Positions 1 to 64,000 of a stretch of DNA of 64,000 bases are shown here, one piece after another. How positions within the stretch are numbered: position 1 is the first letter of the stretch; every line of letters starts with the position of its first letter. A program made the translations under genes and the position numbers. A model generated the notes under the pieces. That model worked only from the letters and a program-made list of their open reading frames with translations. It ran no database searches and had not been told where the DNA came from. Source of the stretch: Brevundimonas mediterranea (lineage in GTDB: Bacteria; Pseudomonadota; Alphaproteobacteria; Caulobacterales; Caulobacteraceae); NCBI RefSeq assembly GCF_014196125.1, contig NZ_JACIDA010000001.1, positions 1-64,000 on the forward strand, in the 5' to 3' direction.

Positions 1-17
1 TCTCGACTACCGCTTGC

Positions 18-94
<77 letters not shown>

Positions 95-102
95 AGATTT
101 AG

Positions 103-136
103 CCCGCTATTCCAATAGGATAGCGGGTTTTTCTTT
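103..136 (+). terminator. Rho-independent terminator of the tRNA gene
   Basis: CCCGCTAT (103-110) pairs with ATAGCGGG (120-127). The loop region can add two more C-G pairs with a bulge. It is followed by TTTTTCTTT at 128-136. The hairpin begins 8 nt after the CCA end. Confidence 0.9.
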
Positions 137-142
137 GCCCAA

Positions 143-203
143 ATTCCGCACCTCAAATCCACCGTGGAAGCCTCGTGGAAGCACCCGGCGCGAAAACCCA
201 GGC
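143..203 (+). repeat. Left copy of an imperfect direct repeat (possible island end)
   Basis: This block contains CCGTGGAAGCC, CGTGG and AAACCCAGGC in fixed order and spacing. The same order recurs at 12952-13019 in the same orientation. Both copies follow a hairpin by about 20-40 nt. This may be a decayed attachment-site flank or a dispersed intergenic repeat. Confidence 0.5.
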
Positions 204-369
204 GCAGAGGGGTGTTTGGATCACGATTCAGGGAGGCTGCTCGTCGCCGGCGGCTGCCGTGCCGAAAGCCAATTCTAAGCCTGTCACGGGGCGTGGAGAC
301 TTTGATGACGGACACAAACGGGAACATGCCGGCGCAAGCGACTTGCCCTCGCTGACCGCGATATCGTGC

Positions 370-613
370 GTTGCGCACGGCGCCTAGGGTGCGGTTGGCC
401 CCACGACGGGCGATCTCCGCCTTGACCTCCCCGTGCTGGCCCGGCGCCATCCGTCACGAGCGGCCGTGCTGGCGATATTGGCTAGATAGAACCGCTTGCC
501 CTTCGTCATCACTCGAACCCCGAACCCCGAACCCCGGCAGTTCGCCGTCGAGGACAACGTAGTCCTTGGCGCTGGCCCTCCAGACGGTTCACCACGCGCT
601 TGCTCAACTTCTC
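370..613 (-). pseudogene. Decayed tyrosine integrase (N-terminal part)
   Basis: Reading the minus strand from 613 leftward across frames gives a recognisable DUF4102-type phage integrase N-terminus. It runs KLSKRVVNRLE, then SAKDYVVLDGELPGFGVRV, then TKGKRFYL, then QYRQHGRS, a stop, then RMAPGQHGEVKAEIARR and LGAVRN. At least three indels separate the pieces. One is an extra G near 573. One is a 7-nt duplication (CGGGGTT on the coding strand) around 520-537, just after the ELPGFGV segment. One is a 1-nt loss near the YL/QYR junction. An in-frame TGA also interrupts it. The catalytic C-terminal domain is not visible between here and the tRNA, so it appears deleted. This is a dead remnant adjacent to a tRNA, the usual place for a genomic-island integrase. 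Confidence 0.75.
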
Positions 614-852
614 GCCAGCTATCTCCAAATCCTTTCCCAGCACATCCGCCGCCTCTCATAATGGAACAGCGGGTTGTTCTTTGACCCGCGGCTAGGCCGG
701 TGCGTCATGTACTGACAGTCTGTGAACGGAGGCCGGCGTTCCAGGGGGCCGCCGGTATTGTGACAAGTGCGCGACGGCGCCCGAAAAAAGGAGCCCGTCT
801 TCTCGGTGTGGCTGATTTCAGAGAACGCGGGCTTGCTGCCTTCTGAAGGCGC
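614..852. other. Non-coding stretch upstream of the sigma factor gene
   Basis: No credible gene is seen. In one minus-strand frame the right end (about 614-650) reads EAADVLGKDLEIAGEK and continues into the integrase remnant, so it may be part of the same dead gene. The promoter of the sigma-factor operon should lie in the last 150 bases; no clear consensus was identified. Confidence 0.5.
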
Positions 853-1461
853 GTGCCAGTCTCTGTGCCCATGGGGGTTTCAGACGACATAGCGCTCTGG
901 CTTGCGCGAAGCGTGATGCCACATGAGCCTGCGCTGCGCGCATGGTTGCGCCGGGGGGCTTCGCCAGCCGACGTTGATGATATTGTGCAGGAAACCTACG
1001 CGAAATTGATCGGTGTCGCGGATGTCGGCTCCATCCGTAACGTGCGCGCTTATCTTTTTCGCACGGCGCAGTCCGCTGCAGTCGATCGCTTAAGACGAAG
1101 GAGCGTGGTGCCGCTCGACGCCGTCGCAGATATCGACAGACTTCAGATGGCCGCAGATGCGGTGACGCCAGAAGATGAAGTCGTGGGCCGCAACGAACTT
1201 CGGCTTCTGGCGAAAATGATCGACCGCCTTCCTGATAAGACGCGTCGTGTCTTCATCCTGAGCCGGGTAGAGGGGCGCTCGCAGAAACAGATTGCCCAGG
1301 AGACGGGATTCCCTGAAAGCACCGTCGAAAAGCACATCGCCAAGGCCTTCGTCCTACTGATGGCCGCCTATGCCGATGGAGGATATGATGCTCCAGATGC
1401 GTCAAGGTTGCGGAACGTGCGGATCGGACGAAGGGCGGATGGCAGGGACGGAAACGGCTGA
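853..1461 (+). CDS. ECF RNA polymerase sigma factor, FecI-like
   Basis: This 202-aa protein has the layout of an extracytoplasmic-function sigma factor. Region 2 lies near residues 25-85, with the DDIVQETYAKL core helix and the -10 recognition stretch around NVRAYLFRTAQSAAVDRLRRR. Region 4 lies near 115-170, with a helix-turn-helix (SQKQIAQETGFPESTVEKH). In FecI/FecR systems such factors direct transcription of the neighbouring TonB receptor. Here fecR overlaps its 3' end and the receptor follows. The GTG at 853 has a GAAGG 4 nt upstream; the in-frame ATG at 871 is an alternative start with no ribosome site. Function is confident by family; the inducing signal is unknown. Confidence 0.88.
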   Translation: MPVSVPMGVSDDIALWLARSVMPHEPALRAWLRRGASPADVDDIVQETYAKLIGVADVGSIRNVRAYLFRTAQSAAVDRLRRRSVVPLDAVADIDRLQMAADAVTPEDEVVGRNELRLLAKMIDRLPDKTRRVFILSRVEGRSQKQIAQETGFPESTVEKHIAKAFVLLMAAYADGGYDAPDASRLRNVRIGRRADGRDGNG

Positions 1462-2383
1462 AGAAATCGATCGTCGCGCGGCCATGTGGGCCGCGCGGCT
1501 TGATCATGGCGCGTTTTCACTTGCGGATCAGCGTGAATTCGACGCGTGGGCGGCGGAGGATCCGCGTCGTTTGGGCGCCTTCGCCCGCGCCCGCGCCATA
1601 GCGCTTCATTCCAAACAGGCGTCCGCCCTGCGCGGCGGCGCCGTTTCAGAGCAACCCGTGATGGCGCGGCGATCTCTGCTGGCGGCCGGAGTCGCCGTGG
1701 CGATGTTGAGCGGCACAGGATTGGCTGCGGCCTACTGGCGACGCTCTCAGCGGCTGGATACGGTGCGCGGCGAAGTCCGGTCGGTCGCCCTGGACGACGG
1801 CAGCGTGGTCACGCTCAACACCCTTTCACGTGTCAGCGTTCGCTATACCCGCTCCGTCCGCGAAGTGGTGCTGATGTACGGGGAAGCCCTGTTCGAGGTG
1901 GCCGTCGATCCGGTCCGGCCTTTCGTCATGCGAGCGGCCGGCGTCGTGCTTACGACCTACGATGGGTCCTTCCTGTTGAAGCGCTTGAATCAGTCTCCGC
2001 TTCAAGTGGCTGCGCTTGCGGGCTCGGTCCATATGCGGGTGGGGCAGGAGCAGGCGCAGATCCTGACCGCCAACCAATTGATCAGCCTCGGCGGAAACGA
2101 TGTTTCAAGCCGTCGTTCCATAGACGCGCGCCAAGGCGACCGACTTCTCGCCTGGCGTGATGGGAAGATCGAATTCCACGACGAAAGCCTGCAGGCGGCC
2201 GCCGCTGAATTCGCCCGGTTCAGCGAAGTCCCGATCGAACTCGCGGATCGAAATGTGGCGGAAATGAAAATCACTGGCCTGTTTGAAGCAAACGATCCGG
2301 CGGCCTTTGCGCGAGCGGCGGCGCGCAGCCTGAATCTGCGCGCAGAAATCAGCACGAGCCGAATTTTGCTCGGTTACGGTTAA
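1439..2383 (+). CDS. FecR-family anti-sigma/sensor protein
   Basis: This 314-aa inner-membrane regulator has a cytoplasmic DUF4880 N-domain (residues 10-55, WAARLDHGAFS...FDAWAAEDP) that would bind the sigma factor. A single membrane segment lies near 78-97, then a periplasmic FecR domain (about 105-200, RGEVRSVALDDGS...LNTLS) and a C-terminal DUF4974-like region (about 250-314). It should relay receptor occupancy to the ECF sigma factor. I chose ATG 1439 because GAAGGG lies just upstream; the longer frame from 1370 runs deep inside the sigma gene. The 23-bp overlap with the sigma gene indicates co-translation. Confidence 0.9.
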   Translation: MAGTETAEEIDRRAAMWAARLDHGAFSLADQREFDAWAAEDPRRLGAFARARAIALHSKQASALRGGAVSEQPVMARRSLLAAGVAVAMLSGTGLAAAYWRRSQRLDTVRGEVRSVALDDGSVVTLNTLSRVSVRYTRSVREVVLMYGEALFEVAVDPVRPFVMRAAGVVLTTYDGSFLLKRLNQSPLQVAALAGSVHMRVGQEQAQILTANQLISLGGNDVSSRRSIDARQGDRLLAWRDGKIEFHDESLQAAAAEFARFSEVPIELADRNVAEMKITGLFEANDPAAFARAAARSLNLRAEISTSRILLGYG

Positions 2384-2425
2384 ATATTTTCCGGACGCTG
2401 GAGGATTCCCGTTCCACTACCCGTC

Positions 2426-2462
2426 TTGTCTATGTCCGGTGCGCCGGGGGAAACATAGACAA
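2426..2462 (+). promoter_or_regulatory. Long inverted repeat upstream of the TonB receptor
   Basis: TTGTCTATGT (2426-2435) is perfectly complementary to ACATAGACAA (2453-2462), with a 17-nt centre that itself contains CCGG-TGCG-CCGG. The element ends 16 nt before the receptor start codon. It could be an operator, or an RNA hairpin that controls the receptor separately from the sigma/FecR genes. Confidence 0.6.
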
Positions 2463-2478
2463 CGGATCGGGGGATCTC

Positions 2479-5400
2479 ATGGTGTCGTGGAAGCGATTGT
2501 TGGCGGCGAGCGTGGCTGGGGGAGTGCTTGTCGCGGCGGCCCACGGAGCGGCGGCTCAGGATAGACAGTTCAACGTGGCGGCTCAGCCGTTGGCGCAAGC
2601 CATTCCGGAACTGGCGCGCCAAGCGGGCGTGACAATTTCAGCCCCAACCGGCCACCTTTCCGGCCGGGTCGGGCCTGCGGTCTCGGGCCAAATGGACATC
2701 GAAGACGCGGTCAGCCGACTGCTGGAGGGCACCGATCTCTACATCGCCTCGCACGAGGGATCGACCATCATCCTGCAGAAGCGGAGCGCAGGCGACAGCC
2801 GCGCGGCCGAGGTCCAGGAGGTTGTGGTCGTCGGCAGCCGCATCAGGGGTACGCGCATAAACGAGGCCTTGCCGGTCACCGTCGTCGATCAGTCTGATCT
2901 GGATGCGATCGGCGCCACCGACGGCGACGATCTCTATCGCTCTATCGCCCAGATGGGCGACGTCGGCTTCAACGAGGCGGACAGCGACAACGGCGGCATC
3001 AATAATGCGCGGGGCGATGTGGCGTCGATCGACCTGCGTTCGATCGGGACGGGCAATACGTTGGTTCTGCTGAATGGTCGCAGGCTGGTTCCGCATCCCG
3101 GCACGCAGATCGAAAACTATGTGCCGGTGCAGACCGTCAACACCAACGCCATTCCTACCTTCGGCCTGCGTCGGGTCGAGGTTCTGGCGGACGGCGCCGC
3201 CGCGCTTTACGGCACCGACGCCGTCGCCGGGGTGGTCAACAATGTTCTGCGCGACAATTTCGAAGGCTTCACCGCCCAGGGCGCGATTGGCCGCGACGAA
3301 GGCGGGATGGAGGAATATTCCTTCGATTTTCAGGCTGGCAAGGACTTCAACGACGGCAAGACCAACGTCTCGATCATGGGCGGCTATCTGACGCGAGACC
3401 CGCTCTACATCTGGGAGCGGGACTATGCGACGGTGGAGGGCCGTGTGGCGCGCTTCGGCGGTCGAGCATCCGGCCTGGACTACGGAACCTACAGCACGAT
3501 CACCGCCTGGTCCGAGGGCGTTCGGTTGAATCCCACCACCTACAAGCCCGCGGCCGCGACGACGCGGGTCAACGGCCAGACGCTGACCTCCACGGCCGGA
3601 ACCTTCCATGTTCAACCCAGCACCAATCCGGGATGTCTGGCGAACGGCTTCGTCGCGGGCACCTGTTTCGACAACTCGACTTTGGCGACGACGACCGAGG
3701 ACGCCAACCTTCGCTACGACCTCGACACGATGCGGACCATCAGCTCGGCTGTGGATCGCGCCAATCTGTTCAGCTTCGTCAATCACCGGTTCGACAACGG
3801 CGTCGAGGTCTTCGGCGAGTTGGGCTACTACTGGGGCGAGACTTGGTCGCAGCGGCAACAGGACACGCCGCTTGAGACGATTCAGCGCGTTCTGATGTCG
3901 CCGACGGCCTATTGGAACCCCCTGGGGGCGGTCGGGGTGACGGCGCGCCTGCCGGGCTTGACGACGGGCACCGGAACCGCCGCCTTCCCCGCGGGCGGAG
4001 CGGCCGTGGAGGTTCAGGACTTCCGCTTCTCCGACCTGGGCTATCGCACGATCGAGGTCGAGAACATCACCACCCGCTATCTGGGCGGTCTGCGCGGGCA
4101 ATGGCGCGGCTTCGACTGGGAATCCGCGGTCCTGTACAGCAAGGCCAAGGTCACCGACCAGATGGACGGCATCAGCATGACCGGGCTCCAGGCGGCTATC
4201 AACAGGACGACGCCCGACGCCTATAATCCCTTCGTCGGCGGTGATCTGACCAGCCCTAAGGACGGCGCGTTCGGCCTGAACAACCAGGCGACCATTGATA
4301 CGATGCTGGTCAAGGTCTACCGCGAGGCCGAGACCGAGCTGATGCAGTGGGATTTCAAGGTCTCGAAAGCCGATCTCTTCCGTCTGCCTGGCGGCGATGT
4401 CGGTATGGCGGGTGGGGTCGAGGCGCGGCGGGAGACTTTCGCCGAAGATCGCGACCCGCGTCTGGATGGAACCATCACCTTCACGGACCTGGCGGGCGGC
4501 GTCTCCATGAGCGACGTCATGGGCGTGACCTATACGCCTGACAGCCATGGAGCGCGGAACGTCTATTCCGCCTTCCTTGAGGCGGCCATTCCAGTGGTCT
4601 CGCCCGAGATGAAGATTCCCTGGGTCCAGTCGATCGACGTTCAACTGGCCGGCCGGGTCGAGCAGTATTCCCTGTTCGGCACCGTCGCCGCGCCGAAGGT
4701 CGCCCTGGCCTATCGGCCAAACGATTGGCTGATGTTCCGCAGCGCCTGGTCCCAGGGTTTCCGCGCGCCCAATCTGCTGCAACTGCACCAGCCGGATTTC
4801 GAGCGGTCCAACGCTCGCCGCGACTACGCCGCCTGCGCCGTTCAACTGGCTATCGGCGCCATTCCCACCCTGACGACCAGCAACGACTACTGCACCAGCG
4901 AAAGCCGGATCGAGCGCCGCGCCGGCAATAAGGATTTGAAGGCGGAGGACTCTGAAAACCTGAGCGTCGGTGTCGTGTTCGAACCCAAGCTCTGGGATGA
5001 TCGTTTCGGCGACCTGACCTTCACCGTCGATTACTGGAAGATCCGTCAGGAGAACCTAGTGGGGATTTTCGGCGGCACGAACCAGCTGATCATGGACTAT
5101 TATCTGCGCCAGATCGGCAGTTCGAACCCGAACGTCATCCGCGCGGAGCCGGACGCCCAGCAGATCGCTGATGCGGCGGCGGCGCGACTGGCCCCCGTCG
5201 GAACCTTGGCGTCGATCAAGGACGACTACATGAACCTTCAGCCGCGCGAGTCGGAAGGTCTGGATTTCAGAGTTTTCTACAGTGTGCGGAACACGCCGAC
5301 GGGCGACTGGCGTATCAGCTTGAACGCCAGCCAGAAGCTGAAACTCTACCAGGAACCCAGCGAACAGCATCAGACGCTGCTGGACGCTCTGGCGGCCGGG

Positions 5401-5790
5401 GTCATTTCCGGTGTCTCCATCAGCGGAGTGGAAGACCTGATCGGCCGTAACGGCCGCCCGGAATGGAAGATGACGGCCTCGGTAACATGGAGCCTCGGGC
5501 CTTGGACGTCAGGCTGGTATTCCAGCTATGTCTCCGAGTTCGACGACACCAGCGCCACATACGTCAACACCGAAATACCCTGGGTCATCAAGGAGTGGCT
5601 GACCCACAATCTTTACTTCCAATATGAGTTCGACAAGGACGGTCCGGCGGGCGGGGCGCGCCTGCGGGTGGGAGCGAGGAACATCTTCGATGAAGATCCG
5701 CCGTTGGCGGACGATCGCTTCGGCTATTCGGGAAGCGTCCACTCCAATCGTGGCCGCTGGTGGTACGCCAGCATCCGCAAGTCCTTCTGA
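2479..5790 (+). CDS. TonB-dependent outer-membrane receptor with STN signalling domain
   Basis: This 1,103-aa protein begins with a signal peptide (about 1-27, cleavage after AHGAAA). A secretin/TonB N-terminal (STN) domain follows at about 30-95 (FNVAAQPLAQAIPELARQAG). The plug lies at about 115-250 (VVVVGSRIRGTRIN..., LVLLNGRRLVPHPG, RRVEVLADGAAALYG), then a long beta-barrel ending in the outer-membrane signature ASIRKSF. The STN domain is the part that talks to FecR, so with the two upstream genes this is a trans-envelope signalling receptor. Its length and plug resemble the oar/peptide-type receptors of Caulobacterales more than short siderophore receptors. The ligand cannot be read from sequence; the downstream peptidase and symporter suggest peptides. 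An 11-bp hairpin follows its stop codon. Confidence 0.92.
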   Translation: MVSWKRLLAASVAGGVLVAAAHGAAAQDRQFNVAAQPLAQAIPELARQAGVTISAPTGHLSGRVGPAVSGQMDIEDAVSRLLEGTDLYIASHEGSTIILQKRSAGDSRAAEVQEVVVVGSRIRGTRINEALPVTVVDQSDLDAIGATDGDDLYRSIAQMGDVGFNEADSDNGGINNARGDVASIDLRSIGTGNTLVLLNGRRLVPHPGTQIENYVPVQTVNTNAIPTFGLRRVEVLADGAAALYGTDAVAGVVNNVLRDNFEGFTAQGAIGRDEGGMEEYSFDFQAGKDFNDGKTNVSIMGGYLTRDPLYIWERDYATVEGRVARFGGRASGLDYGTYSTITAWSEGVRLNPTTYKPAAATTRVNGQTLTSTAGTFHVQPSTNPGCLANGFVAGTCFDNSTLATTTEDANLRYDLDTMRTISSAVDRANLFSFVNHRFDNGVEVFGELGYYWGETWSQRQQDTPLETIQRVLMSPTAYWNPLGAVGVTARLPGLTTGTGTAAFPAGGAAVEVQDFRFSDLGYRTIEVENITTRYLGGLRGQWRGFDWESAVLYSKAKVTDQMDGISMTGLQAAINRTTPDAYNPFVGGDLTSPKDGAFGLNNQATIDTMLVKVYREAETELMQWDFKVSKADLFRLPGGDVGMAGGVEARRETFAEDRDPRLDGTITFTDLAGGVSMSDVMGVTYTPDSHGARNVYSAFLEAAIPVVSPEMKIPWVQSIDVQLAGRVEQYSLFGTVAAPKVALAYRPNDWLMFRSAWSQGFRAPNLLQLHQPDFERSNARRDYAACAVQLAIGAIPTLTTSNDYCTSESRIERRAGNKDLKAEDSENLSVGVVFEPKLWDDRFGDLTFTVDYWKIRQENLVGIFGGTNQLIMDYYLRQIGSSNPNVIRAEPDAQQIADAAAARLAPVGTLASIKDDYMNLQPRESEGLDFRVFYSVRNTPTGDWRISLNASQKLKLYQEPSEQHQTLLDALAAGVISGVSISGVEDLIGRNGRPEWKMTASVTWSLGPWTSGWYSSYVSEFDDTSATYVNTEIPWVIKEWLTHNLYFQYEFDKDGPAGGARLRVGARNIFDEDPPLADDRFGYSGSVHSNRGRWWYASIRKSF

Positions 5791-5797
5791 GGACAGA

Positions 5798-5826
5798 GCT
5801 CGGGCGAGTGTTCGCCTCGCCCGAGC
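5798..5826 (+). terminator. Intercistronic hairpin after the receptor gene
   Basis: GCTCGGGCGAG (5798-5808) pairs perfectly with CTCGCCCGAGC (5816-5826) across a 7-nt loop. No T tract follows, and the next ribosome site is a few bases on. It is more likely an attenuator or mRNA-stabilising hairpin than a full terminator, and would lower symporter expression relative to the receptor. Confidence 0.6.
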
Positions 5827-5842
5827 CTTCCAGGAAATCGAC

Positions 5843-7135
5843 ATGTCTTCGCTTGCGCCTTCGGCGGGTTTGTTCCGACCGGTTCGACTTGCCGCGCGCC
5901 TGTGGTTCGCCACGCCGCTGTGGCGAAGGATACTGATGGGTCTGGCGCTCGGCGCGTTCGCAGGCGTGGTGCTGGGTGAACGCGCCCAGGACCTGAAATG
6001 GATCGGCGATCTTTTCGTTCGCCTCATCCGTATGCTGGTGACCCCGCTCGTCTTCGTCACCGTCGCCGCCGGCGTGTCCGCCATGTCCGATCCGGCGCGG
6101 CTGGGGTCGGCCGGTCTCAAGACCATGCTCCTATATTTCGGCTTGATGCTGATCGGCGCGGCCATCGGGCTGGGAGTCGGCGCCCTTGTGCAGCCGGGCG
6201 CCGGCATCGATCTCGACGGGGTCGTCCCCGCGCCCCTGGCCGAGGCGCAAGACCTGCCCGCCATCCTGACGAACATCGTGCCTCTGAACCCCATCGCGGC
6301 CATGGCGGAGGGAGACGTCCTCGCCGTCATCTTCTTCGCTCTGCTGATCGGCGGCGCGTTGCTGGTGACGGGCGAGGAGGGGCGGCCCTTGCGGAGGGTT
6401 CTGGAGTCGGGTTCCGCCGTTCTGCTGCGGGTTGTTCAGTTCGTGATGGAACTGGCGCCGTTCGGCGTCTTCGCTCTGATCGCCTGGGTGATGGGAACCA
6501 GCGGACCATCGGCCTTCGTCAGCGTGTTGCGGCTGTCCTGCTGCGTGCTCCTAGGCGCCGCGATTCAGACCTTCATCGTCCACGGCGCCGTTCTTCGGCT
6601 GATCGCGCGTGTCCCGGTCTTGCCGTTCTACCGCGACATCGTTGACGCCGTGGCGGTGGCCTTTTCGACATCGTCCAGTGCGGCGACCCTGCCCGTGGCG
6701 CTGAGGGTGGCGCAGCGGAATCTCGGCGTCAGTCCGGCCATAGCCTCGACGGTGCTGCCGCTGGGGGTGACGCTCAGCATGGATGGAACCGCCCTCTATG
6801 TCGGCCTGCTGGCCGCCTTTTCCGCTCAGGTGTTCGGCGTCGCCCTGGGGCCGGCCGACTATCTTGCCATAGTCGCAGTGACGGCCCTCGTGGCCCTGGG
6901 CGCCGCGCCTGTGCCGTCAGCCTCGCTGTTTCTGCTGGCGGCGGTTCTTTCCGTGATTGGGCTAGGGCCCGAGCAAACGGCTTTGATCGTCGGCTTCATC
7001 CTGCCGTTCGACCGACCGCTGGATATGATCCGCACCGTGCCGAACTGCACCAGTGACCTGGCCGTGGCCGTCGCCGTGGCCCGTATGGAAGGGGAGCTGG
7101 ACCTCGTAATCTACCAGGAAAGACCGTTGGAATGA
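5843..7135 (+). CDS. Glutamate/dicarboxylate:cation symporter (SDF/DAACS family)
   Basis: This 430-aa inner-membrane protein belongs to the GltP/DctA family. The re-entrant serine-rich hairpin 1 reads STSSSAATLP. TM7 reads LSMDGTALY, where the family usually has NMDGT. TM8 reads DRPLDMIRTVPNCTSD, keeping the Asp and Arg that bind the amino group and side-chain carboxylate of aspartate or glutamate in characterised homologues. It should therefore import an acidic amino acid or C4-dicarboxylate. I chose ATG 5843 (AGGAAA just upstream); the frame opens earlier inside the receptor gene. Its stop overlaps the gamma-glutamyltranspeptidase start as ATGA, so the two are translationally coupled, matching a transporter to the product of that enzyme. 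The Asn-to-Ser change in TM7 touches a cation site in homologues and may alter ion coupling. Confidence 0.87.
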   Translation: MSSLAPSAGLFRPVRLAARLWFATPLWRRILMGLALGAFAGVVLGERAQDLKWIGDLFVRLIRMLVTPLVFVTVAAGVSAMSDPARLGSAGLKTMLLYFGLMLIGAAIGLGVGALVQPGAGIDLDGVVPAPLAEAQDLPAILTNIVPLNPIAAMAEGDVLAVIFFALLIGGALLVTGEEGRPLRRVLESGSAVLLRVVQFVMELAPFGVFALIAWVMGTSGPSAFVSVLRLSCCVLLGAAIQTFIVHGAVLRLIARVPVLPFYRDIVDAVAVAFSTSSSAATLPVALRVAQRNLGVSPAIASTVLPLGVTLSMDGTALYVGLLAAFSAQVFGVALGPADYLAIVAVTALVALGAAPVPSASLFLLAAVLSVIGLGPEQTALIVGFILPFDRPLDMIRTVPNCTSDLAVAVAVARMEGELDLVIYQERPLE

Positions 7136-8838
7136 GCCGTCTCTACTCCCTTCTGCCGGCGTTTCTCGCGGCCCTATTGGCCCTCGCACCTTGCGTTCAG
7201 GCGCAGGAGCAGCCTGAGGCGCTCCTGAACTATGAGTCGGTCCACCATCCGGTGATCTCGACCACCGGTCTGGTCGTCAGCCAGAACGACATCGCCAGCC
7301 GGGTCGGCGCCGACATACTCGCCAGGGGCGGCAATGCGGTCGATGCGGCGGTGGCGACGGGGTTTGCGCTGGCCGTCACCCTGCCGCGCGCCGGGAACCT
7401 CGGGGGCGACGGCTTTATGCTGGTCTATGTGGCGGCCGAGGGCCGGACCTATGCGCTCGACTATCGTTCGGTCGCGCCTCTGGCGGCCAAACCCGCCCTT
7501 TATGACCAGGAGCCACGCGATGCGCGCTATGGCTATCGCGCGTCCGGGGTGCCGGGCTCCGTGGCCGGACTGGCGCATGCCCATGCGCGTTGGGGGCGAC
7601 TGCCTTGGGCCGAACTGATTGAGCCGGCGCGGAAGCTTGCGGCCGATGGCGTGACGCTGAGCCATGACTCGGCCTACGCCCTGTCCTGGTCCAAAGACGT
7701 TCTCGGCCATTGGGAAGCCGGGCGTGGCATCTTCCTCCAAACCGGCGGAGCCCCCTGGCGACCGGGCGACACCCTGGTCCAGAGCGATCTGGCCTGGACC
7801 CTGGGCGAGATCCAGCGCGACGGCGCCGACGCCTTCTACAGGGGCGCGGTGGCGGATCGGATCGTGGCCTCGATGCAGGCGCACGGCGGGCTGATCACGC
7901 ACGAGGATCTGGCGCGCTACCAACCGATCGAGCGGGCGCCGATCGAGACCGAGTATCGCGGCCACCGCGTCGTCACCATGCCGCCCTCCAGCGCCGGCGG
8001 CGTAATGTTGCTGGAGCTGCTCAACCTTGTCGAACGCTTCGATCTGAAGGCCATGGGGGCGGACACCGCCGCCAGTCTGCATGTCATGTCCGAGGCGATG
8101 AAGCTGGCCCAGCTGGATCGCACCCGTTACATCGGCGACCCCGACTTCAGCACCCTTCCGACGGCCCAGCTGACGTCCCAGGCCTATGCTGATCGCCGTT
8201 CCAGCCTGATTTCCACCGACAGCCTCCTGCCAGCCCCAAGCCTGGTCCCCGGCGATCCCTGGGAGGTCGAAGGGATCGACACCACCCATTTCTCCGTCGT
8301 GGACAGCGAGGGAAACGCGGTCTCCAACACCTACACCCTGGGTTCCTCGTTCGGTTCCGGCGCTGTGGTCGATGGGGCGGGCTTTCTGCTGAACGACCAG
8401 ATGAAGAACTTCAACCGGCGCATGCGTGCGGATGGGCGTCCCGTGACGGCGAACGGGATGGAGCCAGGCAAGCGGATGATCTCGACCATGGCCCCGACCA
8501 TCGTGTTCCAGGATGGTCGCCCCTGGCTGGTCACAGGCACGCCCGGCGGGTCGACCATTCCCAACAGCCTGTTTCAGTTGATCGTAAACACCGTCGATCA
8601 CGGGATGAACCTGGCCGAGGCCACGACGACGCCCCGCGTCCATCAGGACGGGGCGACCGGCGATCTTCAGGTCGAGTCAGGTCTGAACCGTGACACGATC
8701 CGACTCCTCGAGGCCTTGGGCCACAAGGTCGTGGTCGGTCAGACGATCGGCAGCAGCCAATCGATTCTGATCGGCGACGGCATGCTGATGGGCGCGGCGG
8801 ATCCCCGCCGACCGGATTCGGCGGCGATCATGCCCTGA
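7132..8838 (+). CDS. ggt: Gamma-glutamyltranspeptidase, periplasmic
   Basis: This 568-aa Ntn-hydrolase cleaves gamma-glutamyl bonds (glutathione, gamma-glutamyl peptides). A signal peptide covers about residues 1-24 (ALAPCVQAQ). The autoprocessing site is intact: the small subunit would begin at Thr384 in DTTHFSVVD, the catalytic threonine. NTYTLGSSFGSG and GTPGGSTIPNSLFQ form the glutamate-binding and oxyanion regions. Length matches the family. It overlaps the symporter stop by 4 nt and is followed after about 37 nt by a hydrolase gene, so the three form one transcript. Released glutamate would be a natural substrate for the symporter. Confidence 0.94.
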   Translation: MSRLYSLLPAFLAALLALAPCVQAQEQPEALLNYESVHHPVISTTGLVVSQNDIASRVGADILARGGNAVDAAVATGFALAVTLPRAGNLGGDGFMLVYVAAEGRTYALDYRSVAPLAAKPALYDQEPRDARYGYRASGVPGSVAGLAHAHARWGRLPWAELIEPARKLAADGVTLSHDSAYALSWSKDVLGHWEAGRGIFLQTGGAPWRPGDTLVQSDLAWTLGEIQRDGADAFYRGAVADRIVASMQAHGGLITHEDLARYQPIERAPIETEYRGHRVVTMPPSSAGGVMLLELLNLVERFDLKAMGADTAASLHVMSEAMKLAQLDRTRYIGDPDFSTLPTAQLTSQAYADRRSSLISTDSLLPAPSLVPGDPWEVEGIDTTHFSVVDSEGNAVSNTYTLGSSFGSGAVVDGAGFLLNDQMKNFNRRMRADGRPVTANGMEPGKRMISTMAPTIVFQDGRPWLVTGTPGGSTIPNSLFQLIVNTVDHGMNLAEATTTPRVHQDGATGDLQVESGLNRDTIRLLEALGHKVVVGQTIGSSQSILIGDGMLMGAADPRRPDSAAIMP

Positions 8839-8875
8839 ATGGAATCACAAATCCGTCTTCATGGAGAACAGGACG

Positions 8876-9775
8876 ATGAAAGGGCTGATGATGGCGACCG
8901 CCGTCGCGGCGATTGTGGCCGCATCCACGCCGGCCTCTGCCCGACAGGACGCAGCGACGCCGCCGGCGACCGAACAGACCGTCGGCGAGCGGATCGTGTT
9001 TCGCAGCATGGACGAGCCGCGCACCGAACTGGTCGGCTATCTGTTTCGGCCTGCGGGGCCGACGCCGGAAGGCGGAGCCCCGGCCGTGGTGCTGATGCAC
9101 GGTCGGGGCGGCGTCTATTCGTCCCTGGCCGACGGAGTCTATGAGGCCCAGAACCTGACGCTACGGCTTAAGTTCTGGGCCGACTACTGGACTGACCGTG
9201 GCTATTACGTCCTGGTGGTCGATAGCTTCGGGCCGCGGGGCTATCCGACCGGTTTTGCAGCGGGGACCTACAGTTCGCGGCCGCCAGAGGTCAATGAGGT
9301 GACGATACGACCGCTGGACGCCTATGGCGCGCTGCGGTTCCTGCGCGGTGTGGACGGCGTGGCGGACGATCGTGTCGGCCTGATGGGCTTTTCCAACGGC
9401 GCCAGCACCGTCCTGTCGGCTTTGGCCGACGACAAGCCCGGCGACATGCGGCGGATCGGTTTCCGGGCGGGTGTCGCCCTATACCCGGGCTGCGGCCTGC
9501 AGGGCCGGTTCCGACAAGCCTACAAGACCTATGCGCCCGTCGAAGTCTTCATGGGCACAGCCGATCAGGAGGTGTCGCCCGAGAGCTGCCGGACGCTGGT
9601 TGATCGCGCGCAGGCGGCGGGCGCTCCGGTGAATCTGACCCTCTATCCGGACGCGGCCCACGGCTTCGACGATCCCAGCCGCAGCCGGCAGTCGGTCGCC
9701 GCCAACGCAACCGCCACCCAGGACGTTCGCACTCGGGTCGATCGCTTCTTCGAAGTTCAGCTGGCGCCCCGCTGA
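8876..9775 (+). CDS. Secreted dienelactone-hydrolase-family alpha/beta hydrolase
   Basis: This 299-aa protein has a signal peptide (about 1-23, ASTPASARQ). The DLH-type fold shows a strand and oxyanion motif VVLMHGRGG near residue 75, the nucleophile elbow GFSNGAS (Ser) near 170, a catalytic Asp region MGTADQEVSP, and the histidine in YPDAAHGFDDP near 265. The substrate is unknown; many family members are carboxyl-ester or peptide-ester hydrolases. ATG 8876 is preferred over 8861 because GGAG lies 9 nt upstream. It is the last gene of the plus-strand operon and ends at a strong bidirectional terminator. Confidence 0.82.
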   Translation: MKGLMMATAVAAIVAASTPASARQDAATPPATEQTVGERIVFRSMDEPRTELVGYLFRPAGPTPEGGAPAVVLMHGRGGVYSSLADGVYEAQNLTLRLKFWADYWTDRGYYVLVVDSFGPRGYPTGFAAGTYSSRPPEVNEVTIRPLDAYGALRFLRGVDGVADDRVGLMGFSNGASTVLSALADDKPGDMRRIGFRAGVALYPGCGLQGRFRQAYKTYAPVEVFMGTADQEVSPESCRTLVDRAQAAGAPVNLTLYPDAAHGFDDPSRSRQSVAANATATQDVRTRVDRFFEVQLAPR

Positions 9776-9794
9776 CTTCAGATCAAAGCGAGGA

Positions 9795-9832
9795 GAGGGC
9801 GTCGGCCGCAAGGCCGACGCCCTCTTTCGTTT
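9795..9832. terminator. Bidirectional terminator between convergent operons
   Basis: GAGGGCGTCGGCC (9795-9807) pairs perfectly with GGCCGACGCCCTC (9812-9824) around a GCAA tetraloop, with TTTCGTTT downstream. It sits between the hydrolase stop and the stop of the convergent M14 peptidase gene. Confidence 0.93.
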
Positions 9833-12549
9833 CAGGATCCCGGCGCGGCGGCCGGGCCGTAGAACAGGGCGTTGAACAACAGGCGGACCGAGGCGCGGGC
9901 CTGGGCGCGATTGATGACGTCCGGCGCCAGGATGATCATCCGCCCCTGGCCCATTGGCGCATCCACTACGGCGGCGGCGCCGGCCAGCTTCTCCGGACCT
10001 ATGGCCCATCCGCTGGTCACCACGGCAGGCGAGGGATAGCGGGCGGCGACTCGCGCGTCCCCCCGCGCCGTGAAGGCGGCGTTCTCGTCGAAAAAGACAT
10101 TCAGTCGGGCCGGGAGGCCATAGGCCAGCGGGTCGGCGGGATCGACGTCCAACGCCAGAAGCGCGCCGGGGATGAAGAACTCGGTGGAGGGCAGGGGCGT
10201 GCGACGCCCTCCATTCCCCGTCGATAGGAGGTCGTCGATCAGCGCGCCCAAGGCCAGCGCCAGTTTGTCGGCCGAACCAGCGGTGACGATCGTACCCCCT
10301 GCCTCGGCGAAGGTGCTCAACTGCGGAAGAGTGTGTTCCTGCGTGATACTGCCCAGCCACGGACGATAGGCCTCCGGAATCGTCTCAGGATCGGGCTGAC
10401 CACGCCCGGTCCCATTCGGGAAGTCGCCGGGCAGTAGATCGGGCGCGAAGACAAGGACGTCGAAATCCTTCTTCAAATCCCCGGCGTCGAGACGCTGCGG
10501 GTAGACGACCTCAAAAGGAAACTCGAACTGCTCCAGCAACCAGCGGGTCCAGCCGGCCGACATGGAGCCGCCGTAACGATCCACCAGCCCGATCCGCACA
10601 GGCTTCAGCGCCATGGCGTCTCCGCCCGGCGCGCGCGCCACGGCCTCGGCGTTCAGGCCGAGTTCGGCGACCGCCTGTTCGACGAGGGCGCGGGACACGT
10701 CGCTTGCCGGTATCCACAAGGCGCCCGGCGCGAGGGTGCGGGCGCCGACACGCACCTCGGCCTTCTGCCAAAAGACCGGCTGCCCCGCCTTCAGCAGGCG
10801 ATTGGTCAGGATGAAGCTGTTGATCGCCGCATGGTCGATGATGAACCCCGCCTTGCCCTGTCCTCGAACCTGACCAACCGGGACGGTAATGAGATCGGGC
10901 ACAGGCTCCAGAGGCGCCTCGAACGCATCGAGAATACGGTCGAACTTCACCCCCATCTGCAGCGCGAGCGTATAGCCGGTGGCGTCATAGGGCAGGGCGG
11001 GGGGACCGCCGGGATACTGCAGGTCGTGCGGATGGTCCTGCGGCTCGAACATGTCCAGCACATGCGGCCGATAGGCCTGGTTCGTCCGCACGACGAAAGA
11101 CCCGGCCGGATAGGACGCTCCGGCGATGGAGAAGTCGCGGGCGGCGCGATCGACGTCCACGCCGGTCTTGATCAGGCTGTTGAGGAAGGCGATCGCGGTC
11201 GGCAGGTCGGCCTGGTCCGCCGGGATCACATAAGCGCGCGGATCGCGCTGCGCGGGGTCGTGCAACACCTTGTCGTACAGAGCCGGGTCGACCGTGCGCC
11301 CGGTCTGACTGGACGCAGCCTTCAAGGCTTCGATGCGGGTCGGCGTGACGCGCCAGCTGTCGGTCTCGCCCCTTGCAATGGCGTTCGACCCCATGCGCCA
11401 GATATTGAACAGCAGCCGGTCGCGGTTGCGCGACGCATAATCGAGCACCGCCCGGTTGATCGAGAGCGAATAGTCGATCGACTGTCGGAAACGCCAGGTC
11501 TGCGGCGCGATCGGAGCTGGCAGGTCGTTGCGGGGCAGCTGGTTGTCCGGAACCAGGGCGATGCGACTCGGGGTGGGGTGGCCGGTGATTTCCGTCAGCA
11601 GGCCGATTGAATTGTGAAAATAGGTGATCGACCGCTCCATGCCGTTGTTCCAGGTGGAATAACGGGCGCCGCTGCGCATGGTCGCCCCGGGCTTGCCTTC
11701 GACCACCAGCCGGTTGTGCATGGCGGCGGCGACCTCCGACAGGGCGGTCATCGCCAGGGGATCATAGTTATAGTTGAAGGGGTCACGGAACGGCGGCATG
11801 AACACGACCGTCCCCGCCGGCGCCGGCTGATGGTGGTTGTAGACGATCTGGGGGAACCACTCCCGGAACAACATGCGGTTGACGTTGGTCGTCTCCGTCA
11901 TCGCAGACAGATAGTAGTCGCGGTTGTTGTCGTGGCCGACATAGGCCTGATACAGGCGCGGCAAGCTGGCGAACTCACGCTTCTCCGGGTCGCTCTCGCG
12001 CATGTACCAGTCGGAAACCAGGTCCCAGCCGTCCGGATTCAGCGGCGCAAACAGGATGATCACGTCGTCCAGCACCCGCAGGGCCTCCGGATCCTGGGCC
12101 GTCACCCATTCATGGACGGCGGCGATCAGGGCCTGGGGCGGCACGGTCTCCGTCGCGTGAAGGCCGCCATCGATCCAGACCACGGCCTTGCCCTCGGCCG
12201 CCAGGGCCCGCGCCTCGGCCTCATCGACGCCCTCAGCCTTGGCCAGGCGCCGCGCGATATCGCGGTAGTGATCCAGGCGGGCGATGTTCGCTGGCGATGA
12301 GACTGCGGCGACATACTGGGTGCGCCCCTCGGTCGTCTTGCCGATCTCCATCAGCTTCATACGATCCGACTGGCTGGCGAGGGTGTGAAGATAGGCTTCG
12401 AACTGCCGGTAGTTGATCAGTTGATAGTCATCGCCGACGTCATGTCCAAACGCCTCATGCGGTGAGGTAATATGATCGGTCTGAGCGGCTGCCGGTCCCC
12501 CAAGCAGGGCGCTCGCGATCACAATCGCAGCGCAAATTCGGTTGAACAT
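9832..12549 (-). CDS. M14-family zinc carboxypeptidase, secreted, 905 aa
   Basis: The protein has a signal peptide (1-22, LLGGPAAAQ). The M14 metallo-carboxypeptidase domain covers about residues 35-400: the zinc motif is GGLHATETV (His and Glu) near 128-133, followed by LNPDGWDL and a downstream His pair in YNHHQPAPAG. The C-terminal half (about 640-900) contains RIGLVDRYGGSMSAGW and VLVFAPDLLPGDFP and looks like a glutamine-amidotransferase-like fold; such extra domains occur in large bacterial M14 proteins. It would cut C-terminal residues or gamma-D-glutamyl/peptide bonds outside the cytoplasm. GGAG lies 8 nt before the ATG. It converges on the receptor/ggt operon and shares its terminator, so it is regulated separately. 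Confidence 0.88.
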   Translation of the reverse strand: MFNRICAAIVIASALLGGPAAAQTDHITSPHEAFGHDVGDDYQLINYRQFEAYLHTLASQSDRMKLMEIGKTTEGRTQYVAAVSSPANIARLDHYRDIARRLAKAEGVDEAEARALAAEGKAVVWIDGGLHATETVPPQALIAAVHEWVTAQDPEALRVLDDVIILFAPLNPDGWDLVSDWYMRESDPEKREFASLPRLYQAYVGHDNNRDYYLSAMTETTNVNRMLFREWFPQIVYNHHQPAPAGTVVFMPPFRDPFNYNYDPLAMTALSEVAAAMHNRLVVEGKPGATMRSGARYSTWNNGMERSITYFHNSIGLLTEITGHPTPSRIALVPDNQLPRNDLPAPIAPQTWRFRQSIDYSLSINRAVLDYASRNRDRLLFNIWRMGSNAIARGETDSWRVTPTRIEALKAASSQTGRTVDPALYDKVLHDPAQRDPRAYVIPADQADLPTAIAFLNSLIKTGVDVDRAARDFSIAGASYPAGSFVVRTNQAYRPHVLDMFEPQDHPHDLQYPGGPPALPYDATGYTLALQMGVKFDRILDAFEAPLEPVPDLITVPVGQVRGQGKAGFIIDHAAINSFILTNRLLKAGQPVFWQKAEVRVGARTLAPGALWIPASDVSRALVEQAVAELGLNAEAVARAPGGDAMALKPVRIGLVDRYGGSMSAGWTRWLLEQFEFPFEVVYPQRLDAGDLKKDFDVLVFAPDLLPGDFPNGTGRGQPDPETIPEAYRPWLGSITQEHTLPQLSTFAEAGGTIVTAGSADKLALALGALIDDLLSTGNGGRRTPLPSTEFFIPGALLALDVDPADPLAYGLPARLNVFFDENAAFTARGDARVAARYPSPAVVTSGWAIGPEKLAGAAAVVDAPMGQGRMIILAPDVINRAQARASVRLLFNALFYGPAAAPGS

Positions 12550-12908
12550 CGTCTATCTCCATTCCCCGTCTACTGATTTAGACGCACGGCGACCCGAATT
12601 TCCTCCAGCAGGCCCGCCCGGCGTTATGGGAAACGCATCGCACAGATCAGCATCATTTGCCGATCATCCGCGGGGCCGAAGTCGCGTGTGGCGAGGTGTT
12701 GCGTGTCAGGAGGTTGTCCATCCGATCCATCCCGAGGACGCGTTGTTGTGCGACGAACGTATCCAGGAGGGGATTGGGGAAAGCCGGGAGGGGGCCGGTG
12801 GCCTTGGAACCGTCCAGCTTCACGAAGGTCCATTTTGACGAGGTGTTGATATTAGGCTGAAAAACGCAAACGGGGTGTGAGGTATCGGTCCGATCGCCCT
12901 CTCGCGCC

Positions 12909-12941
12909 CAAAAAAGCCGCTGAGCAAACCGCTCAGCGGCT
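12909..12941 (-). terminator. Minus-strand terminator
   Basis: AGCCGCTGAGC (12915-12925) pairs with GCTCAGCGGCT (12931-12941). On the minus strand it is followed by six T's (A run 12910-12915). It serves the gene ending at 13039, about 100 nt upstream on that strand. Confidence 0.85.
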
Positions 12942-12951
12942 GTTTGCAAGC

Positions 12952-13019
12952 CGGAATCCGACGCCTCGAACATCCGCCGTGGAAGCCACGTGGCAGCCCC
13001 CGACGGCTCAAACCCAGGC
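12952..13019 (+). repeat. Right copy of the imperfect direct repeat
   Basis: It shares CCGTGGAAGCC, CGTGG and AAACCCAGGC with 143-203 in the same order, orientation and near-identical spacing, and likewise follows a hairpin. Left of the hairpin, GGTCCGATCG...CTCTCGCGCCCA faintly resembles a tRNA T-arm and 3' end, but it is not a copy of the tRNA at 18-94. Confidence 0.5.
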
Positions 13020-13038
13020 AGGATGGGCTGCTCGAGGC

Positions 13039-15168
13039 TCAGAAGCGTCGGCTGAGGCTGAGGCGAATGACGCGACCCAGGGGGTCCTGATCGTCGCGAC
13101 CATAGGCCGGCGCCGGGCGACCATCCCCCAGGGTCGCGGTCGGCCGCGCGTCGAAGAGGTTTTCCACCTCCAGTTCCAGCCGCAAGCCCTGAGTGCGACG
13201 GCGCGGCCCCGTGTCCGAGGCCTCGCTCCTGGGCGGCGACAGGACGGTGCTGAGGGTGAAGCCGATCAGGGTCAGGGGCGACAGAAGCAGATCGTCAGGG
13301 CCGTCCTGCCCCAGATCGCGACGAAGGCGCGCGCCGCTTCGCCAGGTCGCCGCAAGGTTCAAACCCCATCGCGCGTATCGTCCGTCGAGCCGCAACGCCA
13401 ACTGATGACGCGACAGGCCGCCGCCGTCTCCGGCGAGTTGATCAAGGCGGGGCAGGGCTTCGTCTATCGTGATGCGATCCTCCAGCCGCCAGGTGTGGTT
13501 GAAGGCGACCTGGACGGAGCCCCGCCTGGACGCCCCCGGCGTCCCGCTCCCGAGCGGAATATTAGCGGTCAGGCCCGACGAGAGGGTTTGGGACGAGATC
13601 GCTTTGAGATTGATCGGCCGCTGGTCGATGCCCGTCAGGCGGCCTGAGGCGTCGCGCAGGATACGGTCCGGAAAGGCCGTCTCGGTCGCCGGCGTCAGGG
13701 CGGGAAGGGCCCCGATCGCATTCGTCGCCCGCGTGTTCTGAAGATCGACACTGGCCTGAAGACCCCAAGCGCCGAAGGGACCTGTCGATCCCGAGAGGGA
13801 CAGGGTTTGCGTCTCTTGGGCCTGAAGGTCCGGAGCGCCGCCGAGAATCGGCTGGATCTCGACGGCTTCGCCGCGGCGGAAGTCATAGAATGTGCGCGGC
13901 GGCCCATAGCGGATCGGGTCGAACCGCTGTTCACGGGTGGGCGCATCGGTCGCCTGAGCGAACTGCGCGCCCAGACGGATTCTCCCGGACGGCGACCAGG
14001 AGACGCCGGCGTTCAGCCCCGTCCCCTGGGCGTCGGCCTCGTCGAACAGTCTCAGGCGGCCGCCCAGATTGAGCGCTAGGTCGCCCAGCAACCGCCGGGG
14101 CCCGTCCCCGTCTGACTGCGAGGACGTGACCGGCAGGGTCAGGCCGGATCGGAGCTCGAGCGCGCGAGACGAGGGGGTTGCGGTTACGCCGGCGGCCCTG
14201 ATGTCGGACCTGGAGCGAAGATACTGCGTATCGACCGTCATCTGGGCGGGGCCGGCCGGCAGGTCGATCAGGGTCCGGTCGGCCGAGAGCTTCGCGACGG
14301 CCGACACCGTGCGGGCCGTCACATCCGTCGCGCCCGTTTGCCGGCCTTCCGAGACCAGACCATCGAGCCCCCATCTCACCGACCATCCCAGGGCGCGCCC
14401 CGCCAGGCCCCCGGCCATGGTCAGGGCGTCTGTTTCCTGTCGGGTTTCCGCTCTGTCCGCCGTTGCGACCGAACTTGAGACGAAGCGGTCCTGCCGGGTC
14501 TGCAGACTTGCGCTGAACGAGGTCGACCAGTCTGACAGGGTTCCGGTCGCCGATAGGTTCACCGAGGCCGTTTGCGCCTGCGGGCGGAGCGTGTTTCCGC
14601 CGCCGCCCGGGTGGTCTCGACCATAGCCTGGCCGCTCGTCCGCCCAGAGCGGCGTGGTCCTCGCGCCCTGAAGGCCCATCTGGAAGGTCGAGGAACCCTG
14701 GATTTCTGATTGGCGTGCGTCAAGCGAGAGGGTCGTCGTTCCACCGGCTGTCGGCCGGGACGCCTTCGCCAGAGCGTCACGGCTTCTGAACTCGGGCTCC
14801 AGAACGATGTTGACGACCCGCCGCCCAGGATCGCCGCCGTAGAGGGCGCCCGCCTGCGGTGGCAGGGCTTCGACGCGGACCAGGGCGTCGGGCGGGAAGC
14901 CCGTGAAGTTTCGGGCGTCCACGACCGGGCGGCCGTTTACGATCACAACGGGCGGTTGCTGGAAGCCCAGACGTTCGCTGAGGCGAGCGATCACCTCGCC
15001 TATGTCGTAGGCGCCGAGGTTGTCGATTTCTTCGGGCCCAAGCTCCTGCTCTGGCGCGACCCTGGCCGCACCGCGTCGCCCGACCACTTCGACCTCTTCC
15101 AACTGGGCGGGCGAAGGCGAAGCGGGCGGCGCTTCCTGGACGGGGATGAGAGCGAGAAGGGCCAGCAC
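13039..15168 (-). CDS. TonB-dependent receptor-like outer-membrane protein
   Basis: This 709-aa protein begins at a GTG. It has a short leader (MLALLALIPVQEAPP) and a TonB-box-like stretch, EEVEVVGRRG. A compact plug at about 50-130 carries VVIVNGRPVVDARN and VRVEALPPQAGALYGG. A beta-barrel follows and ends with LSLSRRF. The plug is shorter than usual, and the N-terminus lacks a clear cleavable signal, so either the true start lies elsewhere or the leader is atypical. Barrel length is normal for a small receptor. No ligand can be inferred. It ends in a repeat/terminator region and follows a small secreted-protein gene on the same strand, separated by a terminator. Confidence 0.75.
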   Translation of the reverse strand: MLALLALIPVQEAPPASPSPAQLEEVEVVGRRGAARVAPEQELGPEEIDNLGAYDIGEVIARLSERLGFQQPPVVIVNGRPVVDARNFTGFPPDALVRVEALPPQAGALYGGDPGRRVVNIVLEPEFRSRDALAKASRPTAGGTTTLSLDARQSEIQGSSTFQMGLQGARTTPLWADERPGYGRDHPGGGGNTLRPQAQTASVNLSATGTLSDWSTSFSASLQTRQDRFVSSSVATADRAETRQETDALTMAGGLAGRALGWSVRWGLDGLVSEGRQTGATDVTARTVSAVAKLSADRTLIDLPAGPAQMTVDTQYLRSRSDIRAAGVTATPSSRALELRSGLTLPVTSSQSDGDGPRRLLGDLALNLGGRLRLFDEADAQGTGLNAGVSWSPSGRIRLGAQFAQATDAPTREQRFDPIRYGPPRTFYDFRRGEAVEIQPILGGAPDLQAQETQTLSLSGSTGPFGAWGLQASVDLQNTRATNAIGALPALTPATETAFPDRILRDASGRLTGIDQRPINLKAISSQTLSSGLTANIPLGSGTPGASRRGSVQVAFNHTWRLEDRITIDEALPRLDQLAGDGGGLSRHQLALRLDGRYARWGLNLAATWRSGARLRRDLGQDGPDDLLLSPLTLIGFTLSTVLSPPRSEASDTGPRRRTQGLRLELEVENLFDARPTATLGDGRPAPAYGRDDQDPLGRVIRLSLSRRF

Positions 15169-15264
15169 GGACGATCAACCCCCGTCCTGGATCGTAAGTC
15201 CCATGAAATACGCGACCTCGATCACGGCATGACGATCCAGCTCGCCTCGCCGAGGGGGAAAGCG

Positions 15265-15293
15265 AAAAGGGCCGGGCGTCAGAGACGCCCGGC
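15265..15293 (-). terminator. Terminator of the small secreted-protein gene
   Basis: GCCGGGCGTC (15271-15280) pairs with GACGCCCGGC (15284-15293) with a 3-nt AGA loop. On the minus strand it is followed by CCTTTTCGCTTT. Confidence 0.82.
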
Positions 15294-15331
15294 GAGGTTT
15301 TTCAGGTTTGGGATCCAGGGGAGCGCCGGGC

Positions 15332-15811
15332 TTAAAGGATCTGCAGGCCTGGAATGCGGATCGAGCCGCTGCGGATCGTGCAGCTGCGACCGCCGGCGTT
15401 TACGGGCGGCAGCACATTGTTGCTGAAGGTGGCCGTGCTGGTCGCATTGTTCCAGGCGGCGACGACAGTGCCGTAGCAGGGGTCGTTGGCCACGGTGTTG
15501 GCGCCGATGGTCAGGGAGATCGAGGTGGTCGATCCCGGCACCACGGCGGCGCTCCAGGATCCGTAGGGTCCGACGGCGAAGCAGAGGGCGCTGCCGGGCG
15601 TGATGCTGCGGGTCGGAATGGGCGCGCTGGTCGCGCTCAGCGGGCTTGCGGTGATGGACACATTGCAGGTTACGACGGTCGTCTGAGACAGGACGACCGA
15701 ACCTGATCCCGATACGCTGCCCGAGCTGGGCGAGAAGGATTGGGCGAAGCTGGGGGAAGCCAGAGCGACGGAAGCGAGCGCCGCGGCGGCGATGGAAAGC
15801 GTCTTGATCAT
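15332..15811 (-). CDS. Small secreted protein, PraB-like (unassigned)
   Basis: This 159-aa protein has a clean signal peptide (1-23, ALASPSFAQ) and a mature part rich in Ser, Thr and Gly. Cysteines lie in VTCNVSI, ALCFAV, DPCYG and RSCTIRSG; the four could form disulphides. The opening FSPSSGSVSGSGSVVLSQ and overall composition resemble the PraB (activator of alkane oxidation)/surface-protein group, but this is a weak impression. It is monocistronic: its own terminator lies downstream and a relatively AT-rich upstream region (15830-15950) should hold the promoter. Possibly a surface or adhesive protein. Confidence 0.6.
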   Translation of the reverse strand: MIKTLSIAAAALASVALASPSFAQSFSPSSGSVSGSGSVVLSQTTVVTCNVSITASPLSATSAPIPTRSITPGSALCFAVGPYGSWSAAVVPGSTTSISLTIGANTVANDPCYGTVVAAWNNATSTATFSNNVLPPVNAGGRSCTIRSGSIRIPGLQIL

Positions 15812-16031
15812 GATAGTCCTCCCTTTGAATGGTCCTTAATGTGGACCCGTTGTGCGTGTGTTCACCCGCTAGGGGCGACCTACTTACAGCGCCGTTAGCA
15901 ACCTGGAGTCAAGAGAAAATACGTATATTTTTCAATATCATAATGCCACATAAGGCCGTCCGCTCGGCGTCTTTCGACGCCGGGGGACGGCCTTGCAGGG
16001 CGGCCGGTCGTCGACCGGCCTGTCGGCGATC
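15812..16031. other. Intergenic region: promoter for the secreted protein and terminator hairpins
   Basis: The stretch at about 15900-15950 is markedly AT-richer than its surroundings and probably holds the minus-strand promoter for the small secreted protein. At 15954-15991 GGCCGTCC...CGGCGTC pairs with GACGCCG...GGACGGCC. A second hairpin, GGCCGGTCG/CGACCGGCC, lies near 16001-16019. These follow the stop of the next minus-strand receptor gene and should terminate it. Confidence 0.65.
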
Positions 16032-19007
16032 TCAGAACGACTTGGTCAGCCGCACGGCGAACAGACGCGGGTCCAAGGTGAAGACGTTGGTCGTCAGCCC
16101 GGTGTCGTCCGAGTTGGTGAAGGCGTCGACGATGGGCGCATCGTCGAAGACGTTCTTGACATAGGCCTGAAGCTTCAGGCCCCGCGCCTCGTTGGTCAGG
16201 GACACTGAGAGGTTCAGATTGTCCCAGCCCTCCAGCCGGTCATATTCCGTGTTGTAGACGCGGAAGAAGCTCTCGCCCTGGCGATAGTAGTCGCCGCGCA
16301 GGGTCAGGTCCCAATCGCCCAGGAACCAACTGTACTGGGCCCCGATGTTGGCGGTCCAGTTGGGCGAGTTGGGCAGTTCGTTGCCGCTCAGGTCGGCCTC
16401 GAAACCCCGCCCGCCGTTCGGCGCCTCGGTCAGGGGATCATAGGTGAAGCCGTAGAACTGCCAGAAGGGCAGGCTGGAGGCCAGGTCGGGATTGAAGGTC
16501 CCGAACCGCGACGACCCGGCGCACAGGGCGCTGAGAGAGAAGATCGCGAGTTCAGTTCCGAACGGGCTGTTGAGGATCTGCTCGGCCAGGTCTCTGGGCG
16601 CGATACAGTTCGACGGCACCTGGATCCACGGCCGCAGGGTGATCCAGTCGGGATTGCCCTGGGTGCGGTTCATCACGTCGATCGAACCCTCGCCATCTGC
16701 GACGCGGGTTTTCAGATACCCGAAATTGGCGTCGATCTGGAAGTTGGGCGTGGGCTTGTAGACGGTCTCGAGTTCAAGCCCCCAGATCTTGGCGTCGAAG
16801 TTTTCGTTCAGCGAGATGCGATCGACGATCTGGGAGACCTGGTAGTCCTTGTAGTCGTAGTAGAAGGCGGTGGCGTTCAGTCGGAGCATGCCGTCCAGAA
16901 GCGAGTTCTTGGTCCCGATCTCGAACGCGTTGACGTATTCTGGCTCAAAGGTGCCGGCCAGCGGCTGGTACTGGACCACGGTCGGGTTCAGGTCCAGGCG
17001 CGGCGGATTGGTGCCCCCGCCCTTGTAGCCGCGCGACAGCGACGCATAGACCAGGGTGTCGTTGGTAAAGGACAGGTCCGGCGTCCAGTCCAGCACGATC
17101 CGACCGGTGACCGCCTCCCATTTCTGTTCGACGTCGGGCAGGGCGTAATAGCCGCTGCGCACATAGCCGCCCGTGGCCAGGCCCGGATCGCCATTCAGAT
17201 TGGCGCCCAGCAGCAGCTGGCTGGGATAGGGGGTCGTGTCCTTGCGATCCTCGGTATAGCGCAGGCCGGTGGTCAGCCTCAGCTCAGGCGTCAGATCCCA
17301 ATATCCTTCACCGAAGACGGCCCAGGACCGGGTGTGGATGACGTTCTTGCTGCGGAAGTAGTTGTGCCCCTCTCCATTAATCTCGCTGAGCGGATTGGGA
17401 TCGACATAGACGCATTCGAACGGCTGGGTGTCGTCGCAAGGCCGCGTCCCGATCCCGCCGTTGGGGAGAAAGTCGGTATTGTAGAAATATTCGGCGATCA
17501 GCGAGAAAGTGTTGTTGAAGACGTAATAGTCGTCCTGAGATTTGAAATCGAGATAGTTGGCGCCGACGCTGAAGTTGAACCGCCCGTCGTTTTTCGATTG
17601 AAGGCGGAACTCCTGATACCATTGCCGATTGTCCGATTGGCTGATGTCCACGGCCAGGATGCGGTCCGACGGACCCAGTTGAGGGTCGGTGTAGACCCCG
17701 CCCGGCGTCGCCGTGGACGGGGCGGGATTACCCAGGAAGTCTAAGACGTTGTTGCTGTCCACAAAGGCTGGGTTGGAGACATAGCGAGCATAGTCCTGGG
17801 ACGCATAATAGTCGTCCTTGGCATAGGCGGTCTGGGAATAGAGTGTCAGGGTGTCGCTGAGATCGAATTCCAGATTGACCTGCACCACATCGTTTTCGGC
17901 GCGGAACACCGGATCATAGCTGGTGGCGATCTCTCTCAGATCGCGCGACTGGACCACGCCTTCATAGGGGTCGAAACCGAGCGGAATCAGGTTGATCAGT
18001 TCGAAATTGGGGCCGAAGCCGAGGTTCGGCCCCGTGCCGAGCAGGCGAACCGGCCCGAAGGATCCTCCGTTGGGCGCCCCATAGGCCGCGTCGGAGTAGA
18101 GAGAGCCGGGCAGGCAGCCCTGGCTCAGCTGGTCCTGGGTGTAGGCCGTGGTGATGGACGCCGATCCGACCTGGGTCGGACCCGGATCGGTGGTGCACAG
18201 CTGTTTGCCGGTGCGCGAGCGATTGTCGTCTTCCTCGAAATGCTCCCAGATCGCATTGGCGCGGAACCGCGCCGTCGGCTCCCACCGGGCGGACAGACGC
18301 GTGGTGAACAGGTCGCGGTCGTTCACATGGGTGTCGTTGAAGCTGTTGTAGTCGAAGCCGTCCCGCTGGGTGAAGCCGAAGGCGCCGCGCACGGCGAATG
18401 TGTCGCCGAAGGGGGCGTTGAGCATGGCCTGGCCGCGCCGGCTGTCATAGTTGCCCAGTTCGCCCGCGGCGAAGCCTTCGGATCGGAACTTGGGCAGTTC
18501 GGGGAACATGTTGACGACGCCCCCGGTAGCGTTGCGGCCGTAAAGGGTGCCCTGCGGCCCGCGCAGCACCTCGACCCGGGCGACGTCCAGATATTCCTGC
18601 TCGAACAGGCGGTTGCGGATAAGGGGCGTGTTGTTGAAGCTGACGGCCACCGCCGGATCGCTGGAGGCCGAGACGGCCTTGGTCCCGATCCCGCGGATCG
18701 AGAAGTTGTACATGCTGAAGTTGGACTTGGAGAAGGTGACGTTCGGCACGGCGCGCAGCAGTTCCGAACCCCCATCGATCTGACGCGACTGCAGGGCCTC
18801 GGCCGACAGGGCGGTGACGGCGATGGGCACGTCCTGCACGGACTGTTCGCGTTTCTGGGCGGTGACGATGATGTCGTCCACGACGACGGGAGCAGAATCC
18901 GGCTGAGGTGGGGTTGTCTGCGCCAGCGCGGGCGCGCCGGTCATCAGGAAGGCTGTCGCCGATACCGAGAGCGCGAGGCGCGCGCGAATACTGACCGCTG
19001 AAGCCAT
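16032..19007 (-). CDS. TonB-dependent receptor (991 aa)
   Basis: The signal peptide spans about 1-30 (FLMTGAPALAQ). A TonB box (DDIIVTAQKREQ) and plug at about 40-180 follow, with VPIAVTALSAEALQ, FSIRGIGTKA and VEVLRGPQGTLYGRNATGG. The C-terminal barrel ends with LFAVRLTKSF. This VTAQKRE/GPQGTLYGRNATGG type is abundant in sphingomonads and Caulobacterales and is often linked to uptake of sterols, terpenoids, aromatics or glycans rather than siderophores. I chose ATG 19007 because a perfect GGGAGGA lies 7 nt upstream; the longer frame to 19133 runs into the operator. It is divergent from an FAD dehydrogenase gene, with a palindromic operator between them. Confidence 0.92.
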   Translation of the reverse strand: MASAVSIRARLALSVSATAFLMTGAPALAQTTPPQPDSAPVVVDDIIVTAQKREQSVQDVPIAVTALSAEALQSRQIDGGSELLRAVPNVTFSKSNFSMYNFSIRGIGTKAVSASSDPAVAVSFNNTPLIRNRLFEQEYLDVARVEVLRGPQGTLYGRNATGGVVNMFPELPKFRSEGFAAGELGNYDSRRGQAMLNAPFGDTFAVRGAFGFTQRDGFDYNSFNDTHVNDRDLFTTRLSARWEPTARFRANAIWEHFEEDDNRSRTGKQLCTTDPGPTQVGSASITTAYTQDQLSQGCLPGSLYSDAAYGAPNGGSFGPVRLLGTGPNLGFGPNFELINLIPLGFDPYEGVVQSRDLREIATSYDPVFRAENDVVQVNLEFDLSDTLTLYSQTAYAKDDYYASQDYARYVSNPAFVDSNNVLDFLGNPAPSTATPGGVYTDPQLGPSDRILAVDISQSDNRQWYQEFRLQSKNDGRFNFSVGANYLDFKSQDDYYVFNNTFSLIAEYFYNTDFLPNGGIGTRPCDDTQPFECVYVDPNPLSEINGEGHNYFRSKNVIHTRSWAVFGEGYWDLTPELRLTTGLRYTEDRKDTTPYPSQLLLGANLNGDPGLATGGYVRSGYYALPDVEQKWEAVTGRIVLDWTPDLSFTNDTLVYASLSRGYKGGGTNPPRLDLNPTVVQYQPLAGTFEPEYVNAFEIGTKNSLLDGMLRLNATAFYYDYKDYQVSQIVDRISLNENFDAKIWGLELETVYKPTPNFQIDANFGYLKTRVADGEGSIDVMNRTQGNPDWITLRPWIQVPSNCIAPRDLAEQILNSPFGTELAIFSLSALCAGSSRFGTFNPDLASSLPFWQFYGFTYDPLTEAPNGGRGFEADLSGNELPNSPNWTANIGAQYSWFLGDWDLTLRGDYYRQGESFFRVYNTEYDRLEGWDNLNLSVSLTNEARGLKLQAYVKNVFDDAPIVDAFTNSDDTGLTTNVFTLDPRLFAVRLTKSF

Positions 19008-19132
19008 GAAGTCCTCCCGAAGCGCGCCGGTCTGTCGGCGGCGCGTGATGTGCGTTTCCTCCCGCCTGATGTTTCCGCTCGACGGGGCGGGGCCACCGGC
19101 GGTTGTCGGCAACTTCGCACTACTCACCGTCA

Positions 19133-19150
19133 TGTCAATACATATTGACA
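19133..19150. promoter_or_regulatory. Perfect palindromic operator candidate
   Basis: TGTCAATA (19133-19140), CA, TATTGACA (19143-19150) is a two-fold symmetric 18-mer. It lies in the divergent promoter region, 126 bp from the TonB receptor start and 84 bp from the FAD dehydrogenase start. The same octamer TGTCAATA occurs at 22192-22199 over the tetR start codon, suggesting a common regulator. Confidence 0.65.
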
Positions 19151-19233
19151 GCAGTGTTGGTTGACGGTCATCCGGAATGGGGGAGTTCGGATGTCGATCT
19201 TCATCCGCGCGCGTCGCGAAAAAGGGGAAACAG

Positions 19234-20901
19234 ATGGACTATGATGCCGTGATCGTCGGCGCCGGACTGGCGGGCCTGGTCGCCGCCAACGAGCTGGTTC
19301 AGGCCGGCCGAAGAGTGGCGCTGGTGGATCAGGAGAACGCCGCAAACCTGGGCGGGCAGGCCCACTGGTCATTCGGCGGCCTGTTCCTGGTCGACAGCCC
19401 CGAGCAGCGTCGCCTGGGCGTCCGCGACGGCTTTGATCTCGCGTGGTCGGATTGGCGGGGCAGCGCGGGCTGGGATCGGCTGGACGGCCCGCTTGCCGAG
19501 GATCAGTGGGCGGTGCGGTGGGGAAAGGCCTATGTCGAATTCGCGGCCGGTGAGAAACGCGCCTGGTTACGGCGTCACGGGATACGACTGACGCCTATGG
19601 TCGGCTGGGCCGAGCGGGGGGACGGTCGCGCCGACGGTCACGGCAACTCGGTCCCCCGGTTCCATGTCGCATGGGGCACAGGGACCGGCGTGAGCGGCCC
19701 GTTCGCGGCCCGGGCGCGCGATGCCGAGACACGCGGCAGGCTGGCGTATCACCCGCGTTGTCGCGTCGACGACCTGATCGTTGAAGCGGGGAGGGTCACA
19801 GGCATATCGGGCGTTCGACTGGCGCCGGACGCGGCCGGACGCGGCCTGGCCTCCAATCGGGATGCGGTGGGATCCTTCACCCTGCGGGCTCCGTCGGTGC
19901 TGATCGCTACGGGCGGGATCGGCGGGGATCATGACAAGGTGCGGCGTCTGTGGCCCGAGCGCCTGGGAAGTCCGCCCCGCGAGATGGTCAGGGGCGTGCC
20001 CGCCTATGTCGATGGACGGGGGCTGGACATCGCCGAGGCGGCCGGGGCCCGCGTCGTGAACCGTGACCGGATGTGGCACTATGTCGAGGGTCTGCGGAAT
20101 TGGAACCCGATCTGGCCAGGGCACGGCATCCGCATCCTGCCCGGCCCGTCGTCCCTCTGGCTCGACGCCCTTGGGCGCCGCCTGCCGTTTCCGGCCCTGC
20201 CGGGCTATGATACGCTTTCGACTCTTCGCCACCTGCGAACCACGCCCGACCTCGCGGCGCACGATCACTCCTGGTTTGTTCTGACCCAGGCGATCATCGA
20301 AAAGGAGTTCGCGCTCTCCGGATCGGAGCAGAATGGCGACATCACCTCTGGAGACTGGCTGAGAGTGCTCAGAACCCGGTTGGGCAAGGGCGCGTCGCCG
20401 GAGGTCGAGGCGTTCAAGGCGCACGGCGCCGACTTCGTGGTCGCCGACGCCCTCGACGACCTCGTCGCAGGGATGAATGCTCTGACCCCGACGCCCTTGC
20501 TGGACGTCGAGGGGGTGCGGCGGGTGATCGCGGCCCGGGACGCGCAGATCGACAACCCCTACGCCAAGGACCTTCAGATCCAGGGCGTTCACAACGCCCG
20601 CCGCTACCTGGGCGATCGTCTCGCCCGGGTCGCAAAACCGCATCGTCTTCTCGATCCCGGGTCCGGTCCGTTGATCGCCGTCAAGCTGCATGTCCTGACG
20701 CGCAAAAGCCTGGGCGGAATTCAGACCGATCTGGACAGTCGCGTTCTCAAGCCTGACGGAACAGTGCTCGAAGGCTTGTACGCGGCCGGCGAAGCCGCGG
20801 GGTTCGGGGGCGGCGGCGCCCATGGGTACAACGCCCTGGAAGGCACGTTCCTGGGCGGATGCCTCTTTACGGGACGCGCCGCCGGTCGGGCCATGGCCTG
20901 A
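19234..20901 (+). CDS. FAD-binding dehydrogenase (KstD/PRK12834-like)
   Basis: This 555-aa flavoprotein has an N-terminal Rossmann FAD motif (VIVGAGLAGLVAANEL, residues 7-22) followed by GGQAHWSFGGLF. A central substrate domain contains LIATGGIGGDHDKVRRLWP near 230. The C-terminal FAD motif reads GLYAAGEAAGFGGGGAHGYNALEG. It belongs to the FAD_binding_2 group with fumarate reductases and 3-ketosteroid Delta1-dehydrogenases; within it the length and glycine-rich C-terminus match the PRK12834 type of unknown substrate. ATG 19234 has AAAGGGGAAA upstream; an earlier in-frame start at 19177 overlaps the promoter. It is paired divergently with a TonB receptor, so the two probably act on one imported compound. 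Confidence 0.85.
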   Translation: MDYDAVIVGAGLAGLVAANELVQAGRRVALVDQENAANLGGQAHWSFGGLFLVDSPEQRRLGVRDGFDLAWSDWRGSAGWDRLDGPLAEDQWAVRWGKAYVEFAAGEKRAWLRRHGIRLTPMVGWAERGDGRADGHGNSVPRFHVAWGTGTGVSGPFAARARDAETRGRLAYHPRCRVDDLIVEAGRVTGISGVRLAPDAAGRGLASNRDAVGSFTLRAPSVLIATGGIGGDHDKVRRLWPERLGSPPREMVRGVPAYVDGRGLDIAEAAGARVVNRDRMWHYVEGLRNWNPIWPGHGIRILPGPSSLWLDALGRRLPFPALPGYDTLSTLRHLRTTPDLAAHDHSWFVLTQAIIEKEFALSGSEQNGDITSGDWLRVLRTRLGKGASPEVEAFKAHGADFVVADALDDLVAGMNALTPTPLLDVEGVRRVIAARDAQIDNPYAKDLQIQGVHNARRYLGDRLARVAKPHRLLDPGSGPLIAVKLHVLTRKSLGGIQTDLDSRVLKPDGTVLEGLYAAGEAAGFGGGGAHGYNALEGTFLGGCLFTGRAAGRAMA

Positions 20902-20910
20902 CCGGCGGCC

Positions 20911-21348
20911 CTAGGGCAGCCGCATCCAGGTCTGGGTTCGGCAGAGCAGGGGAGCGATGCAGCCTCGCACCGCAAGGTGATCGGGATCGATGAGAACCAG
21001 GCGCCCGCTGGCGGCGCGCCGCCCGCTGTCCGGGTCGTAAAGCGGCCCCCCGGTCCAGGTCGTCGGGCCGCCGCGAAATCCCTCCAGGACCCTCAGCCCC
21101 CGCAGCGGACGGTCGCGCAGCGCGGGATCGTGATTGCGAACGTCCCTTTGGTCCGGATTGCGCCGGAGCGGCGCTGCATCGACCAGCCGACCGCACAGGG
21201 CAGAGCCGCAGGCGTGGATCTCGACCACGCCACCCTGGGCGGCGGTGCGCCATCGGCCCAAGAGCGGGCTGTCCGCCGCCGCAGCCGGCCCCGCAACCGC
21301 CGTGCACAGAAGTCCCGCGATCAGGACGGCTGAAAGGCGCGACATCAA
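20911..21348 (-). CDS. Secreted DUF2147 protein
   Basis: This 145-aa protein has a signal peptide (1-25, AVAGPAAAAD). The DUF2147 pattern follows: LLGRWRTAAQGGVVEIHACGSALCGRLVDA, read in two parts at about 30-60, then LRGLRVLEGF and GGPLYDPDSGR. Two cysteines sit in the first block and two in GCIAPLLCRT. The function of the family is unsettled; it has a small lipocalin-like beta fold in periplasmic proteins. Its start overlaps the stop of the Coq4-like gene by 4 nt, so the two are co-translated. It converges on the FAD dehydrogenase gene with 9 nt between stops. Confidence 0.83.
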   Translation of the reverse strand: MMSRLSAVLIAGLLCTAVAGPAAAADSPLLGRWRTAAQGGVVEIHACGSALCGRLVDAAPLRRNPDQRDVRNHDPALRDRPLRGLRVLEGFRGGPTTWTGGPLYDPDSGRRAASGRLVLIDPDHLAVRGCIAPLLCRTQTWMRLP

Positions 21349-22130
21349 GCCGCGACCAGGAGGCTGTTGCGAAGTTCGACCGGAATTCGATCGTAGAGGG
21401 TTGGACCGGACAGGCCGAGACGGGCGCGGGCCTGCTCAAGCGGCTCCGCCATCAGCGCCTCGTAGTCCAGCGCCGGCAGCCAGGCCGCCCGGCGGCCCCG
21501 GAGCCAGGCCTGAAGAACGGCGCGCGCACACGGGTGGCCCGTGCGGGCCCGGGCGGCTTCGATCGCAACCCCGGCCGCGATGAGACCAAAGCCCGCGCTT
21601 CGCGTCTGCGGGAGAGAGAAGGCGACCACACAGGCTTCTCCGAGCGCGTCGGTGCGATAGCCGGTGAGAATGTGCCAAAGGTCGTGCACGTCGCGCAGCC
21701 GACGCGCATACCAAGCGTAGGGGTGAGCGGCCTCGATCTCCGAGTCCGCGACCTTTTGACTTTCCCCGGCCAGACCGTAGGCCGAGAGATTCCGCTCGTC
21801 GATGAAGTCCAGATAGGCGCGGCCGACCGTGCCCGGCGGGAGCGACTCCAGCCACGCCCGATCGTGCAGGCGGTCCGCCAATTCCACCATCAGATAGGCC
21901 TGCCGAGCGCCTTCAGGCTGTTCGAGCATCTTCTCATAGCCCCGGCGGACGGAACGCCCGGCCAGAGCGTTCATGATCTCGAAGACCTGAGTCGTATCTT
22001 CCTTGTCGGCGATGAGACGGCGCAAGGCGCGAAGCGCCCGGAGGGGCTCGACGCGTCGGGGACGCAGCCGGCTGGGCGTGCGGGTTTGCGAATCGAATTT
22101 GGCGTCTGCGACCATTAGTTCGGCTGTCAC
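21345..22130 (-). CDS. Coq4-family protein
   Basis: This 261-aa protein carries the Coq4 metal motif HDxxHx11E at RDVHDLWHILTGYRTDALGEACV (His149/153 region). Flanking helical segments include FEIMNALAGRSVRRGYEKML and AAHPYAWYARRLRD. Eukaryotic Coq4 acts in ubiquinone synthesis, where it handles lipophilic precursors; bacterial homologues next to TetR regulators are largely uncharacterised. It is divergent from tetR (60 bp apart), so TetR control is likely. It heads a two-gene operon with the DUF2147 protein. Confidence 0.82.
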   Translation of the reverse strand: MTAELMVADAKFDSQTRTPSRLRPRRVEPLRALRALRRLIADKEDTTQVFEIMNALAGRSVRRGYEKMLEQPEGARQAYLMVELADRLHDRAWLESLPPGTVGRAYLDFIDERNLSAYGLAGESQKVADSEIEAAHPYAWYARRLRDVHDLWHILTGYRTDALGEACVVAFSLPQTRSAGFGLIAAGVAIEAARARTGHPCARAVLQAWLRGRRAAWLPALDYEALMAEPLEQARARLGLSGPTLYDRIPVELRNSLLVAA

Positions 22131-22168
22131 TTGCTCTCTCCCAGGACTGAGCTTAACCAGTTGCTATC

Positions 22169-22180
22169 TACATGGATGTA
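22169..22180. promoter_or_regulatory. Inverted repeat in the coq4-like/tetR divergent promoter
   Basis: TACAT-GG-ATGTA lies 11 nt before the tetR start codon and 39 nt upstream of the Coq4-like start. Imperfect symmetry extends outward. It is placed where a TetR autoregulator normally binds. Confidence 0.45.
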
Positions 22181-22190
22181 ACTAACACTA

Positions 22191-22805
22191 ATGTCAATAG
22201 AGCGCGTTCGCCGTCGCCGTCGCACCCCTGATGAAGCCCGGCTGGAGGCGCTGGTCTGCGCCCGTGCGCGACTGCTGTCCGGGGGGCCGGACTCTGTTAC
22301 CCTGAAGGCCGTCGCCGATGACCTGGGCATGACGCACGCGAATCTGATCCATCACTTCGGGTCGGCCGAGGGGCTCCAGTCGGCCTTGATGGGTTCGATG
22401 GTGGCGGATCTGTCTCGTGACCTCGAGACGGCGATCGCGCGCCTGCGAACCGATGAAGGGGCGCCGCTGGAATTGGTCACCGCCGTATTCGACGCCTTCG
22501 CCGTAGGCGGGGCGGGCAAGTTGGCGGCCTGGATCGTGTTGAAAGGCGATCTCTCTCATCTCGAACCCGTTCGGGACGCCGTCAACGGGCTGGTCCAGGT
22601 GATTCAGGAGAAGCTGGGCGACCCGTCCGACGCCAGCCGGGACCGACTGTCCTCGGCGGTCCTCTTCATCGCGCTGAGCGCGTTCGGCGAGGCCCTGATT
22701 GGAACTCCGCTCAGGAACATGCTCGACCAGGACGAGGACGCCAGTCGGCAGGTAGTGGCGGGGCTGTTGCCCTATTTTGTCGCCCGATCCGAGCGTGCGA
22801 GCTGA
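22191..22805 (+). CDS. TetR-family transcriptional regulator
   Basis: This 204-aa protein has an N-terminal helix-turn-helix at about residues 28-65 (VTLKAVADDLGMTHANLIHHFGS) and an alpha-helical ligand domain. TetR proteins repress neighbouring genes until a small molecule binds. It is divergent from the Coq4-like operon and upstream of a BASS-type transporter; these and the TonB/FAD-dehydrogenase pair are plausible targets. The first codons contain TGTCAATA, the half-site of the palindrome at 19133, so the protein may bind its own start region. Confidence 0.88.
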   Translation: MSIERVRRRRRTPDEARLEALVCARARLLSGGPDSVTLKAVADDLGMTHANLIHHFGSAEGLQSALMGSMVADLSRDLETAIARLRTDEGAPLELVTAVFDAFAVGGAGKLAAWIVLKGDLSHLEPVRDAVNGLVQVIQEKLGDPSDASRDRLSSAVLFIALSAFGEALIGTPLRNMLDQDEDASRQVVAGLLPYFVARSERAS

Positions 22806-22885
22806 CCGATCAAAATCGGTTCGCTTCCGATGACGACCTGATGCGGGGCTTGCCGTTCGCCTGAGGCGCGGCCTAGGACCGGGCC

Positions 22886-23869
22886 ATGAACGCGTTGCGC
22901 CGATGGATCGACCCTTACCTGCTGATGCTGATCGGCACGGTGGTTCTGGCCGCCCTTGTTCCGGCCCGAGGCGCGGGTGCGGACGTGGCCGAGGGGGCGG
23001 CGACTTCGGCGATCGCCCTGTTGTTCTTCCTCTACGGCGCGCGTCTGTCGCCCGGGGCCGTCTGGGCGGGACTGTCGCACTGGCGGTTGCAGGGTATGGT
23101 GCTGTCCTCCACCTTCCTGCTGTTCCCGCTTCTGGGCCTGGTCGTCTTCTGGGCGACGGAGCCGTGGATGGCTCAGGATCTGAGGATCGGCCTTTTCTAT
23201 CTGTGCCTGCTGCCGTCGACGGTCCAATCCTCCATCGCCTTCACCGCCATCGCACGGGGCAATGTGCCGGCCGCCCTCTGCGCCGCCTCGGTGTCCAATC
23301 TGGCCGGAGTGGTCATCACGCCCCTGTTGGTGATGCTGCTGCTGCCCGTGGGCGGCGCGGGCGTGTCGCTGTCGTCCATCGAAGGCATCGCCTTGCAGAT
23401 TCTGGCGCCCTTTGTCGCCGGGCAGGCCGCGCGCCCCCTGATCGGCGGCTGGCTGACGCGGCACGGCCGTCTGACCTCGGTGGTGGATCGGGGGTCGATT
23501 CTGCTGGTCGTTTATGTCGCCTTCAGCGCCGGGGTGGTGTCCGGAGTATGGACGCGTTTGTCGCATCTGGATCTGGGGTTGGTCGTGGTTCTGGATGTCC
23601 TGATCCTGGCGGTCGCTCTGGCGGTGACGACCCTGGTCAGCCGACGGTTGGGCTTTTCGCGCGAGGACGAGATCGCCATCGTCTTCTGCGGCTCGAAGAA
23701 GAGCATGGCTAGCGGCCTGCCCATGGCCGCCATCCTGTTTGCGGGGCAGAGCGTCAGCCTGATCGTCATTCCACTGATGCTGTTTCACCAGATCCAGCTG
23801 TTCGCCTGTGCGGTCCTGGCGCGACGTTACGCCCAGGTCACGCAGGACGGGGATCAGATGACGCGGTGA
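22886..23869 (+). CDS. Bile acid:sodium symporter-like transporter (BASS/YfeH type)
   Basis: This 327-aa protein has about ten hydrophobic segments. Family landmarks are IALLFFLYGARLSP (TM2), LCLLPSTVQSSIAFTAIARGN near 112-132, and FCGSKKSMASGLPMA near 268-282. The last resembles the crossover helix that lines the substrate site in BASS proteins. The YfeH/P7 subgroup differs from true bile-acid carriers and its substrates are mostly unknown; organic anions are likely. It lies 80 bp after tetR on the same strand. Its 3' end overlaps the convergent GNAT-like gene by 16 bp. Confidence 0.85.
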   Translation: MNALRRWIDPYLLMLIGTVVLAALVPARGAGADVAEGAATSAIALLFFLYGARLSPGAVWAGLSHWRLQGMVLSSTFLLFPLLGLVVFWATEPWMAQDLRIGLFYLCLLPSTVQSSIAFTAIARGNVPAALCAASVSNLAGVVITPLLVMLLLPVGGAGVSLSSIEGIALQILAPFVAGQAARPLIGGWLTRHGRLTSVVDRGSILLVVYVAFSAGVVSGVWTRLSHLDLGLVVVLDVLILAVALAVTTLVSRRLGFSREDEIAIVFCGSKKSMASGLPMAAILFAGQSVSLIVIPLMLFHQIQLFACAVLARRYAQVTQDGDQMTR

Positions 23870-24264
23870 AGCACGGCGGCGTCGGAGATCTGGCGCATGA
23901 CGGCGTCATAGCCCGGCGAGTCGATTCTGCTGGAAAGGCCGATGGAGCTGCACCCCTTGCGCGCCAGATCGCAAGCGGCGGCGACGAGCGGTTCGATCAG
24001 CTTTTCCGGCCGTAACAGATCGAAGGCGGCAAGGGTGTCGACCATGAACTGCCGCTCTCCCGAGGATGTCGTCGAGATGGAATAGGCCAGTATGGCCCGG
24101 ACGCAGTCATTCGCCACGGCCGCGATGACCCCGCCGACGGCCGGCGCCGAATCCACGACAGCGCGCCAGGATTCCAGAGTCAGACTGGGGTTCGCCATGT
24201 GGGCCAACACATAGGCTTGGTCGGCTTCGTCGCTGTTCAGGCGGCGATACTGGAGGGCGCTCAT
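23854..24264 (-). CDS. Small GNAT-like protein next to the FNR-type regulator
   Basis: This 136-aa protein opens with YRRLNSDEADQAYVLAHM, typical of an acyltransferase first strand and helix, and has a central strand AILAYSISTTSSGERQFMVDTLAAFD. The acetyl-CoA P-loop (RxxGxG/A) is not evident, so activity is doubtful. It is divergent from the FNR-type regulator and shares the FNR box at 24300-24313, which lies 36 bp upstream of its start. A role in the low-oxygen response is inferred from position only. Confidence 0.6.
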   Translation of the reverse strand: MSALQYRRLNSDEADQAYVLAHMANPSLTLESWRAVVDSAPAVGGVIAAVANDCVRAILAYSISTTSSGERQFMVDTLAAFDLLRPEKLIEPLVAAACDLARKGCSSIGLSSRIDSPGYDAVMRQISDAAVLHRVI

Positions 24265-24299
24265 TTTCGGCCCATTAGGCCATGGACGAAATGGCCGCC

Positions 24300-24313
24300 T
24301 TGATCTCCATCAA
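24300..24313. promoter_or_regulatory. Perfect FNR/FixK box
   Basis: TTGAT-CTCC-ATCAA matches the FNR consensus in all ten defined positions. It lies between the divergent GNAT-like gene and the FNR-type regulator, 44 bp upstream of the regulator start codon. This placement suggests autoregulation. Confidence 0.88.
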
Positions 24314-24356
24314 TCCGTTTGCGTGTGTCGGTCGTCAGGCCTAACCTCAACAAACC

Positions 24357-25094
24357 ATGCTCGAACTCAGATCCCTGCCCACGGACTGCGCCCAGCGCCG
24401 ACAGGACTCGGTGTGTTCGACCTGTGGCGCGCGGGCCTTCAGCGTGTGCAGCAGTCTGGATCCGGCCGATCTGGCCGGGCTGGACTCCATCGCCGAGCGG
24501 GTGTCGCTGAAGGCGGGCGAGTCCCTGATCCGCGAGGGGGATCCCGCGGTCCACCTGTTCAACATCACCTCGGGTTCAGTGCGGATCTACAAGCTGCTGC
24601 CGGATGGGCGCCGCCAGATCACGGGCTTCCTGTTCGCCGGCGACTTCGTCGGTCTGGCCACGGGCCAGGACTACGCCTTTTCCGGCGAGGCCATCGAGGA
24701 CGCGACCCTGTGCCGGTTCCGCAAGACCGACTATCGCGCCCTGATCCGCGAGCGACCCTTGCTGGAAGAGGCCCTACTGGATCGGGCGACCCACGAACTG
24801 GCGGCGGCGCAGAATCAGATGCTGTTGCTGGGCCGCAAGACGGCCCAGGAACGGATCGCCTCCTTCCTGCTGGACCTGCCGACGCGCGATCCCCTGCGTC
24901 CTTCGACCGAGGATCAGGTCCGACTGCCGATGACCCGGTCTGAAATCGCCGACTATCTGGGTTTGACCATCGAGACCGTAAGTCGGGTTCTGACCAAGCT
25001 GAAGACGACCGGCGTGATCCGCCTGTTGTCGCTGAACGAACTGCGGATCGAACAGCCCGACCGCCTTCGCGACATCGCCGAAGGCGAAGTCTGA
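24357..25094 (+). CDS. fnrL: Oxygen-responsive Crp/Fnr-family regulator with Fe-S cysteines
   Basis: This 245-aa protein has an N-terminal cysteine cluster C20-x2-C23-x7-C31 (plus C11) and a distal C119 in DATLCRF. That is the four-cysteine set expected for a [4Fe-4S] oxygen sensor. The cyclic-nucleotide-binding-like domain covers about 40-150. The helix-turn-helix lies at about 190-212 (MTRSEIADYLGLTIETVSRVLTKL); its E..S.R recognition pattern reads TTGAT-type FNR sites. The genes that follow (cydDC, cydABX, hemN, ompW) carry such sites, so this is probably their activator. The name fnrL versus fixK/fnrN is a judgement; the cysteines argue against FixK. Confidence 0.9.
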   Translation: MLELRSLPTDCAQRRQDSVCSTCGARAFSVCSSLDPADLAGLDSIAERVSLKAGESLIREGDPAVHLFNITSGSVRIYKLLPDGRRQITGFLFAGDFVGLATGQDYAFSGEAIEDATLCRFRKTDYRALIRERPLLEEALLDRATHELAAAQNQMLLLGRKTAQERIASFLLDLPTRDPLRPSTEDQVRLPMTRSEIADYLGLTIETVSRVLTKLKTTGVIRLLSLNELRIEQPDRLRDIAEGEV

Positions 25095-25125
25095 AACCCG
25101 TTTCCTCGTCCAGCGATGGAACCGC

Positions 25126-26790
25126 CTAGACCGGCGCCAGCTGACGCGTGACGGTCAGGCGGACCTTTCCGTCTTCGGCGATCCCCTCCACCCGGATGAC
25201 CCGGTCGCACAGCTGTGTCGGGGCGGGGCGGTGGCTGACGACGATCAGGCCCTGGCCCGAGTGTTTCAGACGCCGGTCGAGCGCGGTCAGCACCCGGGCC
25301 TCGGTCGTCGGGTCCAAACCTTCGGTCGGTTCGTCCAGCACCAGCCAGGGCGCGGACCGCAGATAGGCGCGGGCCAGGCCCAGCCGACGCCGCTCGCCGC
25401 CCGACAGTCTTTCGCCATTGGGGCCGACGCGGGCGTCCAGGCCGGCCGGATCGGCGCGGACCCGTTCGGCCAGGGCCGCATCCTCCAGCGCACGCCACAG
25501 CGCGCCGTCTTCGGCGGGGCCGGCCAGCAGCAGATTGTCGCGGATCGTGCCGTCGATCAGGCGGATGTCCTGGGCGGCGTAGGCGAACAGGGGGCGGCGG
25601 TCGTCCGGGGCGACGCCGGCGATGTCCAATCCGCCCAAGCGCGCCTCGTGCGCCAGGGCGTCGCGCAGGCCGACCAATCGTTCAGCCAGCGTGGTCTTGC
25701 CCGACCCGGACGGGCCGATCAGGCCCAGGCGCATCGGCGGGGCCATTTGAACGCCGTCCGCCGACAGGACCAGGCTCGCCTCCGAGGGGGCGGGCGAAGA
25801 CGCAAGCGACGGGGCCGAGGCCAGGGCGTCCAGCCGCCGGGCGGCTTCGACGGCGGCGCCGTTCTGTTGCAGGGCGCCGACCAGTCCGGCGGCGGCTTCG
25901 ATCCCCATGACGGCGGCCAGGGCGGCCAGGGCCGTCATCGGCAGGGAGGCCCCCAGGGTGGCGGGCACGACCGCGGCGACGGCCAGGCCGGTGACGGTCG
26001 CCTGCCATGCCGCCATCCAGCCGCCGGCCTGGCTCAGGGCGATCTGGGCCCGGTCGAGACCGGAGGCGGTGTGGGCCGCCTCACTGGCCGCCCAGCGGTC
26101 CAGGCCATAGGCCTTCAGCTCCGGCGAGACGGCTTCGAGCGACGCCAGCCGATCCTTCAGACGGCCCGTGGCGATCTGAACCTCGCGCCCGGCCGGGGCG
26201 GCCAGACGACGGGCGATCAGCACCGAGCCCGCTGCGCTGAGGCCCATGGCGAGCAACAGCATCAGACCGGCCAGAGGGCTGGCCATGCCGGCGAGAAAAG
26301 CCGCCGAGACTGCGCCGGCCCCAAGCGCCCAGGGCGCCGACAGACGCACGAACAGGGTCTGGACCGCGTCCACGTCCTGCACCAGTCGGGCCGAGGCCTC
26401 GCCGGACGACAAGGCCAGGGCCTGGGCGGGTGGAGCGGAGGCGAGGGCGTCGAACAGTTGCGGGCGCAGCCGCGCCAGGGCTTTCAACGCAGCCTCGTGA
26501 CCGGCGACGCGTTCAATGTAGCGCGCGCCGGTGCGTAATATGGCCAGCAGGCGAATGGTCGCGCTGGGCATCATATAGTTGAAGGCCTGAACCGCCGCCG
26601 ATCCGGCGACCCCGGCTATGGCCGCGCCGGTGATGAACCAGCCCGACAGACCCAGAAGACAGGTCGCGGCCACGGCGACGACGGTGCCGCCGGCGGCGGC
26701 GATGCGCAGACGGCCGCGCTGGGCCTGGCGCTGGGCCGCGATCAATTCGCCGATGCGCGAGGACGGGGTCTTCGTCATGGTTTTGGTCAC
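25126..26790 (-). CDS. cydC: CydC subunit of the heterodimeric ABC thiol exporter
   Basis: This 554-aa half-transporter has an N-terminal six-helix region (about 25-310) and a C-terminal ATPase: Walker A IGPSGSGKTTL near 370, signature LSGGERRRLGLARA near 470, Walker B WLVLDEPTEGLD near 493. CydDC exports glutathione and cysteine to the periplasm and is needed to assemble cytochrome bd. Its start overlaps the cydD stop by 4 nt. Assignment to CydC rather than CydD rests on its second place in the operon and the sequence, including the GAAVSAAFLAG transmembrane part. Confidence 0.9.
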   Translation of the reverse strand: MTKTMTKTPSSRIGELIAAQRQAQRGRLRIAAAGGTVVAVAATCLLGLSGWFITGAAIAGVAGSAAVQAFNYMMPSATIRLLAILRTGARYIERVAGHEAALKALARLRPQLFDALASAPPAQALALSSGEASARLVQDVDAVQTLFVRLSAPWALGAGAVSAAFLAGMASPLAGLMLLLAMGLSAAGSVLIARRLAAPAGREVQIATGRLKDRLASLEAVSPELKAYGLDRWAASEAAHTASGLDRAQIALSQAGGWMAAWQATVTGLAVAAVVPATLGASLPMTALAALAAVMGIEAAAGLVGALQQNGAAVEAARRLDALASAPSLASSPAPSEASLVLSADGVQMAPPMRLGLIGPSGSGKTTLAERLVGLRDALAHEARLGGLDIAGVAPDDRRPLFAYAAQDIRLIDGTIRDNLLLAGPAEDGALWRALEDAALAERVRADPAGLDARVGPNGERLSGGERRRLGLARAYLRSAPWLVLDEPTEGLDPTTEARVLTALDRRLKHSGQGLIVVSHRPAPTQLCDRVIRVEGIAEDGKVRLTVTRQLAPV

Positions 26791-28391
26791 AGGCGCACCA
26801 CGCGGTCGGCCATCGCCGCGACAGCGGCGGAATGGGTGGCGATCAGGGTCGTGCGACCGCGCGTCGCCTGACGAATCAGGTCCAGCATGGCCTCTTCGGA
26901 TGCGGGGTCCAGATTGGCCGTCGGCTCGTCCAGCAACAGGATGGGGGCGCGTTTCAGAATGGCGCGGGCCAGGCCCAGCCGTCGACGTTCGCCGCCCGAC
27001 AAGCCGCCGCCGCGTTCGTCGATGGGCCGGTCCAAATCGCCGAACAGGCCGGCCTCACCGGCGGCCACCAGGATACGGCCGGGACAGGCGGACGGGTCGG
27101 CCAGGCGGATATTGTCACCGAGACTGCCGGGCACGACGATGGGGTTCTGGCTGGCCCAGGCGATCTGGCCGGCGAAATCCCCCGCCTCGCTCAGGCGCGC
27201 CCCACCCACCTCGACCTCGCCGGCCGTCAGGGGCGACAAGCCCAGGAACAGGTGCAGCAGGCTGGACTTGCCGGACCCGCTGGCGCCCACCAGGGCCACG
27301 ATCTGACCCGGACGGATCTCCAGGTCGAAATCGGCGATCACCGGCGCGGCCTCGCCATAGGCGATGGCGACCTTGGTGAAGCGAATCGCCGGCGCCTCCT
27401 CGGGCAGGATGTGGCGATCCCGCTTGGGGCTTTCGGGCGTGACCAGGGCGGGCACGGCGGACTCGGCGGCCTGGCGGTCGTGATAGGCGGCGGCCAGTCG
27501 GCGCAGCGGCTGATACACCTCGGGCGCAAGGGCCAGGACGAAGAAGGCGCGCGGCAGGTCCAGCGTTTCAGGCGCAGGGAAGGGCAGAAGCTTCAGCAGG
27601 TTGAACCCGCAGTAGACGGCGATCAGGGCCACGGCCAGGGCCGAGAAGAACTCCAGCACGCCGGACGACAGGAAGGCGATCCGCATCACGCGGTTGGTGC
27701 GGCGCTCCAGCTCGTCGGAGGCGCGGGCGATGTCGGCGGTGGTGCGGGCGCGGGCGTCGAAGGCCAGAATGGCGGGCAGGGCGCGCACCCGGTCGACGAA
27801 CAGGCCCGACAAACGCTCCAGCGCCTGGAACTGGCGGCGGCTTTCACCCGCCGCAGCTGTGCCGGCCAGGATCATGCCGAAGATGAAGGGCAGCAGGGTG
27901 AACAGAAATATGCCGGCCGAAAACGGGCTGGCGACGGCGGCCACGGCGATGATCAGCAGGGGCGACAGACCCGCCGCCATCTTCAGGGGCGTGAACCGCG
28001 ACACATAGCCGTCCAGCGCGCCGACGCCCTCGACCACGGCGGTCAGCCGGTCGTCGGCGCGGCCGCCGCGTCCGAACAGGTCGGCCAGCAGCCGGTCGCG
28101 CACGTCTGTCTTGATAGACCGGCCCAGGCGCGCGCCGACCACCACCGCTGCCTGGCCGATCAGGCCGCGCGCCATCAGACTGAACACGGCCAGCAGCAGC
28201 CAGGGCACGGCGGCCAACGGGGAGGATCCGAAGGTCGCGACCGTCATGGCCAGGCCGCCCGCGAAACCCACGGCCGGCGCCACGTCAGCGACGGCCAGAA
28301 GGCCCGCCAGGATCGTCAGCCGACGCCAGGGCGCCGCCGTCTGTTTCAGCCAGGCCGCAGGGGAGGAGGCTGTGATCGGCGCCGATGTCAT
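26787..28391 (-). CDS. cydD: CydD subunit of the heterodimeric ABC thiol exporter
   Basis: This 534-aa half-transporter has a membrane domain (about 20-310) and an ATPase domain: Walker A VGASGSGKSSL near 365, signature LSGGERRRLGLARA near 455, Walker B PILLLDEPTANLDP near 475. It pairs with CydC to move reduced thiols across the inner membrane for cytochrome bd maturation. I chose ATG 28391, with GGAG about 10 nt upstream, over the longer frame from 28427. It is divergent from cydA; the FNR box at 28498 lies about 107 bp upstream and can serve both directions. Confidence 0.9.
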   Translation of the reverse strand: MTSAPITASSPAAWLKQTAAPWRRLTILAGLLAVADVAPAVGFAGGLAMTVATFGSSPLAAVPWLLLAVFSLMARGLIGQAAVVVGARLGRSIKTDVRDRLLADLFGRGGRADDRLTAVVEGVGALDGYVSRFTPLKMAAGLSPLLIIAVAAVASPFSAGIFLFTLLPFIFGMILAGTAAAGESRRQFQALERLSGLFVDRVRALPAILAFDARARTTADIARASDELERRTNRVMRIAFLSSGVLEFFSALAVALIAVYCGFNLLKLLPFPAPETLDLPRAFFVLALAPEVYQPLRRLAAAYHDRQAAESAVPALVTPESPKRDRHILPEEAPAIRFTKVAIAYGEAAPVIADFDLEIRPGQIVALVGASGSGKSSLLHLFLGLSPLTAGEVEVGGARLSEAGDFAGQIAWASQNPIVVPGSLGDNIRLADPSACPGRILVAAGEAGLFGDLDRPIDERGGGLSGGERRRLGLARAILKRAPILLLDEPTANLDPASEEAMLDLIRQATRGRTTLIATHSAAVAAMADRVVRL

Positions 28392-28497
28392 TTGCGGACT
28401 CCAACCGTGGGCGGCCTCAAAAGCCATTGGGCAAACCGTCGTTGGGCGAAATGTCCAAGGACGATCAGTCCACTACGACCAGGGGCTACAGAGGGCT

Positions 28498-28511
28498 TTG
28501 ATCGAAATCAA
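28498..28511. promoter_or_regulatory. Perfect FNR/FixK box between cydDC and cydABX
   Basis: TTGAT-CGAA-ATCAA matches the FNR consensus at all ten positions. It lies 74 bp before the cydA start codon and 107 bp before the cydD start, in the divergent promoter region. Confidence 0.9.
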
Positions 28512-28585
28512 GGCGACCGCCCCGCCTTCGTTTAAGGGCGTATGAAACGTCGGTCGTCGGGGCCGGCTACAAGGAGCCTTGAGCC

Positions 28586-30181
28586 ATGATCGACCTCGCG
28601 GTCGTCGACCTATCCAGGCTGCAGTTCGCGCTGACAGCCCTTTATCACTTCCTCTTCGTGCCCCTGACCCTGGGGCTGTCCTTCATGCTGGTCATCATGG
28701 AGTCGATCTATGTCATGACCCGCCGGCCGATCTGGCGCACGATCACCCGCTTCTGGGGCGTGCTGTTCGGCATCAACTTCGTGCTGGGCGTCGCGACCGG
28801 CATCACCATGGAGTTCCAGTTCGGCATGAACTGGAGCTATTACAGCCACTATGTCGGCGACATCTTCGGGGCCCCGTTGGCCATCGAAGGGCTGATGGCC
28901 TTCTTCCTTGAAGCCACATTCGTCGGGCTGATGTTCTTCGGCTGGGAAAAGCTGAAGCCGTCGGCGCACCTGTTCGTCACCTTCATGGTGGCGCTCGGCA
29001 CCAACCTGTCGGCCGTGTGGATCCTGGTCGCCAACGGCTGGATGCAGAACCCGGTGGGCTCGGCCTTCAATCCGGACTCCATGCGAATGGAGGTCACGGA
29101 CTTCATGGCCGTGGTCTTCAACCCGGTGGCCCAGGCCAAGTTCGTCCACACCGTCAGCGCCGGCTATGTCTGCGCCTCGGTCTTCGTTCTGGGCGTCTCG
29201 GCCTTCTACCTGCTGCGCGGTAAGCACGTCGGCTTCGCCAAGCGCTCGATGACCGTGGCCTCGGCCTTCGGCCTGGCGGCTTCGCTGTCCGTCGTCGTCC
29301 TGGGCGACCAGTCGGGCTATAACCTGACCGATAACCAGAAGATGAAGCTCGCTGCGCTCGAGGCCATGTGGCACACCGAGCCCGCGCCGGCTGGCCTGAC
29401 CCTGATCGGCATTCCCAGCATGAAGGATCGCGAAACCCACTACGGCGTCCATGTGCCGTGGGTCATGGGTCTGATCGCGACCCGCACCGTCGACAAGCCG
29501 GTCGAAGGCATCTTCGAACTGGTCGCCACCGCCGAGGACCGTATCGAATCCGGCGTCATCGCCTATGACGCCCTGGAGAAGGTCAAGGCCGATCCGGCCG
29601 ATCCCGTCGCTCGCGGCGTGTTCGAAACCCATCGTCGCGACCTGGGCTATGGTTTGCTGCTGAAGCGTCACGTCGCCGATCCGCGCATGGCCTCGCCTGA
29701 GCTGATCCAGAAGACGGCGTGGGAAACGGTGCCGAACGTGCCGGCCCTGTTCTGGAGCTTCCGCATCATGGCCGGCGTCGGCATGTTCATGATCCTGTTC
29801 TTCGCCACGGCCTTCTACCTCTGCACCGTGCGTAAGCATCAGACCCGCTGGTTCCTGCGTCTGGCCGTCCTGTGCCTGCCGCTGCCGTGGGTGGCCATCG
29901 AGTTCGGCTGGATCCTGGCCGAGTTCGGACGTCAGCCCTGGGCGGTCGAAGGCGTGCTGCCGACCTTCCTCGGCGCCTCGTCCCTGAGCGTGCCCCAACT
30001 GTGGGCGACCATCATCGGCTTCACCGCCCTGTACGGCGCTCTGGCTGTGGTCGAGGTCCGGTTGCTCCTCTACGCCATCAAGAAGGGGCCGTTCCACGAG
30101 CAGGAACTGTTCGGCGAACCTACGCCTGAAGCCCCGGCCCAATCGCCCGGCCAGCGCCCCGCCGCGCCCGCCGTGGCCTGA
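28586..30181 (+). CDS. cydA: Cytochrome bd ubiquinol oxidase subunit I
   Basis: This 531-aa membrane subunit carries the b and d haems. Visible haem ligands are the His in LTALYHFLFVPLTLG (near 20) and the His in FVHTVSAGYV (near 190). The quinol-binding Q-loop has the conserved Lys and Glu in NQKMKLAALEAMW near 252-263. The Q-loop is of the long form, as in E. coli CydA. It reduces O2 to water with high affinity using quinol. It is followed by cydB after 27 bp and by cydX. Confidence 0.96.
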   Translation: MIDLAVVDLSRLQFALTALYHFLFVPLTLGLSFMLVIMESIYVMTRRPIWRTITRFWGVLFGINFVLGVATGITMEFQFGMNWSYYSHYVGDIFGAPLAIEGLMAFFLEATFVGLMFFGWEKLKPSAHLFVTFMVALGTNLSAVWILVANGWMQNPVGSAFNPDSMRMEVTDFMAVVFNPVAQAKFVHTVSAGYVCASVFVLGVSAFYLLRGKHVGFAKRSMTVASAFGLAASLSVVVLGDQSGYNLTDNQKMKLAALEAMWHTEPAPAGLTLIGIPSMKDRETHYGVHVPWVMGLIATRTVDKPVEGIFELVATAEDRIESGVIAYDALEKVKADPADPVARGVFETHRRDLGYGLLLKRHVADPRMASPELIQKTAWETVPNVPALFWSFRIMAGVGMFMILFFATAFYLCTVRKHQTRWFLRLAVLCLPLPWVAIEFGWILAEFGRQPWAVEGVLPTFLGASSLSVPQLWATIIGFTALYGALAVVEVRLLLYAIKKGPFHEQELFGEPTPEAPAQSPGQRPAAPAVA

Positions 30182-30208
30182 CCCAGAGAGATTTTAGGAC
30201 ATCCGACC

Positions 30209-31357
30209 ATGGATCTTCCCCTCGACTTCGCCACCCTACGTCTGATCTGGTGGGGGCTGCTCGGCGTACTGCTGATCGGCTTCGCCCTGACCGACGGTTT
30301 CGACCTGGGCGTCGGCTCGCTCCTGCCCTTCGTCGCCAAGACGGATGAAGAGCGCCGTATGGTGATCAACACCGTCGGCGCGACCTGGGAGGGCAACCAG
30401 GTGTGGTTCATCCTGGGCGGCGGCGCCATCTTCGCCGCCTGGCCCTTCGTCTACGCCGTCAGCTTCTCCGGCTTCTACCTGGCCATGTTCCTGGTCCTGT
30501 CGGCCCTGATCCTGCGGCCCGTGTCGTTCAAGTATCGCTCCAAGCGTCCCTCGCCCAAGTGGCGGTCCTTCTGGGACTGGGCGCTGTTCACCGGCAGCTT
30601 CGTTCCGGCTCTGGTGTTCGGCGTCGCGGTCGGCAACGTCCTGCTGGGTGCGCCCTTCCGCCTGGATAGCGACCTGCGCTCCTTTTACGAGGGCAATCTG
30701 CTGGGCCTGTTCACTCCGTTCAGCCTGATCGCCGGCCTGTTGTCGGTAGCCATGCTGCTGCTACACGGCGCGGCCTGGCTGTCGATCAAGGCTGAAAAGG
30801 GCCCCGTGCTGGATCGGACGCGTCTGATCGGCACCGTCGCCGGCCTCCTGGCCGTGGTCCTGTTCGCGGCCGGCGGCCTCTATATGGCCTACGGCGGCGT
30901 GGGCTTCCGGATCACCGGCGCCGTTGACATGCAGGGGTTCTCCAACCCGCTGCGCACGACGGTCGAAGCCGCGCCCGGCGCTTGGCTGGACAACTACAGC
31001 CGCTATCCGTGGATGATGATCGCCCCGACTCTGGGCTTCGTCGGCGCGGTGGTCGGTCTGGCGGGCATGTGGCTTCGGTCGGCCCCCCTGGCCTTCGGCG
31101 GTTCCTCGCTGTCGACCGTGGGCATCATCTCCACCGTCGGCCTGTCGATGTTCCCCTTCATCCTGCCCAGTTCGGTTGATCCCCAGTCCAGCCTGACCGT
31201 CTGGAACGCCTCGTCCAGCCACCTGACCCTGTTCATCATGCTGATCTGCACGGCGATCTTCCTGCCGCTGGTTCTGATCTACACGACCTGGGTCTACTCC
31301 GTCCTGTGGGGCCGCACCTCGACCGCCGCCCTCAAGACCAACCCCGACCTCTACTGA
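30209..31357 (+). CDS. cydB: Cytochrome bd ubiquinol oxidase subunit II
   Basis: This 382-aa subunit has about eight to nine transmembrane helices. It begins with LRLIWWGLLGVLLIGFALTDGFDLGVG, of which the GFALTDGFDLG part (about 20-32) is the CydB signature. EGNQVWFILGGGA follows near 62. It stabilises the haem-bearing subunit I in the inner membrane. It lies between cydA and the small cydX in one operon, and its length matches the family. Confidence 0.96.
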   Translation: MDLPLDFATLRLIWWGLLGVLLIGFALTDGFDLGVGSLLPFVAKTDEERRMVINTVGATWEGNQVWFILGGGAIFAAWPFVYAVSFSGFYLAMFLVLSALILRPVSFKYRSKRPSPKWRSFWDWALFTGSFVPALVFGVAVGNVLLGAPFRLDSDLRSFYEGNLLGLFTPFSLIAGLLSVAMLLLHGAAWLSIKAEKGPVLDRTRLIGTVAGLLAVVLFAAGGLYMAYGGVGFRITGAVDMQGFSNPLRTTVEAAPGAWLDNYSRYPWMMIAPTLGFVGAVVGLAGMWLRSAPLAFGGSSLSTVGIISTVGLSMFPFILPSSVDPQSSLTVWNASSSHLTLFIMLICTAIFLPLVLIYTTWVYSVLWGRTSTAALKTNPDLY

Positions 31358-31376
31358 GCTCAAGGAGCATCAAGCC

Positions 31377-31523
31377 ATGTGGTATTTTTCCTGGATCCTG
31401 GGTGTCGGACTGGCGGTTGGCTTCGGCGTGCTGAACGGCCTGTGGCACGAGTTCCACCTGTTCGACGAGGGCGATGAGGGCCTGTCGGTCGATGCGTCGA
31501 AAGAGGTCGATGTCCCTCTCTAG
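31377..31523 (+). CDS. cydX: CydX, small third subunit of cytochrome bd
   Basis: This 48-aa protein opens with MWYFSWILGVGLAVGFGVLN, a single transmembrane helix with the Trp-Tyr-Phe start and GxxxAxxxG pattern typical of CydX. A short acidic tail (HLFDEGDEG) follows. CydX caps haem b595/d and is needed for stable oxidase. AAGGAG lies upstream of the ATG, and it starts 20 nt after the cydB stop. Its last 14 nt overlap the hemN start, coupling the two. It is longer in the tail than E. coli CydX (37 aa) but within the alphaproteobacterial range. Confidence 0.92.
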   Translation: MWYFSWILGVGLAVGFGVLNGLWHEFHLFDEGDEGLSVDASKEVDVPL

Positions 31524-32889
31524 CCCCACCGGCGCGCTGACGACGCGCGAGCTTATCGCCCGCTACGACGCCCACGCGCCGCGCTACACCTCCTATCCGA
31601 CGGCGGCGCAGTTCACGCCCGCCGTCGGGGCCGCCGATTGGGGGGCGTGGCTCGGCGCCGCGCCCCTTGATCATGCGGCGTCGCTGTATCTGCACATCCC
31701 CTTCTGCAAGCGGCTGTGCTGGTACTGCGGCTGCAACACCCGGGCGATGAACCGCGTCGGGGTCATGACCAGCTATGTGGACCTGCTGCTGAAGGAAGCC
31801 GATCTCGTGCTCGAACGGATCGGCCGCCCCGTGCGGGTCGGTTCAATCCACCTGGGCGGCGGCACGCCCAACATGCTGCCCCCCGATGAGTTGGAGCGAC
31901 TGTTCGCCGGTCTGGCCGCCCGGTTCGACCTGGGCGACTGTTTCGAGATCGCCGCCGAACTGGATCCCGAAGTCCTGACCCAGGCCTGGGTCGAGGCGGC
32001 CGGTCGTATCGGTCTGAGCCGCGCCAGCCTGGGGGTTCAGGACCTGTCGCCCAAGGTGCAGGCGGCGGTGAACCGGCCCGAATCCTTCGAGACTATCCGC
32101 TGGGCGGCCGAAGCGCTGCGCGGCCAGGGGGTCACGTCGCTGAATCTGGACCTGATGTACGGCCTGCCGCTTCAGGCGGCCGAGAATGTCATCACGACCG
32201 TGGCGCAGATCGTGGCCTTGCGGCCCGACCGGATCGCCCTGTTCGGCTATGCCCATGTGCCATGGATGAAGCCGCACCAGAAACTGATCAAGGAAGCCGA
32301 TCTGCCAGGACCGGAGGCGCGCTTCGCCCAGAGCCAGGCGGCGGCGCGGTATCTGGTGCAGAAGGGCTGGCAAGCTATCGGTCTGGACCATTTCGCCCTG
32401 CCGCATGACTCCATGGCCGCCGCCGCGCGCGCCGGCCGGCTGCGTCGCAATTTCCAGGGCTATACGACCGACGAAGCCCCGGTGCTGATCGGCCTGGGCG
32501 CCTCGTCGATCAGCCGCACCCCCCTGGGCTTCGTCCAGAACCATACGCAGGAGCGCGACTGGCGCGCGGCCGTGGCGGAGGGAACCTTGCCGGTCGCGCG
32601 GGGCGTGGCCCTTGATCCGCGCGACGCCTTTGTGGGCGAGATCATCGAACGGCTAATGTGCGACTTCGCAGTGGATGTGGCCGAGATCGCCCGCGAACGC
32701 GGTCGTGATCTGGCGGAAGTGGCGGCGGCCTGGCCCAGGTTGTTGCGGTTTCAACTGGACGGCCTAGCCGAGGTGAACGGCGCGGCCGTGACGGTCACCG
32801 ATCTGGGCCGGCCATTCGTTCGTGCGCTCTGCGCCGCCTTTGATCCAGGCGCCGCCGACATCGAGAAACGCCACGCCCGCGTGGTCTGA
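31510..32889 (+). CDS. hemN: Oxygen-independent coproporphyrinogen III dehydrogenase
   Basis: This 459-aa radical-SAM enzyme converts coproporphyrinogen III to protoporphyrinogen IX without O2. The cluster motif is in IPFCKRLCWYCGC (CxxxCxxC) near residue 60. GGGTPNML (SAM-binding glycines) lies near 118, and GYAHVPWMKPHQ and the HemN C-terminal region follow. The RYTSYPTA opening is diagnostic of true HemN. ATG 31510 overlaps cydX by 14 nt and has GAGG just upstream. Co-expression with cytochrome bd makes haem supply follow oxidase demand at low oxygen. Confidence 0.94.
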   Translation: MSLSSPTGALTTRELIARYDAHAPRYTSYPTAAQFTPAVGAADWGAWLGAAPLDHAASLYLHIPFCKRLCWYCGCNTRAMNRVGVMTSYVDLLLKEADLVLERIGRPVRVGSIHLGGGTPNMLPPDELERLFAGLAARFDLGDCFEIAAELDPEVLTQAWVEAAGRIGLSRASLGVQDLSPKVQAAVNRPESFETIRWAAEALRGQGVTSLNLDLMYGLPLQAAENVITTVAQIVALRPDRIALFGYAHVPWMKPHQKLIKEADLPGPEARFAQSQAAARYLVQKGWQAIGLDHFALPHDSMAAAARAGRLRRNFQGYTTDEAPVLIGLGASSISRTPLGFVQNHTQERDWRAAVAEGTLPVARGVALDPRDAFVGEIIERLMCDFAVDVAEIARERGRDLAEVAAAWPRLLRFQLDGLAEVNGAAVTVTDLGRPFVRALCAAFDPGAADIEKRHARVV

Positions 32890-32890
32890 A

Positions 32891-32907
32891 TGGACAGATT
32901 GTCCAAC
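32891..32907. promoter_or_regulatory. Palindrome upstream of ompW (shared with pyk region)
   Basis: TGGACA-GAT-TGTCCA (32891-32905) is a perfect inverted repeat directly after hemN. The 17 bases beginning at 32892 match 15 of 17 bases at 36640-36656 upstream of pyk. It lies just before the FNR-like box. Confidence 0.45.
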
Positions 32908-32919
32908 CCTTGGCGGGGT

Positions 32920-32933
32920 TTGCGCTAAATCAA
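32920..32933. promoter_or_regulatory. Degenerate FNR box upstream of ompW
   Basis: TTGCG-CTAA-ATCAA keeps eight of ten FNR consensus positions, with a perfect right half. It lies 79 bp upstream of the ompW start codon. FNR control of ompW is known in enterobacteria, which supports the call. Confidence 0.6.
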
Positions 32934-33011
32934 GGCCGAGGTGGGGCAGGGGGCGCATTTCCCCTTCAAGACGTTCGGACAAGTCGCATGAGGCGGCAGC
33001 GGGCGTCGGGG

Positions 33012-33677
33012 ATGAGCAAGATGAAACTGAAAACCCTGATCCTCTCAGCCGTCGCCGCCGCCGCCTTCGCTGCGCCGGCCCTGGCGCAGAGCCCGGCCGC
33101 CTGGGAGATGCCCAAGAAGGGCGACTGGATCATCACCGGCCGCGTGACCGATGTCTTCTCTGAGGCTGACAACGCCATCACCACGGCCGCCGGTGCCGAT
33201 TCCGGCCTGAAGGTCGATGTGGGCGATAGTGTCATGCCGACACTGGGCTTCACCTACTTCCTGACCGACCATCTGGCGGTCGAGGCGATCCTAGGCACGA
33301 CCAAGCACGAGATTCGCGCCCAGGGCGGAGCCACCGACGTCGCCGTGCACGAAACCTGGGTTCTGCCCCCGGTCGTGACCCTGCAATACCGCCCGCTGAC
33401 CGAGGGTCGTTTCAGCCCCTATGTCGGCGCGGGCGTCAACTACATGCTGTTCTACAGCGGCGAAGACAAGAACGGCTTCAAAGTCGATCTGGACGACAAC
33501 TTCGGCTACGCCCTGCAAGCGGGCGCCGACATCGGCATCCAGGGACCGTGGAACCTGAACGTCGATGTCAAGAAGGTGTGGGTCAGTATCGACGCCGACG
33601 TCAACGACGGCGCTCTGAAGAGCGATGTGGATCTGGACCCGTGGGTCGTTTCCGTGGGGGTAGGCCGTAAGTTCTAA
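33012..33677 (+). CDS. ompW: OmpW-family outer-membrane protein
   Basis: This 221-aa protein has a signal peptide (about 1-22, AAFAAPALAQ) and an eight-stranded barrel. Typical OmpW stretches are VMPTLGFTYFLTDHLAVEAILGTTKH, LPPVVTLQYRP, FSPYVGAGVNYMLFY and the terminal VGVGRKF. OmpW is a small porin for hydrophobic molecules, often induced under oxygen limitation or stress. The start at 33012 has weak upstream purines; 33021 is possible. It closes the low-oxygen cluster and is followed by a strong terminator. Confidence 0.9.
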   Translation: MSKMKLKTLILSAVAAAAFAAPALAQSPAAWEMPKKGDWIITGRVTDVFSEADNAITTAAGADSGLKVDVGDSVMPTLGFTYFLTDHLAVEAILGTTKHEIRAQGGATDVAVHETWVLPPVVTLQYRPLTEGRFSPYVGAGVNYMLFYSGEDKNGFKVDLDDNFGYALQAGADIGIQGPWNLNVDVKKVWVSIDADVNDGALKSDVDLDPWVVSVGVGRKF

Positions 33678-33710
33678 GAAAAATCGACATCGGAAATGCG
33701 TTCGAAATGG

Positions 33711-33745
33711 AAGCCCCGCCGGTTCGCCGGCGGGGCTTTCGCTCT
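33711..33745 (+). terminator. Terminator after ompW
   Basis: AAGCCCCGCCGG (33711-33722) pairs perfectly with CCGGCGGGGCTT (33727-33738) around a TTCG tetraloop, followed by TTCGCTCTT. Confidence 0.9.
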
Positions 33746-33829
33746 TGTGCGGATGCGCTCGACAAAACGGGCGGCGCGCCCTAGGCGGGAGACGAGCCGT
33801 TTGTTGCGGCGCAATCTCGGGATTTCCGC

Positions 33830-34774
33830 ATGCCTTCCGGTCTGATCGCCCTGCTCGATGATGTGGCGGGGATCGCCAAGATGGCGGCGGCGTCGATCGA
33901 CGACGTCGGGGCGGCGGCGGGCAAGGCCTCGACCAAGGCCGCCGGGGTGGTGGTGGACGATGCGGCGGTGACGCCGCGCTATGTCACCGGCCTGTCGCCC
34001 AGCCGCGAACTGCCGATCATCGGCAAGATCGCCCTGGGGTCGTTCCGCAACAAGCTGATCTTCATCCTGCCGGCCGCCCTGCTGCTGAGCGCCTTCGCCC
34101 CCTGGGCCATCACGCCGCTGCTGATGTGTGGCGGGGCCTATCTCTGTTTCGAAGGGGCGGAGAAGCTGATGGAGGCCTTCGGGCACGGCGGCCATGCTGA
34201 CGCCGCCCCGGTCGTGGGCGACCCGGCGACCCTGGAGAAGACGACGGTGGCGGGGGCGGTTCGGACCGACCTGATCCTGTCGGCCGAGATCATGGCCATC
34301 GCCCTGGCCGACGTCTCCGCCCAGCCGATCCTCACCCAGGCGGCGGTTCTGGCCGTGGTCGGGATCGCGATGACGGTCGCGGTCTATGGGGCTGTCGGCC
34401 TGATCGTGAAGATGGACGACATCGGCCTGCATCTGGCCGAGCGCCCCAACGGCGGGGTGCGCGCCCTGGGCCGCGGCCTGGTCAAGGGGATGCCGGTAGT
34501 GATGGACGCCCTGTCGGCCATCGGCACGGCGGCGATGCTGTGGGTCGGCGGCGGTATTCTGGTTCACGGAACCCATAAGCTGGGCCTGCACTGGCCGGCC
34601 GAACCGCTGGAGCATCTGGCCCATGCGGTCGGGGCAGCGACCGGTCCCCTTCATGGGATCGTCAGCTGGTTCGTGACCGCCCTGGGGTCGGCGGTCATCG
34701 GCGTGATCGTCGGCGGCCTGATCGCCCTGCTGGTCCATCAACTGGGCCGGTTGCGGGCCAAGCCCGCGCACTAA
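33830..34774 (+). CDS. DUF808 (YedI-like) inner-membrane protein
   Basis: This 314-aa protein matches the DUF808 family from its first residues: LIALLDDVAGIAKMAA, then ASTKAAGVVVDDAAVTPRYV, LPIIGKIALGSFRNKL and LCFEGAEKL near 105. Several hydrophobic segments indicate an integral membrane protein; the family function is unknown. It has its own terminator upstream and is followed after 77 bp by a phosphatase gene. Confidence 0.88.
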   Translation: MPSGLIALLDDVAGIAKMAAASIDDVGAAAGKASTKAAGVVVDDAAVTPRYVTGLSPSRELPIIGKIALGSFRNKLIFILPAALLLSAFAPWAITPLLMCGGAYLCFEGAEKLMEAFGHGGHADAAPVVGDPATLEKTTVAGAVRTDLILSAEIMAIALADVSAQPILTQAAVLAVVGIAMTVAVYGAVGLIVKMDDIGLHLAERPNGGVRALGRGLVKGMPVVMDALSAIGTAAMLWVGGGILVHGTHKLGLHWPAEPLEHLAHAVGAATGPLHGIVSWFVTALGSAVIGVIVGGLIALLVHQLGRLRAKPAH

Positions 34775-34851
34775 ATCTCCCAGGGCCGTAGCTGTCACGC
34801 TGTTGCAATCCCGGCCCGCTAGACCCCGACGCCTGTTTCCGGAGTAAGCTC

Positions 34852-36561
34852 ATGTCCCTGTCGCGCACCGCCCTCGCGGCCCTGGCCGCTGTTTCGCTGG
34901 TCGGCGCCGCCGTTCCAGCGATGGCGCGACAGAGCCAGACGCCGACCCCGGCTCCACAGGCCTCCGTTGCGGCCCTGACGCCTCCGAAGCTGATCGTCAC
35001 CATCGTGGTGGACCAGTTCAGCGCCAATCTGTTCGACCAGTACCGCGGCCGCTACACGGGCGGCCTGCGCCGGATAGCGGACCAGGGGCTGGTGTCGATC
35101 AACGGCTATCAGACCCACGGCCTGACCGAGACCTGCCCCGGCCACTCGACGGTTCTGACGGGCATGCATCCGACCGAGACCGGAATCCCGGCCAACGACT
35201 GGATCGACGGCAAGACCGGCCAGGAAGTCTATTGTCTGGCCGCGCCCGCCAACCACCTGGCGAATGGACGCGACGACGTCGACAACGGCCCGGTCGGCCC
35301 AGAACAACTGCGCGCCACGACCCTGGGCGACTGGCTGAAGGCCGTCAGCCCGCAAAGCAAGGTCTTCGCCGTCTCGGGCAAGGACCGGGGCGCGATCAAC
35401 CTGGCTGGACACCAAGGCCAGGCCTTCTGGTTCACCGAGGGTTTCGGCCTGACCACCTATGTCGAACCGGGCGAGACGGCGCAGGCCAAGCTGGCGCCGG
35501 TCGCGGACTTCAATCGCGACTTCCGCCTGGGCATGAGCCTGGCGCCGGTCGCCTGGGATTACACGAACGACCAATGCCGGGCGCTGGCCGGGGACTGGAC
35601 CATTCGCAGCCAGACTTTCCATTCGACACTGCCGCCGGCGGGGCTGAAGTTCGACACCTCGCCGCTGCTGGACGAACAGACGCTGAAGGCCGCCGAATAT
35701 CTGCTGGACACCCAGAAGCTGGGCCAGGGCGCGACGACCGACATGCTGGGCGTCAGCCTTTCTGCGACGGACCGGATCGGCCACATGTACGGCACCCAGG
35801 GGCCGGAGATGTGCGAGCAGATGCTGCGGCTGGATGCGGCCCTGGGCGAGTTCCTGGACCGGCTGGTCCAGGTTCCCGGCGGCGCCCTGGTGGTGCTGAC
35901 GGCCGACCACGGCGGGTCGGACTTCGTCGAGCGGCTGCACGACCACGGCTATCCGCATGCGCGCCGCGCCGATCTGTTCGCGATCCAGGGCGTGAACGAC
36001 GCGTTGAAGGCCCGGTTCAATCTGAGCGCCGATCCGCTTCAGGTCGGGGGCAGCGGCCTGATGGTCGCCGACGCCCAGCATCGGTCCTTGCCCGATCCGC
36101 TGCGGACACAGGTGGCCGAGGCGGCGGTGGAGATGCTGCGTGTCCTGCCGGATGTGGCCTTCGCCGAGACCCGCGACCGTCTGCTGGCCGAGCCTCTGCC
36201 GGAGAGCCGCCAACCGGAGATGATGAGCCTGCGCGAGCGGATGCGCCTGTCGACCGTGGCCGAGCGGTCGCCGGACATCCAGTTCGCCTGGGCCCAGAAC
36301 GTCACGGCCGGCGGGAGGGTAGGCTCGACCCTGGCCGGTCACGGCACGCCGTGGGAATATGATCGCCGGGTGCCTATCCTATTCTGGTGGCCCGGCGCGA
36401 CGGGTGAAGAGCGGTTCCTGCCCATCCGCACCATCGACATCGCCCCGACCCTGGCGCATGTCATGGGGGTGGTGACGCCCAAGGTTGAAGGGCGCTGCAT
36501 CGACCTGAACGGGTTCGCTGTGGCCGATTGTCCGGCGACGGAGACGACGCCGGCGCGATAA
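34852..36561 (+). CDS. Secreted alkaline phosphatase, PhoK/PafA-like
   Basis: This 569-aa protein has a signal peptide (1-25, AVPAMARQ). It belongs to the type I phosphodiesterase/PhoK-like alkaline phosphatases: metal-binding Asp in IVVDQFSANLFDQY near 48, nucleophile region ETCPGHSTVLTG near 92, Lys/Arg pair in SGKDRGAIN near 178 (as in Sphingomonas PhoK), metal ligands in SATDRIGHMYG and TADHGGSDF. It would release phosphate from monoesters in the periplasm. No Pho box was recognised. The stop codon lies in a short direct repeat. Confidence 0.88.
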   Translation: MSLSRTALAALAAVSLVGAAVPAMARQSQTPTPAPQASVAALTPPKLIVTIVVDQFSANLFDQYRGRYTGGLRRIADQGLVSINGYQTHGLTETCPGHSTVLTGMHPTETGIPANDWIDGKTGQEVYCLAAPANHLANGRDDVDNGPVGPEQLRATTLGDWLKAVSPQSKVFAVSGKDRGAINLAGHQGQAFWFTEGFGLTTYVEPGETAQAKLAPVADFNRDFRLGMSLAPVAWDYTNDQCRALAGDWTIRSQTFHSTLPPAGLKFDTSPLLDEQTLKAAEYLLDTQKLGQGATTDMLGVSLSATDRIGHMYGTQGPEMCEQMLRLDAALGEFLDRLVQVPGGALVVLTADHGGSDFVERLHDHGYPHARRADLFAIQGVNDALKARFNLSADPLQVGGSGLMVADAQHRSLPDPLRTQVAEAAVEMLRVLPDVAFAETRDRLLAEPLPESRQPEMMSLRERMRLSTVAERSPDIQFAWAQNVTAGGRVGSTLAGHGTPWEYDRRVPILFWWPGATGEERFLPIRTIDIAPTLAHVMGVVTPKVEGRCIDLNGFAVADCPATETTPAR

Positions 36562-36592
36562 ACTCCTGTTTCGCGTCGTAAACTCGTGTTTC
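36559..36592 (+). repeat. Short direct repeat at the end of the phosphatase gene
   Basis: TAAACTCCTGTTTC (36559-36572) is repeated as TAAACTCGTGTTTC (36579-36592), a 20-nt period with one change. The first copy contains the stop codon. Each copy has AAAC...GTTT symmetry and could be a protein-binding site. Confidence 0.45.
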
Positions 36593-36639
36593 CCAGTGGG
36601 GGCGTGACCTTACGTCGGGGACGTTTCATCGGCAGAAGG

Positions 36640-36656
36640 GGACAAATCGTCCAACC
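36640..36656. promoter_or_regulatory. Palindromic motif upstream of pyk
   Basis: GGAC-AAATC-GTCC followed by AACC. It shares 15 of 17 bases with the palindrome at 32892-32908 upstream of ompW and lies about 55 bp before the pyk start. Confidence 0.4.
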
Positions 36657-36710
36657 GTCCCTTTCGGGGCGTGATTTGGGCGGCCTCGGAAGCGAACAGG
36701 AAACGTCCCC

Positions 36711-38159
36711 ATGAACAGAGCCCGCCGCGCCCGCATCGTCGCGACCCTCGGTCCCGCGAGCCGCGCCCCCGGCACGGTCAAGGCCCTGGCCCAGGCCGGG
36801 GTGGACGTCTTCCGCCTGAACTTCAGCCACGGCACGCATGAGGACCACGCCGCCGCCCTGAAGGCCGTGCGCGGGGCCGAGATGGCGCTGCAGCGTCCGC
36901 TGGGCGTTCTGGCCGACCTGCAGGGCCCCAAGCTGCGGCTGGGCCGGTTCAAGGACGTCGAGATCGCGGTCAAGCCGGGCCACAAGATGCGGTTCGACCT
37001 GGACCCGACGCCCGGCGACGAAACCCGGGTGCAGATGCCGCACCCCGAGATCTTCAAGGCCCTGCGCACCGGCATGCTGCTGTTGCTGGACGATGGCCGG
37101 GTGCGGCTGCGGGTCAACGACCGGACCGATGACTGGGCCGATGTGACGGTCGAGAGCGGCACGAAACTGTCTGACCGCAAGGGGGTGGCCGTGCCCGAGG
37201 CCGTGATCCCCGTGTCGGCCCTGACCCCCAAGGACCGCGAGGACCTGGCCTTCGCCCTGCGTCAGGGCGTGGACTGGGTGGCGCTCAGCTTCGTGCAGAA
37301 GCCCGAGGACATGGCCGAGCTGAAGCGGATCGTGAACGGTCAGGCGGCCTGCCTGGCCAAGATCGAGAAGCCGGCGGCCCTGGCCGATCTGGAGGCCATC
37401 CTCGACTATTGCGACGGGGTCATGGTGGCGCGGGGCGACCTGGGCGTCGAACTGGACCCCGAGGACGTCCCGGTGGCGCAGAAGCAGATCGTCCGCGCGG
37501 CCCGTAATCGCGGCGTGCCGGTGATCGTGGCGACCCAGATGCTGGAGTCGATGACCAGCGCCCCGTCGCCGACCCGCGCCGAGGCCACCGACGTGGCCAA
37601 CGCGGTCTATGAGGGCGCGGACGCCCTTATGCTGTCGGCCGAGACGGCCTCGGGCGACTATCCGCTGGAATCGGTCGAGATCATGAGCCGGATCATCGAA
37701 CGGGTCGAACGCGATCCGATGTGGCCCAAGCTGATGGGCGCCGAACACGCCGGCATGGACGAGCATGACGTCGACGCCCTGGTCGGGGCTGCGGCCATGG
37801 CGGCTAATGCGCCGTCCACCGGTTGTCTGGTGGTCTTCACCACTCTGGGCGGCACCGCCCGGCGAATGGCGCGCGAGCGGCCGCTGAAGCCGATCCTGGT
37901 CCTGACGCCCAATCCGAATACGGCCCGTCGGTTGGCCCTGGTCTGGGGGCTGGAGCCGCGCCTGGGCGACCAGCCAGATTCGCTGGAAGCCGTCACCGAC
38001 GATGCGGTGAACAGCGCGGTCAAATATGGCCTTGCCGAGCCGGGCCAGCGGATCCTGATCCTGGCCGGCACGCCGTTCGGGGCGCCCGGCGCGGCCAATC
38101 TGCTGCGTCTTGCCCATGCCCCGGCGAAGGCCAAGGTGGCGGGCGGCAAAACGAGTTAG
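36711..38159 (+). CDS. pyk: Pyruvate kinase
   Basis: This 482-aa glycolytic enzyme converts phosphoenolpyruvate and ADP to pyruvate and ATP. Landmarks are RIVATLGPASRAPG (residues 5-18), FRLNFSHG near 38, DLQGPKLRLG near 66, ACLAKIEKPAAL (catalytic Lys) near 215, MVARGDLGVEL near 240 and TQMLESM and ADALMLSAETASGDYPLE near 275-315. The C-terminal regulatory domain is complete. Its stop overlaps the convergent small gene at 38156 by 4 nt, where base composition changes sharply. Confidence 0.96.
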   Translation: MNRARRARIVATLGPASRAPGTVKALAQAGVDVFRLNFSHGTHEDHAAALKAVRGAEMALQRPLGVLADLQGPKLRLGRFKDVEIAVKPGHKMRFDLDPTPGDETRVQMPHPEIFKALRTGMLLLLDDGRVRLRVNDRTDDWADVTVESGTKLSDRKGVAVPEAVIPVSALTPKDREDLAFALRQGVDWVALSFVQKPEDMAELKRIVNGQAACLAKIEKPAALADLEAILDYCDGVMVARGDLGVELDPEDVPVAQKQIVRAARNRGVPVIVATQMLESMTSAPSPTRAEATDVANAVYEGADALMLSAETASGDYPLESVEIMSRIIERVERDPMWPKLMGAEHAGMDEHDVDALVGAAAMAANAPSTGCLVVFTTLGGTARRMARERPLKPILVLTPNPNTARRLALVWGLEPRLGDQPDSLEAVTDDAVNSAVKYGLAEPGQRILILAGTPFGAPGAANLLRLAHAPAKAKVAGGKTS

Positions 38160-38479
38160 GTGGGAACGGTTTCTAAAAAATCGCGTCCCAACTGCGTTAG
38201 ACGGAAACCTCCTCGAATTTTGTCGGCGTATCTAAGGTTGAACATGCTGGTTTGCATGCGTCTTCTGTTGCTGATGATGTTTCCGACAACCTGCCGAAAA
38301 TTTTCTTGCCAGTTGGCATTGAGCTGGGCATCGGCACCCTGCGGGCGGTATTTTTGAACCATAAGATCTTTTAAGTGAGCAGTTTGGATAGCGCCTCCGT
38401 GTTCCAATGCGATCTGCATTGCTACGACGGTCAAATCTGCCTGTTGAAGCCTATTATAATCTATTGCGCCCCGGGGCAT
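38156..38479 (-). CDS. Small winged-helix-like protein in a foreign patch
   Basis: This 107-aa protein begins MPRGAIDYNRLQQADLTVVA and contains GAIQTAHLKDLMVQKYRP and a C-terminal IRGGFRLTQLGRDFLE. The last part resembles the wing and end of winged-helix domains such as the N-domain of Mrr-type restriction enzymes. No nuclease domain follows. AAGGAG lies 8 nt upstream of ATG 38479; a longer frame from 38509 is less likely. Codon use is far more AT-rich than that of neighbours (TTT, AAA, AGA), indicating recent transfer. It is divergent from an adenine methyltransferase 60 bp away, so it may be the regulator or a residue of a restriction-modification unit. The function is not established. Confidence 0.6.
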   Translation of the reverse strand: MPRGAIDYNRLQQADLTVVAMQIALEHGGAIQTAHLKDLMVQKYRPQGADAQLNANWQENFRQVVGNIISNRRRMQTSMFNLRYADKIRGGFRLTQLGRDFLETVPT

Positions 38480-38538
38480 GTGGCATTCTCCTTTTTGGGG
38501 GAGCAGCATGGGATTCGGTGCAAGGGGTAGTCAAGGTT

Positions 38539-39576
38539 GTGATCAAGTATATCGGGTCAAAGAGAGCCCTTCTGAATCACATCTCTGCTGCCGTGGCGCT
38601 CACACTCCCTGCCGGAGGGCTAGTGTGTGACCTATTCTCGGGCACAGCTAGGGTAGGCCACGCACTCAAAAGAGAGGGGTTTCAGGTCTGGTCGAACGAT
38701 CACAACGCCTATGCCCACACTCTGGCGACCGCCTATGTCCAGGCGGATCGCGAGCGCTGGGTCGAGCGGGCCGAGGCGGTGCTGGGCGAGTTGCGCGCCG
38801 TGAAGCCGGAACCGGGCTGGTTCACCCAGGCCTTCTGCCACGACGCCCGCTATTTCCACCCCGACAACGGTGCAAGGATCGACGCCATGCGCGACCGGAT
38901 CGAGGCCATGGGGCTGGAGCCCGAGCTGAAGGCCATCGCCTTGGTCAGTCTGATGGAGGCGGCGGACCGGGTCGATTCCACGGCCGGGGTGCAGATGGCT
39001 TATATGAAGCAGTGGGCGCCGCGCGCGCTGAAGCCGCTGGAGCTGCGCCTGCCCGACCTGCTGCCGTCGGTCGGGTCGCCGTGCCGTGCGACCCAGGGCG
39101 ATGCGGTCGAAATGGCCGAACAGGTCCAGGCGGACCTAGTCTATCTGGACCCGCCCTATAATCAGCATTCCTATCTGGGCAACTACCATTGCTGGGAAAG
39201 CCTGGTGCTGTGGGACCGGCCCGAAACCTATGGCATCGCCAACAAGCGGGTGGACGTGAAGACCCGCAAGAGCGCCTTCAACAGCCGCCCCGGCATCGGC
39301 CCGGCGCTGCGGACGGTGATCGAACGGGTGCGCGCCCCCAACCTGATCGTCAGTTTCAACGACGAAGGCTATTTGAGCCGGGCCGACCTAGTCGAGATGC
39401 TGTCGTCGCGCGGCCATGTGCAGGTCGTCGAAATCGCCCACCCCCGCTATGTCGGCGCCCGGATCGGCATCCATAATCCCAAGGGGGTCAAGGTGGGCCA
39501 GGTGGGCCGGCTGAAGAACGTCGAACACCTGTTCGTCGTCACGGATCGGCCGGTCGAGCTTCCCGTGGCCGCCTGA
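38539..39576 (+). CDS. D12-class DNA adenine-N6 methyltransferase
   Basis: This protein of about 345 aa opens with IKYIGSKRALL, the FxGSK-like motif of D12/Dam-type enzymes. The SAM-binding motif I variant VCDLFSGTARVG lies near 38-49, and catalytic motif IV LDPPYNQHSYLGNYHCWE near 200. It should methylate adenine in a specific DNA sequence. No ATG is well placed; GTG 38539 or GTG 38518 are the candidate starts, and the open frame to 38407 overlaps the divergent gene. The first about 55 codons are AT-rich like the divergent gene, while the rest (from about 38700) has the host-like GC-rich third positions. This suggests a chimera or a junction of transferred DNA inside the gene. No endonuclease gene is adjacent. 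Confidence 0.85.
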   Translation: MIKYIGSKRALLNHISAAVALTLPAGGLVCDLFSGTARVGHALKREGFQVWSNDHNAYAHTLATAYVQADRERWVERAEAVLGELRAVKPEPGWFTQAFCHDARYFHPDNGARIDAMRDRIEAMGLEPELKAIALVSLMEAADRVDSTAGVQMAYMKQWAPRALKPLELRLPDLLPSVGSPCRATQGDAVEMAEQVQADLVYLDPPYNQHSYLGNYHCWESLVLWDRPETYGIANKRVDVKTRKSAFNSRPGIGPALRTVIERVRAPNLIVSFNDEGYLSRADLVEMLSSRGHVQVVEIAHPRYVGARIGIHNPKGVKVGQVGRLKNVEHLFVVTDRPVELPVAA

Positions 39577-39600
39577 TTACAAATGGGTTTTGGCAGACTC

Positions 39601-39616
39601 TGTCGGGAACCCGACA
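39601..39616. promoter_or_regulatory. Perfect inverted repeat before a small membrane-protein gene
   Basis: TGTCGGG-AA-CCCGACA lies between the methyltransferase stop and the start of the 102-aa protein, 23 bp before its ATG. There is no T tract, so it looks like an operator rather than a terminator. Confidence 0.4.
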
Positions 39617-39638
39617 CAGCCGGTGTCGTTGAAGAGAC

Positions 39639-39947
39639 ATGCAACCGCTCGTCTCTCACACCCCGGCCTCCACGCGCGAAGAGGATTACCGCCTGCGGTC
39701 CGCGCCCGAGCCGAAGTCGTGGATTTCGACTGAACCGGTCATAGAGATTTCGTCGGACCGGCTGGCGTCGCGCATCTATACCCACAACGCCGAACGGTTT
39801 GGACGGCGCGAACCGGTGGCGGTCGAGACCGCTCAGGATGACGTGGAGCCCAGTCTGGGGCAGCCGCCCCACTGGATGATGATGTTGGCGGGCGCCGCCG
39901 TCGCCGCCCTGATGGGCGCATTGCTCGGCGGGTTCATGCACATCTGA
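39639..39947 (+). CDS. Small protein with C-terminal membrane anchor
   Basis: This 102-aa protein has a polar N-terminal region of about 75 residues (EEDYRLRSAPEPKSWISTEP, DRLASRIYTHNAERFG) and one C-terminal transmembrane helix (MMMLAGAAVAALMGALLGG, about 80-98). A GAAGAGA ribosome site precedes the ATG. No family was recognised. It converges on rnhB and is probably a clade-specific tail-anchored protein. Confidence 0.6.
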   Translation: MQPLVSHTPASTREEDYRLRSAPEPKSWISTEPVIEISSDRLASRIYTHNAERFGRREPVAVETAQDDVEPSLGQPPHWMMMLAGAAVAALMGALLGGFMHI

Positions 39948-39963
39948 CGCGCGGTTCCGCGCT

Positions 39964-40605
39964 TCAGACCTGTTCCAGCAAAGCCTTAATGGGCGACCAG
40001 CCGCGTCGGTGCGCCGGGCACGGACCCAGTGTCTTCAACGCCGCCTGATGAATGGGGGCGTTGTAGCCCTTGTGCCGCGCAAAGCCGTAGCCGGGATACT
40101 GCGCGTCCAGATCGATCATCAGCCGGTCGCGCGCCGTCTTCGCCAGGATCGACGCCGCCGCAATCGACAGGGACAGGCCGTCGCCGCCGACCACGGTCTG
40201 AATCTCGCACGGCAGTTTGAAACGGTAATTGCCGTCCACCAGAGCCGCCACCGGCTGGACCGCCAATTGCTCCACCGCCCGACACATGGCCAGGCCGGTG
40301 GCGTGCAGGATGTTCAGGTCCTCGATCTCTTCCACGGAGGCAAACCCGACGCCCCAGGCGACGGCGCGGGCCTTGATCTCGGGCTCCAGGGCGGCGCGGC
40401 GTTTTTCGGTCAGGGCCTTGGAGTCGTCGATGCCCGGCGGCAGGTCGGCGGGGTTCAGGATCACCGCCGCCGCCGACACCGGCCCCGCCCACGGCCCGCG
40501 CCCCGCCTCGTCCACGCCGCAGACGGGGCCGTTGACGCGCTGGATCAGCACCGTCTCGAGCGCAAGGGTGGGGAAGGCTTTCGGATTCGCAGGGGCTTTA
40601 GCCAT
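39964..40605 (-). CDS. rnhB: Ribonuclease HII
   Basis: This 213-aa enzyme removes ribonucleotides and RNA primers from DNA-RNA hybrids. Catalytic residues are visible in [13 protein letters not shown] (Asp, Glu) near 30-40, ALVDGNYRF (Asp) near 125, and [11 protein letters not shown] (Asp) near 155. The C-terminal [13 protein letters not shown] motif is also present. ATG 40605 gives the conserved length; an upstream ATG at 40620 is possible. It overlaps the end of the tag gene by 8 nt, so the two DNA-repair genes form one operon. Confidence 0.95.
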
Positions 40606-41197
40606 GGCCCGCCATCGCACGAACCTGAGCGTGACGGAAGCAGGTCGTCTGGTGGTCGTTGACCATGCCTACCGCCTGCATGAAGGCATAGACGATGACC
40701 GGGCCGCAGAAGTTGAAGCCGCGCTTCTTCAGGGCCTTGGCCATGGCCAGGGACTGTTCGGTCTGGGTCGGGGCCTGGCGATAGTCGGCGAAGGGGGTGT
40801 GGATCGGTTCGCCGTCGACGAAGGACCAGAGCCATTCGGAGAAGTCCTCTCCGTTTTCACGCATCTCCAGCCAGATCTGGGCGCCGCGGATGGCGGCGTT
40901 GATCTTGGCGCGGGAGCGGATGATGCGGGCGTCGCCCAGCAGGCGCTGGATGTCGGCCTCGTCATAGCGGGCGACGATCTCGGGGTCGAAGCCGTCGAAG
41001 GCGTCGCGGATGCCTTCGCGTTTGCGCAGGATGGTGATCCAGGCGAGGCCGGCCTGGAAGCCGTCGAGGACGAGCTTTTCCCACAGGGCGCGGGGGTCGC
41101 GTTCCGGCACGCCCCATTCGGTGTCGTGGTAGGCGATGTAGAGCGGGTCGGTGGTTCCGCACCAGCCGCAGCGGCCGGATGTGTGTGAGTCGGTCAT
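40598..41197 (-). CDS. tag: DNA-3-methyladenine glycosylase I
   Basis: This 199-aa base-excision enzyme removes 3-methyladenine. It shows the zinc-binding N-terminal RCGWCG pair (near 9-13), the signature [29 protein letters not shown] (split here across about 23-51), WITILRKRE, and a late zinc His/Cys in [10 protein letters not shown]. The active-site Glu is in WEKL. Length matches the family. It precedes rnhB in an overlapping operon. Confidence 0.95.
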
Positions 41198-41228
41198 GGC
41201 GGGATGTTGCCGGTTTGTTCGATGTGTT

Positions 41229-41390
41229 CAAGACCCTCTCCCGCTTGCGGGAGAGGTGTCGCGGCGATCGCGAAGCGATCCAGCGACGGAGAGGGAAGTC
41301 TTCCTTTGAGAAGCAAGACTTCCCCCATCGTCAGGCGGGTCGCTTCGCGCCACGGCCTGCCACTTCCCCCGCAAGCGGGGGAAGGTCTTG
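41229..41390. repeat. Hairpin-mosaic intergenic repeat
   Basis: Three near-perfect hairpins are strung together. The first is CCTCTCCCGC-TT-GCGGGAGAGG (41235-41256). The second is GGGAAGTCTT (41293-41302) with AAGACTTCCC (41315-41324). The third is CTTCCCCCGC-AA-GCGGGGGAAG (41363-41384). The outer two are related (CTCCCGC-TT-GCGGGAG and CCCCCGC-AA-GCGGGGG). Between them are GCGATCGCGAAGCGATC and GTCGCTTCGCG arms. This is the style of dispersed intergenic palindromic repeats (REP-like) in Caulobacterales. It also separates tag from the SDR gene and may terminate transcription. Confidence 0.65.
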
Positions 41391-41394
41391 CGGC

Positions 41395-42153
41395 TCAATC
41401 CCGCACCAGTCCCCCGTCCACCACCAGGTTCTGACCCGTCACCGCGCGGCTCCAGGGCGAGGCGAAGAACAGGGCGGCGTCGGCGAATTCCTCGGGCGTG
41501 GTGACGGACCGCAGCGGGGTCATGCCGGCGATGAAGTCGAAGACGGCTTCCGGCGTGGCGGCGCTGGCGTCGGTGGTGCGCAGCAGGCCGCCGGAGACCA
41601 TGTTGACGGTGATCCCTTCGGGGCCCAGGTCGCCGGCTGCGGTGCGTGTCAGCGACAGCAGGGCGGCCTTGGCGGCGGTGTAGTCGTGATAGGGCACGAC
41701 CGGGTTCTGGAACAGGTTGGTGCCGATGTTGATCACCCGCCCGAACCGACCGGCGGCCATGCCCGGCGCCGTGGCCTGGATGGTGTTCAGGGCGCCGCGC
41801 ACCACGGTCGAGAACTGGGCCGCCAGTTCGTCCCAGCCGATGTCGGTCATCTGTGACCGGGCGTCGCCGTTGAAACTGAAGTCCAGGGCGTTGTTGACGA
41901 CGGTGGTGACGGGCGCGCCGAAATGGGCATGGGCGGCGGCGACCAGGGCGTCGACGGCGGCGCGGTCGGTCACGTCAGCCTGGAGGGCGATGGCGCGGTC
42001 GCCGATCTCTTCCGCCAGGGCGTTCGCGGCCTCGCCGCTGGCGCGCCAATTGATGATCACGCGCGCCCCTTCACGCGCGAAAGCGCGGACGGCGACGGCG
42101 CCGACGCCGCGTGCGCCGCCGGTGACGAGGACGATCTGGTCGGCGATCTTCAT
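41395..42153 (-). CDS. Short-chain dehydrogenase/reductase (FabG-like)
   Basis: This 252-aa SDR has the NAD(P) motif TGGARGVG (residues 11-18), and an N-ALDF variant (VVNNALDF) where the family has NNAG. The catalytic Tyr-Lys is in YHDYTAAKAAL near 160, and the C-terminal TGQNLVVDGGLVRD is classical. Arg/Trp at INWRAS near 36 suggests NADPH. It is annotated as 3-oxoacyl-ACP reductase-like, but the substrate is uncertain. It follows the ygfZ gene by 9 nt on the same strand. Confidence 0.85.
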   Translation of the reverse strand: MKIADQIVLVTGGARGVGAVAVRAFAREGARVIINWRASGEAANALAEEIGDRAIALQADVTDRAAVDALVAAAHAHFGAPVTTVVNNALDFSFNGDARSQMTDIGWDELAAQFSTVVRGALNTIQATAPGMAAGRFGRVINIGTNLFQNPVVPYHDYTAAKAALLSLTRTAAGDLGPEGITVNMVSGGLLRTTDASAATPEAVFDFIAGMTPLRSVTTPEEFADAALFFASPWSRAVTGQNLVVDGGLVRD

Positions 42154-42162
42154 GGGAGGGTC

Positions 42163-42966
42163 TCAGTCGGTTGAGGAGGGGAGGACGTCCTGACCCATCC
42201 AGGCGGGCCGACGCAAGCGCACCGGGCGGCCCTCGACGGTCAGGTCGCCGTCGAGACGGTCGATGCGCACAAGCGCCATGGCCGAGCCGTCGCGGCCCGA
42301 CAGCACCTCGCCCGCGCGCAGCTCGCCCTTCAGCACCTCGGCGCCGAAGGGGGGCGGGGGGCCATCGAAGTCGAGCGGCATCATCCGGTTCTTGATCACG
42401 CCCCGGCGCTTCATGCGTGAGGTGGTCTCCTGACCGACGAAACAGCCTTTCTGGAAGTCGATCCCATTCAGCAGGTCGAAATCGGCCTCGATCGGATAGG
42501 TCTTGTCCTGTGGGGCGTCGGCGGTCGGATCGGGCACGCCGACCGACAGACGGTGGGCGGAATAGTCGGCCTCGGTCGCATCGGCGGCCGCCTCGCCATA
42601 CCGGCGGCCGCCCATCAGGGGCGTGCGGGGATCGGGGATGAAGCCGGGCGGCGTGTCCGCCCAGGCGCCGAAGACCGGGCGGTCGTCGGCGGCCACCTGG
42701 ACCTTGGCGCGGAGCCTGTACATCGACAGCCGCTGGATCAGGGCGTCGCGGCGCTCGGCGGCCACGTCCAGCAGGACGCCCTCGGCCTCGCCCAGGATGA
42801 ACAGGTCGAACAGCAGCCGGCCGGGCGGCGACAACAGGGCGCAGAACCGGAGTTCGCCCTCGCCCAGCGTCTCCACGTCCTGGGTCAGCAGATTGTGCAG
42901 GAAGGGCCGGGCCTCCTCGCCCGTGACGGAGATGAGGGCGCGGGAGGAGAGGCGGGCGATGGGCAT
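42163..42966 (-). CDS. ygfZ: YgfZ/GcvT-domain folate-binding protein
   Basis: This 267-aa protein contains the diagnostic YgfZ motif KGCFVGQETTSRMKRRG (residues about 178-194), with the conserved Cys. An N-terminal FLHNLLTQDVETL region is typical of the GcvT fold. YgfZ uses tetrahydrofolate and supports assembly or repair of some Fe-S proteins. It lies upstream of the SDR gene in the same direction. Confidence 0.92.
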   Translation of the reverse strand: MPIARLSSRALISVTGEEARPFLHNLLTQDVETLGEGELRFCALLSPPGRLLFDLFILGEAEGVLLDVAAERRDALIQRLSMYRLRAKVQVAADDRPVFGAWADTPPGFIPDPRTPLMGGRRYGEAAADATEADYSAHRLSVGVPDPTADAPQDKTYPIEADFDLLNGIDFQKGCFVGQETTSRMKRRGVIKNRMMPLDFDGPPPPFGAEVLKGELRAGEVLSGRDGSAMALVRIDRLDGDLTVEGRPVRLRRPAWMGQDVLPSSTD

Positions 42967-43023
42967 GGCGCCAAGATAGGGAGGCGGACGCCCGGGCTCC
43001 AGACCTGTTGTCGCCGCAAGCCG

Positions 43024-43959
43024 TCAGTGCGGCGTTCGGGCCTGGATAAAGGCCGCCACATCCTCGACCACGCCGGGCGCCAGGGGCAGGTCGGGGGTGG
43101 AATAGGCGGCGATGTTTGCGGCCCGGTCTGCGGGCGCCGTCTTCAGTACATGATTGACGCCGTCCCACAGTTTCAGCGTCGCCTGCGGGTCGGCGGCGGC
43201 CAGGGCCTGGGCGTCGGCGACGCTGACCTGAATGTCGGTGGTCCCCTGTCCGATGAAGACCGGGCCTGCGTAGGCGGCGATCAGGGCGGCGGGGTCCAGC
43301 GGCAGCCACGAGATCAGATAGGGCTGGACCGACGGACGGAACAGTGCGGCCAGGGCGGGCGGCGTGTCGGCGACGGTACGGCCGGCTTCCAGCTCGGTCA
43401 GGGCGGAAAAGGCCTGGGTCTTCATCGGTTCGGGCAAGGCGGCCAGTTGTTCGCGAATGACCACGCCCGCCGGACGACCGGCGCCGGACAGCAGGACCAG
43501 GCCGCAGACTTTGCTGGATTCGGGGTCGTCGCCGCCCTCGACGGCCGTCAGGGCGAGCAGGGCGCCCTCGCTGTGGCCGATCAGCCAGGCGCAGGGCTTG
43601 CCGGCGCGACGGGCGGCTTCGGCGGCCCAGGCGCGGGCGTCGGCGACATAGGCGTCAAAGCGCAGATCGGTCTCGGCGGGACCCGCGGCAGCACTGGCGG
43701 CGATACCCCGCTTGTCGATGCGGACCGTGGCGATCCCCTGCGCTGCCAGTCCCTCGGCCAGCAGGCGGTAGGTCGAGGCGGAAACGCCGATTGGGCTGTT
43801 CCCATCGCGATCCGTCGGGCCGGAGCCGGGCAGGATGACGGCGACGGCGCCGGCGTTCTCGGGCGCCAGCAGGGTTCCGTGCAGCGGCGCGGGCTGGACG
43901 GGCAGGGCGATCTCGGTCGAGACCGGGCCGGCGAGCAGGGCGAGGGTCAGCGTCAACAT
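43024..43959 (-). CDS. Secreted alpha/beta hydrolase
   Basis: This 311-aa protein has a short hydrophobic leader (MLTLTLALLAGPVS). The fold shows VAVILPGSGPTDRDGNSP (oxyanion region) near 38-56, TVRIDKRGIAAS near 80, nucleophile elbow IGHSEGALLA (Ser) near 130, Asp region GQGTTDIQV and His in DGVNHVLK near 268. It resembles YqhD/serine-aminopeptidase-like hydrolases of S9/S33 type; the substrate is unknown. AAGGAG precedes its ATG. It is downstream of the sdpI-like gene on the same strand. Confidence 0.82.
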   Translation of the reverse strand: MLTLTLALLAGPVSTEIALPVQPAPLHGTLLAPENAGAVAVILPGSGPTDRDGNSPIGVSASTYRLLAEGLAAQGIATVRIDKRGIAASAAAGPAETDLRFDAYVADARAWAAEAARRAGKPCAWLIGHSEGALLALTAVEGGDDPESSKVCGLVLLSGAGRPAGVVIREQLAALPEPMKTQAFSALTELEAGRTVADTPPALAALFRPSVQPYLISWLPLDPAALIAAYAGPVFIGQGTTDIQVSVADAQALAAADPQATLKLWDGVNHVLKTAPADRAANIAAYSTPDLPLAPGVVEDVAAFIQARTPH

Positions 43960-43984
43960 GGCGGTCTCCTTGGTTGGACGAGGT

Positions 43985-44665
43985 TCAGAAGGGCTGGCGG
44001 TCGGGATCGTTGCGCCAGACGCGCCAGCTCTCGAACACCGACAGCGCGGCGACGATCAGGACGGCCGCCGTCAGGGACAGGGCGCCCAGCGGCTGGGGCG
44101 CCAGCGGCGCGGCGATCAGACCGATGAGGCCCAGCAGGAAGAACAGGCGTCCCGCCAGTCGGTTGGAGCGGTCCCAGGCCAGGCGGCTCTTGTAGCTCCA
44201 GGGCGTGCGGACCCCAACCACAGGATTGGGCGCGACCCGGCCGAGGAAGGCGCCCAGGACCAGAAGGATCAGCGACACGCCCGCCATGGTGACCACCGGC
44301 CCGGTCTCGACCGTGGCGTTGCCCAGGCCCGTCCAGCTGATCAGCAGGCCGATGGCGGCGAAGACGAACAGGCTTATGGCCTGCCCGATCCGCAAGGAAC
44401 GGCCGCGCGAGGCGTCGCCGTCAGAAACGGCGCGCAGGGCGCCCAGGCCCAGACCGGCTGTGGCGATGAAGCCGATCAAGGTCATGCCGCCGAGGAAGGT
44501 CGCGAACTCGACCCGGCTGCCCCACCGATCCACCTGGAACTGGCCGTTCCAGTGCATCGGCATCGGCGTGGTCGGGCCGTTGAGGCCGACATGCAGGGCG
44601 AAGGCCGCCTGGAGCGCGAAGACGGCCAGGGTCAGATAGTCCAGCACCAACAGGCGATCCTTCAT
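43985..44665 (-). CDS. SdpI-family membrane protein
   Basis: This 226-aa integral membrane protein has about six helices. An N-terminal DUF1648-like segment contains MPMHWNGQFQVDRWGS (near 35-50). The SdpI signature PNPVVGVRTPWSYKSRLAWDR (near 165-185) follows, shown here in parts: VGVRTPW and W..SNRLAG. In Bacillus, SdpI gives immunity to the SdpC toxin and signals to SdpR; in other bacteria the pair is of unknown role. Its start overlaps the ArsR-type regulator stop by 4 nt. Confidence 0.87.
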   Translation of the reverse strand: MKDRLLVLDYLTLAVFALQAAFALHVGLNGPTTPMPMHWNGQFQVDRWGSRVEFATFLGGMTLIGFIATAGLGLGALRAVSDGDASRGRSLRIGQAISLFVFAAIGLLISWTGLGNATVETGPVVTMAGVSLILLVLGAFLGRVAPNPVVGVRTPWSYKSRLAWDRSNRLAGRLFFLLGLIGLIAAPLAPQPLGALSLTAAVLIVAALSVFESWRVWRNDPDRQPF

Positions 44666-44967
44666 CGACGGGGCGCCTTCTGCGCTATGGACGGGACTTC
44701 GGCGGTCTCGCCCGTTCCGGCGATGTCCATCAGAAAGGCCATGGCCTCTTCCACCGCCGAGATTTCAAGCCGGTAGCGAATGGTCTGGCCCTCGCGCTCG
44801 GGACTGACGAGGCCGGCCTCCTTCAGGGCGTTGAGGTGGCCGGTGATCGTCGGCCAGCTCATGTCGAAGCCGGCGGCGATATCGCCGGAGGCCAGAGGGC
44901 CGGCGCGCAGCATGGCGATGATGCGACGGCGCACCGGATGCGACAGGGCTTTGAACAGGGCGTTCAT
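44662..44967 (-). CDS. ArsR/SdpR-family repressor
   Basis: This 101-aa winged-helix protein starts MNALFKALSHPVRRRIIAML, typical of ArsR-type repressors. The recognition helix region is DMSWPTITGHLNALKEAGLV near 40-58, and the wing is REGQTIRYRLE. No metal-binding cysteines are present, matching SdpR-like members. ATG 44967 is preferred over the longer frame, which crosses the operator. It is co-translated with the SdpI-like protein and probably represses its own operon. Confidence 0.88.
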   Translation of the reverse strand: MNALFKALSHPVRRRIIAMLRAGPLASGDIAAGFDMSWPTITGHLNALKEAGLVSPEREGQTIRYRLEISAVEEAMAFLMDIAGTGETAEVPSIAQKAPRR

Positions 44968-44975
44968 AGGCCTCA

Positions 44976-44987
44976 CCCTAATTAGGG
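44976..44987. promoter_or_regulatory. Palindromic operator candidate for the SdpR-like repressor
   Basis: CCCTAATTAGGG is a perfect 12-bp palindrome 9 bp upstream of the repressor start codon, with a second AT-rich element TAGCTAATT immediately to its right. The position fits autorepression. Confidence 0.55.
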
Positions 44988-45046
44988 GGATAGCTAATTG
45001 CAAGTCGGGGTGCGGCAAGACGCGCGGCCGCGAGAAGGCGCTCGCC

Positions 45047-45059
45047 ATTGCAAAGCAAT
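45047..45059. promoter_or_regulatory. Inverted repeat upstream of the siderophore receptor
   Basis: ATTGC-AAA-GCAAT lies 56 bp before the receptor start. An AT-rich tract (TTTTGAGAATATTTTGCAA, 45092-45110) follows. Iron control (Fur or Irr) is expected here, but neither site matches the classical Fur box well. Confidence 0.35.
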
Positions 45060-45114
45060 CGCATCAGAGCGTATGCAGCCGCCTCTCCCTGATTTTGAGA
45101 ATATTTTGCAAGTC

Positions 45115-47352
45115 ATGACCCGCCCGATCCGCCGTTTCGCCTGCGCCTCCAGCCTGCTGGCCCTTGCCGTCGCCGCGCCTGCCCTGGCCCAGGAGGCGTC
45201 GGCCGCGCCTGCCGAACTGGACGAGATCGTCGTGACGGGATCGCAGGTGCGACTGACCTCGGCCTATGCCGGCGGGCAGGTGGCGCGAGGCGGCCGGGTC
45301 GGTCTGCTGGGCAATATGGATGTGATGGACACGCCCTATTCGACCAGCAACTACACCGAGACGCTGATCCGCGATCAGCAGGCGCGCGGCATCGGCGATG
45401 TGCTGCAGAACGATCCGACGGTGCGGGTGTCCAAGGGCTTCGGCAATTTCCAGGAGCTGTATGTGATCCGGGGCTTCCCGGTCTTCTCGGACGACATGAG
45501 CTACAACGGTCTGTACGGCGTGTTGCCGCGCCAGTTCGTGGCGGCCGAACTGGTCGAGCGGGTTGAGGTGTTCCGCGGCGCCAGCGCCTTTCTGAATGGC
45601 GCCGCGCCGGGCGGGACGGGCGTCGGCGGCGCCTTCAACCTGACGCCCAAACGCGCCGGCGAACCCTTGACGCGCCTGACCGCCGGGGTGTCGGGCAATG
45701 ACGAGATCTACGCCGCCGCCGATCTGGCTCGTCGCTTCGGCGTCGAAGACCAATGGGGCGCGCGTCTGAACCTGGCCAGCCGCGACGGCGAGGGCTCGGT
45801 CGAGCACGAGAACGGCCAACTGCGCGTCGTCGGCCTGGGCCTGGATCGCCGCGGCGACCGCGCTCGCTTTTCGGCCGATCTGGGCTGGCAGGACCACCGC
45901 ATCGATGCGCCGCGTCCCAGCGTGACGCCGGGGACCGCCATCCCGGACGCCCCGTCGGCCGACAAGAACTTCGCGCAGCACTGGACCTATACGGACGAGG
46001 AGCAGCTGTTTGGCGCGGTGCGCGGCGAGTTCGACCTGTCGGGCACGGTCACCGCCTGGGCGGCCTTCGGCGGGCGTCAGGGCAAGGAAGACAACAGCCT
46101 GGCCAATCCGCGCGCTGACGCCGCTGGCGCGATCCGCGGCTATCGCTTTGACAACATCCGCGAGGACACCGTCTGGTCCGGCGACATCGGCGTGCGCGCC
46201 GACCTGACGACCGGGCCGGTCGAACACCGCCTGGTGGCCTCGGCCTCGCAGATCCAGTCGAAGTCGAAGAACGCCTGGGCGGCCTCGAGCTTCAGCGGTT
46301 ATTCGTTTGGGACGCTGAGCAACCCGACCCTGTCGCCTGCGCCGGCCATCACCAGCGTGTCGGGCGATCTGGATGATCCGAACGTGACCGAGCGGGTCAA
46401 GAACACCAGCGTCGCCGTGGCAGACGTGCTGTCCTTCCTGGACGGCCGCGTCCTGGCGACAGTCGGCGTCCGCTATCAGGAGATCGAGACCAAGTCCTAC
46501 GCCTATGCCGACGGGGCCTTCGGCTCGGGCTATTCCAGTGATGCGACCACCCCGGCCTTCGCCCTGGTCTACAGGCCCAGCGACAAGATCTCGCTGTACG
46601 CCAACTATGCCGAAGCCCTCGTGCCAGGAACCACGGCGCCGACGCTGGCGAACGCGGTGGTGGCAGGGTGGGGAGACGCGGCCGTGCCGGTCACCGTCAC
46701 CAACGGCGGCGAAGTGCTGGAACCTTTCCGCGCTGAACAGGCCGAGGTGGGGGTGAAGTATGACGCGGGGTCGTTCGGCGGCACGCTGAGTGTCTTCCGC
46801 ACGACTCTGCCCAGCGCGCTGGTCTCGATCACCTCCAACGGAGATCCCGCCGCGGGCGCCCGGCCTACAGGCGTTTATACCGACGGCGGCGAGCAGGAGA
46901 ACCAGGGCGTCGAACTGACCGTCTATGGCGAGCCGGTCGCCGGCCTGCGTCTGATCGGCGGCGCGACCTGGCTGGACGCCGAGGCCAACCGCTCGCTGAC
47001 CGCCGCGAACGAGGGCAAATCCGCCATCGGCGTGCCGGACTTCCAGATCAACGCCAATGTCGAATGGGACGTGCCGATGGTCAGCGGCCTGACGCTGGAG
47101 GGCCGCGGGGTCCATACCGGCGCGCAGCCCGCCAATGCGACCAACACGCTGGAGCTGGAAGAATGGACCCGGTTCGACGCCGGCCTGCGCTACGCCTTCG
47201 TCGCCGGCGGCAAGGATCTGACGGTGCGGGCGCGGGTCGAGAACATCGCGGACGAGGACCAGTGGGTCGCCGTCGGCGGCTATCCGGGTTCGAACTATCT
47301 GACCCTGGGCGCGCCACGCACCTTCCGCCTGTCGGTCTCGGCGGAATTCTGA
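45115..47352 (+). CDS. TonB-dependent siderophore receptor
   Basis: This 745-aa protein has a signal peptide (1-25, VAAPALAQE). The TonB box is ELDEIVVTGSQV. The plug at about 55-175 has TPYSTSNYTETLIRDQQARGIGDVLQNDP (family start of ferric-siderophore receptors, read in parts), ELYVIRGFPV and VEVFRGASAFLNG. The barrel ends FRLSVSAEF. The plug matches FhuA/FcuA-type hydroxamate-siderophore receptors. ATG 45115 gives a good leader. The next two genes (PepSY membrane protein and a 60-aa protein) match siderophore-reduction operons. Confidence 0.9.
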   Translation: MTRPIRRFACASSLLALAVAAPALAQEASAAPAELDEIVVTGSQVRLTSAYAGGQVARGGRVGLLGNMDVMDTPYSTSNYTETLIRDQQARGIGDVLQNDPTVRVSKGFGNFQELYVIRGFPVFSDDMSYNGLYGVLPRQFVAAELVERVEVFRGASAFLNGAAPGGTGVGGAFNLTPKRAGEPLTRLTAGVSGNDEIYAAADLARRFGVEDQWGARLNLASRDGEGSVEHENGQLRVVGLGLDRRGDRARFSADLGWQDHRIDAPRPSVTPGTAIPDAPSADKNFAQHWTYTDEEQLFGAVRGEFDLSGTVTAWAAFGGRQGKEDNSLANPRADAAGAIRGYRFDNIREDTVWSGDIGVRADLTTGPVEHRLVASASQIQSKSKNAWAASSFSGYSFGTLSNPTLSPAPAITSVSGDLDDPNVTERVKNTSVAVADVLSFLDGRVLATVGVRYQEIETKSYAYADGAFGSGYSSDATTPAFALVYRPSDKISLYANYAEALVPGTTAPTLANAVVAGWGDAAVPVTVTNGGEVLEPFRAEQAEVGVKYDAGSFGGTLSVFRTTLPSALVSITSNGDPAAGARPTGVYTDGGEQENQGVELTVYGEPVAGLRLIGGATWLDAEANRSLTAANEGKSAIGVPDFQINANVEWDVPMVSGLTLEGRGVHTGAQPANATNTLELEEWTRFDAGLRYAFVAGGKDLTVRARVENIADEDQWVAVGGYPGSNYLTLGAPRTFRLSVSAEF

Positions 47353-47356
47353 TCGG

Positions 47357-48448
47357 ATGAAGACGCGGACCATCCGCGCCTGGTCCTGGACGCACAAATG
47401 GTCGAGCCTGGTCTCCACGCTCTTCCTGCTGATGCTGTGCGTCACGGGCCTGCCGCTGGTCTTCACCCACGAGATCGAAGAGGTCTTGCTAGAGCAGACC
47501 TGGACCCCGGCCGATCCGGACGGGCCGCGTCTGACCCTGGATGAAGTGCTGGCGGCGGCCCTGGCGCGTCACCCCGGCGAGGTCCCCGCCTTCATGAGTT
47601 TCGACGAGGATCGGCCGGTGGTGAACGTCACCAGCGTCGATCCGAACGGCCCGGCCGGGCGCTACAGTTTCGAGCCGATCGACCAGACCAGCGGCGCGGT
47701 CGCCCCGCCGGTGGCCGGCCATCCGGTCATGGAGTTCCTGCTTCAGCTGCACACCGACATGTTCCTGGGCCTGCCGGGGATGCTGTTCCTGGGGCTGATG
47801 GGCCTGATGCTGATCGTGGCGGTGGTGTCGGGGGTGGTGCTGTACGCCCCCTTCATGCGGCGCCTGCCGTTCGGCACGGTGCGCGCGGCTAAGTCGGCGC
47901 GGACGCGGTGGCTGGACTATCACAACCTGCTGGGCGTGGTGACCGTGGCCTGGCTGTTGGTGGTGGGGGCGACGGGCGTGGTCAACACCCTGGCGACGCC
48001 GATCCTGGCCTATTGGAAGAACACGGCGCTGAAGGAACTGACCGTCGCCTATGACGCCTCGGCGCCGACCGGCGAACGGGCCTCGCTGGATGCGGCGGTG
48101 GAGCGGGCCAAACAGGCTCTACCCGGCATGAAGCTGCAGTTCGTCGCCTTCCCGGGCACCGACTATTCGACCGATCACCACTACGCCGTCTTCTTCCACG
48201 GCGACACGCCGCTGACGACCCATCTGACCACACCGGCCCTGATCGACGCCCGGACCGGGGAGCTGGCGGCCGTGGCGCCGACGCCCTGGTATGTGAAGGC
48301 CCTGTCCCTATCCCAGCCGCTGCACTTCGGCGACTATGGCGGGCTGGGGCTGAAGATCCTTTGGGCGCTGCTGGACCTGGCGACCATGGTCATCCTGGGG
48401 TCCGGCCTTTACCTCTGGCTGGTCAAGGGACGGCGGAAACCGGCATGA
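47357..48448 (+). CDS. PepSY-associated TM-helix protein (siderophore/iron reductase-like)
   Basis: This 363-aa inner-membrane protein begins IRAWSWTHKWSSLVSTLFLLMLCVTGLPL, of which TGLPL is the first PepSY-TM helix. It has four membrane segments and a periplasmic PepSY region: LDEVLAAALARHPGE near 57-71 and a second at LDAAVERAKQALPGM near 230. Histidines in HTDMFLG and YHNLLGV sit at helix ends and may bind haem. Such proteins follow siderophore receptors and are thought to reduce or release ferric siderophores. It starts 4 nt after the receptor stop and overlaps the next gene (ATGA). Confidence 0.88.
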   Translation: MKTRTIRAWSWTHKWSSLVSTLFLLMLCVTGLPLVFTHEIEEVLLEQTWTPADPDGPRLTLDEVLAAALARHPGEVPAFMSFDEDRPVVNVTSVDPNGPAGRYSFEPIDQTSGAVAPPVAGHPVMEFLLQLHTDMFLGLPGMLFLGLMGLMLIVAVVSGVVLYAPFMRRLPFGTVRAAKSARTRWLDYHNLLGVVTVAWLLVVGATGVVNTLATPILAYWKNTALKELTVAYDASAPTGERASLDAAVERAKQALPGMKLQFVAFPGTDYSTDHHYAVFFHGDTPLTTHLTTPALIDARTGELAAVAPTPWYVKALSLSQPLHFGDYGGLGLKILWALLDLATMVILGSGLYLWLVKGRRKPA

Positions 48449-48627
48449 GCCGCAAGGATTTGAATATCTGGGCCATCTTCGGCGCGCCCGTCGCGGTCTT
48501 CGTGCTCAGCCTGACGGGGCTGATCGGCGCCCTGCTGGGGGACGGCGTCTGGGATGCGGTCTTTTCGGCCCTGCTGGCCTCGACCGTCGTCGTCACCGTC
48601 TGGGCCCTGATCCGGCGCCGACGCTGA
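48445..48627 (+). CDS. Small two-helix membrane protein of the siderophore operon
   Basis: This 60-aa protein starts MSRKDLNIWAIFGAPVAVFV and has two transmembrane helices (about 9-29 and 35-55) and a basic tail (IRRRR). Its ATG overlaps the PepSY gene stop as ATGA. Similar tiny proteins accompany PiuB-like reductases. The role is unknown; a partner or stabiliser of the reductase is plausible. Confidence 0.8.
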   Translation: MSRKDLNIWAIFGAPVAVFVLSLTGLIGALLGDGVWDAVFSALLASTVVVTVWALIRRRR

Positions 48628-48633
48628 CCGGGT

Positions 48634-49020
48634 TCAGATCGAGAAGCTGACGCCGCAGCCGCAGCTGGAGGCGGCGTTGGGATTGCGGACCACGAACTGG
48701 GCGCCGGCCAGTTCGTCGACATAGGCGATCTCGGAATTCTTCAGGAAGGGGACCGAGACAGGGTCGATAAGGGCCGCCTGGCCGTCGGCCTGGATGCGCA
48801 GGTCGTCGTCCTCGGCCGTCTCGACCAGTTCGAACCGGTACTGGAAGCCCGAACAGCCGCCGCCGTCCACCGCCACGCGCAGCATCAGGGTCTTGCCCTC
48901 GGCCGCGCCCAGTTTCTCCAGCCGCTTGGCGGCGCTGACGGCCAATACGATGCCTTCCGGCGCTCGCGTGGCGACCGTGAAGGCGGATGTGGATGGTTCT
49001 GTGGATTGGACGGTGCTCAC
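48634..49020 (-). CDS. erpA: Iron-sulfur cluster insertion protein ErpA
   Basis: This 128-aa A-type Fe-S carrier has the three conserved cysteines in GGGCSGFQYRF (near 56) and SSCGCGVSF (near 119-121). A variable N-terminal extension of about 25 residues precedes the domain. It delivers clusters to apo-enzymes, here possibly including the IspH encoded nearby. It is divergent from dgt with 62 bp between starts. Confidence 0.92.
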   Translation of the reverse strand: MSTVQSTEPSTSAFTVATRAPEGIVLAVSAAKRLEKLGAAEGKTLMLRVAVDGGGCSGFQYRFELVETAEDDDLRIQADGQAALIDPVSVPFLKNSEIAYVDELAGAQFVVRNPNAASSCGCGVSFSI

Positions 49021-49082
49021 GGCTGTCTATATGAGGCGCGCAAGGGCGTTCGCAAAGGCCCGACCGCTTCAAAGTTGATGAC

Positions 49083-50273
49083 TTGAGCCAGACACCTCTC
49101 GCCCCCTACGCCGAACGCGCCGAGCTGACCAAGGGCCGCCGCTTCTTCGAGCCCCCCAGCCGCACCCGCACGGCCTTCGCGCGCGACCGCGACCGGATCA
49201 TCCATGCGACCGCCTTCCGCCGCCTGAAGGAGAAGACCCAGGTCTTCGTGGCGCACGAGGGGGACCATTACCGCACCCGCCTGACCCATTCGCTGGAGGT
49301 GGCCCAGATCGCGCGGTCGCTGGCCCATGCGCTGCGGCTGGACGACGACCTGGCCGAGACGGTCGCCCTGGCCCACGACCTTGGCCACCCGCCCTTCGCC
49401 CATGCGGGCGAGGACGAGCTGGTGGTGCAGATGGCCGATCACGGCGGCTTCGACCACAATGTCCAGAGCTTCCGCGTCGTCACCGAGCTGGAGAACCGCT
49501 ATCCGCAGTTCGACGGGCTGAACCTGAGCTGGGAGACCGTCGAGGGCGTCATCAAGCACAACGGCCCGGTGTCGCACCGGCTGGACGAACCGGCCTGGTC
49601 GGTGGTGCGTCCGTACCGGACGGACGGAGAGGCGGGCTGGGACCTGCGCCTGGGCACCTTCGCCTCGCTGGAGGCCCAGTGCGCGGCCATCGCCGACGAC
49701 ATCGCCTATAACAATCACGACGTGGACGACGGGGTGCAGGCTGGATTGATCACCCTGCAGGACCTGGATCAGGTGCCGTTGATCGGACCGATGCTGGCCG
49801 AGGTGCGGCGCGACTGGCCCGCCATCGACGACCGGATGCTGCGGATCGAGGCCGTGCGGCGGATGATCGGCGTCATGGTCGAGGACGTCCTGGCCGAGAC
49901 GGCCCGGCGGCTGGAAGAGGACCGGATCGGCTCGACCGAGGATGTCCGCACGGCGACGCGGACCATGGTGGACTTCTCGCGGTCGATGCACGTGGACCTG
50001 GCGGTTCTGCGCAAGTTCCTGTTCGAGCGGATGTATCGCCACTACCGGGTCAATCGGACGCGCAGCCAGGCGCGGCGGGTTCTGTCGCAACTGTTTGAGC
50101 TGTTCATGGCCGAGCCTGAGGTGATGCCGCCGGAGTGGGCCGTGCCGGCGGCCACCGAAGACCGGACCCAAAGGGCGCGCGCGGTGTGCGATTACATCGC
50201 TGGGATGACCGATCGCTACGCCATAGAAGTCCACCAGAAACTGTTCAGCCTCGACCTGGCCCTCGATCTGTGA
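49083..50273 (+). CDS. dgt: Deoxyguanosinetriphosphate triphosphohydrolase-like HD protein
   Basis: This 396-aa HD-domain enzyme has metal ligands in [16 protein letters not shown] (His), [14 protein letters not shown] (His-Asp) near 100, and a distal Asp in [14 protein letters not shown] near 205. It would hydrolyse dNTPs to nucleoside and triphosphate. The visible start is a TTG at 49083; no better ATG exists before the conserved [14 protein letters not shown]. It begins the run dgt, SPOR, nagZ, scpA, scpB. Confidence 0.9.
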
Positions 50274-50353
50274 TTCGAAAGACGGCGGCGGGGCGTTAAA
50301 CTCATTATTCGGCGCGCCGATTCGCAGCGCCGGACCCACGGCGGAGTGCGACC

Positions 50354-51145
50354 ATGTCTTTCGATGACGAAAACCGACCGGGCCGAGGCGCCTATACGCC
50401 CCCGACCGACGACGACCTGCCGTTCCGCCGCAATTCCTATGATCCGCGCAGCGGGGGCGGCGGCCGCAATGTCGGCTCGGGCGGAGGCAAGTCGCCGCCC
50501 GTGACCCTGATCGTCAGCGCCGTGATCCTGCTGGTGCTGATCATCGCCGTGATCTTCTTCTATCGCTCAGGCATGCGCGCCTCGACAGACGCGCCGCCCG
50601 CCGTGGGCCAGCCCGTCGGCGAGATGAAGACAGCCCCGCCCGTGGACGCCCAGCCGGTGGATCCGGCCGACGGGGTGCGGGTCTATCGCGACGAGGCCGA
50701 GACGACCGACGCGCCCGTCACCTTCACCCCCCCTCCCGAGGCGCCCCAGCCGCGTCCGGCCGCGCCGCCCGCCGCCGCCCCGACCGGGCAGGGCTTGCCG
50801 CCGGCCAAGGCCGCCCCGGCTGCAACCCCGGCCGCCTCTGCGCCGCGTCCGGCCGCCCCGGCCCCCGCAGCGGCGACGCCTGCGCCGGCCGCCGGCGCCG
50901 CCACGGGTTCCGCCTCGGTCCAGATCGGCGCCTTCTCCTCCACCGAGATCGCCGACCGCGAATACGCCGCCGTCGCGGGTCGCTTCGGCCAGTACGCCTC
51001 GGGCGCCCAGAAGCGGGTGACCGAGGTCACCTCGTCCAGCGGTTCGACCCTGTACCGCACCACCTTCTCGGGCCTGTCGCGCGAGCGGGCGGTCGCCTTC
51101 TGCAACGCCCTGAAGGCCGCCGGACGGGATTGCATCGTTCGGTGA
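50354..51145 (+). CDS. SPOR-domain cell-envelope protein
   Basis: This 263-aa protein has a cytoplasmic polar N-terminus with a Gly-rich stretch, one transmembrane helix (about 50-72, VTLIVSAVILLVLIIAVIFF), and a long Pro/Ala-rich periplasmic linker. A C-terminal SPOR domain (about 187-263, SVQIGAFSS...YRTTFSGLSRERAVAFCNAL) follows. SPOR domains bind denuded septal peptidoglycan glycans. Its position before nagZ fits a role in cell-wall turnover. Its stop overlaps the nagZ GTG start (GTGA). Confidence 0.9.
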   Translation: MSFDDENRPGRGAYTPPTDDDLPFRRNSYDPRSGGGGRNVGSGGGKSPPVTLIVSAVILLVLIIAVIFFYRSGMRASTDAPPAVGQPVGEMKTAPPVDAQPVDPADGVRVYRDEAETTDAPVTFTPPPEAPQPRPAAPPAAAPTGQGLPPAKAAPAATPAASAPRPAAPAPAAATPAPAAGAATGSASVQIGAFSSTEIADREYAAVAGRFGQYASGAQKRVTEVTSSSGSTLYRTTFSGLSRERAVAFCNALKAAGRDCIVR

Positions 51146-52191
51146 CTTCCGCCGCGATCTACGGCTGTGCGGGCCACCGGCTGACGGAGGACGAACGCGC
51201 CTTCTTCGCCGAGGCGCGGCCTTGGGGCTTCATCCTGTTCCGGCGCAACATCGACAGCCCGGAGCAGGTGCGGGCCCTGACCGACGACCTGCGGGCCGCC
51301 ATCGGCGACGCCGACGCCCCCATCCTGATCGATCAGGAAGGCGGGCGGGTCCAGCGGATGGGGCCGCCGCACTGGCCCAAATACCCGCCGGGGGACGCCT
51401 ATCTGAAGGCGTCGAACGACCTGATGGGCGCGCGAGAACTGGCGCGGCTGGGCGCGCGGCTCATGGCCCATGATCTGCGCGAGGTCGGGATCACCGTCGA
51501 TCTGCTGCCTGTGCTGGACGTGCCGGTTCCGGGCGCTCATGACATCATCGGCGACCGCGCCTATGGCTGCGATCCGCAGACCGTGGCCCTGCTGGGCCGC
51601 GCGGCGGCGGAGGGGCTGCTGGCGGGCGGGGTCCTGCCCTGCATCAAGCACATGCCGGGGCACGGTCGCGCTTTCGCCGACACCCACAAGGACTTGCCGA
51701 CGGTCCATGCCGATCTGGAGACGCTGGACGCCTGGGATTTCGCACCATTCAAGGCCCTGTCCGACATGCCCATCGGCATGACGGCGCACATCGTCTTCAC
51801 CGCCATCGATCCTAAACGCCCCGCCACCCAGTCGAAGAAGGCGATCCGGCTTATCCGCGAGCGTCTGGGCTTCGGCGGTTTGCTGCTGTCGGACGATCTG
51901 GTGATGAACGCCCTGTCCGGTTCGTTGACCCAGAGGGCGCACAAGGCGCTGAAGGCGGGATGCGACATCGTCATCCACTGGAACGGCGACATGGACGAGA
52001 TGCGTCAGGTGGCCGAGGGCGTCGGCGCGCTGAAGGGCGGGGCGCTTCGCCGCGCCGAGGCGGCGATGGCACGGATCGTTCGAACGCCGGAGCCGCTAGA
52101 TCCCGTGGCGGCCCATGAACGCTTCTTCCGCGCAATGGCGGGCAAGACGGACGCGGCCAAGGGGCCGGACGTGGGCGAGGCGCAGGCATGA
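51142..52191 (+). CDS. nagZ: Beta-N-acetylhexosaminidase NagZ
   Basis: This 349-aa family-3 glycosidase cleaves GlcNAc-1,6-anhydro-muropeptides in wall recycling. It shows GFILFRRNIDSP near 25, LIDQEGGRVQRM near 65, the signature CIKHMPGHGRAFADTHKDLP near 170 (with the His-Asp dyad) and LLSDDLVMNALSG (nucleophile Asp) near 253. GTG 51142 overlaps the preceding stop codon; the open frame begins with TTG 12 nt earlier. Confidence 0.93.
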   Translation: MTSAAIYGCAGHRLTEDERAFFAEARPWGFILFRRNIDSPEQVRALTDDLRAAIGDADAPILIDQEGGRVQRMGPPHWPKYPPGDAYLKASNDLMGARELARLGARLMAHDLREVGITVDLLPVLDVPVPGAHDIIGDRAYGCDPQTVALLGRAAAEGLLAGGVLPCIKHMPGHGRAFADTHKDLPTVHADLETLDAWDFAPFKALSDMPIGMTAHIVFTAIDPKRPATQSKKAIRLIRERLGFGGLLLSDDLVMNALSGSLTQRAHKALKAGCDIVIHWNGDMDEMRQVAEGVGALKGGALRRAEAAMARIVRTPEPLDPVAAHERFFRAMAGKTDAAKGPDVGEAQA

Positions 52192-52245
52192 GCCGCCTGG
52201 ACCCCATCGGCCTCAAGCAGCGCGAAGCGCGGTAGGCCCAACAAA

Positions 52246-53067
52246 ATGACCGACGCCTTTCAGCCCAATCTGGATTTCAGCGCCGTCGCCGAGGTCGAGG
52301 AGCGCGAGGCTTTTGTCGTCGATCTGGACGGCTATGAGGGGCCTTTGCACGTGCTCCTGGCCCTAGCGCGGACGCAGAAGGTCGATCTGCTGAAACTGTC
52401 AATCACCCGGCTGGCGGAACAGTATCTGGCCTTCGTGCACGAGGCGCGGCGGCGCAACTTCGCCCTGGCGGCCGACTATCTCGTGATGGCGTCCTGGCTG
52501 GCCTATCTGAAATCCCGCCTGCTGCTCCCGCGCACCGAAAAGGACAAGGGCGAGGAGCCGCCGGCCGAGGCCATGGCCGCCGCCCTGGCCTTCCGGCTGC
52601 AGAAGCTGGAGGCCATGCGCAAGGCGGTGGACCAGCTTTTGGCCCGGCCCCAGCTGAAGCGCGACGTCTTCACCCGCGGCGACCCCGAGGCGACGGTGAT
52701 CGTCCCGTCCGACCGGATCGACGCCAGCCTGTATGAGCTGATGAGCGCCTATGTGACCCAGCGCCGGCGCGAAGAGTCGCGGCGCTATTCGCCCGGCCAG
52801 CGGGTCGAGGCCTTTCCGCTTGAGGCGGCGCGCGACTGGCTGCGCGAGATCATGCCCCGCCTGGCCGACTGGACCCCGCTGGATCAGGTGGCGCCCCATC
52901 GTGACGACGACGAAGGCCCCAGCCAGGCCAGCTATACCGCCTCGACCCTGTCGGCCAGCCTGGAGCTGGTGAAGGAGGGGGCGATGGACATCCGCCAGAC
53001 GGCGCCGTTCGCGGACCTGTATCTGAAGCGGCGGGGCGGCGGGCATCCACTGGAGCTGACGCCGTGA
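52246..53067 (+). CDS. scpA: Segregation and condensation protein A
   Basis: This 273-aa kleisin links SMC heads. It has the N-terminal motif FVVDLDGYEGPLHVLLALARTQKVDLLKLSI (residues about 23-53, read as YEGPL...LLALAR) and the helical LAADYLVMASWLAYLKSRLLLP near 78-100. The C-terminal winged helix is at about 220-265. It acts with ScpB in chromosome condensation and segregation. It lies 54 nt after nagZ and 15 nt before scpB. Confidence 0.93.
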   Translation: MTDAFQPNLDFSAVAEVEEREAFVVDLDGYEGPLHVLLALARTQKVDLLKLSITRLAEQYLAFVHEARRRNFALAADYLVMASWLAYLKSRLLLPRTEKDKGEEPPAEAMAAALAFRLQKLEAMRKAVDQLLARPQLKRDVFTRGDPEATVIVPSDRIDASLYELMSAYVTQRRREESRRYSPGQRVEAFPLEAARDWLREIMPRLADWTPLDQVAPHRDDDEGPSQASYTASTLSASLELVKEGAMDIRQTAPFADLYLKRRGGGHPLELTP

Positions 53068-53082
53068 TGCGCGGATATCCCG

Positions 53083-53742
53083 ATGTCTGACCTCTCCTTC
53101 CAACCCGACGAGGCCGAGATCGAGCGCCGGGTCGAGGCCCTGCTGTTCGCCGCCGCCGGCCCCCTGAGCGCCGCCGAGATCGCCGCCCGCCTGCCCGAAG
53201 GCGCCGACGTCGCCCGCGCCCTGTCGGGTCTGCGCGCGCGGTACGAGGGGCGAGGCGTCGAGCTGGACTGCGTCGCCGACCGCTGGCGGTTCCGCACGGC
53301 GGCGGACCTGGCTTTCATGATGACCGAGGAGCGCGAGGAGCCACGTCGACTGTCACGGGCCGCGCTCGAGACCCTGGCCATCATCGCCTATCACCAGCCC
53401 GTCACCCGCGCCGAGATCGAGAGCGTGCGCGGCGTCACCCTGTCGAAAGGCACCCTGGACCTGTTGCTGGAGATGGGGTTCGTGCGTCTGCGCGGGCGCC
53501 GACGGACGCCGGGCCGGCCCGTCACCTACGCCACCGCCGACCGGTTCCTGGAGCATTTCGGCCTGGCGACCCTGTACGACCTGCCGGGCGTGCAGGAAAT
53601 GAAGGCGGCGGGCCTGCTGGACCTTTCGCTGCCCGTCGGGTTCGAACTGCCGGATCCCGGCCGAAACGCCGACGTCGATGAGGACAGTCTGACGGGCGAA
53701 GAAGACGCGCCCGAGTTTGCTCAGGATTTCGTCGGCGACTAA
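53083..53742 (+). CDS. scpB: Segregation and condensation protein B
   Basis: This 219-aa protein has two winged-helix domains. Landmarks are RRVEALLFAAAGPLSAAEIAARLP (residues 11-34) and the strongly conserved SRAALETLAIIAYHQPVTRAEIESVRGV near 90-117, followed by LGFVRLRGRRRTPGRPVTYAT. It binds ScpA and SMC. In many alphaproteobacteria tat genes follow; here a histidine kinase does. Confidence 0.94.
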   Translation: MSDLSFQPDEAEIERRVEALLFAAAGPLSAAEIAARLPEGADVARALSGLRARYEGRGVELDCVADRWRFRTAADLAFMMTEEREEPRRLSRAALETLAIIAYHQPVTRAEIESVRGVTLSKGTLDLLLEMGFVRLRGRRRTPGRPVTYATADRFLEHFGLATLYDLPGVQEMKAAGLLDLSLPVGFELPDPGRNADVDEDSLTGEEDAPEFAQDFVGD

Positions 53743-53801
53743 GGGAAACTGCCTATCATCGTTTTATGATGCCTTAGCTTGTCCTCCCTAACCCTCGGGA
53801 C

Positions 53802-55424
53802 ATGGGAGAAATGCGCAAGAGATCAGATTCGGCGGGTTACAGGATCATTGTGGTCCTGATGCTGTCAGTGGTCATAGGTACTGTCGGTGTCCTCGCTATA
53901 GTCAGCAAGGGTATCGACGCTCATCAGCGGGAAAGGGAAAGAGCCGAAGTCTCCCTGAGACTTTCGCAAGTGCTGGAGACCATCGGCCAGGATCTGGCGC
54001 CGACGACGGTCTGGGACGACGCGGTCGAGGAAATGACTGCACCGGCCAATTCCAAATGGTTTGATCGTTTTCTGGGCGGCCTTTACACGAAGCGACACGG
54101 CCATTTGGCTACCTTGGGATATGACGACACGGGCCGGCTGATCAGGGTCAATCAGCAAAATCTGGCCCCGCATGCGGATGCCGATAATGCCTTCGTTCTC
54201 GCCGCGCGGCCTTTGGTTGAGGAACTCCGTTTGCGCGCCCAGGGACGCGACCGATCAACTCACGCCCAGGCGGCGGTTCAGTTCAAGTCGGCCTTCATCG
54301 ATATTGACGGCACGATCTATGTGATCGGCGTATCGACCCTGGTTCGTCACACGGCCAACGGCCCAACGCCCGAGGCTGATCCCATGGTCGCCTCGTTCAA
54401 GTCCTTCGACGCGGAACTCGAATGGCTGAGGTCCCGGCTGGGCGCCAGTGGCGCGCATTTCCAACCGGGATCCGCGCCGCCGCCCGAAGGAATGATCGGC
54501 GTGGCGATGCTGGATGCGGCCGGCGCGCCTCTGGGTCAGGTCGTCTGGACGCCCCAGCGGCCGGGCCACAAAATTCTTACTCAAGCGCTTCCGCTGTTGA
54601 TGTTGATGATGGGACTGTTGGCGGTGGGTGGAGGTCTTCTGTTGTGGCGGATGGCGCGGCATGTGCGTCGGCTCCGCGCTTCCGAGGCTGCACTGTTCGG
54701 CGCACTCGAACGGGCCGAAGCGGCGAATGCGGCCAAGACCCGCTTCCTGTCAAACGTCAGCCACGAGCTGCGGACACCTTTGAACGGGGTTCTGGGAATG
54801 GCCGAGATCCTCAGCCAGGACGAGTTGACGGCCAAGCAACGCGAGCGATTGGATATCCTCAAGACGTCCGGCTACCAGCAACTCAGGTTGATCGAGGAGC
54901 TTCTGGACGTCGTCAGGCTGGGCGACGGCGCGGTGAAATTGATCGATCAGCCGTTCCGACCGGACGTCCTTCTGCGTCGCTTGGCCACAGATCATCGCGG
55001 AGCCGCCGCCGCCAAGGGGCTGACGCTGACCGTGGAGGCTGTGAGGGGCGAGTGGATAGGCGACTCCGTTCATCTCCAGAAACTGTTGACGGCCCTTGTT
55101 CACAACGCGGTTCGCTTCACCCCTCGCGGCAGCGTGATCCTGCGTGCTCTCGATCAGGACGGACTGGTTTTCGAGGTGCAGGACACCGGACCCGGCATGG
55201 CACGGGTGGAGGTTGACCGTCTCTTCAATCCCTTCGCGCAGGGGGACGAGAGCCATACACGTGTCGCCGAAGGACTGGGACTTGGTCTGACTGCGGCCAA
55301 TGGTCTGGCGCAACTGATGGGCGGGCGGATCGAGGTGGACAGCACGCCCGGCGTCGGCAGCCTGTTCCGCGTGGTTCTGCCGCTTGAACGCGCGCTCAGT
55401 TCGTCAGAAGCCGAGGCAGCTTGA
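53802..55424 (+). CDS. CHASE4-domain sensor histidine kinase
   Basis: This 540-aa membrane kinase has a TM helix at 16-34, a periplasmic CHASE4-type sensor (about 45-250, [13 protein letters not shown] and [16 protein letters not shown]), and a second TM at 263-283. The HisKA domain has the phospho-His in [15 protein letters not shown] near 327. The ATPase domain has N box [11 protein letters not shown] near 430, VQDTGPGM and [18 protein letters not shown]. No receiver domain is attached and no response regulator is adjacent, so it is an orphan. Its 3' end overlaps the convergent ispH by 29 bp. Composition is somewhat less GC-rich than the flanking genes. Confidence 0.9.
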
Positions 55425-56376
55425 AGGTCACTGTCTCGCGCGCGCCGCCGTCCTCGGTGACGGTGGCGTCGAACCGTTCGGCGATGGCGTCCACCAGGGC
55501 GGCGATCAGCGGTTCGGGGGCCGAGGCGCCGGCGGTGACGCCCACCGTCTGAACCCCGTCGAACCAGCTCCAGTCCACCTGGGAGGCGTCGTCGACCAGT
55601 CGGGCGTCACGGGCGCCGGCGCGCATCGCCACCTCGACCAGCCGGGCCGAGTTGGACGAGTTCTTGGACCCGACCACCAGCACCAGCTCGCACCCTTCAC
55701 CCAGCACCTTGACTGCGTCCTGGCGGTTGGTGGTGGCGTAGCAGATGTCTTCCTTGTGCGGATCGGGCAGTTCGGGGAAGCGCCGCTTCAGCACCTTCAA
55801 TATGCCCGCCGTGTCGTCGACCGACAGGGTCGTCTGGGTCGCATAGGCCAGGGGGGCGTCGCCGGGGCGTTCGAACGATTCGGCGTCGGCCTCGGTCTCG
55901 ATCAGGCTGATGGCGCCCGGCGGCAGTTGGCCCATGGTGCCGATCACCTCGGGGTGGCCGGCATGGCCGATCAGGATGATGTGGCGGCCTGCGGCATGAT
56001 GACGCTCGGCCTCGACATGGACCTTGGACACCAGGGGGCAGGTGGCGTCGAGGAATAGAAGCTGCCGCGCCTGGGCGTTGGCGGGCACGGACTTGGGCAC
56101 GCCGTGGGCCGAAAAGACGACGGGCCGGTCGTCCGGGCATTCGTCCAGTTCCTTGACGAACACGGCCCCCATGGCCTTCAGCCGCTCGACCACATGGCGG
56201 TTATGGACGATCTCGTGGCGCACATAGACGGGGGCGCCGAACTTCTCGATGGCCCGCTCGACGATCTGGATCGCCCGGTCCACCCCGGCGCAAAAGCCGC
56301 GCGGCGTCGCCAGCCGCACCGCGATGGGGCGGCGTTCGGGCGAGGGGGAGGGGACGTGCATGTTCATGGGCGCCAA
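55396..56376 (-). CDS. ispH: 4-hydroxy-3-methylbut-2-enyl diphosphate reductase
   Basis: This 326-aa Fe-S enzyme performs the last MEP-pathway step, giving IPP and DMAPP. The three cluster cysteines are in PRGFCAGV (near 28), [10 protein letters not shown] (near 112) and [11 protein letters not shown] (near 210). Catalytic residues lie in [11 protein letters not shown] and GTxGS-type [10 protein letters not shown]. The start at 56376 or Met4 (56367) is uncertain. It is divergent from the atp operon. Confidence 0.95.
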
Positions 56377-56605
56377 CCTAGTCGTTCGCGCGTCATATCG
56401 CCATGCGGAGCGACCGAATCCCCGCCTTTAGACAGCGACGCATCGCCACGGTCAGGCCTCGTCCGGCGAAAATCGAGCTCGAACAAAGATTTAGCCCGCA
56501 TTCACGACGCCTTGACCTCTTGGCCGCTCACGATTAGTTTCCGCGCCGAATTCAGACCCGCCCAAACACATTGTTTGAGCTCTGAGAGCACAGGTCCTGT
56601 CCCCC
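56377..56605. promoter_or_regulatory. Divergent promoter region of ispH and the F0 operon
   Basis: A 229-bp non-coding region lies between ispH and atpI starts. TTGACC at 56512-56517 is a candidate -35 for atpI. CAAAC...GTTTG forms a short inverted repeat near 56561-56577. No riboswitch or known operator was recognised. Confidence 0.35.
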
Positions 56606-56965
56606 ATGTCGGAATCGCGCGAAGAGGCGATCAAACGCCTCCAAGACAGCGCATCCGCATTGGAGGCGCGGACCACGGTGGAGAAATCCGCCGAGCTGAC
56701 CGGCCATCAGGTGTCGGGTCAGGCCTACAAGATCATCGCCGAGCTTCTCGGCGGCGTGTTTGTGGGTCTTGCGGCGGGTTTCATCGCGGACTGGGTCTTC
56801 GGGACCCGTCCGTGGGGTTTGATCGGCGGGGTCCTGTTGGGCTTCGCCTTGTCGATTTACATGGCGCGTCGCACAGCCAACCGGCTGATGGCGCAGGCCA
56901 AGGCGTTAGGGACGTCGGCTCCGGCCGATCCTTACGTCGAGGCCGACGAAGACGGGGAACGATAG
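56606..56965 (+). CDS. atpI: ATP synthase protein I
   Basis: This 119-aa membrane protein has two helices: IIAELLGGVFVGLAAGFIADWVF (about 45-67) and GLIGGVLLGFALSIYMARR (about 73-91). The first helix plus glycine motif is typical of AtpI. It assists assembly of the c-ring and precedes atpB by 6 nt. Confidence 0.88.
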   Translation: MSESREEAIKRLQDSASALEARTTVEKSAELTGHQVSGQAYKIIAELLGGVFVGLAAGFIADWVFGTRPWGLIGGVLLGFALSIYMARRTANRLMAQAKALGTSAPADPYVEADEDGER

Positions 56966-56971
56966 GGCTTC

Positions 56972-57757
56972 ATGGCCGATCCGATTCATCAGTTTCAGAT
57001 TCAGAAGGTCATCGACCTTCCTGACGTGACCCTGCCTGTCCTGGGAACGGTCGATCTGGCCGTGACCAATTCGCATATCGCGATGACGGCCGCTTTCGTC
57101 GTGATCGTCGGCTTCCTGGCCGCTGTGACCTCGAACGCGCAGGTCGTGCCGGGTCGTCTGCAGGCTGCCGGCGAAGGGCTGTTCGGCCTGATCGACAACC
57201 TGGCCGATTCCATCATCGGCCAGGAAGGCCGCAAGTATTTCCCGTTCGTCTTCACCCTGTTCATGCTGATCCTGGGCATGAACATCCTGGGTCTGTTCCT
57301 GACCTTCACGGCGACGTCGCAGCTGGCCATCACGGTCACCTTCGCCCTGATCACCTTTGGTCTGGTGCTGGTCGTCGGTTTCGCCAAGAACGGCCTGGGC
57401 TTCTTCAAGCTGTTCTGGCCCATGGGCGCGCCGCTGGCGCTGCGCCCGGTCGTCGGCCTGATCGAGTTCGTCTCCTTCCTGCTGCGTCCGGTCACCCTGG
57501 CGCTTCGTCTGTTCGGCAACATGCTGGGCGGCCACGTCGCGCTGAAGATCTTCGCCGGCTTCGTCGTGTCCCTTGGCCTGCTGGGCCTGGGCGGCGGCAT
57601 CGGCCTGCTGGCCTTCCCGGTCGCGGCCCTGTCGCTGGGCATGGTCGTCGCCCTGACCGCGCTGGAGTTTCTCGTGGCCTTCCTTCAGGCCTTCGTCTTC
57701 GCCGTTCTGGCCTGCATCTATCTGAATGATGTGGTCAACCTGGACCACGCCCACTAA
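56972..57757 (+). CDS. atpB: F0F1 ATP synthase subunit a
   Basis: This 261-aa membrane subunit forms the proton half-channels against the c-ring. The essential arginine is in LALRLFGNMLGGH near 180-186, and a C-terminal LQAFVFAVLACIYLNDVV helix is typical. It follows atpI directly. Confidence 0.96.
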   Translation: MADPIHQFQIQKVIDLPDVTLPVLGTVDLAVTNSHIAMTAAFVVIVGFLAAVTSNAQVVPGRLQAAGEGLFGLIDNLADSIIGQEGRKYFPFVFTLFMLILGMNILGLFLTFTATSQLAITVTFALITFGLVLVVGFAKNGLGFFKLFWPMGAPLALRPVVGLIEFVSFLLRPVTLALRLFGNMLGGHVALKIFAGFVVSLGLLGLGGGIGLLAFPVAALSLGMVVALTALEFLVAFLQAFVFAVLACIYLNDVVNLDHAH

Positions 57758-57814
57758 GGGCAGGCTCAGTCTCTTCACCCCAACCACCAACGACTTTAAT
57801 CTAGGAATACAATC

Positions 57815-58039
57815 ATGGACGCTGAAGCCGCCAAGTACATCGGTGCCGGTCTCGCAACCCTGGGCATGATCGGTTCGGCCCTGGGCGTGGGCAACATCTT
57901 CGGTCAGTTCCTGGCCGGCGCCCTGCGCAACCCGTCGGCCGCCGCCGGCCAAGTCGGCAACCTGTTCGTGGGCGCCGCCCTTGCCGAAGCCCTGGGCATC
58001 CTGGCCTTCGTGCTCGGCATCCTGATGATCTTCGGCTGA
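57815..58039 (+). CDS. atpE: F0F1 ATP synthase subunit c
   Basis: This 74-aa hairpin protein has two helices joined by the polar loop R38-N39-P40. The proton-carrying carboxylate is Glu58 in AALAEALG. The first helix is glycine-rich. It has Glu rather than Asp, as in other alphaproteobacteria. Confidence 0.97.
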
Positions 58040-58107
58040 TATCAGCCGATAACGGCGCGCGGGGTTCGCCCGCGCGCCGCTTCATCTGATTCTGCAGCAG
58101 ACGGTTC

Positions 58108-58680
58108 ATGGCCAGCACCCACACCAATCATGCGGTTCCGGCTTCGGTCGAAGCGGACCTGCACGCCGAGACGGCGACCGCCGCCGAGCACGGCTCGGGC
58201 GGCCTGCCGCAATTCCAGTTCGAACACTGGGCGGGCCAGATCGGCTATCTGCTGATCCTGTTCGTCATCCTGTACGTCCTGGTCTCCAAGGTCTTCGCGC
58301 CGCGCCTTCGCAAGGTGATGGACGAGCGGGCCGATACGATTTCCAACGCCGTCGCCACCGCGCGTCAGGTTCAGGCCGAGGCCGCCGAACAGGCCGCCCT
58401 GGCTCAGGCCGAGGTCGCCAAGGCTCGCGCCGACGCCCGCGCCATGGCCGCCGCCGCCAAGGCCCACGTGACGGAAGACGCCAACAGCCGTCAGGCCGCT
58501 GAAGAAGCCGTGGTCAACGCCCGCATCGCCGAGGCCGAGACCGCCATCGGCAAGACGCGCGATGCGGCCATGGCCAATGTCGCAACCATCGCCTCCGACG
58601 CCGCCGCCGCCATGGTCGAGCGCCTGACCGGCAAGGCCGCCACCTCGGCCGAACTGGCTACGGCCAAGGGAGCCGTCTGA
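58108..58680 (+). CDS. atpF': F0F1 ATP synthase subunit b'
   Basis: This 190-aa peripheral-stalk subunit has an N-terminal extension, one membrane helix (about 47-65, IGYLLILFVILYVLVSKVF) and a long Ala/Glu-rich helix. FAPRLRKVMDERADTI marks the b/b' family. It pairs with subunit b, a two-b arrangement typical of alphaproteobacteria. Its stop overlaps the next start (TGATG). Confidence 0.92.
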   Translation: MASTHTNHAVPASVEADLHAETATAAEHGSGGLPQFQFEHWAGQIGYLLILFVILYVLVSKVFAPRLRKVMDERADTISNAVATARQVQAEAAEQAALAQAEVAKARADARAMAAAAKAHVTEDANSRQAAEEAVVNARIAEAETAIGKTRDAAMANVATIASDAAAAMVERLTGKAATSAELATAKGAV

Positions 58681-59195
58681 TGAACCTCATCTTCGAACAC
58701 GGCATCTGGAGCTTCGCCAATGCGGAGATCTGGGTCGGGATCGGCCTGCTGATCTTCTTCGGCATCCTGATCGCCGCCGGCGTGCCCAAGATCGCCGCCG
58801 CCCAGCTGGACGCCAAGGGCGCCAAGATCCAGGCCGACCTGGACGAGGCCGCCCGTTTGCGCGCCGAGGCCGAGGCCCTGCTGGTCCAGATCCGCAAGGA
58901 AAAGGCCGAGGCCGAGGCTCAGGCCGCCGAGATGATGGCTCAGGCGGAAGCCGACGCCCGTCGTCTGGAAGTCGAGTCCAAGGCCAAGCTGGAAGAGACT
59001 CTGGCCCGTCGCCAGAAGATGGCCGAGACCCGCATCGCCCAAGCGGAGGCTCAGGCCTCGGCCGAGGTCAAGGCCGCCGCCGCCGACCTGGCCGCCAAGG
59101 CTGCGGAACAGATCCTGGCCGCCCGCCTCGCCGGCGGCGCCAAGGACCCGCTGCTGGACGCCGCCATCGCCCAGATCGGCGATCGCCTGAACTGA
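58680..59195 (+). CDS. atpF: F0F1 ATP synthase subunit b
   Basis: This 171-aa subunit has a membrane helix (about 14-33, IWVGIGLLIFFGILIAAGV) followed by a coiled-coil rich in Ala, Glu and Lys (about 45-150). It forms the peripheral stalk with b' and ends the F0 operon at a strong terminator; F1 genes are not in this window. Confidence 0.94.
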   Translation: MNLIFEHGIWSFANAEIWVGIGLLIFFGILIAAGVPKIAAAQLDAKGAKIQADLDEAARLRAEAEALLVQIRKEKAEAEAQAAEMMAQAEADARRLEVESKAKLEETLARRQKMAETRIAQAEAQASAEVKAAAADLAAKAAEQILAARLAGGAKDPLLDAAIAQIGDRLN

Positions 59196-59220
59196 GAACG
59201 GCCTCTTGGCCGAACAAAAA

Positions 59221-59252
59221 AAGGCCCCCGGCGTCGCTGGGGGCCTTTTCTT
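59221..59252. terminator. Bidirectional terminator after the F0 operon
   Basis: AAGGCCCCC (59221-59229) pairs with GGGGGCCTT (59239-59247), with TTTTC downstream and an A-rich tract (59215-59222) upstream. It can stop both the atp operon and the convergent gene ending at 59271. Confidence 0.9.
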
Positions 59253-59270
59253 ATGTCTTGAGGCTCGCTT

Positions 59271-59741
59271 TCAGTGGGCGGTGGCTCCGCCCATGAAGTG
59301 CGCCGCGTGCCGCTTCTCGCGGGTCACCAGTCGGGCATAGACATTGCCCAGCACGATGCCGAACACCGCATGGGTGATCAGCAGCCATCCGAAGGTGCCG
59401 AAGCCGGCCGCTGCGGTGAAGGTTCGGTAGTCTCCGAACATCATGATGGCGCCCATCATCACCACCCACGCCCCGACGGCGAAGACAATGCCCTTGGTCT
59501 CGGGAGTGTCGGTGGGCAGGCGGGGACACAGCACGCCGAACAGCGGCCCCAGGATGAAGACCCCGCTGACGGCATGGATCGCCCAGCCGACGGCCATGTT
59601 GCCGGGCATGCCGATCATGGTGGCGATCACCCCCTGGAAGGGGTCGAACCAGTTCAGGAACAGATTGGGTATTTCAAGCAAGGAAACGGCGATGGTGGCG
59701 GCGAGACCCGCAATCATGCCCTTTTTTACGCGTGACATCAT
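59271..59741 (-). CDS. Four-helix membrane protein (DUF6789-like)
   Basis: This protein of about 156 aa has four hydrophobic segments, including MIAGLAATIAVSLLEIPNLFL (near 8-28), GWAIHAVSGVFILGPLFGVL and the glycine-rich third helix GIVFAVGAWVVMMGAIMMFG. It resembles the DUF6789 group of unknown function. Start choice: the ATG at 59741 lies 10 nt after GGGAGG; an ATG at 59759 is upstream of that site and less likely. Confidence 0.72.
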   Translation of the reverse strand: MMSRVKKGMIAGLAATIAVSLLEIPNLFLNWFDPFQGVIATMIGMPGNMAVGWAIHAVSGVFILGPLFGVLCPRLPTDTPETKGIVFAVGAWVVMMGAIMMFGDYRTFTAAAGFGTFGWLLITHAVFGIVLGNVYARLVTREKRHAAHFMGGATAH

Positions 59742-59873
59742 GACCTTAGCGCCTCCCAACGCATTGGTGGTTCTCTGATAACGCCCCGGCAGAATACGCC
59801 TGTAGAGGGAGAAGGGCGTTCACGATGATGTGGTTAGCAGTTGCGACACCGCAACCGCGAGAACGTCAGTCAA

Positions 59874-60380
59874 CTAGCGGAAAAGCTTCCGGAAATACCG
59901 ACGAAGCATCTTCCGCGCCCGGATCAGGCGACGACGAGGTCTCTTAAGCACGATCTTTTCCGCACGCAGGGCCTGTTGCCAGAAGACCGGGGCGAACTCG
60001 GGCTTCTTCCGCATGAGTCGACGGAAGGGATAGACCCATTTCGGCCGGGCGTACTGGGCGCGAATGAACTGGCGCTTGGCCCAGAAGGAGCTCTTCAGGA
60101 TCAGCATCAGGCCGACGGCGATGACGGGAATGCCGCCCGGACCGGGCAGGGGCGCAATCAGAATGCCCAGAAGCACCACGAAAAGCCCGCCGACCATCAA
60201 GGCCCAACGCTTGAGCGCGCGCAGGGTGCGGCTGCGCGAACGGAAGGACGGAAGGCGGATCGCAGTTGCGAAGGTCAAGACGGCGCCAGACGAAAAGGGA
60301 GGAGACCCAGTGACAACGATCGTCACGGCCGCTCGATCCCGGTTGGGGAGGGGAAAGAGCAACCGTGGCCAACCTGCCAC
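59874..60380 (-). CDS. Small membrane protein with PGPG motif
   Basis: The conserved part is LMVGGLFVVLLGILIAPLPGPGGIPVIAVGLMLILKSS: two hydrophobic segments around the PLPGPGG turn, as in PGPGW/DUF-type small membrane proteins. An arginine-rich cytoplasmic tail follows (YARPKWVYPFRRLMRKKPEF..., RRRLIRARKMLRRYF). The first about 35 residues of the 168-aa frame look unlike coding sequence, so the true start may be an internal GTG or ATG. The tail is strongly basic and could bind nucleic acid or phospholipid. The function is unknown. Confidence 0.65.
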   Translation of the reverse strand: MAGWPRLLFPLPNRDRAAVTIVVTGSPPFSSGAVLTFATAIRLPSFRSRSRTLRALKRWALMVGGLFVVLLGILIAPLPGPGGIPVIAVGLMLILKSSFWAKRQFIRAQYARPKWVYPFRRLMRKKPEFAPVFWQQALRAEKIVLKRPRRRLIRARKMLRRYFRKLFR

Positions 60381-60433
60381 AGCGACCTTAAGACTGTGTG
60401 TCCATGGCCGATCCGTGTCTGCGATGTGAAGCT

Positions 60434-60451
60434 TTGGTCATGATTGACCAA
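60434..60451. promoter_or_regulatory. Perfect inverted repeat upstream of the PGPG membrane-protein gene
   Basis: TTGGTCA-TGAT-TGACCAA is two-fold symmetric. It lies 54 bp upstream of the 60380 start on the minus strand. It resembles an FNR/Crp half-site pair in spacing but not in sequence, so the regulator is unknown. Confidence 0.45.
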
Positions 60452-60506
60452 GGGTTCACGGCTGTTGCCGTCAGGACACGATACAGGGCGGTCGCCCTCT
60501 TACGTT

Positions 60507-60535
60507 GTCATCCTCGCCCTTGTGGCGAGGATGAC
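60507..60535. repeat. Hairpin repeat downstream of gcvPB
   Basis: GTCATCCTCGCC (60507-60518) pairs perfectly with GGCGAGGATGAC (60524-60535) around CTTGT. No T tract follows. The GTCATCC ends are those of dispersed REP-like hairpins in many alphaproteobacteria; here it may also end the gcv transcript. Confidence 0.6.
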
Positions 60536-60553
60536 GGGGCTTTGTTGAAGCCC

Positions 60554-62122
60554 TTAAGCCGCCTGGTTCGAGCCCGCCGGCGCGGACCAGCGCAACACCG
60601 GGGAGCGGGCGGCGCGGGTCTCGTCCAGGCGTTTCAGCGGCGCATGGAAGGGCGCACCCTTGAAGCGATCGACGTCGCCGGCTTTCGCGGCTTCGGCCAA
60701 CAGACGCATGGCGTGGATGAAGCGATCCAGTTCGGCCTTGGATTCGGTCTCCGTCGGCTCGATCAGCATGGCGCCGTGGACGACCAGGGGGAAATACATG
60801 GTCATCGGGTGGAAGCCCTCGTCGATCATCGCCTTGGCGAAGTCGAGCGTGGTGATGTCCGTGCCCTTCAGCCACTCGTCGTCGAACAGGGCCTCGTGCA
60901 TGCAAGGGCCGTCGGGGAAGGCCGCGCTCATCAGGTCCGACAGGCGGGCCTTGATATAGTTGGCGTTCAGCACGGCATCCTCGGCGACCTGACGCAGGCC
61001 GTCGGCGCCGTGCGACATCATGTAGGACAGGGCGCGGACATACATGCCCATCTGGCCCTGGAAGGCGCACAGACGGCCGAAGGCCTGAACCGCCTCGTCC
61101 TCCTCGCGCTCGATCAGGCGATAGCCGTCGGCGTCGTGCACGACCCAGGGGGCCGGGGCGAAGGGCGCCAGGGCTTCCGACAGGACCACCGGACCCGCGC
61201 CCGGCCCGCCGCCGCCGTGCGGCGTCGAGAAGGTCTTGTGGAGGTTGATGTGCATCGCATCCACGCCCAGATCGCCCGGACGCACCCGGCCGACGATGGC
61301 GTTGAAGTTGGCGCCGTCGCAGTAGAAATAGGCGCCGGCTTCGTGGGTCAGGCGGCTGATCTCCAGGATGTCGCGCTCGAACAGGCCGCAGGTGTTGGGG
61401 TTGGTCACCATGATGGCGGCGACGTCGTCGCCCAGCTTGGACGCCAAGTCCGCCACGTCCACGCGGCCGTCTTCGGTCTGGGCGACCTCGACGACGGTGT
61501 AGCCGACGAAGGCGGCCGTGGCCGGGTTGGTGCCGTGGGCGCTGGTGGGCACCAGAACCTTGCGGCGCTTCTCATGCTGGCGCGAGGCCTCGTGGGCGGC
61601 GCGGATAGCCATCAGACCGCACAGTTCGCCGTGCGCGCCGGCCTTGGGCGACAGGGCGACGGCGGGCATGCCGGTCAGGGTCTTCAGCCAGTGGGCCAGC
61701 GTATCCATCAGCTCCAGCGCGCCCTGCACCGTCGAGATCGGCTGCAGCGGATGGATGTCCGAGAAACCGGCCAGGCGGGCCATCTTCTCGTTCAGGCGCG
61801 GGTTGTGCTTCATCGTGCACGAGCCCAGCGGATAGATGGCCAGGTCGATGGCGTGGTTCTTCTGGCTCAGGCGCACATAGTGGCGCATGGCCTCGGGCTC
61901 CGACAGGCCGGGCAGGCCGATCGGATCCTTGCGGACCAGGTCGCCCAGGTCCGAGCCGTCCGTCTTGGGCTCAGCCAGATCGACGCCGGTCTTGCCCCAG
62001 CCGTCGCCCTCGAAGATCAGGGCTTCGTTCTGCAACAGGCCCCGGCCGCCCGTCAGGGTGGCGGGCTTCGAAGCGACTTCGTTCGGGGCGGTCGGGCGGC
62101 CGACAGTGTTCATGGTGCTCAT
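60554..62122 (-). CDS. gcvPB: Glycine dehydrogenase (decarboxylating) subunit 2
   Basis: This 522-aa subunit carries pyridoxal phosphate. The Schiff-base lysine is in INLHKTFSTPHGGGGPG near 290. Other landmarks are TMKHNPRLNE near 102 and VPTSAHGTNPATA near 190. With GcvPA it decarboxylates glycine and passes the aminomethyl group to GcvH. It follows gcvPA by 12 nt; Met4 is an alternative start. The last about 25 residues are variable. Confidence 0.95.
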   Translation of the reverse strand: MSTMNTVGRPTAPNEVASKPATLTGGRGLLQNEALIFEGDGWGKTGVDLAEPKTDGSDLGDLVRKDPIGLPGLSEPEAMRHYVRLSQKNHAIDLAIYPLGSCTMKHNPRLNEKMARLAGFSDIHPLQPISTVQGALELMDTLAHWLKTLTGMPAVALSPKAGAHGELCGLMAIRAAHEASRQHEKRRKVLVPTSAHGTNPATAAFVGYTVVEVAQTEDGRVDVADLASKLGDDVAAIMVTNPNTCGLFERDILEISRLTHEAGAYFYCDGANFNAIVGRVRPGDLGVDAMHINLHKTFSTPHGGGGPGAGPVVLSEALAPFAPAPWVVHDADGYRLIEREEDEAVQAFGRLCAFQGQMGMYVRALSYMMSHGADGLRQVAEDAVLNANYIKARLSDLMSAAFPDGPCMHEALFDDEWLKGTDITTLDFAKAMIDEGFHPMTMYFPLVVHGAMLIEPTETESKAELDRFIHAMRLLAEAAKAGDVDRFKGAPFHAPLKRLDETRAARSPVLRWSAPAGSNQAA

Positions 62123-62134
62123 GGTCAGTATCCC

Positions 62135-63481
62135 TTACGCGCCGAGGACTTTGGAGAGCGACTTGGCGAGGATCTGGATGTCGACATCCAGGGTGGTCTC
62201 GGTCGCGGCGACCAGCAGGACGTCGTCCATGCCGGCGTCGGGGGCCAGGCGGCTGTAGGGCACGCCGGCCAGCACATGGTGGTCGGCCAGGGTCGAGACG
62301 ACCTCGGCGGCATTCTTGGGCAGGCGTACCGCGAACTCGTTGAAGAAGCGCGAGGTCAGGATTTCGACGCCCGGAATGGCGGCCAGGGCGTCGCGCGTGG
62401 CCATAGCCTTCTCATGGTTCAGCAGGGCCAGTTTGCGCAGGCCCGTCTCGCCCAGCAGGCTCATGTGGATGGTGAAGGCCAGGGTGCAGAGGCCGGAATT
62501 GGTGCAGATGTTCGAGGTCGCCTTGTCCCGGCGGATATGCTGTTCGCGCGTCGACAGGGTCAGGACGAAGCCGCGTTCGCCGTCGGCGTCCACGGTCTCG
62601 CCGGTCAGGCGGCCGGGCATCTGGCGGATCAGCTTCTCGCGGGTGGCGAACAGGCCGACATAGGGACCGCCGAAGTTCAGCGCGTTGCCGATCGACTGGC
62701 CCTCGGCCGCGACGATGTCGGCGCCCATCTCGCCGGGCGACTTCAGCAGGCCCATCGACACGGCCTCGGTGACCACGACGATCAGCAGGGCGCCGGCGGC
62801 ATGGGCGGCCTCGGCGATCTTGGTCACATCCGTCGCCGTGCCGAAGACGTTCGGGGTCTGGACGACGACGCAGGCCGTGTCTGGACCGATCTGGTCGATC
62901 ACGGCGGCCTCGGCGTCAAACGCCGGGGCCAGGACCTGGGTCTCGACGCCGACGGCGTGGACCACGGTCTCGGTCGCCTTGACGTAGTGGGGATGGACGC
63001 CGCCCGAGATCACCGCCTTGTTGCGGCGGGTCACGCGGGTCGCCATCAGCACGCCCTCGGCCATGGCGGTGGACCCGTCATAGAGCGAGGCGTTGGCCAC
63101 CGGCATGCCGGTCAGGTTCGCGACCTGGGTCTGGAACTCGTACAGGTACTGCAGGGTCCCTTGCGCGATTTCCGGCTGGTAGGGGGTGTAGCTGGTCAGG
63201 AATTCCGACCGCTGGATCACGTGATCCACCGTCGCCGGGACATGGTGCTTGTAGGCCCCTGCGCCGCAGAAGAAGGGCGTGGCGCCGGCCGTGGCGTTCT
63301 TGGCCGCCATGGCGGACAGGGCGCGTTCGACCTCCATCTCGCCGGCCACGCGGGGCAGGTCCACCGGCCCGTCCAGCCGCGCCGCCTCGGGCACGTCCAC
63401 GAACAGGTCGTCGATCGATTTCGCGCCGATGGCGGCTAGCATCGCCGTGCGGTCGTCGGGCGTCAGGGGGAGATAACGCAT
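62135..63481 (-). CDS. gcvPA: Glycine dehydrogenase (decarboxylating) subunit 1
   Basis: This 448-aa partner of GcvPB shows [15 protein letters not shown] at the N-terminus, [32 protein letters not shown] (near 72-102, read in parts) and [20 protein letters not shown] near 118. Split P-proteins of this type are usual in this group. It lies downstream of gcvH on the minus strand. Confidence 0.95.
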
Positions 63482-63546
63482 GGTCTTGTCCTGGGCCGTG
63501 AAAGGCCGAAGACCCGCCGACTCTTAATCAGCGGGTCCGATGGGGC

Positions 63547-63912
63547 TTAGAGGGTGGCGAGGAAGGCGTCGTAGGCGGCCTGGTCCATCAGGGCGTCCAG
63601 TTCGGCGGCATCCGACACCTTGATCTTGGCGAACCAGCCGTCGGCCTGCGGGGCCGAGTTGACCGTTTCCGGCGCGGTCGACAGGGCGTCGTTGGCCTCG
63701 ACCACTTCGCCCGAGACGGGGGCGTAGACGTCCGACGCGGCCTTGACGCTCTCGACCACGGCGAAGCTGGCGCCCTTGGCGACGGTCTTGCCGACCTCGG
63801 GCACTTCCACGAACACCACGTCGCCCAGGGCGTCGGCGGCGTGCTTCGAGATGCCAACGGTGGCGATGTCGCCGTCCAGGCTGACCCACTCGTGATCCTT
63901 GGTGAACTTCAT
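63547..63912 (-). CDS. gcvH: Glycine cleavage system H protein
   Basis: This 121-aa lipoyl carrier has the modified lysine at K57 in [14 protein letters not shown]. The N-terminal [13 protein letters not shown] and [12 protein letters not shown] are also typical. It shuttles the aminomethyl group from P-protein to T-protein. It starts 10 nt after the gcvT stop and is 65 bp upstream of gcvPA. Confidence 0.97.
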
Positions 63913-63922
63913 GATCTGATCC

Positions 63923-64000
63923 TCAGACGGTCTTCGGTTTGCGATAATAGCGTTGCGCCACGAAGGGCATGGCGACGACTTCGGCGGCGGCGGTCTTGCC
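63923..64000 (-). CDS. gcvT: Aminomethyltransferase GcvT, C-terminal end (cut by window edge)
   Basis: The last 25 codons read on the minus strand as [20 protein letters not shown] followed by KPKTV and a stop. This matches the GcvT C-terminus (VxxLPFxxxRYxR). It is the first gene of the gcv operon; its body and any glycine riboswitch lie beyond the window. Confidence 0.88.

Follow-up and report, generated by a model that had tools for sequence, protein, structure and literature searches.

A FecIR-type locus of Brevundimonas mediterranea with a possible role in the use of glutamate-containing peptides

Gene content and organization of the locus

The window, i.e., the whole stretch of B. mediterranea DNA analyzed here, is 64,000 nucleotides long. 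The genes of the locus, the profile matches on which they were assigned and the residues discussed below are listed in Table 1. A sequence-only reading had placed a receptor, a symporter, a gene of the gamma-glutamyltranspeptidase (GGT) family and a hydrolase in a row under an ECF sigma/FecR pair, with a convergent M14 carboxypeptidase of 905 amino acid residues next to them and the GGT gene ATGA-coupled to the symporter gene. All of these genes were confirmed by profile matches, and the overlap and the convergent orientation were also found as described. The sigma/FecR pair (853–2383) lies upstream of positions 2479–12549, within which that reading had drawn the locus.

Table 1. Features of the locus in the window.
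Feature	Position	Strand	Evidence and remarks
ECF sigma factor, FecI type	853..1461	+	PF08281 58.8 bits, PF04542, TIGR02937 74.7 bits; alternative start ATG at 871
FecR anti-sigma/signal relay	1370..2383	+	PF04773 43.2 bits, DUF4880; exact start uncertain, at or after 1370
STN-domain TonB-dependent receptor, 1103 aa	2479..5790	+	PF00593, PF07715, PF07660 (STN below cut-off)
SDF-family acidic amino-acid symporter	5843..7135	+	PF00375 357 bits; alignment to 9bgz and GltPh
Symporter codon equivalent to GltPh D394	7022-7024	+	Alignment
Symporter codon equivalent to GltPh R397	7031-7033	+	Alignment
ATGA overlap, symporter stop/ggt start	7132..7135	+	Sequence
GGT-superfamily (T3) hydrolase (predicted)	7132..8838	+	PF01019 549 bits; TIGR00066 508 bits (cut-off 357.85); residue map
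GGT R112, equivalent to E. coli R114	7465-7467	+	Residue map
GGT Thr nucleophile T384, equivalent to E. coli T391	8281-8283	+	Residue map
GGT N426, equivalent to E. coli D433	8407-8409	+	Gap-free alignment stretch to E. coli GGT
Alpha/beta hydrolase (DLH/S9-like), 304 aa	8861..9775	+	Profile matches; signal-peptide-like start by eye
M14 zinc peptidase, 905 aa, convergent	9832..12549	-	PF00246 83.6 bits; signal-peptide-like start by eye

The order FecI-FecR-receptor-symporter-hydrolase-M14 was found again, at 83–98% identity and without ggt, in three genomes of the same genus. Because it recurs in this way, the gene order is, by this comparison, far from chance. A search for the gene order in relatives had been proposed as a check of the sequence-only reading; the order was kept in these genomes, but the GGT gene was missing from it. 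Among plasmid records, the best DNA match to the locus covered no more than 6% of its length, and the GGT homologs that a protein search found in 318 plasmid records were less than 60% identical.

Beyond the M14 gene, an open reading frame (ORF) of 709 amino acid residues (13039–15168, minus strand) reads like an outer-membrane receptor and matched no Pfam family. Positions 16032–22805 contain another TonB receptor, which has no STN match and is divergent from a gene for an FAD-binding oxidoreductase (19177–20901), and a TetR-type regulator is nearby (22191–22805).

The receptor and cell-surface signaling

The barrel and plug domains of the receptor scored above the Pfam cut-offs, and its STN part scored 23.4 bits versus a cut-off of 28.4. 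Its relatives were taken from the fetched loci as those with at least 35% identity over at least 850 amino acid residues, with the window excluded. An STN part and a FecR gene directly upstream on the same strand were both present in 27 of these 71 receptors and both absent from the other 44. Since the two features agreed in 71 of 71 relatives, there is strong support from these comparisons for the receptor being run by cell-surface signaling. In the window, genes for an ECF sigma factor, FecR and the STN-domain receptor are adjacent, which places the locus among FecIR systems with an STN part that is below the Pfam cut-off. Among solved structures, the receptor matched only weakly those for siderophores, haem, colicins and metallophores.

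The partners around this receptor family varied and included M14, M20 and Met-zincin peptidases as well as amidohydrolases, of which the one scanned matched Xaa-Pro dipeptidase best, below the cut-off. In one locus (L153:10077-12143), a distant GGT-superfamily protein, 29% identical to that of the window, is encoded divergently from a receptor of this family. Searches of open-licence literature, judged by titles and the beginnings of abstracts, gave no description of a FecIR/TonB locus for gamma-glutamyl or D-glutamyl peptides.

The symporter

The start of the symporter gene is most likely at 5843, judged by reading of the sequence and alignment to its family, and not at 5624 where the mechanical ORF begins. 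The closest solved relative by sequence is 9bgz, an "Aspartate transporter." Transmembrane segment 8 (TM8) of the symporter is DRPLDMIRTVPNCTSD, and alignment to 9bgz and GltPh showed that the equivalents of GltPh D394, R397, N401 and D405 are kept. In GltPh, D394 and R397 bind acidic amino acids, and the earlier observation that the TM8 Asp and Arg are retained is thus borne out. With an SDF-family match and this residue pair, the protein has the features of SDF acidic amino-acid symporters, with scores below the NCBIfam cut-offs for both GltP (169.7 versus 638) and DctA (219.2 versus 513 and 199.4 versus 570).

In four loci (L124, L125, L188, and L189) whose receptors are 70–73% identical to that of the window, the symporter belongs to a different SDF lineage, 32–34% identical to the window symporter. 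Asp394 and Arg397 were kept in the two of these symporters whose TM8 was read (L124 and L125), and the one scanned (L124) was below both the GltP and the DctA cut-offs. That the symporter gene was swapped while the binding residues stayed the same speaks for import of acidic amino acids being part of what the locus does.

SDF genes were also seen in other settings. In a second receptor clade of 13 loci (L143, L144, L149–L152, and L154–L160), a DctA-like SDF gene with Ser at position 394 is directly upstream of the receptor gene. The one scanned of these 13 (L144) was above the DctA cut-off and adjoins a sensor kinase and an NtrC-type regulator. Partner ORFs of 424–474 amino acid residues in L144, L149, L152 and L154 matched no Pfam family. 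Moreover, in L264, L265, L267 and L271 a window-type symporter is near an ORF of 1204 amino acid residues, and the one scanned (L264) is a biotin-dependent carboxylase with CT_A_B/CT_C_D domains.

Association with D-glutamate genes

D-glutamate is gamma-linked in peptidoglycan. In five loci (L068, L069, L078, L179, and L182), dgcN and dgcA are directly upstream of the receptor gene on the same strand. The NCBIfam equivalog cut-offs were passed by both DgcN homologs scanned (509 and 523 versus 480) and by all eight DgcA homologs scanned (414–441 versus 400). DgcN and DgcA form a route from D-glutamate, a peptidoglycan component, to L-glutamate (PMC10845958).

In the sample of 149 genomes from the family, DgcN was found at 26 places in 25 genomes, with nine places over the cut-off. 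Seven of these nine are at a window-type symporter; three are the receptor loci L068, L069 and L078, and in four (L220, L221, L222, and L224) a symporter 59–62% identical to that of the window follows dgcA. Of the remaining two, L219 is cut off by the end of its contig before a symporter gene could be seen, and L223 has none after dgcA. No window-type symporter was found at the 14 fetched places with DgcN below the cut-off, of 17 such places, the three left out being in G125, G003 and G069. Viewed from the symporter, 27 places in 24 of the 149 genomes have a window-type gene, and 15 of them have a homolog of DgcA, an N-acetyl-D-glutamate racemase, within 6 kb (one is a fragment of 75 amino acid residues); the other 12, including the window, do not.

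A search of the window genome did not find DgcN, and the best DgcA score was 35.9 bits versus the cut-off of 400. Because the genome has neither DgcN nor a DgcA over the cut-off, the link of the window to D-glutamate would rest on kinship, that is, the kinship of its symporter and of the locus as a whole.

The GGT-superfamily enzyme

In E. coli GGT, Asp433 binds the alpha-amino group of the substrate and Arg114 binds its alpha-carboxylate. The window enzyme is about 45% identical to E. coli GGT (MEROPS T3), matches PF01019 and TIGR00066, and keeps the Thr391 nucleophile, Arg114, Gln430 and the Gly483-484 pair. It differs in having Asn at the position of Asp433, Gly404 at that of Asn411 and Thr at that of Ser463.

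In a maximum-likelihood tree of 72 GGT homologs, 29 of 30 proteins with Asn433 formed one clade (support 98/100). It comprised 12 with Arg114, including that of the window (96/84), 16 with Tyr114 (100/100), which thus lack the Arg for the alpha-carboxylate, as well as a single Arg114 protein of a gammaproteobacterial MAG. The only Asn433 protein outside the clade, on a long branch, was that of an acidobacterial MAG. Among loci with flanks, with the window excluded and the two MAG proteins scored as negatives, 26 of 29 Asn433 GGT genes had a receptor of this family within 5 kb (Arg114, 11/13; Tyr114, 15/16, or 9/10 when six loci found via their symporter or receptor, L179–L182, L190 and L191, are left out). 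For canonical GGTs with Arg114 and Asp433 the count was 0 of 46, three of these loci having less than 1 kb of flank on one side, and one of the 46 has another TonB-receptor-like neighbor.

A second type of GGT, GGT2, has Asp433 and was found beside the receptor in six of seven cases (L068, L078, and L179–L182), always together with an Asn433 gene. In an altered form, the gamma-glutamyl idea is thus revived by GGT2 in these six loci and DgcN-DgcA in five, which point to D-glutamate rather than to glutathione or folates. The window genome encodes two further GGT homologs. One (G000:C2:316780-318351) is of the Asp433 type and 55–58% identical to GGT2 of other receptor loci, and the other (G000:C1:95173-96672) is divergent, with neither Arg114 nor Asp433.

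Changes at position 433 have been studied previously. According to a review, the engineered D433N variant of E. coli GGT no longer carried out transpeptidation, had 82% of its hydrolysis left and acquired acylase activity on glutaryl-7-ACA, and the D445N change cost BsGGT 90% of its activity; class IV cephalosporin acylases have Asn at position 433, and D-glutamine served as a donor for a bacterial GGT (PMC8062742). Bgh1 of H. bilis, a natural GGT homolog with the same Asp-to-Asn change among others, is reported to be unprocessed, inactive on gamma-Glu-pNA and devoid of a signal peptide, and its strain to have no acylase activity on glutaryl-7-ACA (PMC3279353). By a constant offset of +11, Bgh1 would also share the Ser-to-Thr change. 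The window enzyme is predicted to be a hydrolase and not a transpeptidase, acting possibly on gamma-glutamyl groups with a blocked alpha-amino group and a free alpha-carboxylate; it may also have lost activity altogether.

Distribution in the genus and deletions of ggt

Genes in relatives were assigned from mechanical ORFs by BLASTP to a small reference set, and unmatched neighbors are named only where they were scanned. At E ≤ 1e-300, the receptor was found in 16 of 131 genomes of the same genus. All 16 loci were read and genes were counted within 8 kb of the receptor gene, as far as contigs allowed, some of which end nearby (L189 has 1.4 kb after the receptor gene). FecI and FecR were present in 14 of 16 loci, the hydrolase in 12 and the M14 peptidase in 9. 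An SDF symporter was found in 13 loci (nine of the window type and four of the other lineage), leaving three with none. An Asn433 GGT was found in seven loci (that of the window with Arg114 and six with Tyr114) and was absent or deleted in nine; in one of the nine genomes (G122), a Tyr114 GGT is encoded about 11 kb away, beside another receptor. Finally, GGT2 was found in four loci and DgcN-DgcA in two.

L122 and L176 share a ggt deletion with the same junction. In L122, a remnant of the ggt start scored 40, where 1000 shuffles reached 36 at most, and a remnant of the last 45 bases of ggt scored 47 versus 34 in shuffles. At a different junction in L123, the first part of ggt (score of 119 versus 46) runs on in frame into the hydrolase gene. 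The ggt end retained in L122 is missing from L123, which in turn has a longer piece of the ggt start. Because each keeps parts of ggt that the other has lost, the two deletions are independent and neither derives from the other. In all three loci the receptor, symporter, hydrolase and M14 genes persist, and the rest of the locus is 83–98% identical to the window. In L177, a ggt remnant was sought and none scored above shuffles. The fusion in L123 (L123:4945-5907, minus strand) joins the signal-peptide start of ggt to the alpha/beta hydrolase to give a chimera of 321 amino acid residues.

Having been lost twice independently, in three close relatives whose loci are otherwise intact in gene content, ggt is, on the loci compared, accessory. 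These deletions rule out ggt as the core of the system, and insertion of ggt into the window lineage is ruled out by the remnants in the ggt-less L122, L176 and L123. With Asn in place of Asp433, Gly in place of Asn411, membership in the Asn433 clade and deletion in three close relatives, the label "gamma-glutamyltranspeptidase" of the sequence-only reading is weakened, and a canonical transpeptidase is to be doubted.

The alpha/beta hydrolase and the M14 peptidase

S178, D235 and H267 of the hydrolase and H131, E134, R210, H240 and E320 of the M14 peptidase were invariant in eight orthologs of each. The hydrolase matched only DLH and the S9 hydrolase domain, with no propeller domain. When solved structures were searched by profile, the M14 peptidase matched nothing but a segment of a carboxypeptidase B. 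An orthologous relationship with E. coli MpaA, a murein-tripeptide amidase of the M14 type, was rejected, as pairwise BLASTP gave no meaningful match (best E 0.95).

Proposed function and alternatives

We propose, tentatively and with a probability of about 0.45, that this is a FecIR-type locus for sensing, importing and dismantling a glutamate-containing peptide, most likely a gamma-linked (D-)glutamyl one such as a murein stem peptide. The proposal builds on gene content and order, active-site changes, conserved partners, co-occurrence and the ggt deletions, all observed here. Going by what is known of these families, the STN receptor would bind the peptide outside the cell, signal via FecR to the sigma factor and pass the peptide into the periplasm by means of TonB. 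There it would be cut by the M14 peptidase and the alpha/beta hydrolase, as well as by the GGT-superfamily enzyme in loci that have one, and the freed acidic amino acid would enter through the SDF symporter. The enzymes are presumed periplasmic from starts that look like signal peptides by eye; export, substrate, D-stereochemistry and catalysis are likewise predictions from sequence. The logic of the sequence-only reading, with TonB uptake under signal control, hydrolysis in the periplasm and symport of acidic amino acids, is supported here. Its framing around glutathione, folates and poly-gamma-glutamate holds only in part, because the key enzyme is altered and dispensable.

A more specific version, which we consider unlikely as it stands, is that the FecIR/TonB system harvests peptidoglycan stem peptides and that a GGT lineage has come to hydrolyze N-acylated gamma-D-glutamyl bonds in an endo-acting manner. 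Drawn from residue roles and neighboring genes, it would have Asp433 lost because L-Ala blocks the alpha-amino group, and a free alpha-carboxylate would explain why Arg114 was retained; the Tyr114 enzymes, in which the carboxylate Arg is also lost, would serve alpha-amidated (D-isoglutamine) walls.

General peptide scavenging, with an oligopeptide receptor, interchangeable peptidases and an Asn433 enzyme repurposed as an amidase or acylase that is not particularly linked to glutamate, would explain the varied partners of the receptor family, Tyr114 enzymes that lack both glutamate-binding residues and the dispensable ggt. We regard it as doubtful, although worth keeping in mind, given that acidic amino-acid symporters and DgcA/DgcN are recurrent partners. 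The same pairing with D-glutamate genes in relatives, the clade-wide change of Asp433, the loss of the Asn411 equivalent and the persistence of the locus after deletion of ggt speak against a canonical GGT that frees L-glutamate from glutathione, folate polyglutamates or poly-gamma-glutamate for import by the symporter, and no glutathione gene was among the neighbor ORFs scanned, a portion of the total. A TIGR00066 score over the cut-off, the retained Thr nucleophile, Arg114, Gln430 and Gly-Gly, the Asp/Arg pair of the symporter and the Asp433-type GGT2 of six related loci are all as this explanation would have them, and we rate it as unlikely rather than negligible.

Import of a peptidic or acidic metal chelate, with enzymes that free the metal or recycle the ligand, would account for the FecI-FecR-STN architecture and the weak matches to solved siderophore, haem, colicin and metallophore receptors. 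It is very improbable, as the conserved partners are peptidases and an amino-acid symporter and no iron or siderophore gene was among the scanned part of the neighbor ORFs. It is less probable still that the locus takes up and opens a peptide of the lasso type or one with some other side-chain linkage: the sigma/anti-sigma/TonB architecture is shared with reported isopeptidase clusters (PMC9266682), and a DLH/S9 hydrolase is present, but this has 304 amino acid residues and no propeller.

If the proposed processing of a glutamate-containing peptide is correct, FecI/FecR signaling would reach beyond metals to a nutrient in the form of a glutamate peptide, possibly from the cell wall, and a function could be assigned to the receptor-linked GGT clade. 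It would also predict that the enzyme is a hydrolase rather than a transpeptidase, that D-glutamate is transported by one defined clade of SDF proteins and that there is a natural Asn433 enzyme similar to the engineered cephalosporin acylase. For these bacteria, annotation of a gene as "GGT" need not mean glutathione metabolism.

Comparison with known systems

Similar to FecA-FecI-FecR loci, the window has genes for an ECF sigma factor, a FecR with PF04773 and an STN receptor adjoining on one strand. Different from them, it combines these with peptidases and a symporter for acidic amino acids instead of iron transport genes, and the scores against the equivalogs were 75.3 bits for FecR (cut-off 385), 64.3 for FecI (260) and 47.4 for FecA (1100). 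Similar to class IV cephalosporin acylases as described in a review (PMC8062742), the window enzyme has Asn433; its context, however, is receptor-linked. The genes of DgcN-DgcA D-glutamate catabolism adjoin genes of the locus in relatives of the window, but the pair that makes up the pathway is missing from the window genome. The ycjG-mpaA-ycjY-mppA stretch of E. coli, which holds murein-peptide genes, has a similar mix of an epimerase-type enzyme (matched in the window's relatives), an enzyme of the M14 type and an alpha/beta hydrolase. However, it has neither a TonB receptor nor an SDF gene, the window M14 peptidase is unmatched to MpaA, and the hydrolase is 21% identical to YcjY over 152 amino acid residues (E 5e-5). 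Finally, lasso-peptide isopeptidase clusters are reported also to combine a TonB receptor, sigma/anti-sigma factors and a peptidase (PMC9266682), but their isopeptidases join a propeller to the hydrolase domain, whereas the hydrolase at the window locus has no propeller match.
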